A stretch of 64,000 nucleotides of DNA, from contig PKVY01000059.1 of assembly GCA_003131625.1 (NCBI GenBank), forward strand, positions 1-64,000, in the 5' to 3' direction. This DNA is from Acidobacterium sp. (GTDB lineage: Bacteria > Acidobacteriota > Terriglobia > Terriglobales > Acidobacteriaceae). The notes beneath the pieces are model-generated. The model was not told where the DNA came from, ran no database searches, and saw only the letters and a program-made list of their open reading frames with translations. Within the stretch, counting starts at the first letter, position 1, and each line of letters opens with the position of its first letter. Shown here in pieces: positions 1 through 64,000 of the stretch. Both the position numbers and the translations under genes were made by a program.

Positions 1-841
1 GATAGCTGAAGCCGCCGCCCAGTGTTGTGATCGTGCAGAGGTTGTTTGTGTAGTTGGCGGAAGTGCAGCCGGCGGGCATCTCCTTCACCGCGTTGTTGTA
101 GGTATCGGCGACATAGACGTTGCCGCTCCCGTCCACCGCCACTCCCTCGGGATCGAGGAAGCCGCCGCCCAGCGTCGTGATCGTGCAGAGGTTGCTGGTG
201 TAGTTCGTGGATGTACAGCCGGGGGGCATCTCCTTCACCGCGTTGGTGTTATCGGCGACATAGACGTTGCCGCTCCCGTCCACCGCCACGGCAAATGGAT
301 AGCTGAAGCCACCGCCCAGCGTCGTGACGCAACTGGCGAAAGCGCAGCCTGCGGGCATCTCCTCCACTGCGCTGTTGCCGTGATCGGCGACATAGACGTT
401 GCCGCTGCCGTCCACCGCCACGCCATCGGGACCATTGAAGCCGAAGAGGCCGCCCAGTGTCGTGACGCAGCTGGGGGAAGCGCAGCCGGCGGGCATCTCC
501 TTCACCGCGTTGCGGTCCACTTCGGCGACATAAACGTTGCCGCTCGCGTCCACCGCCACTCCCTCGGGATAGAGGAAGCTGCCGCCCAACGTCGTCACCG
601 CACCGGCGAAATACGCGGTCTGGGCCTGGAGCGGGCAGAGAGCCAGGCCGCCCAGCAGCAGCGCACCCAGCGAGAATGCGCCTGGCCTGATGGGGCCCAG
701 CAAACGCCGAGCCGCCCTCGTCCATAACCCAGCTACCCGCAGAGGTGCAGGTTCTGTGTTGCGCTTGCTGGTGGATACGCCTGAGGAAACTGCCTGATTC
801 AGGATGGATGCCAAAGAGCGGACGAAGGACAAAGCAGCCAT
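1..841 (-). CDS. Secreted NHL-repeat protein, C-terminus beyond the window
   Basis: Partial: 280 codons are visible and the frame is still open at position 1. The ATG at 841 follows an AAGGAG ribosome site. After a basic N-terminus there is a hydrophobic stretch ending in a plausible signal-peptidase site (CPLQAQTA, near residue 70). Then come NHL beta-propeller repeats of the form GVAVDGSGNVYVAD...NAVKEMPAGC, each carrying two cysteines; in the last two visible repeats the spacing between the cysteines is expanded. It is a paralogue of the next gene upstream (1337-5089), with the same repeat consensus and a similar start. NHL propellers usually bind proteins or ligands; the substrate is unknown. 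It is probably periplasmic or secreted. Confidence 0.8.
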   Translation of the reverse strand, partial: MAALSFVRSLASILNQAVSSGVSTSKRNTEPAPLRVAGLWTRAARRLLGPIRPGAFSLGALLLGGLALCPLQAQTAYFAGAVTTLGGSFLYPEGVAVDASGNVYVAEVDRNAVKEMPAGCASPSCVTTLGGLFGFNGPDGVAVDGSGNVYVADHGNSAVEEMPAGCAFASCVTTLGGGFSYPFAVAVDGSGNVYVADNTNAVKEMPPGCTSTNYTSNLCTITTLGGGFLDPEGVAVDGSGNVYVADTYNNAVKEMPAGCTSANYTNNLCTITTLGGGFSY

Positions 842-1336
842 GGGAGATTCTCCTTGAGAGAAACTCACCACTCATTTCGGGGAAAGGAGCGGCGATCAAT
901 GCAAAGCATCGACTTCAGCCGCAGCGTGGGAAGAATCCCAAAAGGAAGGTCCTGCGCGTGGGGTTTTGAGCCGAGCGAATCGGGCCCCGCTCAGAGCGTA
1001 TCCGAGCTGGAACAGAAAGAACGATGGTTCGGTACAGGGGAAACGGTACGCCTTCAGATAACTGCGGGAGGAGAGGAAAGTCAAGAAGAATGTCCGATGT
1101 CGGAGCCAATCCGCGCGCGGGCTTCGAAGTTGAAGCCGCAAGGGACCAGGAGAAGCCCTGTCTGATCGATTCCGGTGTCGCTTAATCTGCCCCTAGCCTG
1201 ACCAGGCTGCATATCTGCCGGAGAGCCTCCCGGCTGGTCGCTCTTAGTACCTCCTGGCGTTACGGAGAGGAGGGCCGTTGGCGCACAGGTCATTAGTCGC
1301 GGAAAGAAGGTTGCAAGGATTCTGGTTCGAGCAACC
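842..1336. other. Gap between the two NHL genes
   Basis: About 495 bases without a convincing gene. It holds the promoter for the 1-841 gene and a leader of roughly 200 nt. GC-rich inverted segments between 1190 and 1270 could form RNA structure, but I recognise no riboswitch or tRNA. Confidence 0.4.
1056..1084 (-). promoter_or_regulatory. Sigma70-like promoter for the 1-841 NHL gene
   Basis: On the minus strand TTGACT (1084-1079) and TTATCT (1061-1056) are separated by 17 bases. Transcription would start near 1049, giving a 5' leader of about 208 nt before the start codon at 841. Confidence 0.5.
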
Positions 1337-4300
1337 TTATGGTTCTATCTGCCACACTGCGGCGGGGGTGCCGGGGCTTCCCTGGCTGGTGATTGTGGCT
1401 CCGTTCATCAGCCAGATATAGGCCTGCTCCGAGCTGGTGTTGCGCCACAGGATGCCGGCGCGGCCGCTCCCGTCGTAGTCGCCCACGCCCTGAATGACCC
1501 AGTCGGAGGAGACGTAACTGACGCTGCCGCCGCCCGACATGGCTGTTCCGTTGATGAACCAGAGGTAGACCTGCCCGGTGGTGCTGTTGCGCCACAGGAT
1601 GTCACTCTTGCCGTCTCCATTGAAATCGCCCACCCCCGCAATGCTCCAGTCGGAGGAGACGTAGCCGAGGCTTCCGCTGCTGGTCAGCGTGGTCCCGTTC
1701 ATCAGCCAGATGAAGACTTGCCCGGTGGTGCTGTTGTGCCACAGGATGTCGGCATCGCCATCTCCATTGAAATCGCCGATGCCCTGAATGACCCAGTCCG
1801 AGGAGATGTAGGTGACGCTCCCGCCGCCCGACATCGTGGTTCCGTTGATGAACCAGAGGTAGACCTGACCGGTGGTGCTATTGCGCCACAGGATGTCGGC
1901 TTTGCCATCCCCATTGAAATCGCCGATGCCCTTAATGCTCCAGTCCGAGGAGACGTAGCCGAGGCTGCCGCTGCCGGCGATGGTGCTGCCGTTCATCAAC
2001 CAGATGAAGACCTCGCCGGTGGTGCTGTTCCGCCACAGGATGTCGGCTTTGCCATCGCCATTGAAATCGCCGGCGCCCTGAATGACCCAGTCGGAGGTGG
2101 GAGTGCCGGGACTCCCGGTGCCCGGACCGGGACCCCCGCTGCCCGGATACGTGGTCCCGTTCATCAGCCAGATGTAGACCTGCTCGGTGGAGTTGTTCCG
2201 CCACAGAATGTCGCTCTTGCAGTCGCCGTTGAAGTCGCCCACCGCGGCAAACGACGCCGGATTCGGATTCGGATTCGGGTTCGCGGTCGTGCAGGATCCG
2301 ATCGCCTGAACCACCGTTACAGGAGCCGTTCCGGTGGCAGTGGTGTAGGTCGAGGCGCTTTCCGAGTCCGGTGTATAGGTCAGCGTCAGAATGTCGTTGC
2401 CCAGCGCCAGGCTCCCAGCCGGGACGATGATGTCCGCAGACGCGATAAACAGCCTCGTGACAGCCGACGTGTAGGCGCCGCTGGTCAAAGTCACGGAGCC
2501 GGTCGGGGTGGGATTCCCGGGTCCGCCGCTGACGGTCACCGTTACCGTGAACGCCTGTGCCGAGTTGATGTTCGAGGAAGTGGGAATCACCGTGACGGTC
2601 GGCGTGATTATCGCTGCCAGTCCGGCGCCGCTCAGCCCAATGCTCTGCGTAGCATAGGTGACGTTAAGGGTGTTGTCAGTTACCACGGCTGTACCCGTGA
2701 TCGGCCCGGCGGTCGTTGGGGCAAAGTCCACTGCCAGTTGGCAACCGGCTCCGGCTGCCAGCATGCCGGCGGAGGACGACGAAGTCACTTCGGGACAGGT
2801 CGTGGATGCGTCCAGCGTAAAGCCGGCGGAGACGTAGGGATTCTCGCCCACGCCCGGAGCCGGGAAGATGAGTGGGGCGTTACCGATGTTGCGCAGTGTG
2901 ACGGTCTGCGGGCTGTCGCTGCTTTGCGATCCGACGGTCGTATTGGCGAAGCTCAGGCTGGGCACGGTGGCGAGGTTCAGTGCGTATACACTGTTGGCGT
3001 AATAATCCTCGACGTAAACCTTGCCGCTTCCGTCGACGGCCACGCCCTTCAGAGCGAAAAGGTTGATGGAGCCGGTGCCGAATGGCGTGACGCAGCTCGA
3101 CGAAGCGCAGCCAGCGGGCATCTCCAATACCGCAGCGAACCCGCGGCCGCTGGCATGATCGTTATCGGTGACGTAGATGTTGCCGCTGCCATCCAGGGCT
3201 ACAGCAGCGGGAGCGATGAATCCGCCGCCCAGAGTCGTGGCACAACTGGCGGACGTACAGCCAGGGGGCATCTCCTTGACCGCGTCGTCATCGAGGACAT
3301 AGAGGTTGCCGCTCCCATCCACCGCCAGGGCACCGATATCGCTGAACCAGCCGCCCAGCGTGATGACGCAGCTGGTGGAAGCGCAGCCCGAGGGCAACTC
3401 CTTCACCGCGTTGCCATCGGAGGCATAGAGCTTGCCGGCCCCGTCCACCGCCAGGCTACCAGGATAAGGGAAGGCGGTAAGGGTGGCGACGCAGCCAGCT
3501 GCAACGCAGCCGGGCGGCATCATCTTCACCGCCGAATTGCCGGAATCGGCGACGTAGAGGTTGCCGGCCCCGTCCACCGCCACGGAAGTGGGCTGTCTGA
3601 ACACCTGTCCTTCGCTGTTGTTGCCGCCCAATTCCACGGGCGTGCAGGTGCTGATCGTGCAGCCAGCCGGAAACTCCCGCACCTCCCCGAGGCCGGATGG
3701 ATCGGCGACGTATACGTTGCCGATCGCGTCCACCGCCAGGCCCGAGGGATCGCCGGCACCTGCGCCCACCACGATGGGAGTCTGATTGCTCTGGAACACC
3801 AGTTGCGGCCCCTGGCCGGTGCCGAAGATATAAGCCGTCGCGATGACTCCGCTGGCATCGGACAGCACCACCGCTCCACAGCGCGCGCCGGCGTATTTCG
3901 GCGCGAACGTCACATCCATCGTGCAGGCCTGGCCTGCGCTGTAGGTGTAGCTGGTCCCGACGGTATCGCAGCTTCCGGTGCCCGCATCGGCAAAGTCCAG
4001 CCCTTTGGCGCCCTGGGTCAGTACGGACGCGGTGATGCCCGTGTCGGCAGCGGTGAAGGCGAAGGTCAGGGTCTTCTGCGCCGGTTCAGCAGTTCCCACG
4101 GCAACAGCGCCGAAGTTCACGCCGTGCCTCTCGATCTCGATCACCAGGTCTTCTTCACGCTCGTTGAAATAGTAGTTGCCGCTGGCGTCGACCGCCACGG
4201 CGTTTGGCATTCCGTGGGCATAAAGCGGCGTCATGCAGCTGGAAGAAGTGCAGCCGGCGGGGATCTCAAACATCTGCGGGGAATCTGCCCCCGAGGCCAC

Positions 4301-5089
4301 CCAGATGTTGCCATTCCCGTCTACTGCTACACCAAGAGGGTGTCTGATGCCGTCGAGAAGGCTCAGCGCCGTCACGCAACCGGAGGAAGCACAGCCAGGA
4401 GGCATCTCCTTCAGCGCGTTGTTGCCGCGATCAACGACGTAGACGTTGCCGCTGGCGTCCACGGCCACGCCCCAGGGATCGTTGAAGCCACCGCCCAGCG
4501 TCGTGACGCAGCTCGAGGAAGTGCAGCCAGGGGATATCTCCTTCACCGCGTTGTTGCCGGAATCGCCGACATAGACGTTGCCGCTCCCGTCTACGGCCAC
4601 ACCCCTAGGGGCATTGAAGCCGCCGCCCAGCGTCGTCACGCAACTGGAGGATGCACAGCCCCGAGGCATCTCCTTCACGGCGTTGTTGCCGGAATCAGCG
4701 ACGTAGACGTTGCCGCTGGCGTCCACCGCCACGCCGACCGGCGCGCTGAAGCCACCGCCCAGCGTCGTGACGCAGATCAAGGAAGTGCAGCCGGCGGGCA
4801 TCTCCGTCACTTCATTGTCGAGGCCATTGGCAACATACACATTGCCGTTCCGGTCGACCGCCACGCCTTCGGGGTCGACGAAGAGGCCGCCCAGTGCTGT
4901 CTCAGCGTCGGCGAAATACGCCTTCTGGGCGTGGAGCGGGGATAGAATCAGGGCGCCTGGCAGAAGCATGGTTGCCAGGAACAGGGCGAGGCGACGCTGC
5001 GGTTGCGGCTTTCTTCCGCTACAGGATGCATTCGAACGAAAAGCCGAAGGCAGTGTGAAGAGCGAACGCACTACCGATCCGAAACCCAT
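1337..5089 (-). CDS. Large secreted NHL / Ig-like / FG-GAP repeat protein
   Basis: 1250 aa. I chose the ATG at 5089 because AAGGAG lies 7 nt upstream and the N-terminus then matches its paralogue at 1-841; an ATG at 5182 in the same frame lacks these supports. Order: N-terminal signal or anchor (hydrophobic stretch ending SPLHAQKA), NHL repeats (about 60-320), a choice-of-anchor-D (ASPM/SPD2/Hydin-like) domain (323-425), a second NHL block (430-700), a second anchor-D domain (708-825), an Ig-like domain (825-925), then six FG-GAP/VCBS repeats with the calcium-type motif GDFNGDGKADILWRN (945-1250). Most NHL repeats carry a C-x4-C pair. It is probably a surface or secreted protein with an adhesion or binding role; no catalytic motif was seen. 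A 1075-codon open frame on the opposite strand is a compositional shadow. Confidence 0.85.
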   Translation of the reverse strand: MGFGSVVRSLFTLPSAFRSNASCSGRKPQPQRRLALFLATMLLPGALILSPLHAQKAYFADAETALGGLFVDPEGVAVDRNGNVYVANGLDNEVTEMPAGCTSLICVTTLGGGFSAPVGVAVDASGNVYVADSGNNAVKEMPRGCASSSCVTTLGGGFNAPRGVAVDGSGNVYVGDSGNNAVKEISPGCTSSSCVTTLGGGFNDPWGVAVDASGNVYVVDRGNNALKEMPPGCASSGCVTALSLLDGIRHPLGVAVDGNGNIWVASGADSPQMFEIPAGCTSSSCMTPLYAHGMPNAVAVDASGNYYFNEREEDLVIEIERHGVNFGAVAVGTAEPAQKTLTFAFTAADTGITASVLTQGAKGLDFADAGTGSCDTVGTSYTYSAGQACTMDVTFAPKYAGARCGAVVLSDASGVIATAYIFGTGQGPQLVFQSNQTPIVVGAGAGDPSGLAVDAIGNVYVADPSGLGEVREFPAGCTISTCTPVELGGNNSEGQVFRQPTSVAVDGAGNLYVADSGNSAVKMMPPGCVAAGCVATLTAFPYPGSLAVDGAGKLYASDGNAVKELPSGCASTSCVITLGGWFSDIGALAVDGSGNLYVLDDDAVKEMPPGCTSASCATTLGGGFIAPAAVALDGSGNIYVTDNDHASGRGFAAVLEMPAGCASSSCVTPFGTGSINLFALKGVAVDGSGKVYVEDYYANSVYALNLATVPSLSFANTTVGSQSSDSPQTVTLRNIGNAPLIFPAPGVGENPYVSAGFTLDASTTCPEVTSSSSAGMLAAGAGCQLAVDFAPTTAGPITGTAVVTDNTLNVTYATQSIGLSGAGLAAIITPTVTVIPTSSNINSAQAFTVTVTVSGGPGNPTPTGSVTLTSGAYTSAVTRLFIASADIIVPAGSLALGNDILTLTYTPDSESASTYTTATGTAPVTVVQAIGSCTTANPNPNPNPASFAAVGDFNGDCKSDILWRNNSTEQVYIWLMNGTTYPGSGGPGPGTGSPGTPTSDWVIQGAGDFNGDGKADILWRNSTTGEVFIWLMNGSTIAGSGSLGYVSSDWSIKGIGDFNGDGKADILWRNSTTGQVYLWFINGTTMSGGGSVTYISSDWVIQGIGDFNGDGDADILWHNSTTGQVFIWLMNGTTLTSSGSLGYVSSDWSIAGVGDFNGDGKSDILWRNSTTGQVYLWFINGTAMSGGGSVSYVSSDWVIQGVGDYDGSGRAGILWRNTSSEQAYIWLMNGATITSQGSPGTPAAVWQIEP

Positions 5090-5409
5090 GTGAATGCTCC
5101 TTGCCACCAGCTCCGCTCGATTGGGGGGTAAGAAGGGTGAGAGAGGAGAGCCCGGCTTGCCATGCGTTCCATGCCGCTTCATCGCTGGAACACAACGATT
5201 AGGTTTCGATGAATTGGAGACGCTAAGTAGAGACTACTGATGTTGCAGGACCTGGAGATTGATGTCAATGCAATGTTAGGTTTGCTGCGCCAGTAACTTT
5301 CGATTGGGCGAGTGACCTTTCGGTAATATCAGGATTGGTGACCAACCGTCGCCCGGTCGTAGTGGCAGTCGGGTCAAGGTATCAGGCGCGACGGACTTCG
5401 TGAGTCTAG
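5090..5409. other. Leader and promoter region of the large NHL gene
   Basis: About 320 bases. It contains the promoter at 5240-5268 and a leader of roughly 145 nt with a run of pyrimidines on the coding strand. Nothing else is recognisable before the PIN remnant. Confidence 0.4.
5240..5268 (-). promoter_or_regulatory. Sigma70-like promoter for the large NHL gene
   Basis: A consensus -35 TTGACA (5268-5263) and a weak -10 CAACAT (5245-5240) are 17 bases apart on the minus strand. The start would be near 5233, about 145 nt before the ATG at 5089. Confidence 0.4.
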
Positions 5410-5540
5410 CTAAGGAATCGCGGCGCGGATTCCAAGCTCGTCTGCAATGTCGCCCAATCGCCGATCTTTGGTCCAGATCGAGATGGACTTGTCGAAGAGG
5501 GCGGAGGCGCACCGCTCCGTTCCACGCTGATCGCCACTCT
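5410..5540 (-). pseudogene. C-terminal remnant of a PIN-domain (VapC-like) toxin
   Basis: Directly after the mutase stop codon, about 43 codons read in frame to TAG at 5412-5410, including SISIWTKDRRLGDIADELGI. That pattern (hydrophobic strand, TKDRRL, then a terminal helix) is typical of the last part of PIN-domain ribonucleases. The first two thirds, including most acidic catalytic residues, are absent and no start codon or antitoxin gene is present, so this looks like a decayed toxin gene cut off at the mutase stop. Family assignment rests on about 30 residues only. Confidence 0.4.
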
Positions 5541-7109
<1,569 letters not shown>

Positions 7110-7153
7110 TCAGAACCAGCCATTGTAAGGCAGTGCAGAGATGTGTTGCTGGT

Positions 7154-7633
7154 TCAGGCGCGCTTCTGCTTGCGGCTGGCGCGCCAGAAGGAGCTGACGG
7201 TGAACCAGGCGAAGAGCACGGCGAAGGCGGCGTAGAGAGGGAGATGGTGGTCGTGCCATCCAGCGGATTTGTAGAGCTGCCAGGAGTGGACCGCGAAAAC
7301 CAATGTGAAAATGGCGAAGAACGAGCCGGTGATCTGGAGGGTGAGGATGCCGGTGGCGTGGGCGAACGGACGCCACATGGATGCGCCGAAGCGCCCTGCA
7401 CCGCGAGCGAGGCGACGGCTGCCCTCGGCGATGGACGGCGCGGAAGGAAGGGCGGGACCAGGCCTTTTTGGTACAGCGGTTGCGGTGGGAGCAGGCTGCG
7501 TGGCGGCGGGAGAGGGTTGCGTAGCGGCGGATCGCTGAAGGGCCGCAGCAGCCCCGGCGGTTCCGTCGCGCAGCTTCTCGGCCGCGACGCGCGCGCCAAT
7601 GCCCAGAGCTCGGCCGAGGCGATTCGGCTGCAT
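7154..7633 (-). CDS. Small membrane protein, unknown function
   Basis: 159 aa. The N-terminal half is low-complexity (Ala/Pro/Thr/Gln-rich, residues about 25-65). The C-terminal half has two hydrophobic segments (about 98-117 and 130-149) and ends in a basic tail SRKQKRA. No family recognised. The ATG lies 6 nt after a -10-like TAGACT and has no ribosome site, so the mRNA may be leaderless. It precedes the mutase gene on the same strand. Confidence 0.6.
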   Translation of the reverse strand: MQPNRLGRALGIGARVAAEKLRDGTAGAAAALQRSAATQPSPAATQPAPTATAVPKRPGPALPSAPSIAEGSRRLARGAGRFGASMWRPFAHATGILTLQITGSFFAIFTLVFAVHSWQLYKSAGWHDHHLPLYAAFAVLFAWFTVSSFWRASRKQKRA

Positions 7634-7639
7634 GGGAAA

Positions 7640-7645
7640 AGTCTA
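7640..7645 (-). promoter_or_regulatory. -10 element of a probable leaderless gene
   Basis: TAGACT on the minus strand ends 6 nt before the ATG at 7633. No Shine-Dalgarno sequence fits between. Confidence 0.4.
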
Positions 7646-7763
7646 GCAGCGCGACAGAAGCGGGGGCACGATTCGGATTGCCCAGTGGGAACATCAGAAT
7701 ATAAGGTAAGGGAATCGGCGTGGGCAGCTCGGAACTGCGAAGCCGGGAAAACGAGGTCCTGAC

Positions 7764-8102
7764 TTGAATCAAAAACTCCGCAAGCTGGTTCAGCAACTGG
7801 GCGAGGCGATCCACGAGAGCGTGTCGGAGTCGCCGCGCATTGCAGGCGTGGTCGCCGATATTCGCCGGCAGGGTTTTGAAGTGATGCTCATGCTGGAGGC
7901 GACGATCGGGCTGAACGAAGTGGAGGAGCAGCCAGAGGGTGCGCTGGATGCATCGAAGACAGCGCGGGAGCGCGCCGACGCGGAGGAACAGGGCACATTT
8001 ACCGCGCAGGATCTGCATTTCCTGAAGTCGCTGCGGATTTCAATCGCGGGTGAGCATGGGGAACAGGCAGAAGAGGGACAAGGAGAGCAGGAGGACGTGT
8101 GA
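7764..8102 (+). CDS. Small acidic protein, unknown function
   Basis: 112 aa. Starts at TTG (7764) with GAGGT 8 nt upstream. Sequence such as LVQQLGEAIHESVSESPRIA and FEVMLMLEATIGL suggests a helical protein; the tail is rich in Glu/Gln and Gly. No known domain recognised. It is divergent from 7154-7633. Confidence 0.6.
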   Translation: MNQKLRKLVQQLGEAIHESVSESPRIAGVVADIRRQGFEVMLMLEATIGLNEVEEQPEGALDASKTARERADAEEQGTFTAQDLHFLKSLRISIAGEHGEQAEEGQGEQEDV

Positions 8103-8268
8103 TGTGCGTGCAGGCTGAACTGCGACGACGGGCGCGCGGTTCGCCGGGGTTGTGATATATCTGGCCTTCGCCCTACCGCGAGCGCCAACATGGGCCTGCC
8201 TGAGACCCCGGTCGCCGACAAAGCAGCGGGAAGGCAGCAAGTTCAGGCAAGAGCCGTGAGAGGCGATC

Positions 8269-9534
8269 ATGCCGATGAGAGATACTCTGGGCGTACTTCT
8301 GGCGGGCGGAGCCGGAGAACGGCTTTTTCCGCTGACGCGCGATCGAGCCAAGCCGGCAGTTCCCTTTGGCGGGCAGTACCGCATCATCGACATCACACTT
8401 TCCAACTGCATCAACTCCGATCTGCGCCGGGTGTACATCCTGACGCAGTACAAGGCTCTGTCGCTGAACCGGCACATCCGCGAAGGGTGGACCAGCGTTG
8501 TGGCGCAGGAGCTGGGCGAGTTCATCGAGATTCTGCCGCCGATGCAGCGGGTGAGCGCGAACTGGTACATGGGCACGGCGGACGCGGTCTACCAGAACAT
8601 CTATTCGATTGGATCGGAGCAGCCGAAGCACGTGCTGATCCTTTCCGGCGATCACATATACAAAATGCACTACGGCAAGATGCTGCGGCAGCATCTGGAT
8701 TCGGGCGCCGATGTGACGCTGGCAACGCTGCCGATCGAGCCGCAGGAGGTTGCACGGTTCGGCATTGTAGAAGTGGCGCGCAATGGCGAAGTGGTTGGAT
8801 TCCTCGAGAAGCCGAAGAAGACGGAGCTGCGCTCGCCTTTCAATCCGAACATGGTGGACGCTTCGATGGGCGTTTACCTGTTCAACACCGACGTACTGCT
8901 GCCGGCGCTGATCAAGGATGCCGAAGATCCTGAGTCGCAGCACGATTTCGGGCACAATATTCTGCCGGCGATTTTGGGAAAGTACAAGCTGTTCGCCTAC
9001 AACTTCGTCGACGAGAACCGCAAGGAAGCGCTGTACTGGCGCGACGTGGGAACGCTGGAAGCTTTTTACGACGCGAACATGGACGTAGCAGCGGTGTCGC
9101 CGATTTTCAACCTGTACGACAACAGCTGGCCGATTCGAACGCGGGCACGGCAGTATCCACCGGCGAAATTCGTGTTTGGCGAACCGGGACGAACCGGCAT
9201 GGCGATCAACTCCATCGTTTCGGGCGGTTGCATCGTTTCCGGCGCCGTGGTGCGGAACAGCGTGCTGTCACAGGATGTGCGCGTGAACTCGTACTCGGAG
9301 GTGGATTCGAGCATCGTGTTCACGCACGTAAACATCGGGCGGCATTGCCGGATTAAGAAGGCGATCATCGACCGCGACGTGCATCTGCCGGAAGGAACGG
9401 TGATCGGCTACGACTCGAACGACGACCGGAAGAACTACTTCGTGACGCCGAGTGGGCTGACGGTGGTGACGCGGGATTATTCGCTGTATGAGAATCCGGT
9501 GGCGCCGGATTTCCTGCAGGAGCGCAGAGAGTAG
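8269..9534 (+). CDS. glgC: Glucose-1-phosphate adenylyltransferase
   Basis: 421 aa, the usual length. It makes ADP-glucose from ATP and glucose-1-phosphate, the committed step of bacterial glycogen synthesis. The nucleotide-binding loop LLAGGAGERLFPLT, then AKPAVPFGGQYRIIDITLSN, the catalytic-region segment GTADAVYQN, ILSGDHIYKM, and the substrate-site segment FLEKPKK are all present, followed by a C-terminal left-handed beta-helix with hexapeptide character. ATG 8269 has AGAGG upstream. No other glg gene is in the window. Confidence 0.95.
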   Translation: MPMRDTLGVLLAGGAGERLFPLTRDRAKPAVPFGGQYRIIDITLSNCINSDLRRVYILTQYKALSLNRHIREGWTSVVAQELGEFIEILPPMQRVSANWYMGTADAVYQNIYSIGSEQPKHVLILSGDHIYKMHYGKMLRQHLDSGADVTLATLPIEPQEVARFGIVEVARNGEVVGFLEKPKKTELRSPFNPNMVDASMGVYLFNTDVLLPALIKDAEDPESQHDFGHNILPAILGKYKLFAYNFVDENRKEALYWRDVGTLEAFYDANMDVAAVSPIFNLYDNSWPIRTRARQYPPAKFVFGEPGRTGMAINSIVSGGCIVSGAVVRNSVLSQDVRVNSYSEVDSSIVFTHVNIGRHCRIKKAIIDRDVHLPEGTVIGYDSNDDRKNYFVTPSGLTVVTRDYSLYENPVAPDFLQERRE

Positions 9535-9541
9535 AGAGCCA

Positions 9542-9575
9542 GCCCGCAGCCGGCAGCCTGGTAGCCGGTGGCTCG
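9542..9575. repeat. Heptanucleotide tandem repeat, GCC-type
   Basis: Imperfect copies of GCCNGNA at 7-base spacing just after glgC. It belongs to the same class as the repeats at 30282 and 59978. Confidence 0.45.
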
Positions 9576-9611
9576 TTCCCGCGATTGGGGAAATGGTTTT
9601 GCCGACGCAAT

Positions 9612-9650
9612 TCCCACATCTGCCAAAAGCGGGCAGATGTGGGGCACCCG
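9612..9650. repeat. Palindromic REP-like element, copy 1
   Basis: CCCACATCTGCC and GGCAGATGTGGG form a perfect 12-bp stem around a short A-rich loop, followed by GCACCC. Two further copies lie at 62142 and 62226. It sits between glgC and holA. Confidence 0.7.
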
Positions 9651-9673
9651 ACGGGTCGCGTAGACTGGAGCAA

Positions 9674-10810
9674 ATGGGCGCAGGATTCGCGGCGACGGAT
9701 CGGTTTCTGGCTGAGGTGAAGGAGAATCGTCTGCGAGCCGGGTACGTGCTCGTGGGAGACGATGTGTTTCTCTACGAGCGATGCCGCAGAGCGGTGCTGG
9801 ACGCGCTGGTTCCTGCGGATTTGCGGGACTTTTGCCTTTCGGAAATCGACCTGGCGGAGACGAATATTTTTGAGGCGCTCGATCGGGCGCAGACTCCTTC
9901 GCTGATGGCGCCGTTTCAGGTGCTATTCATCCGCAATTTGAAGCAGATGTACACGCGGGGCGCGAAGAAGGAGGAATTCGCGGCGCTGGAGGCGTATTTC
10001 CGGTCGCCGAATCCGCAGGCGCTGGTGCTTTTTGTGGCGGATCATTTGCGGATTCCTTCGGACCCGCGGCGCATGGATCTGCAGGACAAGGATCGGTACG
10101 AGCGCATTCGAGAGACGCTGGGCGACTGGTGCGGTCTGGTGGAACTGGCCCGCGTCGACGAGGTGGACGCGCTGAAGTGGATGGCGGCGGAGGCGAAGCG
10201 GCGCGAAGTGGTGTTCGAGCAGGATGCGGCGCGGGAGCTGGCTGACGCGCTGGGCGCGGACATGATGCTGATTGCGTCCGAGATGGAGAAGCTGGTGCTC
10301 TATGCCGGAGCGAAGCGGCACGTGACGCTGGGCGATGTGGAGACGATGGTGCTGGCGGCGAAGCAGCGGTCGCTGTACGAGCTGACGGATGCGATTTCGG
10401 CGAAGGATCGCGCGCGTGCGCTGAGCTTGCTGCATGGGTTGCTGAATGCTTCGGATGGCGGGGAGGACTCGGCGATCGGCCATCTATATATGCTGGCGCG
10501 GACGTTCCGGCAGATGCTGGTGATCCTGGAAAAAAATGTGCGGGACTCGCGAGCGATCTGGCAGGCACTGTGGCAAGGGTTCCGGATGCCTCCTTTTGCG
10601 GCGGAGGATGTGATCCGGCAGGCGCGGCGGTACAAGTCGCGCCGGGAACTGACGCGGGCGCTGCGGCTGATTGCTCGCGCGGATCTGGAGCTGCGGTCGC
10701 AGCCTCCGGATAAGCGGCTGGTGCTGGAGCGGCTGGTGCTGGAGCTGGCGAGCGAGCCGAAGGCGGGGGTGGTAGCTGCGATGAGTCCGCAGTATGCGAT
10801 GGAGTGGTGA
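9674..10810 (+). CDS. holA: DNA polymerase III delta subunit
   Basis: 378 aa. The clamp-loader delta subunit opens the beta clamp. Segments such as YVLVGDDVFLYERCRRAV, FQVLFIRNLKQM, LADALGADMMLIASEMEKL and the C-terminal helical collar domain fit HolA in order and length. I start at ATG 9674; in-frame starts further upstream would translate the REP element. A TAGACT hexamer (9661-9666) ends 7 nt before the ATG, so the message may be nearly leaderless, although GGAG also lies in that spacer. Confidence 0.85.
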   Translation: MGAGFAATDRFLAEVKENRLRAGYVLVGDDVFLYERCRRAVLDALVPADLRDFCLSEIDLAETNIFEALDRAQTPSLMAPFQVLFIRNLKQMYTRGAKKEEFAALEAYFRSPNPQALVLFVADHLRIPSDPRRMDLQDKDRYERIRETLGDWCGLVELARVDEVDALKWMAAEAKRREVVFEQDAARELADALGADMMLIASEMEKLVLYAGAKRHVTLGDVETMVLAAKQRSLYELTDAISAKDRARALSLLHGLLNASDGGEDSAIGHLYMLARTFRQMLVILEKNVRDSRAIWQALWQGFRMPPFAAEDVIRQARRYKSRRELTRALRLIARADLELRSQPPDKRLVLERLVLELASEPKAGVVAAMSPQYAMEW

Positions 10811-10819
10811 GCCGGAGCA

Positions 10820-10844
10820 GGGCACCGGGCTCCGGGCACCGGGG
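10820..10844. repeat. Heptanucleotide repeat, GGGCACC type
   Basis: GGGCACC, GGGCTCC, GGGCACC and GGGG follow each other at 7-base spacing between holA and parE. Confidence 0.5.
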
Positions 10845-10858
10845 TCAAGGCAGAGGGC

Positions 10859-11149
10859 TCAGTATCCGGCTTCGCGGCCGTGGCGGACCGCGAGGATCAC
10901 GATTTGCCTGCCGTCGAAGTGATAGAGGGCGACGTAGGCACCGTGACCGAATTCGATGACCCATTCGCGGAATTCGGGGAGCATCCCGTCGACAGGTCGA
11001 CCGATCTCCGGGTGGGTGGCGAGGGCTTTCACTCCACGGCGGATGGTGGCAACGGCGCGGCGGGGTGCGTCGGGGCTTTTGGGGGCCAGGAAATCGTAGA
11101 GACGGGCGAGATCGGCCAGAGCCGGCTGGGACCACCTCAATCGTGGCAT
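10859..11149 (-). CDS. parE: ParE/RelE-family toxin
   Basis: 96 aa. WSQPALADLARLYDFLA, HPEIGRPVDG and the terminal VALYHFDGRQIVILAVRHGR are the ParE pattern. ParE toxins poison DNA gyrase; other RelE-fold members cut mRNA, and the sequence does not prove which applies. It overlaps the antitoxin gene by 13 bp, so translation is coupled. Confidence 0.85.
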   Translation of the reverse strand: MPRLRWSQPALADLARLYDFLAPKSPDAPRRAVATIRRGVKALATHPEIGRPVDGMLPEFREWVIEFGHGAYVALYHFDGRQIVILAVRHGREAGY

Positions 11150-11421
11150 TTAGGAGGAGCGGCGCGCTTGCCCGCTTCAAGTTTGGCCAGCCATGCATCG
11201 GCTTCCGCAGCGGTGACGTGAAGGCCGGTGGTCTGGTAATGGTTCCAGGCGGCGAGAGCGTCCTGGCGGAGCTGCTCCCGCTTCTCTTCTCGCTCAACGT
11301 ACTGTTCGACGGCCTCGCGCATGATCCAATGCGCGGTTCGGCGGCGTGACGACGCAAGGCGCTGGACGCGCTCTTTCGTCTCGGTGTCGAGCTTCAGGCT
11401 GGTTGTGGCTGACCGTGGCAT
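11137..11421 (-). CDS. parD: Ribbon-helix-helix antitoxin partner of ParE
   Basis: 94 aa. The N-terminal TTSLKLDTETKERVQRLA followed by HWIMREAVEQYVE is a CopG/ParD-type ribbon-helix-helix, which binds DNA as a dimer; the C-terminal part would wrap the toxin. It is the first gene of a two-gene operon. Upstream (11422-11455) a -10-like TAGTAT (11452-11447) and the repeated ACACCT may form the autoregulatory site, but this is weak. Confidence 0.8.
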   Translation of the reverse strand: MPRSATTSLKLDTETKERVQRLASSRRRTAHWIMREAVEQYVEREEKREQLRQDALAAWNHYQTTGLHVTAAEADAWLAKLEAGKRAAPPKCHD

Positions 11422-11511
11422 GGCAGGTGTTCTAAGGTGTTACCTCATACTACTGTAGCAGAGTCCTGGCCGCGGACACGGGAGGAGATTCGTAAACACT
11501 GCAGCATTCCG

Positions 11512-13965
11512 CTACTCCTCACGCATGAGGGTGGAGGGGTTGACGCGGAGCGCTCGGCGGGCCGGGATGGCCGACGCGACCGCGCCGATCAGAGTCATGG
11601 TGGCGATGGCTCCGAGGAGGACGAGGGGATCGCGGGGATCGGCCTGATAGACGATGTGGCCGAGCAGGCGGCTGAAGAAGATTCCGGCGAGCAGACCCAG
11701 CACTGAACCGACCGCGAGCAGAAGTATGGGACGACCGATGGCTGCGGTCATGACCTGGGTGCGGCGCGCGCCGAGAGCGATGCGGATGCCGAGTTCCTTC
11801 ATGCGCTTGCTGACGCTGTAGGCGGCCATGCCGAAGATGCCGGTGAGGGCGAGCATGGCGGCGAGCAGGCCCATGACACCGAGGGCGACGGTAGCGGCTT
11901 GTGCGGGGAAGAACGTGGGGCGCAACGATTCGGGCCAGCTCTGGAGGGTGATGGGGACGTTCGGGTCGATGGCGCTGAGGACGCGCTGGAGCGCGGCGGC
12001 CATCTGGTTGGGCGCGAGATGCGAGCGGACGACGAGGCTGGTTTCGCTCACGTCGCCTTGCGGCAGGGGCAGGTAGACGACGGGTTGCGGCGACTCCTGG
12101 AGGTCGTGGTACTTGCCGTCTTCGGCGATGCCGACGACTTCAGTGAGGTGGTCGAAGAGAATGAAGCGCTGGCCGATGGGCGGGGTGCGGGGCCACATTT
12201 GGCGGGCGAAGGTTGCGTTCACGATGGCGACGTACGGCTTGTCCGTTGTGTCCTGCCAGCTGACGTCGCGGCCGCTGAGGAGGCGCGTGCCGGCGGCTTC
12301 GAGGTATCCCGGCGACAGGGTGAAGACGTAGGGGGCGAGGACGGAATTGTGGAGGCTGAACTCGGTTGTGCCGGGAGGAAAGATGGGAATCCCGTGCATG
12401 CCGCCGGTCATGGGGGTGCGGTTCACCGTGCCTGCGGCGGTGACGCCGGGGATGTGCTGCGCGGCTTCGATGATGGCTTTCTCTTTCTCAAGGACGACGT
12501 CGTCTGCGTATCCTGCGTGGCTGAGGTCGAGGTCGGCGAGCATGGCGCCCTGGGGCTGGAAACCCAGCGGAGCACGGAGTTCGCGCATCATGCCGCGCAC
12601 GGCGACCAGCGAGGCTGTGACCAGTAATGTGCAGATGGCGATTTGCGCGCCGAGCAGCAGGTCACGCAGGGCAAAGCGGCGGAGGGGTGTGGAATCCGCC
12701 GGTCCGCTTTTCATGGCCTGGAGGGGACTGCTCTGCCAGGCACGGCGGGCGGGAAGCATGCCGAAGAGCAGCGCGCTGGCGAGGGTGAAGGCGAGGCCTG
12801 CCAGGCAGACACGCGCGTCGACGCTGACGGGCAGCTGGCCGTAGGGGGAATGCCAGCGGTTGAGCGCGGCCAGCAGCAGACTCGCGCTGGCGAACCCCAC
12901 GGCTCCGCCGATCAGCGAGACGATGACTGCTTCGGTGAGCAGCTGGCGCATGAGGCGGCGGCGGCTCGATCCGAGGGCGACGCGGAGGGCGAGCTCGCGG
13001 CTGCGATCGGCGGCACGGGCCGCGAAGAGGCTGGCGAGATTGGCGCAGGCGGCGGCGAGCACGAGCAGCGCGAGGGCGGTGACGCTCCAGAGGAATCCGC
13101 GGATGACTTCTCCGTCGTCGCCGAAGAGTCCGGGATGGATAAGGCGCAGAGGTTGGCCGTCGTCGGTCTGGGGATATTCCTTCGCGAGCTGGGCAGCGAT
13201 GGCGTTGAGGTTTTCGGTGGCCTGCTCGGGGGTCACGCCGGGTTTCAGTCGGCCGATGACGGTGACGGCGACCGAGGTGCGGCTCTGGAGGTAGTCCGAA
13301 CCGCTGAGTTGCTGTTCGTTCATCATGGGGATCCAGTAGTCGGGCCAGACGAAGCGCTCGGCGCCGTGGAACTGCGGGGACGCAACGCCGATGACCGTGA
13401 ACGGATGCTTGTTGAGTTCGACGGTCGAGCCGATGATTCCGGGATCAGCATGAAACGCGCTGCGCCAGAGCGCATCGCTCAGGACGACGCAGGGCGCTGA
13501 GTTGGGGCCGTGCTCGTCGGCGGCGTGGAAGAAGCGGCCGGCCTGGGGCTCGACGCCGAGGAGGTCGAAATAATTGCCGGTGACTTCATCGCCGTGGACC
13601 TCGATGGCCTCGCCATGCCAGAACAGAGCCGCGCTGGAGTATCCGTTAATGGCGGCCATTCCGGTGAAGGCGGTGTTGCGCCGGCGAAAATCTTCGAAGT
13701 CGGGATACGAGGTGGTGATGAGCCGGAAGCTCGCCCATGCTTGATGGCGCAACTGGTAGAGGCTCTGCGGTTCGCGCACTTCGAGTGAGTGCAGGAGGAC
13801 GGCATTGAGCACGCCGAAGACGACGACGTTAGCGCCGATGCCGAGGGCGAGGGTGATCAGCGCGGTTGCAGCGAATCCTGGGGAGCGCTTGAGCTGGCGC
13901 AGGGCATAGCGGATATCGCGACCGAGGCTGTCGAGGGTGAAGGCGGCGTCGGAGGCGGTGGCCAT
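11512..13965 (-). CDS. ADOP-type ABC permease (MacB/FtsX fold), orphan
   Basis: 817 aa, matching the acidobacterial duplicated orphan permease class. It has an N-terminal amphipathic region and RDIRYALRQLKRSPGFAATALITLALGIGANVV, then a MacB-type periplasmic domain, an FtsX triplet of membrane segments (about 280-410), a second half with another periplasmic domain (about 440-680), and a second FtsX domain ending in SAIPARRALRVNPSTLMREE. No ATPase gene is adjacent, as is typical of the class. ATG 13965 was preferred to one 90 nt upstream because AAGGGG precedes it and the family starts here. The substrate is unknown. Confidence 0.88.
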   Translation of the reverse strand: MATASDAAFTLDSLGRDIRYALRQLKRSPGFAATALITLALGIGANVVVFGVLNAVLLHSLEVREPQSLYQLRHQAWASFRLITTSYPDFEDFRRRNTAFTGMAAINGYSSAALFWHGEAIEVHGDEVTGNYFDLLGVEPQAGRFFHAADEHGPNSAPCVVLSDALWRSAFHADPGIIGSTVELNKHPFTVIGVASPQFHGAERFVWPDYWIPMMNEQQLSGSDYLQSRTSVAVTVIGRLKPGVTPEQATENLNAIAAQLAKEYPQTDDGQPLRLIHPGLFGDDGEVIRGFLWSVTALALLVLAAACANLASLFAARAADRSRELALRVALGSSRRRLMRQLLTEAVIVSLIGGAVGFASASLLLAALNRWHSPYGQLPVSVDARVCLAGLAFTLASALLFGMLPARRAWQSSPLQAMKSGPADSTPLRRFALRDLLLGAQIAICTLLVTASLVAVRGMMRELRAPLGFQPQGAMLADLDLSHAGYADDVVLEKEKAIIEAAQHIPGVTAAGTVNRTPMTGGMHGIPIFPPGTTEFSLHNSVLAPYVFTLSPGYLEAAGTRLLSGRDVSWQDTTDKPYVAIVNATFARQMWPRTPPIGQRFILFDHLTEVVGIAEDGKYHDLQESPQPVVYLPLPQGDVSETSLVVRSHLAPNQMAAALQRVLSAIDPNVPITLQSWPESLRPTFFPAQAATVALGVMGLLAAMLALTGIFGMAAYSVSKRMKELGIRIALGARRTQVMTAAIGRPILLLAVGSVLGLLAGIFFSRLLGHIVYQADPRDPLVLLGAIATMTLIGAVASAIPARRALRVNPSTLMREE

Positions 13966-14101
13966 GGCTGGAATGACCCCTTGACTTTCCGGGATGGGAG
14001 GACTGTAGGCCGGGTGGTTCAGGGGCGTCAAGGGAAACTGCCGCGAAACGACCAATTGTCAGGCCCCGAGACTTCAGGTTGCTCCCAATTTGGGAACACG
14101 T

Positions 14102-14107
14102 TATTCT
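14102..14107 (+). promoter_or_regulatory. -10 element directly before higB
   Basis: TATTCT ends 6 nt before the GTG start of higB, and there is no ribosome site between. This suggests a leaderless toxin-antitoxin transcript. Confidence 0.4.
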
Positions 14108-14113
14108 GGACAG

Positions 14114-14467
14114 GTGAGAGTGATCGCGCGCGGCACACTCCGTTTGTTTGTGGAGAACAGTGTCGAGAAGGGTCTTCAGGCAGCGGTCAAGGGGCAACTG
14201 GATGCGTGGTATGCGGAAACTGCGAAGGCTACATGGAAGAATTCGGCGGAACTGAAGAAGCAGTTCGCATCGGCGGGCATCGTTTCCTCAGAGCGGGTGG
14301 TTTTTAACATCACGGGCAACGATTATCGCCTTGTTGCAGCGATTAATTATCAATTCCAGATCGTTTTGATCCTCTGGATTGGAACACATAAGGAATACGA
14401 CAGGATCAGCGTCGAGAAGGTTCGATATGACAAGGAACGGTATAAGGGTTCGCCCAATCCGAAATGA
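14114..14467 (+). CDS. higB: HigB-family mRNA interferase toxin
   Basis: 117 aa from GTG 14114, the first residue of the family's usual start (VRVIARGTLRLFVE). WKNSAELKKQFASAG, VVFNITGNDYRLVAAINY and the C-terminal WIGTHKEYDRI are the HigB signature (RelE-like fold, ribosome-dependent mRNA cleavage). It is toxin-first and overlaps higA by 41 bp, as usual for hig operons. Confidence 0.88.
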   Translation: MRVIARGTLRLFVENSVEKGLQAAVKGQLDAWYAETAKATWKNSAELKKQFASAGIVSSERVVFNITGNDYRLVAAINYQFQIVLILWIGTHKEYDRISVEKVRYDKERYKGSPNPK

Positions 14468-14942
14468 AGAAGACCACGACGCCGCAGTTGCGAGGATTGG
14501 CGAATTGATTGGGGCTGCGGCCGGCACGCCTGAGGGTGACGAACTGGATGTGCTGGCTACTCTTGCTGAGGCGTGGGAGGCGAGGAATCACCCCATTGAT
14601 GCTCCGGATCCGATCACGGCGATTCAATTTCGCATGGAGCAGCAGGGATTGACGCGCAAGCACCTGGAACGAATGATCGGGAGCCGCGCTCGCGTGTCCG
14701 AAGTGCTGACAGGAAAGCGGAAGCTGACCATCGATATGATCCGCAAGGTCCGGTCGGGGCTCGGGATCTCCGCGGACCTGCTGATCGCTCCAGGGTCTTC
14801 CTCGCAGCGCAGGAAATCGCTCGGAAGACAGACTGTACTCGGGTCACGGGCTTCGGGAAACCACGTCTCAGGAAAGCAAACCCGGGGGGCGAAGGGCGCC
14901 GGGGCTGAAAAGCCTCTTGTCTTGCGGGGCGGTTTTCGCTAA
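14427..14942 (+). CDS. higA: HigA-family antitoxin with a C-terminal extension
   Basis: 171 aa. I start at ATG 14427 (AAGG 6 nt upstream), giving VRPIRNEEDHDAAVARI, the normal HigA beginning. EGDELDVLATLAEAWE and IQFRMEQQGLTRKHLERMIG lead into a helix-turn-helix (SRARVSEVLTGKRKLTIDMI). Typical homologues end soon after the DLLI segment (about residue 120). Here about 50 Ser/Arg/Gly-rich residues follow with no family resemblance, so a lost stop codon or a fused downstream repeat is likely. It binds and neutralises HigB and represses the operon. Confidence 0.85.
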   Translation: MTRNGIRVRPIRNEEDHDAAVARIGELIGAAAGTPEGDELDVLATLAEAWEARNHPIDAPDPITAIQFRMEQQGLTRKHLERMIGSRARVSEVLTGKRKLTIDMIRKVRSGLGISADLLIAPGSSSQRRKSLGRQTVLGSRASGNHVSGKQTRGAKGAGAEKPLVLRGGFR

Positions 14943-15010
14943 GTTAGGACCCGGCGCTTTTCTGTTCACGAGCTTTGCTCGAAAAATCCACGTCAGGCGC
15001 CTCACGCCAT

Positions 15011-15034
15011 CCCGGGTCAAGAGATCGAGCCGGG
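15011..15034. repeat. CCCGGGTC hairpin repeat, degenerate copy
   Basis: CCCGGGTC, an 8-base loop ending in ATC, then GAGCCGGG. Better copies lie at 19026 and 27819. Confidence 0.45.
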
Positions 15035-15180
15035 ACGGTCCGGCTATCGTCTTTCGCTTCATCGCTGGGTCCCATCTGACAGTAACTTTGGCTGCGTCTG
15101 GCTCCTTCGGGGTATCCACTTTCGTTCTGCTCTGGTTCACACTCGGGAACGAGATCCCGATTCAGGGTTGAGGGTCGCCG

Positions 15181-18100
15181 ATGCCTGGCTGCGGCCGGGG
15201 GTTGGCGGAGGGAATTCACAGAATGGTGGGTTGTGGCGCCAGGGCGCGGTTGGCCTGCCTGACGATGGTGTCGCTCGTCGTGGGATCTCCCGGACGTGTG
15301 TTCGGACTCGATCCAGGCAGAGCTTTTTCGCAGTACATCCAGACGAACTGGACGACCGAAACGGGTCTGCCGCAGACGTCGGTGTATTCCATCGCACAAA
15401 CGAAGGACGGGTATTTGTGGGTGGGCACGGAGCAGGGGCTGGCGCGCTTCGATGGCGTGCGCTTCGTTGTGTTCAACCGGAAAAACACGCCGGCGCTGCC
15501 TGCGAATTACGTGCATCGGCTGCTGGGGGCGCGCGACGGGAGCTTGTGGATCGGCACCGACGCCGGGCTGACGCATCTGCAAGACGGGGTCTGGACGACG
15601 TACTCAACCGCGACAGGACTTTCCGGCAACGATATCGAGGCGCTGGTGGAAGGCAGCGACGGCAGCGTGTGGGTGGGGACCGATCAGGGGCTGGACCGAT
15701 TGCAGAATGGCAAGGTTCGCGTGTGGCACAGCGCAGACGGGCTGCCCGGCGAGCAGGTGACGGCGCTGCAGGTGGATGCGAAGGGTCTTCTGTGGGTCGC
15801 GACGCAAGGGGGACTGGCGAGCTTTGACGGGGGCCAGTTCACGGCGTACTCAACGCAGAACGGGCTGCCGGGGAATGCGCTCTCGGCGCTGGCGCTGGCT
15901 CCGGATGGCGCGATTTGGGCGGCTACGACCGACGGACAGCTGGCGCGTGAGACGGGCGGTATGCTGACGACGGCGCCGGTCCAGCTGCCGCACAACGATG
16001 TGGAGGCGATGCTGTTCGATCTGGATGGCAATCTCTGGATCGGATTCCAGAATCAGGGGCTGGCGCGGCTGCACGATGGAGTGCTGACCCAGATCGACTC
16101 GCGCAACGGACTGCCGGGGCAATCGGTCGAGGCTCTGCTGGAGGACGCGGAACACAACGTGTGGGTGGGCTTCTTCGACGGCGGCCTGCTGCAACTGCGG
16201 AATGGGAAGTTCACCGTCTACGGGAAGCCGGAAGGAATACCGTCGGCCGTTATTTGCTGTTCAGTAGAAACGCCGGACGGGGCGGTGTGGCTGGCCACGG
16301 CGACGGGCGAACTGACGGAGATGCTGCCGGACGGCAGCCTGCACGTGTACACGAGCAAAGATGGGTTGCCGGCGGAAGGAATCCATTCGCTGCTGCTGGG
16401 GCACGACGGCACGATTTGGATCGGGCACCGGCACGGGGTGCTGACGCGCTACCAGAACGGGCACTTCGATCATTTTCAGGATCCTCAGTCGACGAATCAT
16501 GCGATCGACGCGCTGCTCGAAGACAAAGACGGCCAGTTGTGGATTGGCACCTACGGATCGGGAGTGGCGCGTTTCGCCGATGGCCAGTTCGACCATATAA
16601 CGACGACCGGCGATGTGCCGGCGATGGCGCAGGGCCCGGATGGCGCGCTGTGGGTGGGCACCGATGGCGAGGGCGTGCTGCGCATGCAAAGCGGGGCGAC
16701 CACCCTTTACACGAAGACGAATGGGCTGATCAACGACCACGTGATCGCACTGCTGGTGGATGGCGATGGAGTGGTGTGGGTGGGCACCAGCTCGGGCGGG
16801 CTGAATCGGATCGAAAACGGTCGCGTCACGTCCTATACGCCTGCACAGGGGCTGTTCGATTCGACGGTCGGCAACCTGGTGGAAGACAAACCTGGCAACC
16901 TGTGGATGGGATCCGACAACGGGATCTTTCGCGTCTCGAAGCAGGAGCTGAATTCTTTTGCGCAGGGCAGAATCTCCGCGATTCACAGTGTCGGGTACGA
17001 CACTTCCGACGGGCTGCGCTCACGCGAGACGATGCAGGGCGGGACGGGTTCGGGCTCGATGGGTCCGGATGGCCGGATCTGGATGCCGACGCTGAATGGT
17101 TTGGCCGTGGTGGACCCGAGGATTGCGGTGCTGCCCGATCCGCCGCTGCGGGTGCGAATCGAGAGTGTGATGTTTGGAGGGGAAGTTGTGCCGATCGCGG
17201 GAAACCTGCATTTGGGACCGGGATCGGACCGGCTGAACTTCCGGTTTACGACAGCGAGTTTTATCGCTCCGTGGACGATTAAGTTTCGCTACCGGCTGGA
17301 GGGCTACGACCGCGGCTGGATTGAGGCGAGCAATACGCGCAGCGCGGGATACACGAATCTGCCGCCGGGGAGTTACACATTCGTGGTGGAGGCTGCGCGC
17401 CACAATGGTGAGTGGACCCCCAGCGCGGGCGTGGTGGCGTTCAGCATTCTGCCGCCGTGGTACCGCACGCGGGCGGCCTGGTTGCTGTGGATTCTGGGCG
17501 CCATCCTGCTGACGTGGGTCATTGTGGAACTGCGCACACGCAGCCTGATACGGCACCGCAAGCAGCTGGAGACGGTGGTGGCGGAACGCACCGCACAACT
17601 GCGTAGCGAGACCCTTGCCCTCGCTGAAGCGCGCGAAGAGCTGGAACTGCAGGCGACGCACGATTCGCTGACGGGGCTGTGGAACCGGGCCGCGATTCTG
17701 GAACACATGGAGCGGGAAGTGGGGCGGGCCCGGCGCGAAGGGACGGTTCTGGGCATCGTGCTCGCGGATCTGGACCACTTCAAGCAGATTAACGACACGC
17801 GCGGCCACCTTTGCGGCGACAAGGTATTGCGCGAGGCGGCGCAACGATTGCAAGGCTGCCTGCGCGATTACGATTTCATCGGGCGTTACGGCGGGGAGGA
17901 GTTCCTGATCCTGATGCCGGGGTGCGATCCGGTCGAGAATACGGCCCGGCTGGAGGGGCTTGTGGCGAGCATCCACGAGCATACGTTCGCCAACGCAGGA
18001 AAGAACATCCGGATTAGCTGCAGTTTTGGCGTGACGGCGTTTCGGCCGGACCGCGCGGTGACGTCTCTCGAGGAATTGCTGGTCGCGGCGGACAATGCGC

Positions 18101-18261
18101 TGTATAAGGCAAAAGCCGCAGGCCGGAACTGCGCGCACTTCGCGGAGTTGGGCGAGGCGCAGCCCGTACCCGTGGTCGCATCCGCAGTCGCGGTGAGTCC
18201 GTCGACACCGGCAGAGAGCCCGGCCAGTCCAGCGCCGTGGCAGCCCTGGCACTCCCTGTGA
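15181..18261 (+). CDS. Propeller-sensor diguanylate cyclase
   Basis: 1026 aa. It has an N-terminal signal segment, about a dozen regulator-propeller (Reg_prop) repeats such as DGYLWVGTEQGLARFDG (about 40-640), and a Y_Y_Y domain (about 680-755). One membrane helix (about 762-783) and a short coiled coil lead to a GGDEF domain with active-site RYGGEEF (about 900-906) and an inhibitory I-site RDYD five residues before it. It should sense a periplasmic ligand and make cyclic-di-GMP in the cytoplasm, with product inhibition. The usual output of such propellers is a histidine kinase. An in-frame ATG at 15223 is an alternative start. Confidence 0.9.
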   Translation: MPGCGRGLAEGIHRMVGCGARARLACLTMVSLVVGSPGRVFGLDPGRAFSQYIQTNWTTETGLPQTSVYSIAQTKDGYLWVGTEQGLARFDGVRFVVFNRKNTPALPANYVHRLLGARDGSLWIGTDAGLTHLQDGVWTTYSTATGLSGNDIEALVEGSDGSVWVGTDQGLDRLQNGKVRVWHSADGLPGEQVTALQVDAKGLLWVATQGGLASFDGGQFTAYSTQNGLPGNALSALALAPDGAIWAATTDGQLARETGGMLTTAPVQLPHNDVEAMLFDLDGNLWIGFQNQGLARLHDGVLTQIDSRNGLPGQSVEALLEDAEHNVWVGFFDGGLLQLRNGKFTVYGKPEGIPSAVICCSVETPDGAVWLATATGELTEMLPDGSLHVYTSKDGLPAEGIHSLLLGHDGTIWIGHRHGVLTRYQNGHFDHFQDPQSTNHAIDALLEDKDGQLWIGTYGSGVARFADGQFDHITTTGDVPAMAQGPDGALWVGTDGEGVLRMQSGATTLYTKTNGLINDHVIALLVDGDGVVWVGTSSGGLNRIENGRVTSYTPAQGLFDSTVGNLVEDKPGNLWMGSDNGIFRVSKQELNSFAQGRISAIHSVGYDTSDGLRSRETMQGGTGSGSMGPDGRIWMPTLNGLAVVDPRIAVLPDPPLRVRIESVMFGGEVVPIAGNLHLGPGSDRLNFRFTTASFIAPWTIKFRYRLEGYDRGWIEASNTRSAGYTNLPPGSYTFVVEAARHNGEWTPSAGVVAFSILPPWYRTRAAWLLWILGAILLTWVIVELRTRSLIRHRKQLETVVAERTAQLRSETLALAEAREELELQATHDSLTGLWNRAAILEHMEREVGRARREGTVLGIVLADLDHFKQINDTRGHLCGDKVLREAAQRLQGCLRDYDFIGRYGGEEFLILMPGCDPVENTARLEGLVASIHEHTFANAGKNIRISCSFGVTAFRPDRAVTSLEELLVAADNALYKAKAAGRNCAHFAELGEAQPVPVVASAVAVSPSTPAESPASPAPWQPWHSL

Positions 18262-18278
18262 TTCCCGAAGCAGGGTGG

Positions 18279-18284
18279 TAGGCT
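18279..18284 (+). promoter_or_regulatory. -10 element directly before the 18292 gene
   Basis: TAGGCT ends 7 nt before the ATG at 18292, too close for a leader with a ribosome site. Confidence 0.3.
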
Positions 18285-18291
18285 GGCCAGG

Positions 18292-18975
18292 ATGAAAGCC
18301 AGCCTGATGGCGATGGTTCTCGCGTCGGTAGCTGCCTTCGGACAGGCGGCGCAAGCCCCGCCGCCGGCGAGCGAGCCGATGCGGGTCTACACGAATCCTG
18401 AACTGCATTTGACGTTTTCGTATCCGGCGGAGCTGACGCCGCGGGATGCGGCGACGGTGCTCGGAGCAGAACGACGGATGATTTATGGCGCGGATGCTGC
18501 GACGGATGCGGATCATCCCAGGGACATGTGCGCCAAGGTGCTGCTGGCGGTTGGCGCGAACAACGCGGGGAGCGGAGCCACGAGCTGGGCGCGGGTTGGG
18601 TTGTTCGAGGTGGATGCGCGGTGTTTGCCGGCGCAGGTGCTGCGGAACAAGAAGGCGATGGACCTCACGCTGACCAATCTGGTGCGGCAGGGGACGACCG
18701 AGATGGGGATGATGCCGATCGAGCCGCCCATGTTCTATGACCTCGAGGGGCAGCGGATGCACTTTAGCGCGGGGCAGGGGACGCCGGTGATGACGGCCGA
18801 TCTGCAGACGGGCGAGGAGCAGGTGATCGGGGCGGCGGCGGTGGCGGTGAATGGACACGTGCTGGGCTGGGTGCTGGAGGCCAACGATGCTGCGTTGTTC
18901 AACCGGCTGCTGGGGAGCCAGGTGGATTTTGGCGGGGGCAAGGCGCAGAGGCTGTTTCCGGCTCGGGTGCAGTGA
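18292..18975 (+). CDS. Exported protein of unknown function
   Basis: 227 aa. A short signal peptide (MKASLMAMVLASVAAFGQAA) is followed by a Pro-rich linker and a domain beginning YTNPELHLTFSYPAELTP, a pattern seen in small periplasmic PsbP-like or unassigned domains. Three cysteines are scattered and no catalytic motif is evident. It lies 30 nt after the diguanylate cyclase gene on the same strand and could be co-expressed, though it has its own -10-like hexamer. Confidence 0.65.
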   Translation: MKASLMAMVLASVAAFGQAAQAPPPASEPMRVYTNPELHLTFSYPAELTPRDAATVLGAERRMIYGADAATDADHPRDMCAKVLLAVGANNAGSGATSWARVGLFEVDARCLPAQVLRNKKAMDLTLTNLVRQGTTEMGMMPIEPPMFYDLEGQRMHFSAGQGTPVMTADLQTGEEQVIGAAAVAVNGHVLGWVLEANDAALFNRLLGSQVDFGGGKAQRLFPARVQ

Positions 18976-19025
18976 GGTTGTTAGCGAAAAGCGCTTAGCG
19001 AGAGACTGCCAGCGAGGGACGAAAT

Positions 19026-19051
19026 CCCGGGTTTCAAAATCGAGGCCCGGG
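19026..19051. repeat. CCCGGGTTTC hairpin repeat
   Basis: CCCGGGTTTC, loop AAAATC, GAGGCCCGGG: a 10-bp stem with one G-U pair in RNA. Related to 15011 and 27819. Confidence 0.55.
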
Positions 19052-19152
19052 GTACCCCGCTGATGAGTTCCCAGGGATTCTGCCCTTGTGTGATATAGCT
19101 CACATTCCGGGGGTGGGCGGGGTTCGGATAATGGGGTTCGGTGGGTTGCGGT

Positions 19153-19186
19153 CCCGAGGGTATTTATACTTTTGGTAATCCTCGGG
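19153..19186 (+). promoter_or_regulatory. Hairpin upstream of the heme operon
   Basis: CCCGAGG (19153-19159) and CCTCGGG (19180-19186) enclose a 20-base AT-rich loop that contains TATACT. It ends 27 nt before the first heme-operon start codon. It could be an operator around a -10 box or an RNA hairpin. Confidence 0.35.
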
Positions 19187-19213
19187 TTACGGCTTCCGCC
19201 CTGAGATTTCCCC

Positions 19214-20080
19214 ATGTTTCTCCTGTGGCTCCGAATCGCGGCAGGTTTGTACGGGGTCGCCAGTCTGCTGGCGATTCCGGCGGTGCTCGGAAACCATCCA
19301 AAGGGGCACAAGTATTGCATTCCGGTGGCGCTGGGGGCGTGGTTCTTCCACCTGGTGGCTTCGGTGGAGATGCTGGTGGCTGCGCACCACCTGATTCCGG
19401 TGATGGCCGATGAGATTGTTTCTACGCTGGCGCTGGCGATCGTCGCTGTCTTCCTGTTTACATTTTTCGTTTACCGGACGGTTACGTTTGGGTTATTCGC
19501 CTTGCCGCTGGCATTTTTGCTGACGGTGGTTCCGGCGATCGGGCCGGAGCGGTACACATTCAGCTCCCCGATGGTGCGGAACGGGTGGATCGCGTTCCAC
19601 GTGGTGATGCTGCTGGCGGCGTACGCGGCGCTGCTGTTCAGCATGCTGTCGAGCTTCCTGTATCTGATCCAGGAAAAGCGGTTGAAGGGCAAGGACTGGG
19701 CGAAGGCGGGTGTGCTGCCTCGGCCGCAAAAACGGCCGCGTGGGTTTCTGACCTGGCTGCCGCCGCTGGCGACGATGGATCAGATTGCCACCAGCACGTT
19801 ACGAATCGGTTTCGTGTGTATGACGGTTGGGTTGTTCGCCGGATCACTGATTGCGCAAGAGGATGTGGGCATAGGGTATTTCGCCGATCCCAAGGTGTTA
19901 TTGTCCTTCGTAATGTGGGGGCTTTACGTTGTGATTTTGTTCATCCGGCGGAGCGCGGGACTGCGCGGGCGCCGGGCCGCGTGGCTGACGTCGGGTGTTT
20001 TTGTACTGATCCTTTGCGTTTGGGCCGCGAATCTGCTGGGGTCCGTTCACTCTTCCGCTCACAGGTTTGGCTTGAAATGA
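19214..20080 (+). CDS. HemX/CcsA-like cytochrome c assembly membrane protein
   Basis: 288 aa, with about eight hydrophobic segments. It begins MFLLWLRIAAGLYGVASLLA and ends in a membrane helix near residue 275. The family includes CcsA (heme delivery for cytochrome c) and HemX (modulates HemA level in Bacillus). The classical tryptophan-rich WGxxWxWD loop is not intact here (MWGLYVVIL), and the gene is the first of a heme-synthesis operon, overlapping hemA by 4 bp. A HemX-like role is therefore more likely than a cytochrome c synthase role. This is an inference from context. Confidence 0.8.
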   Translation: MFLLWLRIAAGLYGVASLLAIPAVLGNHPKGHKYCIPVALGAWFFHLVASVEMLVAAHHLIPVMADEIVSTLALAIVAVFLFTFFVYRTVTFGLFALPLAFLLTVVPAIGPERYTFSSPMVRNGWIAFHVVMLLAAYAALLFSMLSSFLYLIQEKRLKGKDWAKAGVLPRPQKRPRGFLTWLPPLATMDQIATSTLRIGFVCMTVGLFAGSLIAQEDVGIGYFADPKVLLSFVMWGLYVVILFIRRSAGLRGRRAAWLTSGVFVLILCVWAANLLGSVHSSAHRFGLK

Positions 20081-21408
20081 GATTCCTGGTCACAGGTCTG
20101 AACCACACCACTGCGCCGGTGGAGCTGCGCGAGCGGCTGGCCATTGCCAAAGAGGCATTGCCGGAGACGACGCGGGCGTTGCTGGGGGAGCCGGGGGTGA
20201 AGGAGGCGATGATCCTCTCGACCTGCAACCGCGTGGAGCTGTTGGTTTCGCACAACGGTTTGGAGCCGCATCTGCCGGAATTTTTGGCCCAGCGCTTCTC
20301 GCTGGACCGGTCTCTATTAGAGCCGCACTTGTATCGGTATCAAGACGAAGAGGCGGTGCGTCACATGTTTCGCGTGGCGTCGAGCCTCGATTCGATGGTG
20401 GTGGGTGAGGCGCAGATCCTGGGCCAGGTGAAGCAGTCGTGGAGCGTGGCGCGCGAGCTGGGCGCGGTCAAGGGACCGCTGGATAAGCTGCTGCAGGGCG
20501 CATTTTCGGCGGCGAAGCGGGTGCGGACGGAGACGGAGATTGGGTCGTCGTCGGTTTCGATTGCGTCGGTGGGTGTAGACCTGGCGCGGCGGATTTTTGG
20601 ATCGCTCGACGGCAAGAAGGTTCTGATTGTCGGCGCAGGCAAGATGAGCGAGCTGGCGGCGCGGCACCTGATGCAGCACGGGGCGGATTCGATTATGGTG
20701 GCGAACCGCACTTACGAGCGCGCGGTGCAGCTGGCGGAGCAGTTCCTGGGGCAGGCGATCCGGTTCGAGGAGCTGCATGCGCGGGCGCACGAGGCGGACA
20801 TCATTATTACGTCGACGGGATCGGCGGGGCAGATCCTGGGCGTGGAACAGGCGCAGGAGATTCTGCACCGGCGGAAGAACCGGCCGGTGTTCGTGATCGA
20901 CATTGCGGTGCCGCGGGATGTGGACCCTGCAGTGAATCGGTTGGAGGGGATCTTCCTGTACGACATCGACGATCTGCAGTCGGTGGCGGCTACGCACCAG
21001 GTGGATCGGGGGCGCGAGGCGGCGCGCGCTGAGGCGATCATCACGGAAGAGACGGAGCGATTCCGGCGGCGGATTCGGACCATCGACATTGCGCCGGTGC
21101 TGGTGGATGTGCAGGGAACGGCGGAGGAGCTGCGGCAGGCGGAGATGCATCGGCAGCGGCAGCTGCTGCAGTCGCTGACGCCGGAGCAGGCGGAAGCCGT
21201 GGAAGCGCTGACGCGCGGCCTCATGAATAAATTTATGCATATGCCCTTGCAGGCGATGAAGTCGGCGGCGCGGGACGGAGATGCGGCCGCGCTGGATACG
21301 ATTCGGGGGATGTTCGATCGCGAGTGCGGAAAAGACAAGAGCACCGAGGGCCACGCGGCGAGCGCGGAAACGGATCCGGGCGCGGAGACGGGTAAGGACC
21401 GCGAGTAA
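20077..21408 (+). CDS. hemA: Glutamyl-tRNA reductase
   Basis: 443 aa. It reduces glutamyl-tRNA(Glu) to glutamate-1-semialdehyde, the first step of C5 heme synthesis. The catalytic Cys50 lies in MILSTCNRVELL; LYRYQDEEAVRHMFRVASSL and MVVGEAQILGQVK follow, with the NADPH site VLIVGAGKMSELAA and a C-terminal dimerisation helix region. ATG 20077 overlaps the upstream stop (ATGA). The last 30 residues are a variable charged tail. Confidence 0.96.
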   Translation: MRFLVTGLNHTTAPVELRERLAIAKEALPETTRALLGEPGVKEAMILSTCNRVELLVSHNGLEPHLPEFLAQRFSLDRSLLEPHLYRYQDEEAVRHMFRVASSLDSMVVGEAQILGQVKQSWSVARELGAVKGPLDKLLQGAFSAAKRVRTETEIGSSSVSIASVGVDLARRIFGSLDGKKVLIVGAGKMSELAARHLMQHGADSIMVANRTYERAVQLAEQFLGQAIRFEELHARAHEADIIITSTGSAGQILGVEQAQEILHRRKNRPVFVIDIAVPRDVDPAVNRLEGIFLYDIDDLQSVAATHQVDRGREAARAEAIITEETERFRRRIRTIDIAPVLVDVQGTAEELRQAEMHRQRQLLQSLTPEQAEAVEALTRGLMNKFMHMPLQAMKSAARDGDAAALDTIRGMFDRECGKDKSTEGHAASAETDPGAETGKDRE

Positions 21409-21449
21409 GACAGAGCAGGCTGCGGCGCGATACGCTGATCTCAGACTGC

Positions 21450-22454
21450 ATGACGAATCCCAAAGACAATGCAAAACCTGGTGCGGCGAAGGGCGTGCTG
21501 CGGATTGGTTCGCGCGGGTCGCAGCTGGCGCTGTGGCAGGCGAATCATATCGCCGATCGGCTGCGCGGGGCGGGGCACGAGGTCGCGATCGAAATTATCC
21601 GCACGCTGGGCGATGCGATGCAGCATGTGCCTTTCTCCGAGGTGGGCGGAGCGCAGCAGGATGCGAAGGGGATGTTCACGAAGGAGATCGAGGAGGCGCT
21701 GTACCAGGGGCACATCGATCTGGCCGTGCACAGTTTGAAGGATCTGCCGACGGAGCTCGCGGCGCCGTTCACGATTGCGGCGATTCCGGAGCGCGTGGAT
21801 CCGCGCGATGCGTTTGTGTCGGTGCTGTACGCGAGCTTTGAGGCGCTGCCGCACGGGGCGCGGATTGGCACAAGCAGCTTGCGGCGGCAGGCGCAGCTGA
21901 AGGCGCAACGGCCGGATGTGGCATGCGTGGAGTTTCGCGGGAATGTAGACACGCGACTGCGGAAGCTGGCCGAGGGGCAGGTGGATGCGATCATTCTGGC
22001 GTCGGCCGGCCTCGAGCGGCTGGGGCTGACGGCGCATCGGCGGGAATGCTTTTCTCCTTTGGTGCTGTGCCCGGCGGCGGGACAGGGCGCGCTGGCGATT
22101 GAGGCGCGGGCGGACGATGAGCGGACGCTGGCGGCGCTCGAGTTTCTGAATCACCGGGCAACGCGGTACGCGGTGACCGCGGAGCGCGCGGCGCTGGCCG
22201 GCCTCGGCGGCGGGTGCCAGGTGCCGATTGGGATCCACTGCTTCGCGGGCGACGAGGGGTACAGCGTGGTTTCGGCGGTAGCTGCGCCGGATGGGTCGGA
22301 GGTGTTGCGCGTGGTGATGGACCGGCAGAGCGGCCTCGAGGCGGAGACGCTGGGGCGGAAGGTAGCAGAGGAACTGCTGCGGCAGGGCGCGCAGAGGCTG
22401 CTCAGCGTGGGCGCGGCGGAGAGTCCTGGGTCGGCGCCGGTCGGGGCGGCGTGA
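21450..22454 (+). CDS. hemC: Porphobilinogen deaminase (hydroxymethylbilane synthase)
   Basis: 334 aa. It polymerises four porphobilinogens. RIGSRGSQLALWQAN, HSLKDLPTEL, IGTSSLRRQAQL and the dipyrromethane-cofactor cysteine (about residue 256) in GLGGGCQVPIG are intact. It is 41 nt after hemA and overlaps hemD by 4 bp (GTGA). Confidence 0.96.
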   Translation: MTNPKDNAKPGAAKGVLRIGSRGSQLALWQANHIADRLRGAGHEVAIEIIRTLGDAMQHVPFSEVGGAQQDAKGMFTKEIEEALYQGHIDLAVHSLKDLPTELAAPFTIAAIPERVDPRDAFVSVLYASFEALPHGARIGTSSLRRQAQLKAQRPDVACVEFRGNVDTRLRKLAEGQVDAIILASAGLERLGLTAHRRECFSPLVLCPAAGQGALAIEARADDERTLAALEFLNHRATRYAVTAERAALAGLGGGCQVPIGIHCFAGDEGYSVVSAVAAPDGSEVLRVVMDRQSGLEAETLGRKVAEELLRQGAQRLLSVGAAESPGSAPVGAA

Positions 22455-23230
22455 GCAAACTTCCATTGGCGGGGCGGACCATTCTGGTCACGCGGGCGCG
22501 CCATCAGGCGGGGCAATTATCGGAAAAGCTGAGGGCGCTGGGAGCGGAGGTCGTGGAGATTCCGGCCATTGAAATAGTGCCGCCGGAGTCGTATGCGGCA
22601 CTCGATGAGGCGCTCGGGAATTTGTCGCAGTACCAGTGGCTGATTGTGACGAGCGCGAACGGGGTCGCGGCGCTGGCTGGGCGTCTGGCGTTGGCCGGGG
22701 TTGGCGTTGGGGATTTTGGGCATCTGAAGATTGCGGCGGTGGGATCGGCGACGGAGCGGGCGCTCGAGAAGTTGGGGCTGAAGGTGGCGGTGACGCCGCA
22801 GGAATATGTCGCAGAGTCGCTGGTGGAAGCGCTGGGCGAGCAGGCCGACGGAAAACACGTACTGCTGGCGCGGGCAGCGGTGGCGCGCGATGTGATCCCG
22901 GATGCGCTGCGGGCGCGGGGCGCGCGGGTGGATGTGGTGGATGCATACAGAACCGTGATTCCGGCGGAATCTGTAACAGCGATACGCACACTTTTCGACT
23001 CCGGCGGGCGGTCGCCGGACGCGGCTACGTTTACAAGCTCATCGACGGTTACAAATGTTCTGAATTTGCTGCGAGAGGCGCGGGTTGCGCGACCGGAGTC
23101 GATGCGGGCCGTGTCGATTGGGCCGATTACGAGCCGGACTATGCGGGAAAACGGCTGGGAGCCGGCAGCGGAGGCGGATCCGCATGATTTGCCGGGGCTG
23201 GTGGAGGCGGTGATGCGGGCGGTGACTTAG
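22451..23230 (+). CDS. hemD: Uroporphyrinogen-III synthase
   Basis: 259 aa from GTG 22451, coupled to the hemC stop. It cyclises hydroxymethylbilane with inversion of ring D. LAGRTILVTRARHQAGQLSE, WLIVTSANGVAAL, AAVGSATERALEKLG and the C-terminal FTSSSTVTNVLNLL and SIGPITSRTMRENG are the family's marks. Its 3' end overlaps the convergent mrdA by 4 bp. Confidence 0.9.
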   Translation: MSKLPLAGRTILVTRARHQAGQLSEKLRALGAEVVEIPAIEIVPPESYAALDEALGNLSQYQWLIVTSANGVAALAGRLALAGVGVGDFGHLKIAAVGSATERALEKLGLKVAVTPQEYVAESLVEALGEQADGKHVLLARAAVARDVIPDALRARGARVDVVDAYRTVIPAESVTAIRTLFDSGGRSPDAATFTSSSTVTNVLNLLREARVARPESMRAVSIGPITSRTMRENGWEPAAEADPHDLPGLVEAVMRAVT

Positions 23231-25215
23231 TGTTGGGCCTGGACCGGGACGGTGAAGTGGCCGCCGCGGATGGAAGCGAGTTCGGGGTTGGGTTTCTGGC
23301 CGGGCTGCGTTGGCAGTGGTTTGCCGCCGAGGGAGCTGGGGGCGGCGGGATTGGACCAGAGCGCGCCGACTTCGACCTTCTTCTGTTGCTGCGCGACGAG
23401 GTTGTGATCGAGGGTGCGCTGCTTGTTCACGTAGGCTTCGATGACGCGAGCGGCGAGGCGGCCGGCAAGGCGGCCATGTTCGCCCGCTTCAAAAAGGATA
23501 CAGACGGCGATGTCGGGGTTGCGGCGGGGCGCGAATCCAACGAACCAGGCGTTGTCCTTGATGGAGTGGGCGTGGCCCATTTTGGCGGCGAGGGCGTTGC
23601 TCATGGTCTGGGCGCTGCCGGTTTTTCCGGCGAAGTCGATGCCTTCGAGATGGGCGCTGGGGTCGGTGCCGATAGGCATCGTGACTTCAGCCATGGAGTC
23701 GGTGATCATCTCCCAGTCGGCGGGGGCGATCTGGAAGCTGACATCCCCGGAGCCGGGGAAGCTGTCGCGGATCGCCTGCCGATCGTCGGCAGGAATTTCC
23801 GCGGGGAAGACGACGTGGGGGCGCTTGAGCACGCCGCCGGAGGCGATGCCGGCGAGGGCGCGGACCATCTGGACGGGCGAAACCGTGAGCGGGCCCTGGC
23901 CGATGCCAACAGAGGTGACTTCACCGGGATAGTACTTCTGATGGAAATTTTTCCATTTCCATTCGGTGGAGGGGACGGTGCCGGAGACTTCGTCGGGGAG
24001 GTCGATGCCGGTTTTGGAGCCGAGACCGACCTGATGCGCCCAGTAAGCAATCTTGTCGATGCCGAGGCGAGCAGCCAGCGTGTAGAAGAAGACGTCGCAG
24101 GACTGGTAGATGGCCTTGTTGATGTTGACTGCGCCGTGGCCGCCGTGCACCCAGCAGCGCTGATACGTGCCGAATAAGTTGACACCGCCGGAGCAGTGGA
24201 CTTCCATGTCCTGCGCGATGCCTTCTTCGAGACCGGCGAGAGACATGATGATTTTGAAGGTGGAACCGGGTGCGAGCTGGGCCTGAATGGCCTTGTCCAT
24301 CAAGGGATGGTCGGGATCGGTGACGTACTTGCTCCACTCACCGCGGGAGATGCGCACCGAGAACTGGTTGGGATCGAAGGCGGGGCGGCTGACGAGGGCG
24401 AGGACCTCGCCGGTGTGCGGGTCGATGGCAATCATGGCGCCATTGCGGTCGCCAAGGGCGTTCTCCGCGGCGCGCTGGATATCGAGGTCGATGGTGAGCT
24501 TGAGGCTCTGGCCCGGCTTGGCGGGCTCGGTACCGATTTTGCCGACTTCGCGGCCATGGCTGTCAACGACCACGTCCTGGGAACCGTCTTCGCCACGCAG
24601 GATGCTGTCGTAAGAAGCTTCGACACCGGAACGGCCGACGACATCGCCGGGTTCATACATGGCGTAGCGGGAGTCGTTGAGCATGTCCTCGCTGACCTCG
24701 CCGACGTAGCCGATGAGATGGGCGGCGAAGCCGTCGCGGGGATAGAGGCGGCGCTGCTCCTGGATGGTTTCCAGTTCGGGGAGCTCGTCCTTGTGGGCCT
24801 CGATGAATTCCTCTTCGTCAGGGGTGATGTCCTGCTTGAGCGGGAGGGGCTGGTATTTGGGCGCCTTGAGATAGCGTTTGAGGATCGCGTCGATCTGGTC
24901 GGCGGTCATGTGCAGGCCGCGCGAGATGAGAGGCAGATCGGGGGTGATGTCGTGGCCCTGCTCGCGAATGAGGAAGCAGGAGACGGAGGGATAGTTGTCG
25001 ACGAGAAGGCGGCCTTCACGGTCGAAAAGCTTGCCGCGCGGGGCGAGGATGGGCACTTTGCGGATGCGATTGGCTTCAGCGAGGGCGTGGTAGTTCTGAC
25101 CGCCGACCACCTGCAGACGCCAGAGGCCGAAGACCAGAACGGCCATGATGACGGCAATCGCGTACTGAATGACGGCGAGGCGGAGGGGGGGCAGCTTTTC
25201 GTCGCGGTTGAACAC
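23227..25215 (-). CDS. mrdA: Penicillin-binding protein 2 (elongation transpeptidase)
   Basis: 662 aa. One N-terminal membrane helix (about 12-34), a PBP dimer domain with ILAPRGKLFDREGRLLVDNY, then a transpeptidase domain. Active-site Ser318 is in GSTFKI, the second motif is SCD in YQSCDVFFY, and the third is KTG at Lys531 in FAGKTGSAQ. The insertion YQPLPLKQDITPDEEEF is usual for PBP2. It cross-links peptidoglycan for lateral wall growth. The start is GTG 25215. No mreBCD or rodA is adjacent, and the tail after about residue 600 is Pro/Gln-rich. Confidence 0.93.
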   Translation of the reverse strand: MFNRDEKLPPLRLAVIQYAIAVIMAVLVFGLWRLQVVGGQNYHALAEANRIRKVPILAPRGKLFDREGRLLVDNYPSVSCFLIREQGHDITPDLPLISRGLHMTADQIDAILKRYLKAPKYQPLPLKQDITPDEEEFIEAHKDELPELETIQEQRRLYPRDGFAAHLIGYVGEVSEDMLNDSRYAMYEPGDVVGRSGVEASYDSILRGEDGSQDVVVDSHGREVGKIGTEPAKPGQSLKLTIDLDIQRAAENALGDRNGAMIAIDPHTGEVLALVSRPAFDPNQFSVRISRGEWSKYVTDPDHPLMDKAIQAQLAPGSTFKIIMSLAGLEEGIAQDMEVHCSGGVNLFGTYQRCWVHGGHGAVNINKAIYQSCDVFFYTLAARLGIDKIAYWAHQVGLGSKTGIDLPDEVSGTVPSTEWKWKNFHQKYYPGEVTSVGIGQGPLTVSPVQMVRALAGIASGGVLKRPHVVFPAEIPADDRQAIRDSFPGSGDVSFQIAPADWEMITDSMAEVTMPIGTDPSAHLEGIDFAGKTGSAQTMSNALAAKMGHAHSIKDNAWFVGFAPRRNPDIAVCILFEAGEHGRLAGRLAARVIEAYVNKQRTLDHNLVAQQQKKVEVGALWSNPAAPSSLGGKPLPTQPGQKPNPELASIRGGHFTVPVQAQH

Positions 25216-25365
25216 GGTAGGGTGTTACTCCCGAGCCCGCTGCGTGCAAACGGGCCTTCCTTTTTGCGAAAGGGGTGATATAAGGATAGCGCGAACGCCA
25301 GGCGGATCGAGGCTGGCTGGCATTTTAGTTGTAGATTCCCGCCCGAGCAGGTACAAACGAGGGTC

Positions 25366-26478
25366 ATGGCGGAACGTAAGAAAGCAGCCGGGAAGAAGGC
25401 GGCGCCTGGGCGTGAGGGATCGGGCGAAGCGGCGAAGAATGAATTCCTGCCGCCGCGGCCGATCAGCCTGCGCACGCTGGGGGATTACCTCGACTTGTCC
25501 CCGGCGACGATCTCGCTGGTTCTGAACAACGCACCTGGGGTGCGGTCGATTCCGCAGGATACGCGGGACCGGGTGATCGCGGCGGCGAAGAAGTTCGAGT
25601 ACCGGCCGAGCTTTTTTGCGCGGTCGCTGCGGCGGCGGCAGAGCTTTTCAGTGGGCGTGCTGGTTCCGGAGCTGAGCGATGGGTACTCGGTGCTGGTGAT
25701 GAGCGGCATCGAGGAAGTGCTGATCGAGGAGGGTTATTTTTACCTGACGGCCAGCCACCGGCGTAAGGCGGATCTGATCGAGGAGTATCCGGGGCTGCTG
25801 ATGGATCGGTCGGTGGAGGGGTTTGTGGCCATCGACACGGCGCTGCAGCACAGTTTGCCCTTGCCGGTAGTGGCGGTGGCCGCGCACAAACCGCTGCCGG
25901 GAGTGACGCGCATCGTGCTGGATCACGCGCGGGCGGCGGACCTGATGCTGCGGCACCTGTATCAGCTGGGACATCGGCAGATCGCGTTCATGCGCGGGCA
26001 GACGTTCAGCTCGGACTCCGACGATCGCTGGAAGAGCCTGATGGCGGTGGCGAAAGAGCTGGGGATTGAAGTGTTGCCGGAGCTGGTAGTGCAGCTGGAA
26101 CAGAATTTGTCGTCGCCGGAGCTGGGGTATCCGGTGATTCCGCAACTGCTGGCGGCGAAGCGGCCATTCACGGCGCTGGTTTCATACAACGACATTGCGG
26201 CAATCGGGGCGATCCGGTCGCTGCGCGACTACGGGCTGCGCGTGCCGGAAGATGTGTCGGTGATTGGCTTCGACGATATTCAGGGAGCGGCGTATCACAC
26301 GCCGAGCCTGACCACGATCCGGCAGCCGCTGAACAGCATGGGCAACACGGCGGCGCGCATCCTGCTGCAGAGAATCCGCGGGTTGAAAGATTATCCCGAA
26401 GAGGTGCCGATTGTGCCGGAGCTGATTATCCGGGAATCGACGCTGCCGCCGAATCCGACACGGATGAAGAAGAGGTAA
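25366..26478 (+). CDS. LacI-family transcriptional regulator
   Basis: 370 aa. A helix-turn-helix (SLRTLGDYLDLSPATISLVLNN, about 35-56) is followed by a hinge (YRPSFFARSLRRRQS) and a periplasmic-binding-like sugar domain ending in VPEDVSVIGFDDI and LTTIRQPLNSMG. A Lys/Gly/Ala-rich extension of about 30 residues precedes the DNA-binding domain and is longer than usual. It sits directly upstream of an MFS transporter, which it may control; the ligand is unknown. Confidence 0.9.
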   Translation: MAERKKAAGKKAAPGREGSGEAAKNEFLPPRPISLRTLGDYLDLSPATISLVLNNAPGVRSIPQDTRDRVIAAAKKFEYRPSFFARSLRRRQSFSVGVLVPELSDGYSVLVMSGIEEVLIEEGYFYLTASHRRKADLIEEYPGLLMDRSVEGFVAIDTALQHSLPLPVVAVAAHKPLPGVTRIVLDHARAADLMLRHLYQLGHRQIAFMRGQTFSSDSDDRWKSLMAVAKELGIEVLPELVVQLEQNLSSPELGYPVIPQLLAAKRPFTALVSYNDIAAIGAIRSLRDYGLRVPEDVSVIGFDDIQGAAYHTPSLTTIRQPLNSMGNTAARILLQRIRGLKDYPEEVPIVPELIIRESTLPPNPTRMKKR

Positions 26479-26480
26479 GG

Positions 26481-26510
26481 CAGGGTATAGGGTTTAGGGT
26501 ATAGAGTTTA
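26481..26510. repeat. Heptanucleotide repeat, AGGGTNT type
   Basis: AGGGTAT, AGGGTTT, AGGGTAT and AGAGTTT at 7-base spacing between the lacI-like gene and the MFS gene. Confidence 0.6.
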
Positions 26511-26541
26511 GCGTTCGACCTGCCGCCAGCGCGGTGAACGG

Positions 26542-26547
26542 TAGAAT
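26542..26547 (+). promoter_or_regulatory. -10 element before the MFS gene
   Basis: TAGAAT ends 9 nt before the ATG at 26557, with no ribosome site. Confidence 0.4.
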
Positions 26548-26556
26548 CGGCATGCG

Positions 26557-27747
26557 ATGGCGCCCTTGAGCAGCCGCGGTCCTCGATTTTCCCTCTTATG
26601 TTTTGGATTTGTGGTGTGCGGCATCGTGACGGTGCTGCCGGGGCCGCTGCTGCCGCTGATGGCGGCGCGCTGGGGGCTGCGCGATGTGCAGTCGGGAGCG
26701 TTTTTCGCCGCTGAGTTCGCAGCTTCGATGGTGGGGTCGATCTTTTCGCCGCGGCGGCTGCGGTGGAATCTGCCGCTGGGCTATGCGGTGATGACGGGCG
26801 GCGTTCTGCTGCTGATCTTCACCGGAACAACGGAGCACGCTGCGCTGGGACACGCGCTGGCGCTGACGTCGTTTGGGCTGATCGGCCTGGGCACGGGGCT
26901 GTCAGTCACGGCGACCAACCTTGTGGTTGGGATGATGGAGGAAGGTGCCGGTGCGCAGCGGGGTGCGAGCGGGCGGGCGCGCAGAATTTCCGTGGTGAAT
27001 TTGTGGTGGGGGATTGGGGCGGTCGCTTGTCCATGGATGATTGCGGCGGCGGTGCATGGCGGCCACGTGCAGGGATTGCTGTTGCTGATGGCGGTGGGCA
27101 CGGCTGGAATGTTTGCGGCGCTGCTGTCGCAAGCTCGCGAGCCGGAGCCGGGCCTTGCGGTGGGCGAGCGAACGTCGGCAATGGCGGAGGCGGGAACGCT
27201 GATCTTTTTCGCGGCGTTTTTCTTTCTGTATCTCGGCGTGGAGACGGTGGTGGGCGGGTGGATTCCGACCTACGCGCACCGCTTCAGCGGGATGACGCTG
27301 GCGCACGCGAGCCTGACCGTGTCTCTCTACTGGACGGCTCTGCTGGCGGGGCGGCTGGCGGGATCGGTGGCGCTGAGGAGCGTCACGGAGCGGGCTGTTT
27401 TGATTCCGAGTCTGGTGTTGGCGCTGATCGCCGTGGCTACGCTGATTGGGCCGCATTCGACGACGACCGTGCTGGTGGCGGTAGCGGCCGCGGGTGCGGG
27501 GTTCGGGCCGGTGTTTCCCATTGGCGTGTCGAGGATGCTGGCGCGCGTGCGCGATCACCGCAATACCGGTTGGGCGTTCGCGATGTGTTCGGCCGGTGGC
27601 GCGACGTTGCCGTGGCTGACAGGTCTGGTGTCGACGGGGTCGGGATCGCTGCGGATCGGGTTCGCGGTGCCGTTGGCGGCGCTGGCCGTGATTCTGGCGC
27701 TGGCGGCGGGGGAGAATCTGTGGCTCGGGAAGCAGAGGATCGGCTAG
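26557..27747 (+). CDS. MFS transporter
   Basis: 396 aa with about 12 hydrophobic segments. The first begins LLCFGFVVCGIVTVLPG. The second half opens at about residue 210 (LIFFAAFFFLYLGVETVVGGW), a motif common in fucose/glucose-type MFS permeases (FucP/GlcP group). ATG 26557 is 9 nt after a -10-like box. It is next to a LacI regulator, so a sugar or sugar-acid substrate is likely but not shown. Confidence 0.85.
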   Translation: MAPLSSRGPRFSLLCFGFVVCGIVTVLPGPLLPLMAARWGLRDVQSGAFFAAEFAASMVGSIFSPRRLRWNLPLGYAVMTGGVLLLIFTGTTEHAALGHALALTSFGLIGLGTGLSVTATNLVVGMMEEGAGAQRGASGRARRISVVNLWWGIGAVACPWMIAAAVHGGHVQGLLLLMAVGTAGMFAALLSQAREPEPGLAVGERTSAMAEAGTLIFFAAFFFLYLGVETVVGGWIPTYAHRFSGMTLAHASLTVSLYWTALLAGRLAGSVALRSVTERAVLIPSLVLALIAVATLIGPHSTTTVLVAVAAAGAGFGPVFPIGVSRMLARVRDHRNTGWAFAMCSAGGATLPWLTGLVSTGSGSLRIGFAVPLAALAVILALAAGENLWLGKQRIG

Positions 27748-27818
27748 GGCACAAGGCTTCTTTGCGGCAGCCAGTTAAGATTCAGAGAGAGAGAGAACTG
27801 GCGGGCGCTTCGCGCTAT

Positions 27819-27844
27819 CCCGGGTCTCAGAATCGAGACCCGGG
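27819..27844. repeat. CCCGGGTCTC hairpin repeat, best copy
   Basis: CCCGGGTCTC and GAGACCCGGG form a perfect 10-bp stem with loop AGAATC. It lies between the convergent MFS and zinc-ribbon genes, preceded by CGCTTCGCGCTATC as in other repeat families here. Confidence 0.65.
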
Positions 27845-27864
27845 CCAGCCCAGATCAATCGCCG

Positions 27865-28044
27865 CTACAGCTTCTCGTAGAAGTCGCAGGCGGAGCAGGA
27901 GATGTAGACGCCGCCAGGGATGCCGCGTTCGCGGTCCTTGACCCGCTTGACGATGCGGGTGGGCTTGGAGCACTTCGGGCAGTCGGTGCTCTTGGTGGTG
28001 TCCATCATTTTCTTGCGGTCGGCGGTCTTGGCGATCTTGGCCAT
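27865..28044 (-). CDS. Small zinc-ribbon protein
   Basis: 59 aa. DCPKCSKPTRIVKRV and YISCSACDFYEKL give a CxxC-x(27)-CxxC zinc ribbon. The basic N-terminus (MAKIAKTADRKKMMDTT) could contact nucleic acid. AGGAG lies 8 nt before ATG 28044. Role unknown. Confidence 0.75.
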   Translation of the reverse strand: MAKIAKTADRKKMMDTTKSTDCPKCSKPTRIVKRVKDRERGIPGGVYISCSACDFYEKL

Positions 28045-28293
28045 GGTGGTGCTCCTGATCTCGTTTTGGCGCGCTCGTTGGAGGCGCGGAGCATCCTGCT
28101 GAGCTGCGCGGGGATTCACCTGATCTGTGCAGGGAGATTCACCACACCGGCGAGCAAAGCCGGGGAAGCGGCGGGACGCTCTTTTGGTAATTTTACACGA
28201 CGAAGGTAACGTTCCGGCCGGGTGGGAGTGATCAAAGTCACTGAGGGCCGGTGCTTTGCCCGCTACGCTTCGGGGTAGCTGGGAGTCGTGGGC

Positions 28294-29391
28294 ATGAGCA
28301 CACAAGCCGCAGGCGTGGTGGTTCCGGGCCAGGAAAAACGGAAGAAGAAGCTGGTGCGCCGGGCTGCGCCGGACGGCTCGCAACGGATTCGCCGGGTGGT
28401 GCAGTGGGTGTTCGTGGCGTTGAACGTTTGGATCGGCGCGCAGTTTTATTTGTGGGTGCGCTGGTTTGAGCGTGGGGGCCAGGGCTGGGCGGTGAACCGG
28501 CCAGCGGGCGTGGACGGCTGGCTGCCGATTGCCGGGCTGATGAATTTGAAGTACCTGCTGACGACGGGACGGGTTCCGGCCATGCATCCGGCGGCGATGT
28601 TTCTGCTGATCGCGTTTTTGGCAATGAGCGTGGTGCTGAAGAAGTCGTTTTGCGGGTGGCTGTGCCCGGTAGGGACCGCGTCAGAGACGCTGTGGAAGAT
28701 GGGGCGGCGGGTTTTCGGCCGGAATTTCAGAGTGCCGCGGTGGCTGGATCGTGAGCTGCGAGGGCTGAAGTATCTGCTGCTGGGGTTTTTCGTGTTTGTG
28801 ATCGCGTGGATGCCGGCCGCCGCGCTCAAGGATTTCATGGCGGGGCCGTACGGGACGATTGCCGATGTGAAGATGCTGAACCTCTTCCGGACGATGGGTG
28901 TGGTGGGCATCGCGGTGATGACGGGTCTGGTGGTGCTGTCGGTGCTGATCCAGAATTTCTGGTGCCGGTATTTGTGCCCTTACGGCGCGCTGATGGGGCT
29001 GGCGTCGTTGCTGAGTCCGGTGAAGATTCGGCGCGACACGCAGGCGTGCATCGATTGCGGGAAGTGCAGCAAGGCCTGCCCGTCGAGCCTGAAGGTGGAC
29101 GAGCTGGTGCAGATCCGGTCTGTCGAGTGCACGGCGTGCATGGCGTGCGTGGCGTCGTGCCCGGTGGAGAACGCTCTGCAGCTGGCGCTGCCCGCGGCGA
29201 AGGCTCCGGATGCGGCGGCGCGATGGCGCGGACGCGCCGTAAATCCACGGGCAGTGGCGGCTGTTCTGGCGGTGATTTTCCTGGGCGTGGTGCTGCTGGC
29301 GCGGATGTCAGGGCACTGGCAGACGGCGGTGCCGCGCGCGGTGTACATGCAGCTGGTACCGCATGCGAATGAAGTTAGCCATCCGATGTGA
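28294..29391 (+). CDS. NapH/CcoG-like polyferredoxin membrane protein
   Basis: 365 aa from ATG 28294 (GGGAG 8 nt upstream); a GTG two codons earlier is possible. Several membrane helices carry the cytoplasmic CGWLCPVG and CRYLCPYGALMG motifs, followed by two 4Fe-4S clusters (CIDCGKCSKACP and CTACMACVASCPVENA) and a last helix (about 320-340). The family relays electrons across the membrane to periplasmic reductases or assists metal assembly; the partner is not in the window. The final 13 residues (QLVPHANEVSHPM) recur, diverged, 783 bp downstream. Confidence 0.88.
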   Translation: MSTQAAGVVVPGQEKRKKKLVRRAAPDGSQRIRRVVQWVFVALNVWIGAQFYLWVRWFERGGQGWAVNRPAGVDGWLPIAGLMNLKYLLTTGRVPAMHPAAMFLLIAFLAMSVVLKKSFCGWLCPVGTASETLWKMGRRVFGRNFRVPRWLDRELRGLKYLLLGFFVFVIAWMPAAALKDFMAGPYGTIADVKMLNLFRTMGVVGIAVMTGLVVLSVLIQNFWCRYLCPYGALMGLASLLSPVKIRRDTQACIDCGKCSKACPSSLKVDELVQIRSVECTACMACVASCPVENALQLALPAAKAPDAAARWRGRAVNPRAVAAVLAVIFLGVVLLARMSGHWQTAVPRAVYMQLVPHANEVSHPM

Positions 29392-29462
29392 GGAAGGCGG
29401 CGGCCCGCCGACGGCTCACCTGCAACACTGGGTCATTTTCGCCAAGTTGCTGTCTGCGGCGA

Positions 29463-29468
29463 TATAAT
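29463..29468 (+). promoter_or_regulatory. Consensus -10 before the foreign gene
   Basis: TATAAT, 10 nt before the ATG at 29479. The transcript would start within a few bases of the start codon. Confidence 0.45.
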
Positions 29469-29478
29469 CCGGCCCGAT

Positions 29479-30117
29479 ATGCCGACGCCAAAAACTTGGA
29501 ACAATGCGGAATCACTCATCTCAGACCTGAGGAACGACTGGAAGGTCCGCGGGTCGAACATCGAAGTTAACGATCAGGATTGGCCAACCTGTATAAAAGG
29601 CGCCGTTGGCAGAAATACATTCCGTGCTTTCCAGAAAATGCCGGATAAACCATCAAGTGTGTTCCGTGAATGGGCCTATGATGCACTCGTCAAGCAAGGG
29701 CGCTTTGAAAGGTTGAAGAGTATTCAAACCCAACAAGACTACGATCGATGGCTCGACCAATTAGTCAGCGACCTCCGAATACGATGGAAGGCGAAAATGA
29801 ATCGAGATATGCCGTTCGGACCTTCCTACAAATTGCCCAATCTCGTGATGAAGGTAGTCTGCGAGAGACTCGCCGTATCCGACCGGCAGAGGATAATGCC
29901 TTTTCTTCATGTTCCGCTGGACAGCTACACCCTCTCTGGGATCCGGAAGTGTGTAGCCTTGCCCAATGGACGAGAAATCCCGAAAACGGCGACGATGAAA
30001 TTCATCGACAATCCGGCCACCTACGCGTCTGTCCAGCAGCAAATCAGAGGATTAGCATCAAGAGCAGGTGTCCCCGCCATTGCTTACGACCACTTGGCGT
30101 GGGACCGTGGCCACTGA
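29479..30117 (+). CDS. AT-richer orphan gene, probably acquired
   Basis: 212 aa, no family recognised. Base and codon use are visibly less GC-rich than every neighbour (many AAA, ATA, ACC/ACT and TTC/TTT mixtures). The protein is basic and Trp/Lys/Arg-rich, without signal peptide or membrane segment, and ends in PAIAYDHLAWDRGH. Segments PFGPSYKLPNLVMKVVCERL and MPFLHVPLDSYTL look conserved in style (compact alpha/beta, possibly nucleic-acid related), but that is only an impression. It sits between the true 3' end of the Fe-S gene and a displaced second copy of that end, which points to insertion as a cassette. Confidence 0.7.
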   Translation: MPTPKTWNNAESLISDLRNDWKVRGSNIEVNDQDWPTCIKGAVGRNTFRAFQKMPDKPSSVFREWAYDALVKQGRFERLKSIQTQQDYDRWLDQLVSDLRIRWKAKMNRDMPFGPSYKLPNLVMKVVCERLAVSDRQRIMPFLHVPLDSYTLSGIRKCVALPNGREIPKTATMKFIDNPATYASVQQQIRGLASRAGVPAIAYDHLAWDRGH

Positions 30118-30132
30118 TTCGTAATGGCGCCG

Positions 30133-30174
30133 CAGCTGGTGCCGCATGCGGATGCAGTGAGTCACCCAATGTAG
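30133..30174 (+). repeat. Displaced second copy of the Fe-S gene's 3' end
   Basis: 42 bases ending in TAG translate as QLVPHADAVSHPM, against QLVPHANEVSHPM at 29350-29391. 33 of 42 bases match. Seven codons differ, five of them synonymously, and the stop codon differs too (TAG versus TGA). The two copies bracket the orphan gene. Confidence 0.75.
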
Positions 30175-30187
30175 CGCCGTGTCCTGG

Positions 30188-30273
30188 GTACCCCCCCACC
30201 CCCCTCCCCCCGGGGGTGTGGCAAATGATTCATTTTGCAGGGATGTTTTAGTACCGTGAATCAGGTATTACCC
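30188..30273 (+). repeat. C-rich intergenic repeat, copy A
   Basis: It begins GTACCCCCC, then a C/T tract, a G-rich return arm, GGCAAATGATTCATTTTGC, and the tail GTACCGTGAATCAGGTATTA followed by CCC. Copies B (30338) and C (60026) share the same order. Confidence 0.7.
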
Positions 30274-30281
30274 TTTCGATA

Positions 30282-30334
30282 GCCTGCAGGCGGCAGCCTG
30301 CAGCCCGCAGCACGTGGCCGGTTGCCGGTAGCGA
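30282..30334. repeat. Heptanucleotide repeat, GCCTGCA type
   Basis: GCCTGCA, GGCGGCA, GCCTGCA and GCCCGCA run at 7-base spacing, then decay. It separates copies A and B of the C-rich repeat. Confidence 0.55.
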
Positions 30335-30337
30335 ATG

Positions 30338-30415
30338 GTACCCCCCCTCCCTCGGGTATGGGGCAAGTAGCTCATTTCGCGGGGACGTTTTAGTACTGTA
30401 AATCAGGTATTACCC
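30338..30415 (+). repeat. C-rich intergenic repeat, copy B
   Basis: GTACCCCCCCTCCC, then GGGTATGGGGCAAGTAGCTC, ATTTCGCGGGGACGTTTTAG and the tail GTAAATCAGGTATTACCC. TACCC and GGGTA can pair at the 5' end. The stretch 30416-30597 after it holds nothing recognisable. Confidence 0.7.
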
Positions 30416-30597
30416 CGCGGCGGCGGTAACGGGTTCTGACAGGACCGCAAATCAAGCCGAGATGAGAAAGAACGTGTCGCGCTACAAGGTCGCGCGAGGG
30501 TCCCTTTTGGACCCGGGACAGAGGCTCAGAGCACGGGCGCCGAGCTTGATGGACGATCGTGAACGAGGATTGTCGAAGTCTGGAGCCAGAAACGAAA

Positions 30598-30620
30598 AGG
30601 ACTCGCGCGATGCGAGTCCT
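30598..30620 (-). terminator. Rho-independent terminator of the glycosidase gene
   Basis: AGGACTCGC and GCGAGTCCT form a perfect 9-bp stem with a 5-base loop; on the minus strand it is followed by TTTTCGTTT. It lies 114 nt beyond the stop codon at 30735. Confidence 0.6.
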
Positions 30621-30734
30621 CCTGGTTCAGGTTCCGTATTCAGTGTGAGGGTCAGAAAGTATCGAGTGCAAGAAGAATCGGCGGAGAACCCAAACTTTGG
30701 TCATGCCTTCGTCGTTGCCACTCCAGCTCGATCC

Positions 30735-33185
30735 TCATTCGGCCTGCAATTCGTAGTGACCGGATTGCGCGAGGTGCAGCGCCAGCCGCGAGCCATTCTC
30801 GACAGCCGTTCCATTTTGGGAAACGCCGTTGACCTTCACTTGTGCCGCACCTGATTTCACCGGGAACAGCACCGTCGCGTCGACGCCATCAGGAATGTCG
30901 ATCACGGCGTGGAGGCCTGGGCTCTCTTTGCTGCCGCCTTCTTTGCGGAGGTCGACTTTGATCAGGCCGCTCGGCGTGGGTTCGGCGCCGCGTGCCCAGT
31001 CGAGATCGAGGAGGTCAGGACGAATGGTGGCTTTTTTGAAACCAGCCTCGGTGGGAACGATGCCGAGAACCTGTTCGAGCAGCCACCAGGAAGGCGCGCT
31101 GGACCAGCCGTGCGCGAGCGAGATGCGGTAGCCAGCGGTGTCGTCGGCTTGCAGATCGACGTGGGGATCGTCTTTGGGCCAGGCGGGATCGTAGGCTTCC
31201 CAGAAGCTGGTTGCGCCTTCGTTGATCATGCCACCCCAATATTCGCGAATCCAGGCAAGGGCGGCGTCGCGATGATCGACGCGCGCCATGGCATCGAGGA
31301 CGTAGGAGCCGTAGTACGGGCTGACGACGTCGGGACGCCAGGTGGGCTTGCCGACGTTGGAGAGGACGTTCTGCCAGATCGAAGAATATTGATCGGGCGT
31401 GGCGACGCCGGAGATGACGGCCATGGCGTTGGTCTGCCAGCGCGGACCGAAGGATCCACCGGCAAACTGCGAGGCCTGGCTGGTGTGGGCTAACTCGTCG
31501 GCGCGCTGGGCGAAGTGGCTGGCGTTCTGCGTGTCACCCAGTTCCTGAAGCAGCCGCGCGCCGGCGCGGTAAGCGCGGACGTATTCGATGGTGGTGGTGG
31601 CGCGTGTAGAGGGCGTGTCGCCATTGAGCTCGAGAGCCCAGTCAACATAGAGCCACTGATGGGTGTGGTTGATGAAGTTGTTCTGCGCGTCGAAGTCCTG
31701 GTCCATGAACTGGAGGAGGCCGACGATGCGGTCGTGCATGGAGGCGACGAACTCTTTGCGGCCGCTGTGCAGGTAGTAGTGCTCGAGCTCCGTGAACCAG
31801 TACGACGAGTAACCGGGAATGCCGTTGACATGCGACTGGATGGGCAGTGGACCGATGAGGCGGGTGAGCGTGTCTTCGATGAGGAACTGGTCGCCGAAGA
31901 CGTCGTCGATCACGCGTCCGCTGACGTCGGTGTCGCCCATCCAGCGGCCGCGATCGCGCTTGGGAGCGTCCCAGATGTCGTCCTGCATGCAGAGGTGGCT
32001 GGTGTAGGCGCCGGTTTCCCAGATGCGGTTGAGGAGCGCGTCAGAAGATTCGAAGGAGCCCTGGTAGCGGACGGGATAATAGATGTCTTCGAGGTGGATG
32101 GATTTGAAGCGGAGAACGGGCGGACCGGAGAGGAAGCGGATGCGGGCGTAGCGGAAGGCGGATTTGGGGCCGACGCCGGTGCCATTGGGAGTGAGGTGCA
32201 GAAGGTTCGTGCCGAGGTAGGGTTCGTTGTCGACTTCGCCGAGGGACTCGCCGTAGGCGATGGAGATGGTGGCAGGCGCGTCGGTGTCGGAGACGATCTG
32301 AACGCGGCCGTCGACTTCGCGGCCGAAGTCGAGGGTGATGCCGGGGATGAATTCGTCGGGGGAGCGGTTGACGGCGAATTTCACCGTGAATTCATGGGCG
32401 GAGTTGTCGGTGGGTGTGGTGAGGGCGTCGGTATTTTCGTAGGAGCCCTGGCCTGCGTAGACGTCCTGAAGTTCGGCGGCGGGGAGAACGGTATGGGCGA
32501 GGAAGGGCGATTCACCTTCATAGCCGGGCCAGTCGTAGAGGCCGGCGTCGTTGTTCCACTGGAGAAAATCGATGTTGCCTTCGATGGAACCGCGGGCGGC
32601 AACTGCGGGCCACGAGCTGTCGTTGAAATCGGTGTTTTGCCAGCGGTCGGCGGCGCGAGTGGACGCTTTCCATTCGGGACCGCTGATGAGGATGGGCGGA
32701 GCGAGGACGCCGGGCGCGGCGGGAATGATTTTGACGACGAGAGTGCGTCCGTGGTCGGCCTTGATGGCGAGGACGTTGTCGCCGGGATGGAGCTGGCGCG
32801 CGACGTCGACATGGAAAACGTGCATGTCGAGGCGGGAGAGCGGGTCGGTATTGAAGTGGGCCGCTTGCCAGCCGTTGAGGTAAACCTCAGCGGAGCGCGG
32901 GCCGGCGAGATAGAGCTCGGCTGCCTCGGGAACGCTGTCGAGATGCAGGTGGACGCGAAACCAGCGGGGTTCGTCGCGCTGGGCGCGGCTGAGGTTGGGC
33001 GCGTCGCTGGTCCAGATGTACTGCTCGGGGAGCGGCTGGTGGAAGGAGGAGAAGAGGACAGGTTGGGAGAGGTTGCGGGTGGGGTCGAGCTGACCAGGAG
33101 GCGGCTGCGAGGGCGCGGACTGGGCTGAGAGGAGAGCGGGCGTGGCGGCGAGCAGAGACAGAAGAAGGAAGGCGGAGCGGCGCAT
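30735..33185 (-). CDS. Secreted GH78-like (alpha-L-rhamnosidase-type) glycosidase
   Basis: 816 aa from ATG 33185 (GAGGAG 9 nt upstream; signal peptide MRRSAFLLLSLLAATPALLS). It has an N-terminal beta-sandwich region (about 60-370), then an (alpha/alpha)6 barrel with DDIWDAPKRDRGRWMGDTDV, the acidic-rich segment typical of GH78 catalysis, and a C-terminal beta-sandwich (about 730-816). It probably removes terminal rhamnose or a similar sugar from polysaccharide or glycoconjugates outside the cytoplasm. GH78 is the best guess, but related six-hairpin families cannot be excluded. Confidence 0.8.
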   Translation of the reverse strand: MRRSAFLLLSLLAATPALLSAQSAPSQPPPGQLDPTRNLSQPVLFSSFHQPLPEQYIWTSDAPNLSRAQRDEPRWFRVHLHLDSVPEAAELYLAGPRSAEVYLNGWQAAHFNTDPLSRLDMHVFHVDVARQLHPGDNVLAIKADHGRTLVVKIIPAAPGVLAPPILISGPEWKASTRAADRWQNTDFNDSSWPAVAARGSIEGNIDFLQWNNDAGLYDWPGYEGESPFLAHTVLPAAELQDVYAGQGSYENTDALTTPTDNSAHEFTVKFAVNRSPDEFIPGITLDFGREVDGRVQIVSDTDAPATISIAYGESLGEVDNEPYLGTNLLHLTPNGTGVGPKSAFRYARIRFLSGPPVLRFKSIHLEDIYYPVRYQGSFESSDALLNRIWETGAYTSHLCMQDDIWDAPKRDRGRWMGDTDVSGRVIDDVFGDQFLIEDTLTRLIGPLPIQSHVNGIPGYSSYWFTELEHYYLHSGRKEFVASMHDRIVGLLQFMDQDFDAQNNFINHTHQWLYVDWALELNGDTPSTRATTTIEYVRAYRAGARLLQELGDTQNASHFAQRADELAHTSQASQFAGGSFGPRWQTNAMAVISGVATPDQYSSIWQNVLSNVGKPTWRPDVVSPYYGSYVLDAMARVDHRDAALAWIREYWGGMINEGATSFWEAYDPAWPKDDPHVDLQADDTAGYRISLAHGWSSAPSWWLLEQVLGIVPTEAGFKKATIRPDLLDLDWARGAEPTPSGLIKVDLRKEGGSKESPGLHAVIDIPDGVDATVLFPVKSGAAQVKVNGVSQNGTAVENGSRLALHLAQSGHYELQAE

Positions 33186-33509
33186 GCCGGGAAACTCCTC
33201 AATAGACAAAGTATTTTCGCAAGAGCCGAAGGTATGCGCGTTGGGGTGGGATGTCAATCGGACGGGACGGTTGGCGTTTTGTGGTAGTCTCATGGCTCTC
33301 AAGGCCGGATCTTTCAGATCGCGCGGTACTCTGAGATCCGGAGTCCAGGGCCTGCGATGAGTGGCTGGCCGCCTGTATTGGGCGGCAGCGAACGAATTTC
33401 CCTTCCCCGCAATGGCACGACTGGGCCCTTCTTTGGGTGATGCGCGGATTTGAGCCGTTGGCGCGCCCCCACAAGCCTTCCATCCACCACCCACGAAAGG
33501 ATGCACACC
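33186..33509. other. Divergent promoter region, nothing distinct
   Basis: About 324 bases between the glycosidase and the 33510 gene. It must hold both promoters. Short inverted pieces (around 33318-33345) are visible, but no confident -35/-10 pair. Confidence 0.3.
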
Positions 33510-34004
33510 ATGATTCTCGGAATGAGTCTTGCTCAATTTACGCAGGTGCATGTGGCAATCAGCCTGGTTGGGATTGCCGCGGGATTTCTGGTGATTTTTG
33601 GGATGATGGCAGCGCGAAAGATGCCGCTGGTGACGGCGTTGTTTCTGATCACGACGGCGCTGACGAGCATTACCGGATTCATGTTTTCGTACAAGGGCGT
33701 GACGCCAGGCATCGTGCTCGGCATTTTGTCGATGATTGTGCTGTTGCTCGCGGTGGTGGCTCGCTATGGCGGAAAGCTCGGCGGACTGTGGCGCGGGACG
33801 TGGGTGGTCACGGCGATTCTGGCGCAATTTTTCAATTTTTTCGCGTTGGTCGTGCAGTCGTTCGAGAAGATCCCGGCGCTGCATGCACTGGCGCCGACGG
33901 GGAAGGAGATGCCGCTGAAGGTGGCGCAGATCCTGACGCTGGTTTTGTTTATCGTGTTGGCGGTGGTTGCGTACCGGAGGTTTCGGGTGGGGGAAGGCGA
34001 ATGA
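33510..34004 (+). CDS. Integral membrane protein, unknown function
   Basis: 164 aa from ATG 33510 (AAGGA 9 nt upstream; an ATG at 33501 abuts that site). About five membrane segments are visible, including VAISLVGIAAGFLVIFGMM, LFLITTALTSITGFMF, IVLGILSMIVLLLAVVARY and a last one near 138-156. Histidine in the first helix (QVHVAISL) and hydrophobic helices resemble small cytochrome-like or DUF membrane proteins, without proof. It overlaps the next gene by 4 bp. Confidence 0.7.
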   Translation: MILGMSLAQFTQVHVAISLVGIAAGFLVIFGMMAARKMPLVTALFLITTALTSITGFMFSYKGVTPGIVLGILSMIVLLLAVVARYGGKLGGLWRGTWVVTAILAQFFNFFALVVQSFEKIPALHALAPTGKEMPLKVAQILTLVLFIVLAVVAYRRFRVGEGE

Positions 34005-34207
34005 AAGGGAGACCGAAGTCGGTGGATTCTGCTTCCGATGCAGAAAAGGCTCGCATTCAGCTGCAATTCGACGAGTTGAGCAGCCGGATAGCGGCGGCGT
34101 ATGCCAATGTTCCGGAGGATGAAGGGATGCGATTGATTGATGCGGCGGCGCGCGAGGTGCGCAGGGAGCGCCGCGAGTCAGCTAATGCGGGTCGAACTCG
34201 CTCGTGA
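34001..34207 (+). CDS. Small antitoxin-like protein without a toxin
   Basis: 68 aa. The start ATGA overlaps the preceding stop, with GGGGGAAGG upstream. The body ARIQLQFDELSSRIAAAYAN followed by VPEDEGMRLIDAAAREVRRE has the shape of C-terminal regions of small VapB-type antitoxins that normally precede a PIN toxin. No toxin follows; queC does. Either an orphan antitoxin or an unrelated helical protein. Confidence 0.5.
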   Translation: MKGRPKSVDSASDAEKARIQLQFDELSSRIAAAYANVPEDEGMRLIDAAAREVRRERRESANAGRTRS

Positions 34208-34251
34208 CCTTGGTGATGTGGCGATTTGCGCCGGGAGGGCACGGGTCGCGC

Positions 34252-34257
34252 TAGGAT
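34252..34257 (+). promoter_or_regulatory. -10 element directly before queC
   Basis: TAGGAT ends 5 nt before the GTG start at 34263. Confidence 0.4.
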
Positions 34258-34262
34258 AGAGG

Positions 34263-35015
34263 GTGATCCAGCGGAGCGAGATCGGACATCGGGAACGCGC
34301 TGTGGTTTGCCTGTCCGGGGGCATGGACTCCTGTGTGTGCGCGGCGCTGGCGGCGCGCGAGTACGACGGGTACGCGCTGCACTGCAGTTACGGGCAGCGG
34401 ACCGAGGAGCGGGAGTTGCAGGCGGCGCACGCGGTGGCCGATGCGCTGGGGTTCCGCGACTTTCTGCGACTGCGGCTGGATCTTTTCCAGCGAATCGGCG
34501 GATCGGCGCTGACGGATCCGCGGATCAACGTGCCCGAAGCGGAGGCGAGCGGGGCGGGGATCGGGGCAGGGATTCCGGTGACGTATGTCCCATTTCGCAA
34601 TGCGCATTTTCTGTCGGCGGCGGTGAGCTGGGCCGAGGTGCTGGGCGCGAAGGCGGTGTTCGTTGGGGCGGTGGAGCAGGACAGCTCGGGCTACCCGGAT
34701 TGCCGACCCGCGTATTATGAGGCGTTCCAGGAGCTGATCGAGAAAGGAACGCGGGACGGCGACATCATGGTGAAGACGCCGCTCATCCGCATGCACAAGA
34801 AGGAGATCGTGGTGCTCGGTCTTGAACTGGCCGCGCCTCTGGATTTAACGTGGTCATGCTATTCGGGCTCGGAGGCGGCCTGCGGCGTGTGCGAGAGCTG
34901 TGTGCTGCGACTGCGCGCGTTCGAGCAGGCCGGGGTGAAGGACCCGATCCACTATGAAAGAAGGCGTGAGGCGGGAACGTACGCCGGGGAGACAAATCAG
35001 GAGGGCGCGGCGTGA
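34263..35015 (+). CDS. queC: 7-cyano-7-deazaguanine (preQ0) synthase
   Basis: 250 aa. It converts 7-carboxy-7-deazaguanine to preQ0 with ATP and ammonia, for queuosine tRNA modification. The PP-loop SGGMDS is at residues 18-23; HCSYGQRTEERE, the NAHFLSAA segment and a zinc site of four cysteines (SCYSGSEAACGVCESCVLR) are complete. It starts at GTG, probably leaderless. No other que gene is in the window. Confidence 0.95.
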   Translation: MIQRSEIGHRERAVVCLSGGMDSCVCAALAAREYDGYALHCSYGQRTEERELQAAHAVADALGFRDFLRLRLDLFQRIGGSALTDPRINVPEAEASGAGIGAGIPVTYVPFRNAHFLSAAVSWAEVLGAKAVFVGAVEQDSSGYPDCRPAYYEAFQELIEKGTRDGDIMVKTPLIRMHKKEIVVLGLELAAPLDLTWSCYSGSEAACGVCESCVLRLRAFEQAGVKDPIHYERRREAGTYAGETNQEGAA

Positions 35016-35043
35016 CTGCGCGCTCCAGCAGAGAGGAAGGACT

Positions 35044-36159
35044 ATGAAGAGAGGAAACTTTGGGCCGCGCCTGGGGCTGGCCGTACTTTTTGGAGCTGCG
35101 TTGTCGATGGCGGCGCAGGCACCTACTACAGGGAAAATCCACGGAACGGTGACCGATCCGGCAGGTTCGCCGGTGACCGCGGGGACGATTTCGCTGTATG
35201 AAGGCGCGATGACATCAGCGACCGTGGAACCGAAATACACGTTCCAGATGGACGGAACGGGTACCTACAAAGGCGACGTGGCGCCGGGGACGTACACGCT
35301 GGTTTTCCGGGGTCCGACGACGCCGAAGGATAAGGTGGTCGATCAGATCGACAACGTGAAGGTGACGGCGAATGCCGACACGGCGCAGGACGATGATATG
35401 TCGCGAACGGATTACGTCGCCAAAATGAGCCCGGAGGACCGCAAGAACCTGGAGGCAACGAAGGCGAAGAATGCCGAAATTCTGAAGGAGAATTCGCAGA
35501 TCAAGAACCTGAATACGGATCTGGCGAAGGCGCGCGAAGATCGCGGCGCCAAGAACTTTGCCGATGCTGCCGCTTTGATGCAGCGGGATGCCGCGATCAA
35601 ACCGGACGAACCCCTGATCCTGGTGGAACTGGGACAGGCGCAGCTGGGGCTGAAGCAGTATTCGGACGCGGAGGCGACGCTGCAGAAGGGCATTACGCTG
35701 GAGGCGGCTTCGAAGAAACCGAATGCGGACGTGCTGGGCGCGGCGGGCAATTCGCTGGGCGAGGCCTACGGCTCAGAGGCTAAGATTCCCGAGGCTCAGG
35801 CGGCGTACGATGCAGCGGCGAAGGCGAATCCCGCGGGCGCGGCCATGTACTTTTCGAACGAAGCGATCGTGATGGACCGGAACAATCAGCTGGACGCCAC
35901 AGTGGCGGCGGCTGACAAAGCCATCGCCGTCGATCCGACGAAGCCGATTCCGTACTACCTGAAGGGGAAGGCGCTGATCAACAAGGCGACGATCGATCCC
36001 GCCACGAAAAAGATCGTTGCGCCGCCGGGAACCGCGGAAGCGTACCAGAAGTATCTGGACCTGGCGCCGACGGGGACGTTTGCCAACGATGCGAAACAGG
36101 TGCTGGCGGAGCTGAATCAGACGCAGTCGACCAGCTTCAAGGCGACCAAGAAGCACTAA
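35044..36159 (+). CDS. Exported TPR protein with an N-terminal beta domain
   Basis: 371 aa from ATG 35044 (GAGGAAGGA upstream). Signal peptide (ends about ALSMAAQA), then a carboxypeptidase-regulatory-like beta-sandwich (GKIHGTVTDPAGSPVTAGTI, about 27-110), a charged coiled-coil stretch (about 120-165), and TPR-like repeats (about 170-350; for example LVELGQAQLGLKQYSDAEAT). Such proteins mediate protein contacts in the periplasm. It follows queC by 28 nt, with a terminator after it. Confidence 0.8.
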   Translation: MKRGNFGPRLGLAVLFGAALSMAAQAPTTGKIHGTVTDPAGSPVTAGTISLYEGAMTSATVEPKYTFQMDGTGTYKGDVAPGTYTLVFRGPTTPKDKVVDQIDNVKVTANADTAQDDDMSRTDYVAKMSPEDRKNLEATKAKNAEILKENSQIKNLNTDLAKAREDRGAKNFADAAALMQRDAAIKPDEPLILVELGQAQLGLKQYSDAEATLQKGITLEAASKKPNADVLGAAGNSLGEAYGSEAKIPEAQAAYDAAAKANPAGAAMYFSNEAIVMDRNNQLDATVAAADKAIAVDPTKPIPYYLKGKALINKATIDPATKKIVAPPGTAEAYQKYLDLAPTGTFANDAKQVLAELNQTQSTSFKATKKH

Positions 36160-36178
36160 GAATCGGAGTCAAGAGAGG

Positions 36179-36238
36179 AAGAGCGCCGGAGTTGCCGCTT
36201 CGAACGCAGAGGCGGAAACGACGGCGCTCTTTTATTTT
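36179..36238 (+). terminator. Rho-independent terminator after the TPR gene
   Basis: AAGAGCGCCG and CGGCGCTCTT pair across a 33-base loop that has its own CCGC/GCGG hairpin, followed by TTTATTTT. Confidence 0.7.
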
Positions 36239-36240
36239 GC

Positions 36241-36246
36241 GACAAT
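36241..36246 (+). promoter_or_regulatory. -10-like element before moeA
   Basis: GACAAT ends 8 nt before ATG 36255, directly after the terminator. It is weaker than the other examples. Confidence 0.25.
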
Positions 36247-36254
36247 CGTCAGGA

Positions 36255-37496
36255 ATGAACGGCGAATCTCCATCGATCGTGCTCAGTTACGACCACGCTG
36301 CCGCGGTTGTGGGGCGGGAGGCGGAGCGGGCGCGCGCCGGAGCGGCGACGACGCGGCATGTGGAGCGGGTTCCGCTGGCGGCCGCAGCGGGGCGCGTGCT
36401 GGCGGAGCCGGTGGTGGCGGATCGGGATCAGCCGCCGTTTGCACGAGCGACGCGCGATGGTTTTGCGTGCCGGGCCGCGGACATGCAGGCTGGCGGGCTG
36501 AGGGTGGTGGGCCAGCTGCGCGCCGGGGAGGCGTGGACGCTGGGCGCGATACGGCCCGGAGAAGCGGCGGAGATCATGACCGGAGCGACGGTGCCCGCGG
36601 GCGCGGACTGCGTGGTCATGGTGGAGCACGTCTCTGCTCAGGGTGGGGTGGTGGGCCTTGCGGAGGCGCGGGAAATCGTGCCGGGGGAAAACATCGTGCC
36701 AGCCGGAGCGGAGGCGCGGGGCGGAGAGGTTGTGGTTGCTGCAGGGCAGCGCATGGGCGTGACGGAGATTGCAGCCGCGGCTGCATGCGGCGGCGCGGAG
36801 CTGCCGGTCTTCGCCAGGCCGCGGGCGGCGATTCTGGCGACAGGCGACGAACTGGTGGAGGTTGCGGAGACGCCGCTGGAATATCAGATTCGTAACTCGA
36901 ACAGTTACTCATTGGCGGCGCAGGTGAGAACGGCTGGAGGCGAGCCAGAGATTCTGCGGATTGTGCGGGATGACAAGGCGGCGACGGAACGGGCGATTCG
37001 CGAGGCCGAAAGCTGCGATCTGGTGCTGCTGACGGGCGGAGTTTCGATGGGGAAGTTCGATTTTGTGGAGCAGGCGCTGGTGGCTTTGGGAGCGGATTTC
37101 TTCTTTACGGGGGCGCGCATCCAGCCGGGGAAGCCGGTGGTTTTCGGAAAACTGGCGAACAGCTACTTCTTCGGGTTGCCGGGGAATCCCGTGTCGACCA
37201 TGGTGACGTTTGCGTTGTTTGCGGGACCGCTGCTGCGCGGACTGGGCGGTGAAAGCGAGTGCCGGCCGCGATTCGGGATGGCGCAGCTGGAGGAAGAGGT
37301 TCGGGTGAAGGCGGGATTGACACGCTTTTTGCCCGCGCGCGTGGACCGCGATGTTCGCGGGGCACGGGTGAAGCAAGTTGCGTGGCAGGGGTCGGGAGAC
37401 CTGGCAGCGGCGGCGAAGGCGAATGGATTTCTGGTGGTTCCGGAGACGACGGATCGGCTTGTCGCTGGGCAAATGGTCTCGGTGCTGGAGATTTGA
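36255..37496 (+). CDS. moeA: Molybdopterin molybdenumtransferase
   Basis: 413 aa. It inserts molybdate into adenylylated molybdopterin. DRDQPPFARATRDGFACRAA, EIMTGATVPAGADCVVMVEH, ILATGDELVE, RNSNSYSLAAQV, LLTGGVSMGKFDFV and GLPGNPVSTMVTF cover the family's motifs in order. I start at ATG 36255; the longer frame runs into the terminator. No other mo genes are adjacent. Confidence 0.94.
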   Translation: MNGESPSIVLSYDHAAAVVGREAERARAGAATTRHVERVPLAAAAGRVLAEPVVADRDQPPFARATRDGFACRAADMQAGGLRVVGQLRAGEAWTLGAIRPGEAAEIMTGATVPAGADCVVMVEHVSAQGGVVGLAEAREIVPGENIVPAGAEARGGEVVVAAGQRMGVTEIAAAAACGGAELPVFARPRAAILATGDELVEVAETPLEYQIRNSNSYSLAAQVRTAGGEPEILRIVRDDKAATERAIREAESCDLVLLTGGVSMGKFDFVEQALVALGADFFFTGARIQPGKPVVFGKLANSYFFGLPGNPVSTMVTFALFAGPLLRGLGGESECRPRFGMAQLEEEVRVKAGLTRFLPARVDRDVRGARVKQVAWQGSGDLAAAAKANGFLVVPETTDRLVAGQMVSVLEI

Positions 37497-37542
37497 AGGC
37501 GCGTTGTGACGGCCGATGAGGGACGCCGGGGACTGATGATTT

Positions 37543-38370
37543 TCAGGTGAGGCGGTAGGCGCGGGCGGCTGCGTCATGGAAGAGGGCCTGGCGTTCGGCG
37601 ACGGAGAGCGTTGCGGCGAAGCGCTCGACAGTGCGAACCCAGCCGAGATACGTGGTGGCGACGCGGCAGACAGGCCAGTCAGAGCCGAACATGAGGCGCG
37701 CGGGAGTGAAAGCGGCGAGCGCGGCTTCCAGATACGGCAGAATTTGCTCGTAGTTCCAGGTTGCGTAGTCGGCTTCAGTGACGACGCCGGAGAGTTTGCA
37801 GAAAACATTGGGTCGGTGGGCGAGGTCGGCGAGGTCGCGCGCCCAAGGCCGGAGTTCTCCGCTGCGGATGGGCGGTTTCGCGATGTGATCGAGGACGAAG
37901 ACCTGGTTGGGATGGCGATCGACGAGGCGGATGGCGGCGGGAAGCTGGTGGTGGACGATGAGGATGTCGTAGGCGAGATTGCGGGCGGGGAGTTGGGCGA
38001 GGCCGGCGTTGAAGTCGCGGCGATCCATGTACGGGTCGGGCTCGGCCTGGAGGACGTGGCGGACGCCTTTGAGCGCGGGATTGACGGCGAGGCGGTCGAG
38101 GAGATCGCCGACGGCGGGATCGATGAGCGGGATCCAGCCGACCGCGCCCAGAATCCACGGATGGGCGGCGGCGTGTTCGAGGAGGGCTTCGGTCTCGGCG
38201 AGGGTTTGGCGCGCCTGGACGGAGATGACGGCGTCGATATTGGCCGCTGCGATCTCGGGAGCAAGGTCGGCGGGGAGAAAGTCGCGACGGATCGAAGCCA
38301 TGGCGTCGTCGATCCAGTCGTATTCGGCGGGCGTGTAACGCCAGAAGTGATGATGCGCGTCGATGCGCAT
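37543..38370 (-). CDS. Amidohydrolase, L-fuconolactonase-type
   Basis: 275 aa. MRIDAHHHFWRYTPAEYDWI, then GVRHVLQAEPDPYM, LDHIAKPPIRSGEL, CKLSGVVTEADYATW and RLMFGSDWPVCRVAT are the COG3618 TIM-barrel pattern (HxH, later His and Asp). The family opens sugar lactones such as L-fucono-1,5-lactone; the precise substrate is inferred only. A TAGAAT hexamer (minus strand, 38408-38403) could be its -10, with a short leader. Confidence 0.85.
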   Translation of the reverse strand: MRIDAHHHFWRYTPAEYDWIDDAMASIRRDFLPADLAPEIAAANIDAVISVQARQTLAETEALLEHAAAHPWILGAVGWIPLIDPAVGDLLDRLAVNPALKGVRHVLQAEPDPYMDRRDFNAGLAQLPARNLAYDILIVHHQLPAAIRLVDRHPNQVFVLDHIAKPPIRSGELRPWARDLADLAHRPNVFCKLSGVVTEADYATWNYEQILPYLEAALAAFTPARLMFGSDWPVCRVATTYLGWVRTVERFAATLSVAERQALFHDAAARAYRLT

Positions 38371-38474
38371 AGCGGTCGCGGTGATCCCGGTGACTGGCGG
38401 CTATTCTAACCGCGCCGGTATGGGGATGCGCGAGCGGAGCCCGGATCGGGGTGGGAGGACGGAGGCTGCGCCGG

Positions 38475-39098
38475 TCAGGAGATCAGTTTCCTGAGACCGG
38501 GCAGGAGCGCGCGAAGAGCACGGCCGCGATGACTGACGGCGTTCTTTTGCTCGAGAGAAATTTCCGCCATGGTGAGTCGGAATTGAGGAAGGAAGAAGAG
38601 GGGATCGTATCCGAAGCCGCCGGTTCCGCGAGGGGAGGTGAGAATTTCGCCATCGACGAAACCTTCGGCGGTCAGCAGCACCTCGCGGTCTCTGGCGAGG
38701 GCCAGGGCGCAGCGGTAACGGGCGGTGCGGAGGGCGATGCCGCGCAGGCGGGACAGAAGGTAGAGGTTATTGCGGGCGTCGATGGAGATCTCGCCGGTGC
38801 CACGGGGGACATAGCCCGCATCCTCGGCAAAGCGCGCGGAGCGTACGCCGGGTTCGCCTCCCAGGGCGTCGACTTCGAGGCCGGAATCGTCGGCGAGGAC
38901 GAATCCAGGGGCGAAGCCGCTGTAGTATTGCGCCTTGAGACGAGCGTTGCCGGCGAAGGTCGGTTCATTCTCGGCAGGCGCGGAGATTTCGTTGAGATCA
39001 GGCAACGGCGCGACGGTGAACCCGCCTTCGGAAGCGGCGACCGAGAAGTCGCGGAGCTTGCCGGGGTTGGTGGTGGCAGCGTAGAGAGTAACCGGCAC
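38475..39098 (-). CDS. rdgB: Non-canonical purine NTP pyrophosphatase (RdgB/HAM1)
   Basis: 207 aa from GTG 39098. It removes dITP and XTP from the nucleotide pool. YAATTNPGKLRDF, DDSGLEVDALGGEPGVRSAR, GTGGFGYDPLFFLP and the terminal KNAVSHRGRAL are intact. It lies 20 nt after the glycosylase gene and has its own -10-like box in that gap. The pairing with a DNA glycosylase suggests a base-damage theme. Confidence 0.94.
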   Translation of the reverse strand: MPVTLYAATTNPGKLRDFSVAASEGGFTVAPLPDLNEISAPAENEPTFAGNARLKAQYYSGFAPGFVLADDSGLEVDALGGEPGVRSARFAEDAGYVPRGTGEISIDARNNLYLLSRLRGIALRTARYRCALALARDREVLLTAEGFVDGEILTSPRGTGGFGYDPLFFLPQFRLTMAEISLEQKNAVSHRGRALRALLPGLRKLIS

Positions 39099-39104
39099 GG
39101 TTTC

Positions 39105-39110
39105 ATTTTA
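39105..39110 (-). promoter_or_regulatory. -10 element directly before rdgB
   Basis: TAAAAT on the minus strand ends 6 nt before the GTG start of rdgB. Confidence 0.35.
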
Positions 39111-39118
39111 TGCGGGGT

Positions 39119-39880
39119 CTATGCCGGGCTGGGATTTTTGTGAGGGTCCCACTGAAGGGGGCAGCCTTCGCAGCGGGCGACACGGCCACAGTGCGACTTG
39201 CCGATCTGGACGATGAGGGCGTGGAACTCGTTGTAGTGGCGGGCGAGGTCGGCAGGGTTCTCGGCGGCGCGGTCTGGGGCAAAGGCCTGCTCGGCGAGGG
39301 ACTGGATTGCGGCGTACTTTGCGTTTTCGGGGGCGAGGCGGTGGCGGATGACGACGCGGCGGAGGTACTCGTCGACGACCATGGCGGGAGCGTCGAGTGC
39401 GTAGAGGAGGATGGCGTCGGCGGTTTCGGGGCCGACACCCAGGAGGGCGAGCAGCTGTTCGCGGACGGCGTGCGGATTATCGAGGGCTGCGTGGCGGAGG
39501 CCGTCCATTTGTCCGCTGTGGTGTGTGTCAAGAAAAGTGACGAAGGCTTTGAGGGCGGCGGCTTTGCGCTGCATGAAACCGGAGGGGCGGATGAGGTCGC
39601 GGAGATCGGGTTCGGGAATGGCGCGCAGGCCGTCGATGGAGAGGACGCCGCGGGCTTCGAGGTTCGCGATAGAGCGCTCGACGGATTTCCAGGCGGTGTT
39701 CTGGGTGAGGTACGCGCCGATGACGACTTCGAAGGGGGTTTTGGCGGGCCACCACTGCTGGGGTCCGAAGCGCTCGACGAGATGGTTGTACATGGCGCGC
39801 AGGCGACGGGCGGGTGGAGTGGGATCGCGGCGGTTTTTGGTTGTTCGCGCTGTCGCGCGCCGGCTTTTCTGCGCTGGCAT
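39119..39880 (-). CDS. HhH-GPD glycosylase, MagIII-like (3-methyladenine type)
   Basis: 253 aa from ATG 39880. FEVVIGAYLTQNTAWKSVER and the helix-hairpin-helix LLGVGPETADAILLYAL match the COG2231 branch of the endonuclease III superfamily. The catalytic Asp is present (VVDEYLRRV), but the Lys of bifunctional EndoIII is replaced (GPETAD instead of GRKTAN), so a monofunctional base-removing enzyme is expected. The C-terminus has CGRVARCEGCPL, three cysteines only, so a standard 4Fe-4S loop is doubtful. A basic N-terminal tail (about 30 residues) precedes the fold. Confidence 0.85.
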   Translation of the reverse strand: MPAQKSRRATARTTKNRRDPTPPARRLRAMYNHLVERFGPQQWWPAKTPFEVVIGAYLTQNTAWKSVERSIANLEARGVLSIDGLRAIPEPDLRDLIRPSGFMQRKAAALKAFVTFLDTHHSGQMDGLRHAALDNPHAVREQLLALLGVGPETADAILLYALDAPAMVVDEYLRRVVIRHRLAPENAKYAAIQSLAEQAFAPDRAAENPADLARHYNEFHALIVQIGKSHCGRVARCEGCPLQWDPHKNPSPA

Positions 39881-39887
39881 CGCTTCA

Positions 39888-39893
39888 ATCTTA
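39888..39893 (-). promoter_or_regulatory. -10 element directly before the glycosylase gene
   Basis: TAAGAT on the minus strand ends 7 nt before ATG 39880. Confidence 0.35.
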
Positions 39894-39904
39894 GAATCTG
39901 AAGA

Positions 39905-39928
39905 CAGGGTACAGGGTTCAGGGTGCAG
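39905..39928. repeat. Heptanucleotide repeat, CAGGGTN type
   Basis: CAGGGTA, CAGGGTT, CAGGGTG and CAG at 7-base spacing between two divergent genes. Confidence 0.6.
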
Positions 39929-39964
39929 AAAGACTTCATCGAAACAAACTTGCGAGGAGTAACT

Positions 39965-40966
39965 GTGGAATACGTCAATCTGGGTCGGACGGGGCTGAAG
40001 GTTTCGCGCATTTGTCTGGGATGCATGACGTACGGGAGACCGCCGGCGCCGGGGGAACCAAAGGCGGGGCGGCACGCGTGGGCGCTCAATGAGGAGCAGA
40101 GCCAGCCGTTTCTGCGGCAGGCGCTCGACCTGGGCATCAACTTCTTCGATACGGCAAATGTGTACTCGAGCGGCGCGAGCGAGGAGGTACTGGGGCGTTT
40201 TCTCAAGGGCGCAGTGCGGCGTGAGTCGGTTGTGGTGGCGACGAAGGTCCACGGTGTGATGCGCGACGAGCCGAACGGACGCGGGCTTTCGCGCAAAGCG
40301 ATTTTTCATGAGCTGGACGCAAGTTTGCGGCGGCTGGAGACGGATTTTGTGGATCTGTATCAGATCCATCGATGGGATTACGAAACGCCGATCGAGGAGA
40401 CGCTGGAGGCGCTGCACGATGTGGTGAAGGCGGGGAAGGTGCGGTACATCGGGGCTTCGTCGATGCACTCGTGGCAGTTTGCGAAGGCGCAGTATCTGGC
40501 GGACCGGCATGGGTGGACGCGGTTTGTGTCGATGCAGAACCACTACAACCTGCTGTATCGGGAGGAGGAGCGGGAGATGATTCCGCTGTGCCGGGAGGAG
40601 GGGATTGGGGTGATTCCGTGGAGTCCGCTGGCGCGTGGGCGGCTGGCGCGGCCGTGGCAGAGCGAGACGACGAAGCGGTCGGAGACGGACAACTTCGGGA
40701 ACACGATGTACGCGCGGACGGAGGAGGCGGATCACAGGGTGGTCGATCGGCTGGAGGCGCTGGCGAAGAAGAAGGGTGTAGCGCAGGCGTCGCTGGCGCT
40801 CGGGTGGATGCTGGCGAAGCCGGGGATCACGGCGCCGATTGTGGGGGCGACGAAACAGAACCATCTGGAGGACGCAGTGGCGGCGCTGTCGGTGAGGCTG
40901 ACGGCGGAGGAGGCGGCGTCGCTCGAGGAGGCGTATATTCCGCACCCGGTGCTGGGGTTCAGCTGA
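39965..40966 (+). CDS. Aldo/keto reductase
   Basis: 333 aa from GTG 39965 (AGGAG 7 nt upstream). EYVNLGRTGLKVSRICLGCM, FFDTANVYSSGASEEVLG (catalytic Asp and Tyr), VVATKVHG (Lys), YQIHRWD (His) and the C-terminal cofactor segment APIVGATKQNHLEDA are intact. It belongs to the long-chain AKR group acting on aldehydes with NADPH; the substrate is unknown. Confidence 0.93.
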   Translation: MEYVNLGRTGLKVSRICLGCMTYGRPPAPGEPKAGRHAWALNEEQSQPFLRQALDLGINFFDTANVYSSGASEEVLGRFLKGAVRRESVVVATKVHGVMRDEPNGRGLSRKAIFHELDASLRRLETDFVDLYQIHRWDYETPIEETLEALHDVVKAGKVRYIGASSMHSWQFAKAQYLADRHGWTRFVSMQNHYNLLYREEEREMIPLCREEGIGVIPWSPLARGRLARPWQSETTKRSETDNFGNTMYARTEEADHRVVDRLEALAKKKGVAQASLALGWMLAKPGITAPIVGATKQNHLEDAVAALSVRLTAEEAASLEEAYIPHPVLGFS

Positions 40967-41033
40967 GACCTGGCCGGTCGGGCGGACGATCCCTTCGGGA
41001 TCCTGGACTCTGTGCAAATTTGTGGGTTGGTCG

Positions 41034-41828
41034 TCAACGCCCTGGGTTCTGGACAGGCACGACGCTGATGCGGGGCAGGACGATGATGTCGACGCGGCGA
41101 TTCTGGCTGCGTCCTTCCGGGGTGTCGTTGCCGGCGACGGGATGATATTCGGCGAAGCCGGCGGCGGAAATGCGGGCCGGCGCGAACTTGTAATCGACGA
41201 TGAAGATCTTGGCGAGCTCGGTGGCGCGGGAGGTGGAGAGTTCCCAGTTGGAGGCGAACTGCACGGTGTGAATGGGCACGTTGTCGGTGTGACCCTCGAT
41301 GCGGATGTCGTAGGGAGTGGCGGCAATTTTGGCGGCGACCTCGTCGAGCGTGCCCATGGACTGCGGATGGGGCAGAGCGGAACCGCTGTCGTAGAAGCCG
41401 GATTCGCGGAGTGAAACCACTAGGCCATCGCGCCCCAGTTTTAAGGCGACGATGTGCTCGGCAAGCTGGGTGGAGAGCAGCCCGGTGAGCTGGGTTTGGA
41501 GGTGCTGGAGATCCTGCTGCACGACGGGCGATGCGGAGAGATCGTCGCCGAGAACGACGTTGACGGGAGGAGCCGGAGACTGCGGGTCGGTCGTGGGCGT
41601 TGCACGCTCATCGACTTTGGGCGTGGAGGGAAAGATTCCCATCGCCTGGAAGGCGGACTGGATGGAGTGGGCGATCTGGGTCTGCTTGCGCTCGTCGGCG
41701 CGGGAGCTGGCGTAGAGAACGACGAAGAAGGCGAAGAGCAGGGTGATGAAGTCGGCGTAGGAGACCAGCCAGCGATCGTGAGGGACGTGGTCTGAGGTTC
41801 TGCGCGATTTCAGAGAGGTGGATCTCAT
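41034..41828 (-). CDS. motB: Flagellar motor stator protein MotB
   Basis: 264 aa. One N-terminal membrane helix with the proton-binding Asp26 (RWLVSYADFITLLFAFFVVL), a linker (about 55-110), then an OmpA-like peptidoglycan-binding domain (EGHTDNVPIHTVQFASNWEL and SQNRRVDIIVL). With MotA it forms the torque-generating ion channel. It overlaps motA by 4 bp (ATGA). Confidence 0.94.
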   Translation of the reverse strand: MRSTSLKSRRTSDHVPHDRWLVSYADFITLLFAFFVVLYASSRADERKQTQIAHSIQSAFQAMGIFPSTPKVDERATPTTDPQSPAPPVNVVLGDDLSASPVVQQDLQHLQTQLTGLLSTQLAEHIVALKLGRDGLVVSLRESGFYDSGSALPHPQSMGTLDEVAAKIAATPYDIRIEGHTDNVPIHTVQFASNWELSTSRATELAKIFIVDYKFAPARISAAGFAEYHPVAGNDTPEGRSQNRRVDIIVLPRISVVPVQNPGR

Positions 41829-42610
41829 GGGTGCGTCTCCGGCGCAGGTTTTTCGGAGCTCTGCGGAGTGCTGCCCTGGAAACTGGCGAGCTTGATCTCG
41901 ATCATGCGGGGATTCATGCCTTCGAGGATGGAGATGACGCCTTCGAGCGCCATCTCTTTGAGGCGTTGATCTTCGCGGGCGCGCTGTTTCAGCTTGCCGG
42001 CGGCGGGGAGAAAGAAGAGGTTGGCGGAGCCGACCCCGTAGATGGTGGCCACAAAGGCGACGGCGATGCCGCGTCCCACCTGATCCATGTGATCGAGGTG
42101 CTGCATGACCTGGATGAGGCCGATGACTGCGCCGATGATGCCGATGGTGGGGGAGAATCCGCCGGCGGATTCGAAGACGGCGGGAATGCGGGCCTCGATT
42201 TCGCTGACATTGTCGATCTGGAACTCCATGATGCGGCGCAGCTCGGAAGGTTCGGTGCCGTCGACGGCGAGCATGAGGGCCTGACGGAGAAAGGGGTCGG
42301 CGACCTGGGGGAGGTCGGGATCGAGAGAGACGATACCCAGGCGGCGGGCTTTGTTAGCAAAGGTGACGATTTGGCGGAGCAGGACAGCGCCGCTGTCGTT
42401 TTTGTAAAGAAAAATGCGCACCAGGCGCTGCGCCGCGGAGAAGACGGTGTTCAAAGGAAACTGGAGCATGACGGCGCCGAGGGTTCCGCCGAAGACGATC
42501 ATGGCGGCGGTGGGTTGCAGCACCTGACCCAGATGACCGCCTTCCAGCAGCAGGCCGGCAAGGATGCCGGCGAGCGCCAGGAGAATGCCGCCCAGGCTGC
42601 CCGCGTCCAT
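41825..42610 (-). CDS. motA: Flagellar motor stator protein MotA
   Basis: 261 aa from ATG 42610 (GAGGA 8 nt upstream). Four membrane helices: about 5-24, 31-52, about 148-168 (GGFSPTIGIIGAVIGLIQVM) and about 180-202. The cytoplasmic loop contains MLAVDGTEPSELRRIMEFQI. The Pro in SPTIGIIG couples ion flow to torque. It lies between flbD and motB. Confidence 0.93.
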   Translation of the reverse strand: MDAGSLGGILLALAGILAGLLLEGGHLGQVLQPTAAMIVFGGTLGAVMLQFPLNTVFSAAQRLVRIFLYKNDSGAVLLRQIVTFANKARRLGIVSLDPDLPQVADPFLRQALMLAVDGTEPSELRRIMEFQIDNVSEIEARIPAVFESAGGFSPTIGIIGAVIGLIQVMQHLDHMDQVGRGIAVAFVATIYGVGSANLFFLPAAGKLKQRAREDQRLKEMALEGVISILEGMNPRMIEIKLASFQGSTPQSSEKPAPETHP

Positions 42611-42614
42611 GGAG

Positions 42615-42905
42615 CTAGTCCTCGGGTTCGCCGGCGCTTGCGGGCGGGCGAGGGTTGGGTTCCGGCGTGCGTGGGCTGGCGGATGCGGGGGACCACGCGA
42701 GGGCCTGCAGATGTCCGGCGGCTTCGCTGTAGACGCTGGCGCGGTAAGCGATGGTGCGGGTGACGACATCTTCGCAGGTTTCAAGCACGACGATTTTCTC
42801 GCCGTTGATCAGGGTGAGCATAGTGTCGGGTGAGGATTCGGCGTACTTGATGAGGTCGCTGTTGACGACCAGAGGATTCCCATTGAGCCGGGTCAGGTGA
42901 ATCAT
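42615..42905 (-). CDS. flbD: FlbD-type flagellar protein
   Basis: 96 aa. MIHLTRLNGNPLVVNSDLIK and TLINGEKIVVLETCEDV are the FlbD/SwrD signature; the last 30 residues are Pro-rich and variable. It is the first gene of the motility operon flbD-motA-motB. In Bacillus the homologue raises stator activity. Confidence 0.88.
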   Translation of the reverse strand: MIHLTRLNGNPLVVNSDLIKYAESSPDTMLTLINGEKIVVLETCEDVVTRTIAYRASVYSEAAGHLQALAWSPASASPRTPEPNPRPPASAGEPED

Positions 42906-42934
42906 GGGTCGGCGTCTCCGTGGCCTTGGAGTGG

Positions 42935-42942
42935 TTATCGGC
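42935..42942 (-). promoter_or_regulatory. Sigma28-type -10 before flbD
   Basis: GCCGATAA on the minus strand, identical to the FliA -10 consensus, ends 29 nt before the ATG at 42905. A TCAT at the -35 distance is a poor match, so only the -10 is convincing. Confidence 0.45.
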
Positions 42943-43021
42943 GGCAGGGGGGAGGGGATGAATGGGGTGAGAGGGAGAGCGGGCTGCGGGGCACGCGGAT
43001 GACCAAAGCGGCGGAAGGGGA

Positions 43022-43048
43022 TAAAGGGGAGGAATAGAGAGCCGATGA
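43022..43048 (+). promoter_or_regulatory. Sigma28 (FliA) promoter of the flagellin gene
   Basis: TAAA (43022-43025), exactly 15 bases, then GCCGATGA (43041-43048): one mismatch from the consensus TAAA-N15-GCCGATAA. It lies about 95 nt before the flagellin ATG. Confidence 0.75.
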
Positions 43049-43142
43049 AGAGCGTGAGTCAAGAGGTTTCCTGAGTGGGCGCAGGCCTGAGGGCCAGGTG
43101 CTTCCTCGTTCAGGAACCCCATTTCAGAACGGGAGAAGAATT

Positions 43143-45449
43143 ATGCCACTGGGAGTCCTGAATAACATATCGGCAGTTTATGCGGAAAACAACCTGAACC
43201 AGACGCAGTCGAGTCTGCAAAACGTATTGACGCAATTGTCTTCGGGTTCGAAGATCAACTCCGGCGCGGACGATCCGGCCGGGCTGTCGATTGCGAACGG
43301 CCTGGCGGCGAACTCGGCGGCGCTTTCGCAGTCCTCCAGCAACGCCAGTGAGGGCGCGGGCTTTCTGCAGGTTGCGGATGGCGCGCTGTCGCAGGTAACG
43401 AGTTTGCTGACCAGCGCAGTGACGCTGGCCACGGAAGCGGGCGGGGGAACGCTGTCGGGCTCGCAGCTGGGCGCGGCTAACCAGGAGTACCAGGATATTC
43501 TGACGCAGATTGGGACGATCGGCAGCACCACGGAATACAACGGGATCTCGGTGTTCAGCAGCGATCAGACCACCAGCGCGCTGACGTGGGCGGTGGGATC
43601 GGGGACTCCGGCGTCCTCGGCTGCGGCGACGGCGTCGGCGATTGCGTCTTCAAGCATCGTTACGGGCGGCACGACAGCGGGAATCGCACCGACGGTGACA
43701 CAAACCTATGCTGCGCCGGCATCGTTGGCATGGACCAGCAGCGGCGGCGGCACGATTCTGACCAGCGCCGCGATCACCCCAGGAGCGAAGCTTGCGGGCG
43801 ATCTGGAATTCACGCCGACCGTCAGTGGCAACGCCGGCACGGCAATCAGCATCGACCTGAGCACCCTGGGCGGCAGCACGCTAAGCGCGCAGGCGACCAG
43901 TCTGGCGACAGCCCTGAATGCGGCCGCGGGCAACAGCGACACCGACTATGACGTCGCTGCCACCAACGGTAAGCTGGTGATCACGCTGGACGCTGGCGCC
44001 GGAGCCGACAACATCACCAAGATTAATTCCGGAACCAGTTCCACGACCACCCAGGCAGCTCCGACGGGCTTCACGATGAGCGTGACGGACGGGGATTCGA
44101 TCAGCGGCACGATTGATCTGACCGGATCGGGCTCGGGCACCATGCCATCGAACATCGTGCTGGCCGGGGTAACCACAGCCAACCTGCAGAGCGTTGTGAA
44201 TACCGACCTGAACGGAACCAGTCAGAGTCCGGATTACAGCGTCAGCTACTCGGCGGGCACACTGACCGTGGCCCTGACCGCTCAGGCTGCGACGGATCAC
44301 ATCACAGGTCTGGTGGGAGCCGGTGACACCACCAACACGCTGGGGGAGACGGCGCCGAAGACGGCCTCGATCGCCTTTACCAGCGGGGACACGCTGGGCG
44401 GCAACTTCACCATCACTCCAACCATCAACGGAGCGGCGTCGAACAGCCCCATCAGCGTGAATCTGGCGGGCCTGAACACCACGGCCGCGGTGGTCTCCGC
44501 GGTCAACACAGCTCTGGGCAGCGCAGCAGCTGACTACACAGTCAGCTACGGGAGCGGCAAGCTGAGCATCGCGGTGAATTCGCAGGGGAACACCGACGGG
44601 GTGAACTCGGTTTCGATCGCCAACGGCAGCGGCAACAACGCACTGTCGCAGGGGACGACCACAACAAGCACCATTGCCTCGGTCAACTCGCTGATGGGCA
44701 GCTTTACTCTGACTCCGACGGGCAGCAGCACAACGCCGGTATCGGTCAGCCTGACGGGAGTGACCACGGCCAACCTCGCCAGCTCGCTGCAGACGGCGCT
44801 GGGAACCGATTATGCGGTTGCCTACAACTCAACAAGCGGCAACCTGAGCATCGGTGTTTCTTCGACCGGCGTGGCAGCGGGGATCACCGGATTCACGGTG
44901 GCCGAGGCGTCGCAGGCGGCGGCTTCGCAGGAGACTCCGGTGACGGGCGGGGTGAACATCTACACCAGTGACGGAACGAGCACCGGCAGCCAGAACTACA
45001 ACGTGACCGTAGGCTCCCTGTCAGATGCTACGGTGGGAACCTCGGCGGGAAGCTCGGCGATGGGGACCGGCGTCACCGCGACGGTGGGCGGCGCAACGGG
45101 CACGGGCGGCACGCTGTCAGGCGCCGGCATGGGCACGAGCCTGACAGGAACCACGCTGTCGACCCAGGCTGCTGCCGAAGCTGCTCTGCAAACGGTGGAC
45201 AACGCCATCAACGCCGTCGCTTACCAGCGCGGCCAGGTGGGGGCGAACATCAACACACTGACCGCGGCATCGAACATCGCCAGCTCGCAGATGACGAACA
45301 TCACTTCTGCACAGAACACGATCACGGCGACGGACTATGCTTCGGCCACCTCGAACATGTCAAAGTACGAGATCCTGACCCAGACCGGTATTTCGGCTCT
45401 GGCCCAGGCCAACAGCACGCAGCAGATGGTGACCAAGCTGCTGCAGTAA
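43143..45449 (+). CDS. fliC: Flagellin with four internal repeats
   Basis: 768 aa from ATG 43143 (GGGAGAAG upstream). The conserved N-terminal D0/D1 (VLTQLSSGSKINSGADDPAG, about 1-155) and C-terminal D1/D0 (INTLTAASNIASSQMTNITS, about 680-768) build the filament core. The surface-exposed middle (about 204-606) is made of four diverged repeats of about 100 residues, each with a beta-rich start (GTIDLTG or GNFTITP), LAGVTTANLQS and YSVSYSAGTLTVAL. It is larger than typical flagellins (300-500 aa). FliD and FliS are encoded downstream. Confidence 0.92.
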   Translation: MPLGVLNNISAVYAENNLNQTQSSLQNVLTQLSSGSKINSGADDPAGLSIANGLAANSAALSQSSSNASEGAGFLQVADGALSQVTSLLTSAVTLATEAGGGTLSGSQLGAANQEYQDILTQIGTIGSTTEYNGISVFSSDQTTSALTWAVGSGTPASSAAATASAIASSSIVTGGTTAGIAPTVTQTYAAPASLAWTSSGGGTILTSAAITPGAKLAGDLEFTPTVSGNAGTAISIDLSTLGGSTLSAQATSLATALNAAAGNSDTDYDVAATNGKLVITLDAGAGADNITKINSGTSSTTTQAAPTGFTMSVTDGDSISGTIDLTGSGSGTMPSNIVLAGVTTANLQSVVNTDLNGTSQSPDYSVSYSAGTLTVALTAQAATDHITGLVGAGDTTNTLGETAPKTASIAFTSGDTLGGNFTITPTINGAASNSPISVNLAGLNTTAAVVSAVNTALGSAAADYTVSYGSGKLSIAVNSQGNTDGVNSVSIANGSGNNALSQGTTTTSTIASVNSLMGSFTLTPTGSSTTPVSVSLTGVTTANLASSLQTALGTDYAVAYNSTSGNLSIGVSSTGVAAGITGFTVAEASQAAASQETPVTGGVNIYTSDGTSTGSQNYNVTVGSLSDATVGTSAGSSAMGTGVTATVGGATGTGGTLSGAGMGTSLTGTTLSTQAAAEAALQTVDNAINAVAYQRGQVGANINTLTAASNIASSQMTNITSAQNTITATDYASATSNMSKYEILTQTGISALAQANSTQQMVTKLLQ

Positions 45450-45555
45450 GGTAGCGCGGAGACGGTCCTGGACAGGGCATTGGACAGGACCGTGGACGTG
45501 GCAGTTTAACAGGCGGGGAGCTTCCCTCCTCCGGCGGGCAATACCCGGCGCGCCG

Positions 45556-45586
45556 GGGAACGGGGATCAGGCTTCCCGTTTTTTTC
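45556..45586 (+). terminator. Rho-independent terminator after flagellin
   Basis: GGGAA and TTCCC pair across a 12-base loop, followed by GTTTTTTTTC. An earlier inverted repeat (ACGGTCCTG at 45462, CAGGACCGT at 45485) may stabilise the 3' end. Confidence 0.65.
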
Positions 45587-45668
45587 TTAGGTGGTTTTAA
45601 CCGTGCGGTCCGCGATGCGGCCCTGGGCGTGTACGCAGGGATTGCGGGTGATGGACTGCCCGGAAAGG

Positions 45669-45676
45669 GCCGATAA
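45669..45676 (+). promoter_or_regulatory. Sigma28-type -10 before fliD
   Basis: GCCGATAA, identical to the consensus, ends 7 nt before ATG 45684. No TAAA is found at the expected -35 distance. Confidence 0.4.
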
Positions 45677-45683
45677 CAGCATT

Positions 45684-47096
45684 ATGGGAAGCGTCGGTAT
45701 TTCCTTTGGCTCCCCGACCAGCGGCCAGGGTTTCGATGTAGCGACGACGGTGAGCGCGATCGTGGCGAACCTGCAGGCGGTGGAGACGCCGTGGAAGAAC
45801 CAATTGACGGCGTTACAGGCGCAGGACACGGCGCTGACCAGCATTGGCACAGACCTGAGCTCGCTGTCGACGGCGTTGAATGCGCTGAACGATCCTACGG
45901 GAGTTTTTGAGGAGAAGGAAGGGTCGAGCTCGGACACGTCGGTACTGGCGCTGACCAGCGCGAGCGCGGCCGCGGTGGCCGGGAGCCACACGGTGGTGGT
46001 GGGCAAGCTGGCGGAGACCTACTCGTACGCGAGCAGCGCGGTGGGGGCGAGCGACACACTGACCGGGAGCCTCTCGATCGGCGGGCAGACGATCACGATT
46101 TCCGACGGCACGGCGACGGACAGCAACGGCAACACCATTCCGGTCAACAACACGCTGGCGACGCTGGCGACCTATATCAATGACGGCGATTATGGGGTGC
46201 AGGCAAATGTGGTGACCGGCTCCACCGGAGAGCAGCTTTCCCTGGTCAGCGACATGAGCGGGGCTGCCGGGGCGGTGACGATCGATTCCAGCCAGCTCGA
46301 GGATGCGACGGCCAGCAAGGCGGTCAGCATCGGCAACGTGCAGCAGGGGCAGGATGCGCAGCTTACGGTCGACGGAATCTCGACGACCAGCGCCTCGAAC
46401 ACGGTGACGGATGCGATTCCGGGGGTGACCATGCAGTTGCTGAGCGCCCCGACGAGCGGCGAGCAGGTACAGGTGGAAATCACCAACAACAACAGCGACG
46501 TGGAATCGGCGGTAAGCACTTTTGTGAGCGCGTACAACACGGTGATCGGGGATCTGAACACGCAGGAGGGGGACGACTCCTCGGGCAATCCCGAGCCGCT
46601 GTACGGCACTTCGGCCATCGCCGCCATGCAGGAGCAGTTGCAGCAGGCGCTGGTCTTCACCCAGTCGTCCGGGGCGATCACTTCGCTGTCGCAGCTGGGC
46701 ATCACTGTCCCTGAGGATGGCAACGGCACGATCACACTGGACGGGAGCACGCTGGACAGCATGCTGAACAGCAATTACCAGGACGCGATGAATTTCTTCC
46801 AGACGAGCAGCAGTTATACGTCGTTTGGGGCGAACTTCACGACCACGCTGAACAATGTGGGCAACACGGGACCGACGGGCGCGGTGTATCTGGCACTGCA
46901 GCAGAATTCGACCGAGGAGACGGGGCTGAATACCAACATTACGAACGAAAACACGAGCATCAGCACGCAGCAGACGCAGCTGACGACCGAGCTGAACGCA
47001 GCGAACTACACGCTGCAGGAGATTCCGGAGCAGCTGCAGTCGGTGAACGAGCTGTACAGCGCGATCACAGGCTATGACGAGAACCCCGGCGGATAA
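45684..47096 (+). CDS. fliD: Flagellar hook-associated protein 2 (filament cap)
   Basis: 470 aa from ATG 45684. ISFGSPTSGQGFDVATTVSA and the VETPWKNQLTALQAQDTALT coiled coil start the protein; the FliD-N and FliD-C domains follow (EGDDSSGNPEPLYGTSAIAA; C-terminal coil about 415-470). It caps the growing filament and guides flagellin folding. It lies after the flagellin terminator. Confidence 0.9.
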   Translation: MGSVGISFGSPTSGQGFDVATTVSAIVANLQAVETPWKNQLTALQAQDTALTSIGTDLSSLSTALNALNDPTGVFEEKEGSSSDTSVLALTSASAAAVAGSHTVVVGKLAETYSYASSAVGASDTLTGSLSIGGQTITISDGTATDSNGNTIPVNNTLATLATYINDGDYGVQANVVTGSTGEQLSLVSDMSGAAGAVTIDSSQLEDATASKAVSIGNVQQGQDAQLTVDGISTTSASNTVTDAIPGVTMQLLSAPTSGEQVQVEITNNNSDVESAVSTFVSAYNTVIGDLNTQEGDDSSGNPEPLYGTSAIAAMQEQLQQALVFTQSSGAITSLSQLGITVPEDGNGTITLDGSTLDSMLNSNYQDAMNFFQTSSSYTSFGANFTTTLNNVGNTGPTGAVYLALQQNSTEETGLNTNITNENTSISTQQTQLTTELNAANYTLQEIPEQLQSVNELYSAITGYDENPGG

Positions 47097-47117
47097 CGGA
47101 GTCCATCACGGAGGGAT

Positions 47118-47579
47118 ATGAATTACCAGCAGCAGGCAGTCGCCGGCATGAATCCGGTGGAGTTGATTGTCGCACTCTATGACGGGATGGTGCGTTTTCT
47201 GTATCAGGCGATCGCGGCGACCGAAAACCACAACAAGGCGGACCGCCGGACTGCGATCGCACGGGTGCTGGAGATCCTGATGCATCTGCAGTCGCGGCTA
47301 CGCATGGATGTGGGGGGGAATTCGGCGAAGGCGCTGTCGGAGTTTTACACGGCCATTTTCGCGTTGTGCCTGGACGGCTCGAGGCTGGAGTCGGCAGACC
47401 GGTTCAGGGAGGCGATCGGCTGCATCCGCGATGTGCGGGAAGCCTGGAATGTAGCGGCCCACGATCCGGAGGTTCTGCGCCTGCTGGGGGATGCCGATGG
47501 ACCGCCGGCGCAGATGATGATGTCTTCGGGGACGCGGGCCCAGGAGCCGGAACCGGTTGGCTCGAGCTGGAGCGCGTAG
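47118..47579 (+). CDS. fliS: Flagellar export chaperone FliS
   Basis: 153 aa. MNYQQQAVAGMNPVELIVAL and YDGMVRFLYQAIAATENH lead into a four-helix bundle that binds the flagellin C-terminus before export. GGAGGG precedes the ATG closely. The tail after about residue 125 is variable and longer than usual. It follows fliD by 21 nt. Confidence 0.92.
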   Translation: MNYQQQAVAGMNPVELIVALYDGMVRFLYQAIAATENHNKADRRTAIARVLEILMHLQSRLRMDVGGNSAKALSEFYTAIFALCLDGSRLESADRFREAIGCIRDVREAWNVAAHDPEVLRLLGDADGPPAQMMMSSGTRAQEPEPVGSSWSA

Positions 47580-47591
47580 ATTACGGGGTTT

Positions 47592-49355
47592 TCAGTGCGT
47601 AACCGCGAGCTCCTCTTCGAGAAGCTGTTTCTGGAAGAGGCCGGCGTAGTAGCCGTTGAGCTCCAGCAGTTGCTCGTGCGTACCCAATTCGGCGATGCGG
47701 CCTCGCACCAGCACAGCGATGCGATCGGCATGGCGCACGGTAGAGATGCGGTGGGAGATGAGGATGGTGGTGCGGCCCGCCATGACGCCGCGCAGCTCTT
47801 CCAGAATGCGCTCTTCGGTATAGGTGTCGACGCTGGCGAGGGCATCGTCGAGGATGAGGATGCGCGGGTTGCGCAGAACGGCGCGGGCCAGCGCGGTACG
47901 CTGCTTTTGGCCGCCGGAGAGGGTGAGGCCGCGCTCACCGACAGCGGTGTCGAAGCGATTGGGGAAGAGGCTGAATTCTTCATGAATGTGCGCGGCTTCC
48001 GCGGCGCGACCGACTTCGGATGCGGATGCGCCGGGAACGCCGAACGCGATGTTGTCGTGGATGGTGGTGCTGAAGAGGAAGGTCTCCTGCGGCACGAAGC
48101 CGACTGCGGCGCGCAGAGCATCGAGCGGGTAATCGCGGATGGGACGGCCGTCGATGAGCACGGCGCCCGGAGGTGCGTCGCAGATGCGCGGGATGAGGCT
48201 GACCAGCGTCGACTTGCCGGAGCCGGTCGGGCCGACCAGGGCGAGACTGGTGCCGGCGGGAATCCGGAGCGAGATGCCGTGGAGCACTTCGACGGGATTG
48301 CCGTTTTCCGCCGGGTAAGCGAAGTGCAAATCGCGGAATTCGACGTCACCGAGAATCTCGGTGGACTGCGCCGGCAGGACGGCTTCGCGGTCGTCGATGG
48401 TGGGCTTCGCGATCAGGAGCTCATGGATGCGGAGAACAGAAGCGGTGCCGCGCTCAAAGAGATTGACGACATAGCCGAGAGCGATGATGGGCCATGTGAG
48501 CATCAGCAGGTAGGTGGTAAAGGTGACGAAGTCATCGAGGCGGATCCGGTGAGTGAGCACCTCGTGCCCACCGACGAGCAGGGAGATCACCATGGCCAGT
48601 CCGAGCATGAATTCAAGCGTCGGCCATAGCATGCCCATGAGGCGCACCAGACGCAGCGCGCGCCGGATGTATTCCCGGTTAGAGCGTTCGAAGGCTTTGA
48701 CCTGGGCATCTTCCTGAGCAAAGGCGCGCACGAGGCGGGCGCCGGAGAAATTTTCCTGGGCCTGGGCTGAGATGTCGGAAAACATGGCCTGGATGCGTTC
48801 GAAGCGCTCGTGAATCCTGCGGCCCATGAACTGAATGAAAATGCTGGCCAGGGGCATGGGCGCCAGCGCCGTCAGGGTCAAGAAGGGGCTGATGCGCAGC
48901 AGGAAATAGAGCGCTCCGGCGAAGAAGAGCACCGTGTTCGCGGTGTACATGATGGCCGGGCCGAGCAGCATCCGCACGGCGGCCAGGTCATTGGTCATGC
49001 GGGCCATGATGTCGCCGGTGCGATGTTCCTGGTAGTACGAGGCGGACTGCTTTTCCAGTTGTGCGAAGAGGTCGTTGCGCAGGTCGAACTCGATATCGCG
49101 CGAGATGCCGATGATGATCCAGCGCATGTAGAAGAGCAGAATGCCGTGGGCGACGGTGACCCCCATGACCAGAGCGGCATAGCCGAAGATCTTGCCCACG
49201 GTGACGCGAGCAGTCATGTCGCCAATGGCCACGCCGATGACGCGCGGGAACTGCACCCAGATGGCATTGGCGAGGATGGTGCAGAGGCAGCCCCACAGGT
49301 AGCCGCGCCAGTAGCGGCGCATATAGGGAAACAACGGTCTGAGGTTTCTGAACAT
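47592..49355 (-). CDS. MsbA-like ABC exporter (fused permease-ATPase)
   Basis: 587 aa from ATG 49355. Six membrane helices (about 10-310; SASYYQEHRTGDIMARMTND between helices 2 and 3) precede an ATPase with Walker A GPTGSGKSTL, Q-loop VPQETFLFS, signature LTLSGGQKQR, Walker B ILILDDALASVD and H-loop ISHR. The type moves lipids, peptides or drugs outward. It begins 7 nt after an lptF-lptG fusion, so a role in lipid A or LPS export (MsbA-like) is a reasonable inference. Confidence 0.9.
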   Translation of the reverse strand: MFRNLRPLFPYMRRYWRGYLWGCLCTILANAIWVQFPRVIGVAIGDMTARVTVGKIFGYAALVMGVTVAHGILLFYMRWIIIGISRDIEFDLRNDLFAQLEKQSASYYQEHRTGDIMARMTNDLAAVRMLLGPAIMYTANTVLFFAGALYFLLRISPFLTLTALAPMPLASIFIQFMGRRIHERFERIQAMFSDISAQAQENFSGARLVRAFAQEDAQVKAFERSNREYIRRALRLVRLMGMLWPTLEFMLGLAMVISLLVGGHEVLTHRIRLDDFVTFTTYLLMLTWPIIALGYVVNLFERGTASVLRIHELLIAKPTIDDREAVLPAQSTEILGDVEFRDLHFAYPAENGNPVEVLHGISLRIPAGTSLALVGPTGSGKSTLVSLIPRICDAPPGAVLIDGRPIRDYPLDALRAAVGFVPQETFLFSTTIHDNIAFGVPGASASEVGRAAEAAHIHEEFSLFPNRFDTAVGERGLTLSGGQKQRTALARAVLRNPRILILDDALASVDTYTEERILEELRGVMAGRTTILISHRISTVRHADRIAVLVRGRIAELGTHEQLLELNGYYAGLFQKQLLEEELAVTH

Positions 49356-49362
49356 TTTGGAT

Positions 49363-51678
49363 TTATGTGGGGGTGCGGAGGAGCAGCCAGGCGCCGGCGA
49401 GTCCGAACAGGAAGTCCGGAGACCATGCGGCAAGAAAGGCGGGCAGCCAGCTGACGTTGCCCATGGCTTCGAAGAAGCCGGAGACAACGAAGTAGGCAAT
49501 GGCCACGCCGATGGCGACGGCGATGCTGGACAGCGATCCGCGCTTGCCCATGGAAAGGGCGAAGGGGATGGCCAGGATCGCCATGACCAGAGTGATGAGC
49601 GGATAGGCGATCTTGTGATTCAGCTGCACGCGCAGAGGCACGGTGTTGAAACCGCTCTGGCGGAGGTCGTGGATATAGGCGGAGAGTTCGCCGAAGTTCA
49701 TCTCTGAGGACTGGCGCACTTCTTTCTTGAAATAGGTGGGCTGTTCGGAGACTTCGCGAAAGGTCTTAACGGGGAAAGTCTCATAGGTAATGCTGGAGCC
49801 GTTGAAGGTGCGCTCCCAGCCGTCTTCAAAGACCCATGTATTCAGGTTCGGCTCCCAGTGAGCGGTGGAGGCGAAGATGCGTTTGGCAATGGTGAAGGAT
49901 CCAGGGTTGAACTCGAAGATGGAAATATTGCCGAAGGTGTCGATGTCGGAGTCGAAGTACTCGTAGTAAAAGATGCGGTTGGGGCGGCCTGGGTGTTGCT
50001 GACCGAAGATCCACTTACGGCCGGGATGCTCGAAGGTCTCGGCGGGTTTGCCTTTGATGACGTTGCGCAGCGCTTCCTGCCGACGATTGGCCTGGGGCAG
50101 GTACAGCTCGTCGAACATGAAGAGTGAGATGGAGAGCACGGCGGCAATAGCGACGACGGGCACGGTGATGCGGTAGAGGCTGATGCCCGTGGCCTTCATG
50201 GCGGTGAGCTCGCTGTTGCGGTTCATGATGCCAAAAACCACGAGGACCCCGATGAGGACGCTGAGCGGGGTGATGAGGTAAATCATGCTGGGGGTGAGAT
50301 TAATGAGGTATTCGCCCACCGTAACCAGTGGAGTTTTGTTCTTGATGATGTCGCTCAGCAGCTCAAAGAAAGTGAAGATGAGCATGAGCATGACAAATGT
50401 GACCAGGACCATCACAAATGTCAGGAAAAACTCGCGCAACACGTACTCGTCGAGGATGAGGGGAAAGCGGCCGCGGGTGGCGCGTTTGCGGGCGGTGAGC
50501 CGGAGGGGACCGGCTGAGGCGGTGGATTCCTCTGCGCGCAGGCGAAATCGGTTGCTGAGGGAGGTGAGCGCGGAAAGGGCCGCGCCGCCGGTGGCCATCT
50601 GGCGCAGGAGAACGATGCCGCAGAGGGCAAAGAGCAGGTTCGCCTGCCAGACGCCGAGGAACGCGGGAATTTTGTGTTGCCGCGCGAGGGCGGTGCCCGT
50701 GGAGGACAGGAAGTAATAAATGAAGACCAGGGCGATGGTGAGCACGAAGCCAGCGCCCTTACCGCCGCGACGTGACGAGATGCCGAGAGGGACGCCGACC
50801 AGCATGAGCACCAGGCAGGCGGCAGGGTAGGCGAGCCGCTTCTGGAATTCGATTTCGTAGATGCTGCCGTTTTTGCTGTGGGTGCGATCCAGCAGCTCGC
50901 GATTGGTCATCGCGAGGATCGGGGTATCGCTGCGGCCGAGGCGCACATCCTCCTGGGAGCCGGCCTGCAGAGGGAGATCGGTCTGCGCAAAAGTGGAGAC
51001 GGTGTACTGGTCAGGCTGACCGGGGACGGTCTCGCTTTCGGCGCCATCGCGCAGACGCATGGTGATGGTCTGACTGGGGCCATTGACAACGGTCGCGCGA
51101 TCGGCAGTAGTGATTTTCGGGGCGTGGGGATTGGTGACGTCGGCGAGAAAGATTCCCCGCCAGTTGGCCGCACCGGCGCCAGAGCGCACGTCCTGGATGT
51201 AGAGCACGTAATCTTTGAAGTCCTCATAGAAGACGCGCGGCTGCACTTCGTAGGAAGCCTGGGCGTTGGCCAGAGACTCTTCGAGGTGGCGCATGGCCGC
51301 GGCCGCTTTCGGAGCGAGGACCAGGGTGTCGAGCATGCTGACGCCCCATCCCGCGATCGCGACCATGCTCACGACGCGGACGAAGCTCCACACGCCGATG
51401 CCGGAGGCGCGCATGGCGGTAATTTCGCTATCGGCAGCGAGGCGGCTGAGGCCGAGGAGAATGCCGACAAGCACGGCCATAGGAATGGTGACCGTGAACA
51501 TGTCGGGGAGCGTGAAGAAGACAATTTCGACGATCGAACCGAGCGAAGCGCTGTTGCGGACGATCATCTCCAGCAGGTGCGGAAGGTAACGGATGAAGAG
51601 GACGAAGGTGAAGATCGCGCCCCCGATCGCCGCGTGCGACAGGACTTCCATCAGGATGTATCGGTTGAGGATGCGCAC
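49363..51678 (-). CDS. LptF-LptG fusion protein (LPS export permease)
   Basis: 771 aa from GTG 51678, about twice the length of LptF or LptG. The two halves are homologous: 1-375 begins LNRYILMEVLSHAAIGGAIF and 400-771 begins LDEYVLREFFLTFVMVLVTF. Each has helices 1-3, a beta-jellyroll domain and helices 4-6, joined by a basic linker about 30 residues long. LptF and LptG normally pair as separate subunits with LptB2 to lift LPS from the inner membrane. No lptB, lptC or lptA is in the window. Confidence 0.88.
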   Translation of the reverse strand: MRILNRYILMEVLSHAAIGGAIFTFVLFIRYLPHLLEMIVRNSASLGSIVEIVFFTLPDMFTVTIPMAVLVGILLGLSRLAADSEITAMRASGIGVWSFVRVVSMVAIAGWGVSMLDTLVLAPKAAAAMRHLEESLANAQASYEVQPRVFYEDFKDYVLYIQDVRSGAGAANWRGIFLADVTNPHAPKITTADRATVVNGPSQTITMRLRDGAESETVPGQPDQYTVSTFAQTDLPLQAGSQEDVRLGRSDTPILAMTNRELLDRTHSKNGSIYEIEFQKRLAYPAACLVLMLVGVPLGISSRRGGKGAGFVLTIALVFIYYFLSSTGTALARQHKIPAFLGVWQANLLFALCGIVLLRQMATGGAALSALTSLSNRFRLRAEESTASAGPLRLTARKRATRGRFPLILDEYVLREFFLTFVMVLVTFVMLMLIFTFFELLSDIIKNKTPLVTVGEYLINLTPSMIYLITPLSVLIGVLVVFGIMNRNSELTAMKATGISLYRITVPVVAIAAVLSISLFMFDELYLPQANRRQEALRNVIKGKPAETFEHPGRKWIFGQQHPGRPNRIFYYEYFDSDIDTFGNISIFEFNPGSFTIAKRIFASTAHWEPNLNTWVFEDGWERTFNGSSITYETFPVKTFREVSEQPTYFKKEVRQSSEMNFGELSAYIHDLRQSGFNTVPLRVQLNHKIAYPLITLVMAILAIPFALSMGKRGSLSSIAVAIGVAIAYFVVSGFFEAMGNVSWLPAFLAAWSPDFLFGLAGAWLLLRTPT

Positions 51679-51699
51679 GGTCGAGGTTCCGCCTCCAGT

Positions 51700-53961
51700 T
51701 TACCGTGGAGTAAAGCGGCGCAGGCGGAGACTGTTGGAGAGCACGCTGACCGAGCTGAGGGCCATGGCAGCGCTGGCGATGGCGGGGCTGAGCAGAATGC
51801 CGAAGGCTGGATACAAAACACCGGCGGCGATGGGGATGCCGAGCAGGTTGTAACCGAAGGCCCAGCCGAGATTCTGGCGCATGACGCGCAGTGCCTGGCG
51901 CGCCAGCAGCAGGGCATCGAGAATCTGCCGGGGTTCGCCGTGGAGGAGGATCGCGTCGCCTGCCTCGCGCGTTAGATCGGCGCCGGTGCCCATGGCTAGA
52001 CCGGCGTCCGCCTGGGAGATCGCTGCGGCGTCGTTGATCCCGTCGCCCGCCATGGCGACGCGGTGGCCCTGCCGCTGGAGTTCGCGAATCTTCTCGAGCT
52101 TTTGATCGGGGAGAAGGCCGGCCCAGACCTGGTCGATGCCGGCAGCGCGGGCAATGGCATCGGCGGTCGATGCAGTGTCTCCGGTGAGCATGGCGCTGCG
52201 GATGCCGAGGCGACGGAGTGCAGCGATGGTGGCGGCAGCGGATGCGCGGAGGGTGTCGCGGGCCTCGATCAGCCCGAGGAGCTGGCCGTCGCGGGAGATG
52301 TACATGCTTGTGGTTCCGGGCTCGGTGGCGGTGTTCTCAGGAATGGCGACGCCGAGTTCCTGCATGAAAGCAGCATTGCCAGCGGCGGCGCGCGCGCCGT
52401 TCACGAGGCCCTGAATGCCTCTGCCGGGGACGGCGTGGATTTGCTCCGCAGCGGTTGCGGTGAGGTTGCGCTTTTCCGCGGCGCCGAGGATGGCACGGGC
52501 GAGGGGATGCTCGGAGCGACGCTCCAGAGCAGCTGCGAGAGAGAGGATTTCGTCCTCTGTTGCGCCGGCGACGGGGTGGATGGCGGCTACTTCGGGTTTG
52601 CCTTCGGTGAGTGTGCCAGTTTTGTCGAGGACGAGGGTGTCGATGTGGGCGAGACGCTCGAGGCTTTCGCCGCCTTTGAAGAGGACGCCCAGTTGAGCAC
52701 CGCGCCCGATGGCGACGGTGAGGGCGGCGGGAACCGCGAGTCCCATGGCGCAGGGACAGGCGATAACGAGCACGGCGACAGAGACAGCGAAGGCGCGGCC
52801 GGATCCGCCTCCGGCGAGAATCCAGATGAGGAAGGTTGCAAGCGCGAGGGCCAGCACAATGGGAACGAAGACGGCGCTGACGCGATCAGCGAGTTGCTGC
52901 ATGGGAGCGCGCGAGGACTGCGCTTCTTCGACGAGGCGCATCATCTGGCCGAGAACGCTGTCGGAACCGATGGAGGTGGCGCGGTATTCGAGCGCGCCGT
53001 CGAAATTGAGCGATCCGCCGATGATGCGATCGCCGGGTTTTCGCGTGACGGGGAGGGATTCGCCGGTGATCAGGGATTCATCGATGGAGGTGACGCCGGT
53101 GAGAACGATGCCGTCGACGGGGACGCGCTCGCCCGGGCGGAGAACCACGATGTCGCCAGCGACGATCTGGGCGAGGGGGACTTCGACTTCGGCACCATCG
53201 CGGAGCAGGCGCGCCGACTGCGGCTGGAGCTTCATGAATTCGTGCAGGGCATCGAGGGTGCGGCGCTTCGCGCGCGCATCGAGCCATCGGCCGAGCAGCA
53301 GGAAGCCGAGGATGAGGAGGACCGCGTCGTAGTAAACGTCGGGGTGGAGGCCGTGGCGCCGGAAAACGCCGGGCATGGTGGTGGCGGCGAACGAATATGC
53401 GAGCGCTGCGCCGGTGCCCAGAGCCACGAGGGTGTTCATGTTGGTGGCGCCATGGATGGCCGCAGTCCAGGCCTGGCGATAGACGATGCCGCCGCCCCAG
53501 ATCATTCCGGCGAGAGTGATGGCCAGCATGACGTACTGGAGGGTGCGCGGAGAAACCGCGAACAGGACAGGAGCAACGGGCGCCAGCCAGTGCTGCGCAT
53601 TCATGAGCAGCATCACGAGAATGCCGCCGGCGAGAGTGAACAGGGCTTTCGCGCGGAGGGGGCCTTCGTCCGCGGCGGTTTCATCGGCTGCGGCAGATGA
53701 ATCGCCGGGGAGCGCAGCGTCGTAGCCGGCTTCGCGTACGGAGGCGATGAGGTCTTCGGGTTTGGCGACAGCGGGGTCGAAGCTGACGCGGGCCGAATTG
53801 GCAATCAGGTTGACCGAAGCATCGCTGACTCCGACGGTAGAGCGCAGGGCGCGCTCGACGTGGCTTTGGCAGGCGGCACAGGTCATGCCGATGACAGGCA
53901 GAGTGACGGTGACTTCCGACGCTGCCGTCTTGCCGGTTTTCTCTACGTCGGTCGCGGGCAT
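51700..53961 (-). CDS. copA: Copper-exporting P-type ATPase
   Basis: 753 aa from ATG 53961, whose first base is the last of the copZ stop (TGATG). One N-terminal heavy-metal domain (GMTCAACQSH, Cys28 and Cys31), eight membrane helices, the ion-site CPC in VIACPCAMGLA, actuator TGES, phosphorylation site DKTGTLTEG and hinge AGDGINDAAAI. It exports Cu(I). The DNA-side partner and chaperone are encoded just upstream. Confidence 0.95.
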   Translation of the reverse strand: MPATDVEKTGKTAASEVTVTLPVIGMTCAACQSHVERALRSTVGVSDASVNLIANSARVSFDPAVAKPEDLIASVREAGYDAALPGDSSAAADETAADEGPLRAKALFTLAGGILVMLLMNAQHWLAPVAPVLFAVSPRTLQYVMLAITLAGMIWGGGIVYRQAWTAAIHGATNMNTLVALGTGAALAYSFAATTMPGVFRRHGLHPDVYYDAVLLILGFLLLGRWLDARAKRRTLDALHEFMKLQPQSARLLRDGAEVEVPLAQIVAGDIVVLRPGERVPVDGIVLTGVTSIDESLITGESLPVTRKPGDRIIGGSLNFDGALEYRATSIGSDSVLGQMMRLVEEAQSSRAPMQQLADRVSAVFVPIVLALALATFLIWILAGGGSGRAFAVSVAVLVIACPCAMGLAVPAALTVAIGRGAQLGVLFKGGESLERLAHIDTLVLDKTGTLTEGKPEVAAIHPVAGATEDEILSLAAALERRSEHPLARAILGAAEKRNLTATAAEQIHAVPGRGIQGLVNGARAAAGNAAFMQELGVAIPENTATEPGTTSMYISRDGQLLGLIEARDTLRASAAATIAALRRLGIRSAMLTGDTASTADAIARAAGIDQVWAGLLPDQKLEKIRELQRQGHRVAMAGDGINDAAAISQADAGLAMGTGADLTREAGDAILLHGEPRQILDALLLARQALRVMRQNLGWAFGYNLLGIPIAAGVLYPAFGILLSPAIASAAMALSSVSVLSNSLRLRRFTPR

Positions 53962-54167
53962 CACTGCTCCACTATCGCCGGATATCCGGCCTTCTCCACG
54001 GCGCTCACCAGCGCGCTTTCGCGCACATCGTCGGGCGCCTCGACACGCGCCGCACCGATGCGGACTTCGCCGACGTGCACACCGGGGACTTTTTCGAGGG
54101 CCTGGGTCACGCGGCGCACACAGGCTCCGCAGTGCATGTTCTCGATGCGAAGCGTTAGTTCCCGCAT
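53961..54167 (-). CDS. copZ: Copper chaperone CopZ-like (HMA domain)
   Basis: 68 aa from ATG 54167 (GGGGGAA upstream; an ATG 30 nt earlier is possible). MRELTLRIENMHCGACVRRV has the MxCxxC site (Cys13, Cys16) and the fold is a complete HMA domain. It delivers Cu(I) to CopA. Confidence 0.9.
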   Translation of the reverse strand: MRELTLRIENMHCGACVRRVTQALEKVPGVHVGEVRIGAARVEAPDDVRESALVSAVEKAGYPAIVEQ

Positions 54168-54215
54168 GATTTCCCCCGTAGTTGGTAGATGCGGCAATGG
54201 CGGCGCGGACTCATG

Positions 54216-54932
54216 CTAGTCGGGATTGGGCATGAAGCGGTAACCAACGCCGCGCACGGTCTGGAGGTGCTTTGGCGATGCGGGGTCCTCTTCGATGTAG
54301 CGGCGGAGCCGCACGATGAAATTGTCGATGGCGCGGGTGTCGGTGTCCTCGCGGACGTGCCATACCTGCTCCAGCAGCTCCTTACGGGAGACGATACGCT
54401 CGCGATTGCGGGTGAGATAGCGCAGCAGGTCGGATTCCATCAGGGTTAGACGAACGGTGCGGCCGGGAGCGTGCAGTTCCAGTGCATCGAAGTCGATGCG
54501 GAGTCCAGCAAAGGAGAATTCCGCGATCTCATCGGGCGCGGCATCGCTCTTTTCAGAACCGTGGGGCCATTTCATGCGGCGCAGCAGCGCATTCAAGCGC
54601 GCCAGCAGGACGGAAAGTTCGAATGGCTTGGGAAGGTAATCGTCGGCGCCGGCGGCGAAGCCTTTGAGGACATCCTCGGAGCGGGAACGGGCGGTGAGCA
54701 TGAGCACAGGAACGTAGTTGCCATCAGCACGGAGGGTGGCGGCGACTTCAAAACCGTCTTTACCGGGAAGCATCACGTCCAGAACCACCGCGTCGAAAGA
54801 CTCGCGACGGAGGGTTTCCAGGGCAGAGTCGCCCTCTGCTTCGACACTAACCTCGTGGCCCTCGGCTTTGAGGTTGAAGAGCAGCCCCTGCGCGAGATTG
54901 CTTTCATCTTCGACGATCAAAATGCGCGCCAT
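54216..54932 (-). CDS. OmpR-family response regulator
   Basis: 238 aa. Receiver domain with acceptor Asp in AVVLDVMLPGKDG, LTAR, and KPF, then a winged-helix DNA-binding domain (about 135-238; RERIVSRKELLEQVW, RRYIEEDPASP, VRGVGYRF). It begins 3 nt after the kinase gene and is 48 nt upstream of copZ, so it may be a copper or envelope regulator. The target is inferred from position. Confidence 0.93.
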   Translation of the reverse strand: MARILIVEDESNLAQGLLFNLKAEGHEVSVEAEGDSALETLRRESFDAVVLDVMLPGKDGFEVAATLRADGNYVPVLMLTARSRSEDVLKGFAAGADDYLPKPFELSVLLARLNALLRRMKWPHGSEKSDAAPDEIAEFSFAGLRIDFDALELHAPGRTVRLTLMESDLLRYLTRNRERIVSRKELLEQVWHVREDTDTRAIDNFIVRLRRYIEEDPASPKHLQTVRGVGYRFMPNPD

Positions 54933-54935
54933 GTT

Positions 54936-55859
54936 TCAGTCGTGCTCCAGAACGGGGATCAAGATGCGTGGAAGCTGCAGGCTTACGGTCGAGCCGCGAC
55001 CTTCGCCGGCACTTTGGGCGGTGGCGTCGCCGCCATGCTGGCGCGCGATGGTGCGGACCAGATAGAGGCCGAGGCCGGTGCCCTTGGTGCGGAGTACGTT
55101 GCGGCTGGGAACGCGATAGAAGCGGCGGAAGATGCGTTTGAGATGCGCGGCGGGAATGCCGATGCCGTGGTCAGTGACGCTGACGCGGACCCAGGCATCC
55201 TGCTCGACGCTGAGGGCCACGCTTACATCAGCGCCATCGGGCGAATATTTGACCGCATTGGCGAGGACGTTCAGCAGAGCAGTCTGCAACTCGTCGGGAT
55301 CGCCGCGCACCATCATGGGCAGAAGGGTTTCTTCTACGCGCAGGGTAATTGCCTTCTCGTCGAGATGATGGCGGAGGAGAGTGATGTGGACGCAGTCCTC
55401 AACCAGGGCGCCCATGTCCACAGAGACGCGGACGTGAGAACGCGACCGCTGGCCGACTTCGCCGGCTTTGAGCACCTGCTCGACGGTGGCCAGCAGCCGG
55501 TCGCTGTCGGCGAGCATGCGGGTATAGAACTCGCTGCGCTGGGCATCGTCAAGCTGCCGGCGCTGGAGGGTTTCGAGGTAGAGGTGGATGGAGGCGATGG
55601 GCGTCTTCAGCTCGTGGGTGACCGCGCTGAGAAAGGCGTCATGGCGTTCGTTGCGGCGGACCTCGCGGACGAGAAAGATGGTGTTGAGGGCGACGCCGAC
55701 GATGAGGAGGGCGAAGAACGGGATGCCCAGCGCCATGGGGACAATGCGACGCCAGTTGAGCAGAATCCAACTGACGTTGAGGGCGACGGCCACACCGACG
55801 AGGCACACGCCGAGCAGGATGAAGAGCACCATGTTCCGTCTTCGTCCGCTGAGGCGCAT
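54936..55859 (-). CDS. Intramembrane-type sensor histidine kinase
   Basis: 307 aa from ATG 55859. Two N-terminal membrane helices (about 10-33 and 40-64) are joined by only about 8 residues, so no real periplasmic sensor domain exists. No HAMP domain is seen. The dimerisation box has His82 in SAVTHELKTPIAS; the ATPase domain has N-box NVLANAVKYS, G1 DHGIGIP and G2 GTGLGLYLV. It probably senses within the membrane or through a partner protein. Confidence 0.9.
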   Translation of the reverse strand: MRLSGRRRNMVLFILLGVCLVGVAVALNVSWILLNWRRIVPMALGIPFFALLIVGVALNTIFLVREVRRNERHDAFLSAVTHELKTPIASIHLYLETLQRRQLDDAQRSEFYTRMLADSDRLLATVEQVLKAGEVGQRSRSHVRVSVDMGALVEDCVHITLLRHHLDEKAITLRVEETLLPMMVRGDPDELQTALLNVLANAVKYSPDGADVSVALSVEQDAWVRVSVTDHGIGIPAAHLKRIFRRFYRVPSRNVLRTKGTGLGLYLVRTIARQHGGDATAQSAGEGRGSTVSLQLPRILIPVLEHD

Positions 55860-55874
55860 GGGATGCAATGCAAA

Positions 55875-55904
55875 GCGCCCGCCACGGAACAATCGCGCGG
55901 GCGC
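55875..55904 (-). terminator. GC-rich hairpin between desaturase and kinase genes
   Basis: GCGCCCGC and GCGGGCGC pair with a 14-base loop, followed by TTTGCATT on the minus strand. It could end the desaturase transcript or attenuate the kinase operon, whose start codon is 16 nt downstream. Confidence 0.45.
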
Positions 55905-55930
55905 CTCTATTCTCGCAGTTGTGCTGGGGG

Positions 55931-56905
55931 CTAAGCTACTCCGGCTGGGCGCGGGTTGGCCGGATCAAACTGCGCGGTTTTGATTTCGCGGGCGAGGCCG
56001 ACCTTCTTGAGGAGCCAGATGCCGAGGAAGTTGACGTCGAGCTCGTACCACTTGAGGCCGTGCCGCGCCGAGACCGGATGCGCGTGGTGGTTATTGTGCC
56101 AGCCTTCGCCGCCGGTAATGAGGGCGACCCACCAGTTATTGCGGGAGTCGTCGCGGGTCTGGAAGCGGCGCGATCCCCACATGTGGGTTGCGGAGTTGAC
56201 GAGCCAGGTGGCGTGGAGACCGAGCGTGGTGCGGAGGAAGATGCCCCACATGACGCAGGGCCAGCCACCGATGAAGTAGAGCGCTACTGCGGCGATGGCC
56301 AGCGGAACCCAGTGATACTTACTCAGCCAGCGGTAGAAGCGGTCACGGGTGAGGTCGGGGACGTAACGCGCCAACGTATCGGTCTCTGAGTTGAGCGAAT
56401 CGCCGATGATGATCCAGCCGACGTGGGCCCACCATCCGCCTTCGTGCGGCGTGTGGGGGTCGCCTTCATGGTCGGAGAGCTGGTGATGCACGCGATGCAG
56501 GGAGACCCAGAAAATCGGGCCGCCTTCCAGCGCCATCGTTCCGCCAACCGCCATCACGTATTCCAGCCATTTCGGAACGCGATAGCCGCGGTGGGTGAGC
56601 AGGCGGTGATAGCACATGCCGATGCCGACATTGGTGGCGAAAACCCAGAGAACCAGGGCGCAGATGAGAGCCTTCCACGTGAACATGAAGAGCGCGGCAA
56701 TGGCGCCGGCGTGGAACAGGATCATGAAGCTGGTGGTGAACCAGTTGGGTCCCTTCTGGGCCTGGGCCTTGAAGCCGAGCTTCGGCATCCCTGACGGGTT
56801 TTCGCGAGGGAGAGACTTGACGGCGGAGCTTGCAACGGGGCTCGCGGCGGCGAGGGAAGAATGCTGGACTTCCGCCTGATCTTCGACGAGGATTTCGGGG
56901 GGCAT
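55931..56905 (-). CDS. Membrane fatty-acid (acyl-CoA-type) desaturase
   Basis: 324 aa from ATG 56905. The three histidine boxes are HRLLTH (100-105), HRVHH (137-141) and HNNHH (about 270), with hydrophobic pairs between them, as in delta-9 desaturases. It introduces a double bond in membrane acyl chains with O2. An N-terminal tail of about 50 residues is variable. It may adjust membrane fluidity; its gene precedes the envelope/copper operon on the same strand. Confidence 0.9.
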   Translation of the reverse strand: MPPEILVEDQAEVQHSSLAAASPVASSAVKSLPRENPSGMPKLGFKAQAQKGPNWFTTSFMILFHAGAIAALFMFTWKALICALVLWVFATNVGIGMCYHRLLTHRGYRVPKWLEYVMAVGGTMALEGGPIFWVSLHRVHHQLSDHEGDPHTPHEGGWWAHVGWIIIGDSLNSETDTLARYVPDLTRDRFYRWLSKYHWVPLAIAAVALYFIGGWPCVMWGIFLRTTLGLHATWLVNSATHMWGSRRFQTRDDSRNNWWVALITGGEGWHNNHHAHPVSARHGLKWYELDVNFLGIWLLKKVGLAREIKTAQFDPANPRPAGVA

Positions 56906-57138
56906 AATGAGGAGCCGTTTCCGCAGAGGATGGGTTTTGCGAGGTTCGAATTCCGCCGCTTTCCTCAACCGTAGCAGCCGGAAGCGCAGAGTTGATGTAA
57001 CACTTTTGTAAGGCAGTTGCGGTGTGAGGCAGGTGTGGAGGAATGAGCAATATTGAACACGACGGGTCGCGGCGCATCTCATTCTGTTTCTGCTTTCCAT
57101 TCACCCCGCGTTAACCCACGATGGAGACGATAGAACGC

Positions 57139-59970
57139 ATGAATCCTCAGAAACTACGGGCCGCCTGTGTTTCGCTTCTGTGCCTTGCGGCAGGTTACTG
57201 CAGTGCGCAGACCGTGCACCTGCCCTCCAGCAAGGAAATCATCGGCCCAGTGCCGGGTTCGCCGCAGGCGCTGAACAGCCTGCCCATGGCCGCGGCGTGG
57301 TCGCCGGACCGTCGCTATCTGGCGCTGGTGAATGCCGGCTTTGGGACCGTGGAGTCGAATTACGAGCAGTCGATCGCGATCCTCGACATCGGAACCAGCA
57401 GGCTGACCGATTACCCGGAACCGCGAACGGAAATCCTGGCGCCGCAGACCTACTATTCCGGAATTGCGTTCTCGGCGGATGGTTCGCATCTGTACGTCAG
57501 CTTCGATTCGATCAGTGCGCCAGAAGGAGGCAAGGAAGACCAGACTGGCAACGCCATTGCGGTCTACAAATTCACTCCTGGCGGAACAAGCCCGGACACG
57601 CTGACGCCGGAAGGAACGATTCCGGTTCCGCTGCGTGAGCTGCCAGCTGGAAAAACGCAGCGTCATGGAGACATGAAGCTGACGGAAGACAAGGCGATTC
57701 CGGCACCGGCAGGAATCGCAGTGGTGAAAGGCGCGGATGGAGCCGAGAAGCTGCTGGTTGCGGATGAATATTCCGACGATGTGCTCCTGCTCGACGTGGC
57801 GAGCGGAAAGCTGGAGAAGCGCTTCGACTTTTCGACAGGGCCGACGATTCCGACAACCTATCCGATTGCGGTAACCGCGAGCCACGATGGACGCCGCGCG
57901 TGGGTGGCACTGTGGAACGGATCGGCGGTCGCGGAGATCGATGTGCGGAGCGGGAAGGTTGTGCAGCAATTGCCGCTGCTGGCTCCGCCGCGGCCCACGT
58001 CGCCCAGTTCGCACCCGATCGCGATGGCGCTGAGCCCCGACGAAACTACGCTTTACGTGGCGCTGGCGAATCGAGACGCGGTGGCAGCGGTGCATGTCTC
58101 CGGTGCGGCGATGCGCGTGGCGGCGTTGTATGACACGCGGCTTCCTGGACAGGCGTTTTTCGGATCGATGCCGGATGCTGTGGCGGTTTCGGACGATGGA
58201 GAAACGCTGTACGCGGCCAATTCGGGCTCGAATGCTGTCGCTGTGTTCGATCTGCATGCTGCGCCGAAAGCCAGTGCGCGCGCGATCCCCATCGGTTTCA
58301 TTCCGACGGAGTGGTATCCAACGGCGCTCGCCGTGGACGGGAATCATCTCTACGTTGCGACCGGAAAGGGCAAAGGAACAGGTCCAAACGCCGCGCCGCA
58401 GGCGAAGGCGCCGAATCCACCGCCTCATCCGATCAGGCGGCTGGACATGCCGCGCACCTACATTGCGACGATGCTGCATGGATCGCTGGCGACGATCGAA
58501 CTGGATCAGGCGAAGAGCCATCTGCGGGAACTGACCCAGCAGGTGCTCGAGAGCAATTTGATGTACGCGGCGCAGAAGAAGATCGAGTTCACAGGCGGTG
58601 GCGACAAGATCAAGCACGTGATCTACATCATCAGAGAGAACCGCACCTACGATCAGCTGCTCGGCGATCTGGGCGTTGGCGACGGCGATTCGTCGCTGAC
58701 GATGTATGGCGAGGAGATCACGCCGAATCTTCATGCGCTGGCGCGGCAGTTTGGTGTACTCGACAACTTCTACGATTCGGGCGAGGTTTCCGGCGATGGG
58801 CACGTGTGGTCGACAGCCGGCATTGACAGCGACTACAACGAGCGCACGTGGCAGGTTGGCTACCGAGGGCATGAGCGACCGTATGACTTTGAGGGTGTCG
58901 TTGAAGGCGGGTATCCGCTGCTCGAGCATATTCCGGATATTGACGAGCCAGGCAGCGGCTATTTGTGGACGGATCTGGCGCGCAGCCATAAGTCGCTCTA
59001 CCACTTTGGCGAGTTCATTTCGACACAGTTCTGCGACGATTCCCTGGCTGCGCAACCGGCGAAGCTGCCGGAACAAAGTGGAACTCCGGAAGGCAAGCAC
59101 TACTGCGAGCATCCGTTCATTCGGAAGGGCGATACGATTCCGGCGAACTATGGTGGCGGAACGAGTCCTTATCCGTGGCCGATTCCGCTGATCTACAAGA
59201 ACGTTGCGACGAAGCCGGAACTGGTGGGGCATTTCGATCCGGAGTATCCGGATTTCGAGCTGAGCTTTCCGGACCAGCTGCGAGTGAATGAGTTTCTTAT
59301 GCACTTCAACAAGTGGGTTGCGGATTTGAAGGCAGGACACGACACGATGCCTGCGTTTGTGATGCTGCGGCTGCCGAACGATCACACTGCGGGCACGCGT
59401 CCCGGATCGCCGACGCCGAAGGCTTCGGTGGCGGACAACGATCTGGCTGTGGGTCGCGCCGTGGACGCGGTGTCGCACAGTGCTTACTGGGATTCGACGG
59501 CGTTCTTCGTTCTGGAAGACGACGCGCAGGACGGCGCCGATCATGTGGACGCGCACCGATCGATTGCGCTGGTGGTGAGCAAATACTCTCCGCATGATCA
59601 GACCCCCTTTGTGGATCACGCTTTTTACACGACAGTGAGCACCGTGCACACGATGCTGACGCTGCTGGGCTGCCCTCCGATGAACAACAACGATGCGTTT
59701 GCGCCGCTGATGGTTCCGGAATTCAGCGGCAACGGAGATCAGCCGGCGTTCAGCGCCGATTATCGGAATCGCGACGACGGGCTGATCTTCACAGCGAACA
59801 AGGAAAAAGCGGAAGGCGCGAAGGAGTCGTCGAAGATGGATTTCACCCATGAGGATCGTGCGCCAGTGGTGAAGTTGAACGTGATCCTGTGGAAAGACGC
59901 GATGGGCAACAAGCCGGTGCCGTGGATGCTGACGCATCCGCACGGGTTGAAAAAGGACGACGACGATTAG
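57139..59970 (+). CDS. Secreted propeller-phosphoesterase
   Basis: 943 aa from ATG 57139 (an in-frame ATG at 57121 is possible). Signal peptide (MNPQKLRAACVSLLCLAAGY ending near CSAQ), an N-terminal YVTN/lactonase-like beta-propeller (about 30-440; SHPIAMALSPDETTLYVALA), and a C-terminal phosphoesterase/alkaline-phosphatase superfamily domain (about 485-930; HVIYIIRENRTYDQLLGDLG, NDHTAGTRPGS, FFVLEDDAQDGADHVD). It resembles phospholipase C/acid phosphatase (PF04185) metalloenzymes that hydrolyse phosphate esters outside the cell. It is a common large acidobacterial secreted enzyme type. Substrate unknown. Confidence 0.82.
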   Translation: MNPQKLRAACVSLLCLAAGYCSAQTVHLPSSKEIIGPVPGSPQALNSLPMAAAWSPDRRYLALVNAGFGTVESNYEQSIAILDIGTSRLTDYPEPRTEILAPQTYYSGIAFSADGSHLYVSFDSISAPEGGKEDQTGNAIAVYKFTPGGTSPDTLTPEGTIPVPLRELPAGKTQRHGDMKLTEDKAIPAPAGIAVVKGADGAEKLLVADEYSDDVLLLDVASGKLEKRFDFSTGPTIPTTYPIAVTASHDGRRAWVALWNGSAVAEIDVRSGKVVQQLPLLAPPRPTSPSSHPIAMALSPDETTLYVALANRDAVAAVHVSGAAMRVAALYDTRLPGQAFFGSMPDAVAVSDDGETLYAANSGSNAVAVFDLHAAPKASARAIPIGFIPTEWYPTALAVDGNHLYVATGKGKGTGPNAAPQAKAPNPPPHPIRRLDMPRTYIATMLHGSLATIELDQAKSHLRELTQQVLESNLMYAAQKKIEFTGGGDKIKHVIYIIRENRTYDQLLGDLGVGDGDSSLTMYGEEITPNLHALARQFGVLDNFYDSGEVSGDGHVWSTAGIDSDYNERTWQVGYRGHERPYDFEGVVEGGYPLLEHIPDIDEPGSGYLWTDLARSHKSLYHFGEFISTQFCDDSLAAQPAKLPEQSGTPEGKHYCEHPFIRKGDTIPANYGGGTSPYPWPIPLIYKNVATKPELVGHFDPEYPDFELSFPDQLRVNEFLMHFNKWVADLKAGHDTMPAFVMLRLPNDHTAGTRPGSPTPKASVADNDLAVGRAVDAVSHSAYWDSTAFFVLEDDAQDGADHVDAHRSIALVVSKYSPHDQTPFVDHAFYTTVSTVHTMLTLLGCPPMNNNDAFAPLMVPEFSGNGDQPAFSADYRNRDDGLIFTANKEKAEGAKESSKMDFTHEDRAPVVKLNVILWKDAMGNKPVPWMLTHPHGLKKDDDD

Positions 59971-59977
59971 ACAGGCA

Positions 59978-60013
59978 GCCTGTAGCCTGTAGCCCGTAGC
60001 CTGGAGCTGGAGC
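59978..60013. repeat. Heptanucleotide repeat, GCCTGTA type
   Basis: GCCTGTA, GCCTGTA, GCCCGTA and GCCTGGA run at 7-base spacing directly before C-rich repeat copy C. Confidence 0.65.
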
Positions 60014-60025
60014 CAGGAGCCGCCC

Positions 60026-60108
60026 TACCCCACCCCCCCTCCCCCCAGGGTACTGGCAAGTTGCTGATTCCATTGTGGTGATTCGGTACCGTAAATCAGG
60101 TATTACCC
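60026..60108 (+). repeat. C-rich intergenic repeat, copy C
   Basis: TACCCC, a long C/T tract, GGGTACTGGCAAG, TTGCTGATTCCATTG, and the tail GGTACCGTAAATCAGGTATT followed by ACCC. It has the same order as copies A and B. Confidence 0.7.
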
Positions 60109-60157
60109 TCCTCCGTTCCGCTTAGCGGGATTCGCGTACCTTCGCGCGCAACAAAAA

Positions 60158-60209
60158 AGCTCTGCGGTGCCCAATAGAAAAGCCCTGCGGGCACGAAGCC
60201 GGCAGAGCT
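60158..60209 (-). terminator. Branched hairpin with a minus-strand T-run
   Basis: AGCTCTGC (60158) pairs with GCAGAGCT (60202), and inside it GTGCCC (60167) with GGGCAC (60189). On the minus strand the outer stem is followed by a T-run. No minus-strand gene ends nearby, so it may be an old terminator or a structured RNA. The stretch 60210-60372 holds only G/T-rich direct repeats (GTGGAA at 60321 and 60332). Confidence 0.35.
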
Positions 60210-60372
60210 ACACTTCTCCACTCTCAGAACTGCAACGGGGGAAAACTATTTCTTTGCCCCCTATTATCAGGATACCAAGTCCAGCCCTAAAACCGGCCAA
60301 ATATGTTGGAGGGTGTTGTGGTGGAAGTGGTGTGGAATGTTGAGTCATTACTTCGGTTTTGAGGCGCGGGGC

Positions 60373-60421
60373 TTGACAAATCTTCGCGACGGCCCGAGGT
60401 AATGCAAAAATGCATTACAAT
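60373..60421 (+). promoter_or_regulatory. vapBC promoter and palindromic operator
   Basis: TTGACA lies at 60373-60378 and TACAAT at 60416-60421; their spacing is too long for one promoter, so the -35 may be weak or unrelated. A perfect inverted repeat GTAATGCA-AAAA-TGCATTAC (60399-60418) overlaps the TACAAT, which suits autorepression by the VapBC complex. Confidence 0.55.
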
Positions 60422-60439
60422 CGAACGGGAGGCGGCGCG

Positions 60440-60691
60440 ATGGCCACGCTCAAGGTAACGGAACGGGGACAGGTGACGTTTCGCAAAGAGGTATTGCGGC
60501 ATCTGGGCGTTCGGCCCGGAGAGAGGATCGAGCTGAACCTGTTGCCGAACGGGCGGGGGATGCTGGAAGCGGCACGGCCGACGGGGAGCATCAACGAATT
60601 TATCGGGCGGCTGAAGGGGCGGCGGAAGAAGGTGGCGACACTCGAGGAGATCCATGAAGCGACGGCGCGGGGGTGGGCGGGCAAGAAATGA
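60440..60691 (+). CDS. vapB: AbrB-type antitoxin VapB
   Basis: 83 aa from ATG 60440 (GGGAGG upstream). LKVTERGQVTFRKEVLRHLG and the swapped-hairpin continuation (RPGERIELNLLPNGRGMLE) are the SpoVT/AbrB DNA-binding fold; the rest would bind the toxin. First gene of the pair; overlaps vapC by 4 bp. Confidence 0.88.
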   Translation: MATLKVTERGQVTFRKEVLRHLGVRPGERIELNLLPNGRGMLEAARPTGSINEFIGRLKGRRKKVATLEEIHEATARGWAGKK

Positions 60692-61086
60692 AAGTCACGG
60701 TCGATACGAACGTTCTGGTTCGTGCGGTGGTGGAAGACGATCGAAAGCAGGCAGCGGCAGCGGCGAGACTGTTGCGACAGGCCGATTTGATCGCGGTTTC
60801 CCTGCCCTGCCTGTGCGAGTTTGTGTGGGTGCTCGACCGCGTCTACGATTTTGGGCGCGAAGAAACTGCGGAGACGATCGAAGCGCTGCTGAGGGCGGAG
60901 AATGTCGTGGTGAATCGAGCGGCGGCGGATGCCGGGCTGGCGGTTCTGCGGGCCGGGGGCGACTTTGCCGATGGAGCGATCGCGTGGGAAGTTCGGTGGC
61001 TGGGGGGCGAGACGTTTGTGTCGTTCGACAAGAAGGCCGTGGCGCGGGTTGGGGAGCAGGGGGAGTCGGCGCGATTGCTGGGGTGA
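60688..61086 (+). CDS. vapC: PIN-domain toxin VapC
   Basis: 132 aa from ATG 60688 (ATGA overlap with vapB). The PIN acidic residues are present: Asp6 in VTVDTNVLVRAVVEDD, Glu in PCLCEFVWVL, Asp in GGDFADGAIA and Asp in SFDKKAVA. It is a Mg-dependent RNase that stops translation when free of VapB; the RNA target is unknown. Confidence 0.9.
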   Translation: MKVTVDTNVLVRAVVEDDRKQAAAAARLLRQADLIAVSLPCLCEFVWVLDRVYDFGREETAETIEALLRAENVVVNRAAADAGLAVLRAGGDFADGAIAWEVRWLGGETFVSFDKKAVARVGEQGESARLLG

Positions 61087-61123
61087 CGGCTTTCTTTCTG
61101 TTGAGTGGTGGTGCAGGGTAAAA

Positions 61124-61168
61124 GCAAACGCGAGGTCCTTCACTTCGCTGCGCTTCGTTCAGGATGAC
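61124..61168. repeat. GCAAACGCG-GGTCCTT repeat, copy 1
   Basis: It starts GCAAACGCGAGGTCCTT and ends CAGGATGAC, with a CGCTGCGCTTCG core. A second copy lies at 63808. Confidence 0.55.
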
Positions 61169-61458
61169 GGCATAAAAACAAGACAAAAGCTCAGGGCCGC
61201 TCAGGCCGGGCGCATCGACTCGCGCCTGCATTGTTGTCGCACCCAACACGGGCGTGATTTTCCAAAATGGGACGGGTACGGTACTGACGGGCTCAAGCGC
61301 GGATGAATTGGCTTGAAAGTCAGGTGACGAGGGGAGTCCGCTGCTTGCTGTGGGGTGAACCTGGCCGGGGGATTGGGGGGTGGCGGGTTTTCGCAATGGT
61401 TCAGGGAGAGTACGGGCGGGGCGTTGGTCAGGATGGCGGTAATGGCGGGGAACGTTGG
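61169..61458. other. Gap between vapC and the HAD gene
   Basis: No convincing gene. It is G-rich on the plus strand, with short open frames whose codon use does not differ from chance. Confidence 0.35.
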
Positions 61459-62070
61459 TCAGCGCGACTGCGTCGGTACGCGTTCGTGGGGTTGGGGGAT
61501 GCGGACCGATTGCATGCCGGCGCGGGTGGCGGCATCGATGCCCATTTCTGTGTCTTCGAAGACGAGGCAGGTTTCGGGCGGGACGTTGAGTTTTTGCGCG
61601 GCGAGGAGAAAGGGCTCGGGGTCGGGCTTGGCTTTCTTGTAGTCGTCCGCGCAGACGAGGACGTCGAACTTGTCGAGCAGCCCCAGAACTTTGAGTGAGG
61701 CGGTGACGGATTCGCGCGTGGAGCCGGAGACGACGGCGAAGGGGATCCTGGTGTGGGCTTCTTCGATTTGCTCGAGGACTTCGGGGACGGCGGTGAGTTT
61801 GGGGAGGAGCTCGTAGTAGAGGCTCTCCTTGCGGTGGGCGACTTCTTCAACCGGCATGGAGAGACCGTGACGCTGGTTGAGCGTTGCGATGATTGCGGCG
61901 ACCGGCATGCCGCCCCAGGAATAGAAGAGGTCCTCGGGGAAATCGGGGCAGCCGTATTCGGCGAGGGCCTGTTTCCAGGCAATGTAGTGGAGAGGCATGG
62001 AGTCGGCGATGGTGCCGTCCATGTCGAAGAGGTAAGCGCGGTGGGGGCCGGGGGGGATTTGCAGGGGCAT
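61459..62070 (-). CDS. HAD-family phosphatase (phosphoglucomutase-like subfamily)
   Basis: 203 aa from ATG 62070. Motif I FDMDGTIADS, a helical cap (WKQALAEYG), motif II SGSTRES, motif III lysine in KKAKPDPEPF and motif IV FEDTEMGI. Sugar phosphate phosphatases and beta-phosphoglucomutases share this pattern. The ATG is 11 nt after a TACAAT box, with no ribosome site. Confidence 0.9.
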   Translation of the reverse strand: MPLQIPPGPHRAYLFDMDGTIADSMPLHYIAWKQALAEYGCPDFPEDLFYSWGGMPVAAIIATLNQRHGLSMPVEEVAHRKESLYYELLPKLTAVPEVLEQIEEAHTRIPFAVVSGSTRESVTASLKVLGLLDKFDVLVCADDYKKAKPDPEPFLLAAQKLNVPPETCLVFEDTEMGIDAATRAGMQSVRIPQPHERVPTQSR

Positions 62071-62081
62071 GGGCTGGTTTG

Positions 62082-62087
62082 ATTGTA
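62082..62087 (-). promoter_or_regulatory. -10 element before the HAD gene
   Basis: TACAAT on the minus strand ends 11 nt before ATG 62070. Confidence 0.4.
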
Positions 62088-62141
62088 ACGAGCGTGCGGC
62101 AAGTAAAAGGCGAGCCAACTACGAGCGAGAACCGAGCAAAG

Positions 62142-62199
62142 GCGGCGCGCTTCGCGCGTATCCCACATCTGCCAAAGGCAGGCAGATATGGGGCACCCA
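62142..62199. repeat. Palindromic REP-like element, copy 2
   Basis: A GCGCGCTTCGCGCG hairpin, then CCCACATCTGCC and GGCAGATATGGG with one mismatch. It is one of a direct pair 84 bp apart. Confidence 0.7.
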
Positions 62200-62225
62200 G
62201 ATTCGGTGGCGGGTCGGGCGAGAAG

Positions 62226-62281
62226 CGGCGCGCTTCGCGCGTATCCCACATCTGCCAAAAGCAGGCAGATATGGGGCACCC
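62226..62281. repeat. Palindromic REP-like element, copy 3
   Basis: Nearly identical to copy 2, in the same orientation, 9 bases before the end of the binding-protein gene at 62291. Confidence 0.7.
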
Positions 62282-62290
62282 GGATTCTTT

Positions 62291-63862
62291 TCAGGGCTGG
62301 AGGGTGGCGGTGCGGAGGAAGTCGAAAGTGCCGGAGGGGTTGGGGTGGATGTTGGCGAGGCGGCGGTTGTGGACGATGACGGAGTCGAGGTACCAGAGGT
62401 TGAGGGAGGGCAGGTCGCGAGCGGCGAGTTGCTGGATGAGGACGTAGTCGGCGATTTGCTGCTGGCGGTTAGTGGTTGAGGTGGCGTCGGAGATGAGACG
62501 GTCCATTTCGGGGCTGGAGTAGAAGCCGCGATTGGCGCCGCGGGGCGGGAAGGTGGAGCTGGAATACGCGTAGCGGAAGATGTCGGGGTTCTCGTTGCCG
62601 CCGATCCAGCGGGAGGGGGCGAGCTGAAAGGCTCCGCGGGTGAGGTCGGAGTAGAAGGTGGCGAACTCGTAGCTACGGAGGTCGAGGGCGATGCCGACCT
62701 GCGCGAGCTGCTCCTGGATGGCGACCGACATGACGCGGACGGTTTCGTCGTTGGAGGTTTTCATGCCGATATGGAAGCGGACGCCGCCGGGGCCGCGACG
62801 ATAGCCGGCCTGATCGAGGAGGGCGTTGGCGGCGGCGGGGTCGAAGGCGTGGGGCGGAGTTGCGGTCCAGGCCCAGTGCTGGGGTGGAAGGGGACTTTCG
62901 GCGAGGCGCGCTTCGCCGCGGTAGAGCGCCTGGATGATGAGCGGGCGGTTGATGGCGAGGGCGATGGCGGTGCGGACGCGCGCGTCGCGCAGGAGCGGGT
63001 CGCGCACATTGAAGACGATGTAGTTGAGGACGGTGCCGGGGCCGTCTTCGATAGCAAGATGCGGATCGCGATGCAGGGCGTAGACCTCGTCGGCGGGGAG
63101 CGCGTTGCTTTCGACGTCGGCGGAGCCTTTTTCCAGCTCGAGGGCGCGTGTTGTGGCGTCGGGGATGACGGCGAAACGGACGCGCGGGATGTTGGGGAGT
63201 GCGTCCCAGTAGCTGGGAGCGCGGGCGATAACGACATCGCGGTCGAGCTGCTGGCTGACGAAGGCGAAGGGGCCGCTGCCGTTGGGATGCTGGCCGAAGT
63301 CGCGTCCGCTGCCGTACGGGACGATGCCGATGGCTCCGTCGCAGAGATTGAAAGGGAGCGCGGGGTCGGGCGCTTTGAGGTGGAAGACGACGGTGGCGGG
63401 GTCGGGGGCGTCGATGTGGTCGAGGGTGGTGAAGGAGCCGGCTTTCACGGAAATGACGGTGCCGTTGAGGATGGAGTCGATGGTGAACTTGACGTCGCGG
63501 GAAGTGAGGGGGCGGCCGTCGTGGAAGCGGGCGTCGGTGCGGAGATGAAAGATCCAGGTCCGCGGGTCGGGGGTTTCCCAGCGGATGGCGAGGAAGGGCT
63601 GGAGGCCGAAGTGCTCGTCACGGCGGACGAGGGCGTCGAAGAGGAGGGAGTCGATGTGCTCGGCCTGGGCGTCGACGCCGATGCGGGGGTCGAGGTTGGT
63701 GGGGCTGGATTCGATGAGCATGGTGACGGTGTTGGGGTCGGGATTTTTGGCGCAGCCGGAAAGCAGGGTGCAGGGTACAGGGGACAGGGTGCAGAGAACA
63801 GCGACAAGCAAACGCGCGGTCCTTCGCGCGTTGCGCTCAGGATGACAACCCAGGCTAAACAT
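62291..63862 (-). CDS. Lipoprotein substrate-binding protein of an oligopeptide-type ABC transporter
   Basis: 523 aa from ATG 63862, which overlaps the anmK stop. A lipobox LLSGC (Cys near residue 37) would anchor it outside the inner membrane. The rest is an SBP_bac_5 protein: [49 protein letters not shown] and the C-terminal [16 protein letters not shown]. It delivers peptides, nickel or sugars to a permease, neither of which is here. The first 35 residues are encoded by two intergenic-type repeats (63808-63846 and 63764-63794). With anmK, murein-peptide recycling is a plausible role. Confidence 0.88.
63764..63794. repeat. Heptanucleotide repeat inside the lipoprotein gene
   Basis: CAGGGTG, CAGGGTA, CAGGGGA, CAGGGTG and CAG at 7-base spacing. 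Read on the minus strand it encodes the hydrophobic [11 protein letters not shown] of the signal peptide. Confidence 0.7.
63808..63846. repeat. GCAAACGCG-GGTCCTT repeat, copy 2, inside the lipoprotein gene
   Basis: It starts GCAAACGCGCGGTCCTT and ends CAGGATGAC, like 61124-61168. It encodes [14 protein letters not shown] near the N-terminus of the binding protein. Confidence 0.6.
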
Positions 63863-64000
63863 AGGTGATGTGGCCGAGGATGGCGGGGCGGGTGGCGCCG
63901 GTGGCGGAGGGGATGTTGCCGGGGCGGCGATGCCAGGTTTGGTACGCGAGGAGGGCGAAGGCGGCGGCTTCTTTGGCTTCGGCGGGGAGGCCGGTGGCGT
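63855..64000 (-). CDS. anmK: Anhydro-N-acetylmuramic acid kinase, C-terminal end
   Basis: Only the last 47 codons are in the window: [20 protein letters not shown], then [20 protein letters not shown] and a TAG stop. This tail is characteristic of AnmK, which phosphorylates anhydroMurNAc recovered from the cell wall. The stop codon overlaps the start of the next gene. Confidence 0.85.

What the first reader, a model, noticed from the sequence alone, without database searches (positions are those of the whole stretch)
29350..30174. Foreign gene inserted at a duplicated, recoded gene 3' end
The last 42 bases of the Fe-S gene recur 783 bp downstream as QLVPHADAVSHPM-stop. 33 of 42 bases match, with five of seven codon changes synonymous, so the second copy looks as if it diverged under coding constraint. 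Between the copies sits a single AT-richer gene with a consensus TATAAT and an almost leaderless start. This is what an element that integrates at a gene's 3' end and supplies a replacement tail would leave. The orphan protein resembles nothing I know, and two C-rich repeats follow directly.
Basis: partly seen in the sequence, partly recalled or inferred. Interest (0 to 1): 0.8.

Follow-up and report, generated by a model that had tools for sequence, protein, structure and literature searches.

The report
Mobile AGOG-like gene inserted beside Fe-S gene
A single foreign gene, probably coding for a distant relative of a DNA-repair enzyme (a DNA glycosylase), has jumped in just behind a metabolic gene of an Acidobacteria-type bacterium and left a short duplicate of that gene's end behind it; close relatives lack both, so the insertion is real, but nothing shows a dedicated element that swaps gene ends.

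Summary
The repeat is real: 29349-29389 and 30132-30172 match 34/41 (33/42 as stated), far above shuffles. Insertion is supported. The closest genome (G005) and the next ones (G007, G008) have the same neighbours, one gene end and no orphan. None of 11 congeners carries the orphan.

'Element that supplies a replacement tail' is not supported. There is no recombinase in the 783-bp unit and no second use of the site (300 family genomes). The only good orphan homologue (G041, 48%) is itself a lone AT-rich insertion at an unrelated site without repeats; its congener G043 has that site empty. Polarised against relatives, the differences do not show coding constraint on copy 2. Traces of native flank beside both copies fit a long target duplication, a pattern known for restriction-type genes.

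The orphan is not wholly unknown. It carries the active-site pattern of archaeal 8-oxoguanine glycosylase AGOG (K118, K125, D148, D204, W208 matching K140, K147, D172, D218, W222), although it fails Pfam's AGOG cut-off. Best reading: a solitary AGOG-like glycosylase gene from the mobile defence/repair pool, inserted after the G000/G005 split with a duplication of at least 41 bp. Fold and activity are untested.

The parts
28288..29391 (+). 4Fe-4S membrane protein gene (NapH/CcoG-like), host gene whose 3' end is duplicated
   Evidence: Fer4_5 E 4.7e-20 and other Fer4 models; orthologue in most congeners
29349..29391 (+). copy 1: functional 3' end of the Fe-S gene (QLVPHANEVSHPM-stop)
   Evidence: tail motif conserved in congeners
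29392..29404 (+). possible rest of the native downstream flank next to copy 1 (GGAAGGCGGCGG)
   Evidence: start-anchored alignment to the G005 and G007 flanks, shuffle P 0.017 and 0.027; weak
29463..29468 (+). TATAAT, candidate -10 box giving a near-leaderless transcript of the orphan
   Evidence: consensus match only, 0.5 expected by chance in the region
29479..30117 (+). orphan gene, 212 aa, AGOG-like glycosylase candidate; active-site residues K118, K125, D148, D204, W208
   Evidence: homologue L003 in G041 (48%)
30132..30172 (+). copy 2: detached duplicate of the Fe-S gene end (QLVPHADAVSHPM)
   Evidence: 34/41 identity to copy 1; 90% to the G005 gene end, E 1.6e-8
30173..30185 (+). possible native downstream sequence after copy 2 (AGCGCCGTGTCC)
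   Evidence: matches G005 flank AGCGCCGGTCC, shuffle P 0.002 to 0.05 depending on length taken
30187..30415 (+). two C-rich dispersed repeats, later or independent insertions, not part of the unit

Best explanation
A single foreign gene was inserted directly behind the Fe-S gene in this lineage after it split from its closest relative G005, and the insertion left a duplicate of the target (at least 41 bp, perhaps about 56) on its far side. [quoted passage not shown] Copy 1 still ends the Fe-S protein, and copy 2 is a drifting leftover. The captured gene codes for a small protein with the active-site pattern of the AGOG/OGG2 kind of helix-hairpin-helix DNA glycosylase. It most likely excises a damaged or modified base, with K118 as nucleophile and D148 as its activator. 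Shown: duplication, empty sites, foreign composition, patchy homologues, motif register. Inferred: the break-repair mechanism, the fold, the chemistry, and the tie to the mobile defence pool.
For: Empty sites: the G005 contigs C17 and C25 overlap by 22 bp across the gene end, leaving one tail and then the same rhamnosidase gene; G007 and G008 likewise. Orphan absent from all 11 congeners. Age fits: fourfold sites differ by 0.24 (JC) between G000 and G005, so two copies made just after the split should now differ at about 6 of 41 sites; 7 are seen. Native-like flank traces beside both copies. Homologue in G041 is a lone AT-rich insertion between an alpha-galactosidase gene and miaA; congener G043 has that interval without it. 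Glycosylase pattern: found only in the orphan and the G041 protein among 1692 open frames, and in 2 of 300,000 shuffles. An unguided alignment puts K125, D148, D204 and W208 on AGOG K147, D172, D218 and W222. AGOG weak hit E 0.083, hhalign P 0.003. Functional roles of those residues: PMC9638937, PMC3397491. A decayed homologue sits in a restriction-modification island. Known pattern: PMC3031569, PMC1643837.
Against: The G041 insertion shows no duplication, so duplication is not a constant trait. Copy 2 is nearer to the G005 gene end (37/41) than to copy 1 (34/41), which a duplication inside this lineage does not predict, though only one informative site carries this. The flank traces are 10-12 bp long and were noticed after the fact. 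The AGOG match fails the Pfam cut-off (12.7 of 26.1 bits), hhalign probability is 10%, and both structure models are poor (pLDDT 46 and 42). In the unguided alignment K118 itself falls in a gap.
Confidence: 0.5

Rival explanations
1. One reading: an integrative element recombined at the Fe-S gene's 3' end and brought a replacement tail (copy 1), pushing the native tail (copy 2) downstream.
For: Copy 2 shares GAT and GTG with the closest relative G005, copy 1 shares AAT and GTT with the more distant G007. Within copy 1 the ratio of G005-like to G007-like sites is 2:3 against 144:35 in the rest of the gene (Fisher p 0.06). The sequence after copy 2 resembles the G005 flank.
Against: No recombinase in the unit; no other genome uses the site; the homologue in G041 sits elsewhere without a repeat; no ARAGORN-detected tRNA or tmRNA in the window; the phylogenetic signal is one informative site.
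Confidence: 0.2
2. Copy 2 came in with the foreign DNA by recombination from a related species (or is a templated patch copied during break repair), so copy 1 is native and copy 2 never followed the Fe-S gene here.
For: Copy 2 is closer to the G005 gene end than to copy 1; bases after copy 1 resemble the native flank.
Against: What precedes copy 2 is not Fe-S gene sequence; no donor with this arrangement was found among the genomes searched.
Confidence: 0.2
3. Copy 2 is what is left of a full paralogous Fe-S gene that was deleted.
For: A single gene end remains without its gene.
Against: Homology starts abruptly at 30132 after unrelated sequence; no tandem paralogue at this place in any of the congeners read.
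Confidence: 0.05
4. The orphan is unrelated to DNA glycosylases; the motif register is chance in a small, fast-evolving family.
For: No Pfam, NCBIfam, PHROGs or PADLOC match for the orphan; poor fold models; hhalign probability 10%.
Against: The pattern occurs in 2 of 300,000 shuffles and nowhere else in 1692 open frames; the same residues line up unguided and are kept in the G041 protein at 46-48% identity.
Confidence: 0.35

Closest known systems
Insertion with long target duplication (Nobusato et al. 2000, described for Helicobacter restriction-modification genes; cited in PMC3031569 and PMC1643837)
   Same: foreign gene flanked by direct repeats of target sequence; a related genome has one copy and no insert
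   Different: here a solitary gene without a methyltransferase, in Acidobacteriota; copies have diverged to 83%, so the event is old
AGOG, archaeal 8-oxoguanine DNA glycosylase (PF09171; 1XQO, 7OLB, 7OU3)
   Same: K, K+7, hP-x-D, hP-x4-D-x3-W active-site pattern; similar length
   Different: K to D spacing 30 against 32; far below the family cut-off; bacterial and mobile, whereas AGOG is described as exclusively archaeal (PMC3397491)
Anti-phage DNA glycosylases Brig1 and Brig3 (PMC11078745, PMC13160076)
   Same: idea of base excision as defence; lone or island-borne genes from soil DNA
   Different: those belong to the uracil-DNA glycosylase superfamily, not the helix-hairpin-helix one; no defence test here
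Integrative elements that insert at gene 3' ends (tyrosine-recombinase islands; own knowledge)
   Same: repeat of a gene 3' end on the far side of an insert
   Different: no integrase, no conserved attachment core, no second case

Membership tests
Insertion with long target duplication | related genome with one target copy and no insert | tested here: met
   G005, G007, G008
Insertion with long target duplication | insert lies between two copies of target sequence | tested here: met
   41 bp, 34/41, score 47 against at most 33 in 500 shuffles
Insertion with long target duplication | native sequence resumes after the far copy | tested here: inconclusive
   AGCGCCG(T)GTCC resembles G005 flank, P 0.002 to 0.05, post hoc
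3'-end-targeting integrative element | recombinase gene in the unit | tested here: not met
   only the orphan ORF of note; no recombinase family hit
3'-end-targeting integrative element | site or element used in other genomes | tested here: not met
   two tails only in G000 among 300 family genomes sampled; homologue elsewhere lacks repeats
3'-end-targeting integrative element | copy next to the gene is element-derived | tested here: inconclusive
   Fisher p 0.06
AGOG (PF09171) | family score over the curated cut-off | tested here: not met
   no hit for the orphan; 12.7 of 26.1 bits for the G041 homologue
AGOG (PF09171) | catalytic Lys and GPD Asp | tested here: met
   K118 and D148, 30 apart (32 in AGOG), conserved in the G041 protein; K118 is gapped in the unguided alignment
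AGOG (PF09171) | base-recognition Lys, Asp, Trp (K147, D218, W222) | tested here: met
   K125, D204, W208 align unguided
AGOG (PF09171) | HhH-GPD fold | tested here: inconclusive
   models of pLDDT 46 and 42; best VIA Z 4.4 to unrelated chains
AGOG (PF09171) | 8-oxoguanine excision | not testable with these tools
   needs purified protein
Diversity-generating retroelement (template/variable repeat) | differences confined to adenines of the downstream repeat | tested here: not met
   most differences are not at A of copy 2 (sequences)

The most novel reading that the evidence does not exclude
The orphan founds a bacterial, mobile family of AGOG-like base-excising enzymes that acts on modified phage DNA, a second and unrelated glycosylase lineage used for defence besides the uracil-glycosylase-like Brig proteins, and that spreads as a solitary gene.
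Probability: 0.18. Interest if true: 0.7.

Novelty: new variant of a known kind. Interest (0 to 1): 0.4.

Why it matters
It gives a clean case of single-gene insertion with duplicated target in Acidobacteriota, with empty sites for two members of one tiny gene family at unrelated places. If the glycosylase reading holds, an active-site design described as archaeal occurs in mobile bacterial genes and could be a base-excision defence or a horizontally traded repair enzyme.

Tried and rejected
Family libraries gave nothing for the orphan (Pfam, PHROGs, NCBIfam, PADLOC). Phage and plasmid records gave only noise; viral contigs gave none; genome contigs gave none with the protein and only the G041 gene with the alignment. 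Two AlphaFold jobs were too poor to use; the fold comparison listed helical proteins at Z 4.4 or less, and the absence of AGOG there means nothing. A diversity-generating retroelement was rejected on the pattern of differences. A deleted paralogue was rejected on the abrupt homology start. A 16-codon reading frame around copy 2 (ATG just before it) was noted and not pursued. Rfam: none in 29300-30800. The flank repeat test on the G041 insertion was negative.

Full report
What is there. The window lies in an Acidobacteriota genome held in 148 contigs (G000, contig C59; the phylum is inferred from the named relative). The Fe-S gene (28288-29391) codes for a membrane protein with 4Fe-4S domains. 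Flank against flank this scores 47 against a maximum of 33 in 500 shuffles. As a query, copy 2 finds exactly the Fe-S gene end of the sister genome, E 1.6e-8, and of G007, E 2.4e-4. Between the copies is one gene of 212 codons in DNA of about 50% GC, where the surroundings have about 63%.

Is it an insertion? Yes. The nearest genome, G005 (92% protein identity, 91% in DNA over the gene), has its Fe-S gene on two contigs that overlap by 22 bp. Joined there, they give a single gene end, QLVPHADQVSHPM, followed within some tens of bases by the end of the same rhamnosidase-type gene. G007 and G008 also have one end, with the same neighbour close behind it or after a short repeat tract. None of the 11 congeners encodes the orphan, and among 300 family genomes only this one has two tails. 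In the window the two neighbours stand 1.34 kb apart: the orphan unit plus dispersed C-rich repeats, which have dozens of full or partial relatives in this genome and in G005 and are therefore a separate matter.

Is copy 2 under coding constraint? No evidence for it. Of seven differences in the 41 bp, outgroups place two in copy 1 (GTA, CAT), which is the live gene and must change synonymously. Three are placed in copy 2 (GCA, AGT, CCA) and two are unresolved. The TGA/TAG difference may lie beyond the repeat: after ATGT, copy 2 continues AGCGCCGTGTCC, which resembles AGCGCCGGTCC 26 bases further on in the G005 flank. This would be a small deletion rather than a recoded stop. The amount of difference is what drift since the G000/G005 split predicts (fourfold JC 0.24; inference).

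Which copy is older? Not settled. Copy 2 shares GAT with G005, copy 1 shares the A of AAT with G007 and G011. In the gene upstream, sites that separate G005 from G007 go 144:35 with G005; in copy 1 they go 2:3 (Fisher p 0.06), in copy 2 4:1. On the other hand the bases just after copy 1 look like native flank (anchored shuffle P 0.017 and 0.027), and so do those after copy 2 (P 0.002 to 0.05). Native flank beside both copies is what a target duplication leaves. I prefer that reading because no integrase is present and because the family's other insertion has neither a repeat nor a gene-end target.

The other member. G041, of another family in the same order, encodes a homologue (46-48% identity) in a 1-kb AT-rich patch between an alpha-galactosidase gene and miaA. 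Its congener G043 has the two genes side by side without it. No direct or inverted repeat above chance flanks it. So the gene moves, alone, to unrelated intergenic places. More distant traces are a decayed C-terminal piece in G319 inside an island with an Eco57I-type methylase, a restriction-type nuclease, an HNH protein, a PLD-helicase and a KAP ATPase, and an internally deleted one in G594 beside an HD-CE/HATPase gene.

What the protein is. No library names it. The G041 protein has a sub-threshold hit to AGOG (E 0.083). Published AGOG work names K140 and D172 as catalytic, with K147, D218 and W222 at the base. The pattern K-x6-K ... hP-x-D ... hP-x4-D-x3-W fits AGOG and the orphan. It occurs in no other of 1692 open frames of at least 100 codons and in 2 of 300,000 shuffles. 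The pattern was written after seeing both proteins, and a first version with a miscounted spacing missed the orphan, so these figures flatter it. Without guidance MAFFT aligns K125, D148, D204 and W208 with K147, D172, D218 and W222, while K118 falls in a gap although its spacing to K125 equals K140 to K147. hhalign gives P 0.003 but probability 10%. The family cut-off is not met, so I do not file it as AGOG; I say it probably works like one. Both structure models are too weak to add anything.

What is known. Insertion with long target duplication has been described for restriction-modification genes in Helicobacter (Nobusato et al. 2000, as cited in PMC3031569 and PMC1643837). Glycosylases used as phage defence are known in the uracil-glycosylase superfamily (PMC11078745, PMC13160076). 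This case joins the two ideas only by inference; no defence activity has been shown.

Verdict. The insertion is shown; its mechanism is inferred; the tail-replacing element is not supported. The most interesting part is the protein, whose glycosylase nature is plausible but unproven.

Noticed in passing
window 30187-30274 and 30340-30415; G000 and G005 genome-wide: A C-rich dispersed repeat of about 83 bp (ending CATTTTGCAGGGATGTTTTAGTACCGTGAATCAGGTATTACCC) has dozens of full or partial relatives in G000 and many in G005 but few in other congeners; a further match lies at 60028-60109.
   Followed up: partly
window 30583-30687: A second dispersed piece around an inverted repeat (GACTCGCGCGATGCGAGTC) matches places in G004, G006, G010 and G011.
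   Followed up: no
L099 (G319:C3:456000-475500) 5918-17935: Island with KAP ATPase, HNH nuclease, a decayed orphan homologue, a restriction-type nuclease, an Eco57I-type methylase and a PLD-domain helicase.
   Followed up: partly
L101 (G594) 8441-9016: Internally deleted relative of the orphan (NTFRAF motif and IPTSAT motif kept, Lys region lost, Asp replaced) beside an HD-CE/HATPase gene.
   Followed up: partly
G004, G009 Fe-S gene ends (L010, L012): The Fe-S protein tail is longer in some congeners (...SHPGMDGPDS...), so the short HPM end is particular to the clade of G000, G005, G007, G008 and G011 among the genomes read.
   Followed up: no
window 30124-30174: Copy 2 lies in a short open frame with its own ATG, MAPQLVPHADAVSHPM-stop, just after the orphan's stop.
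   Followed up: no
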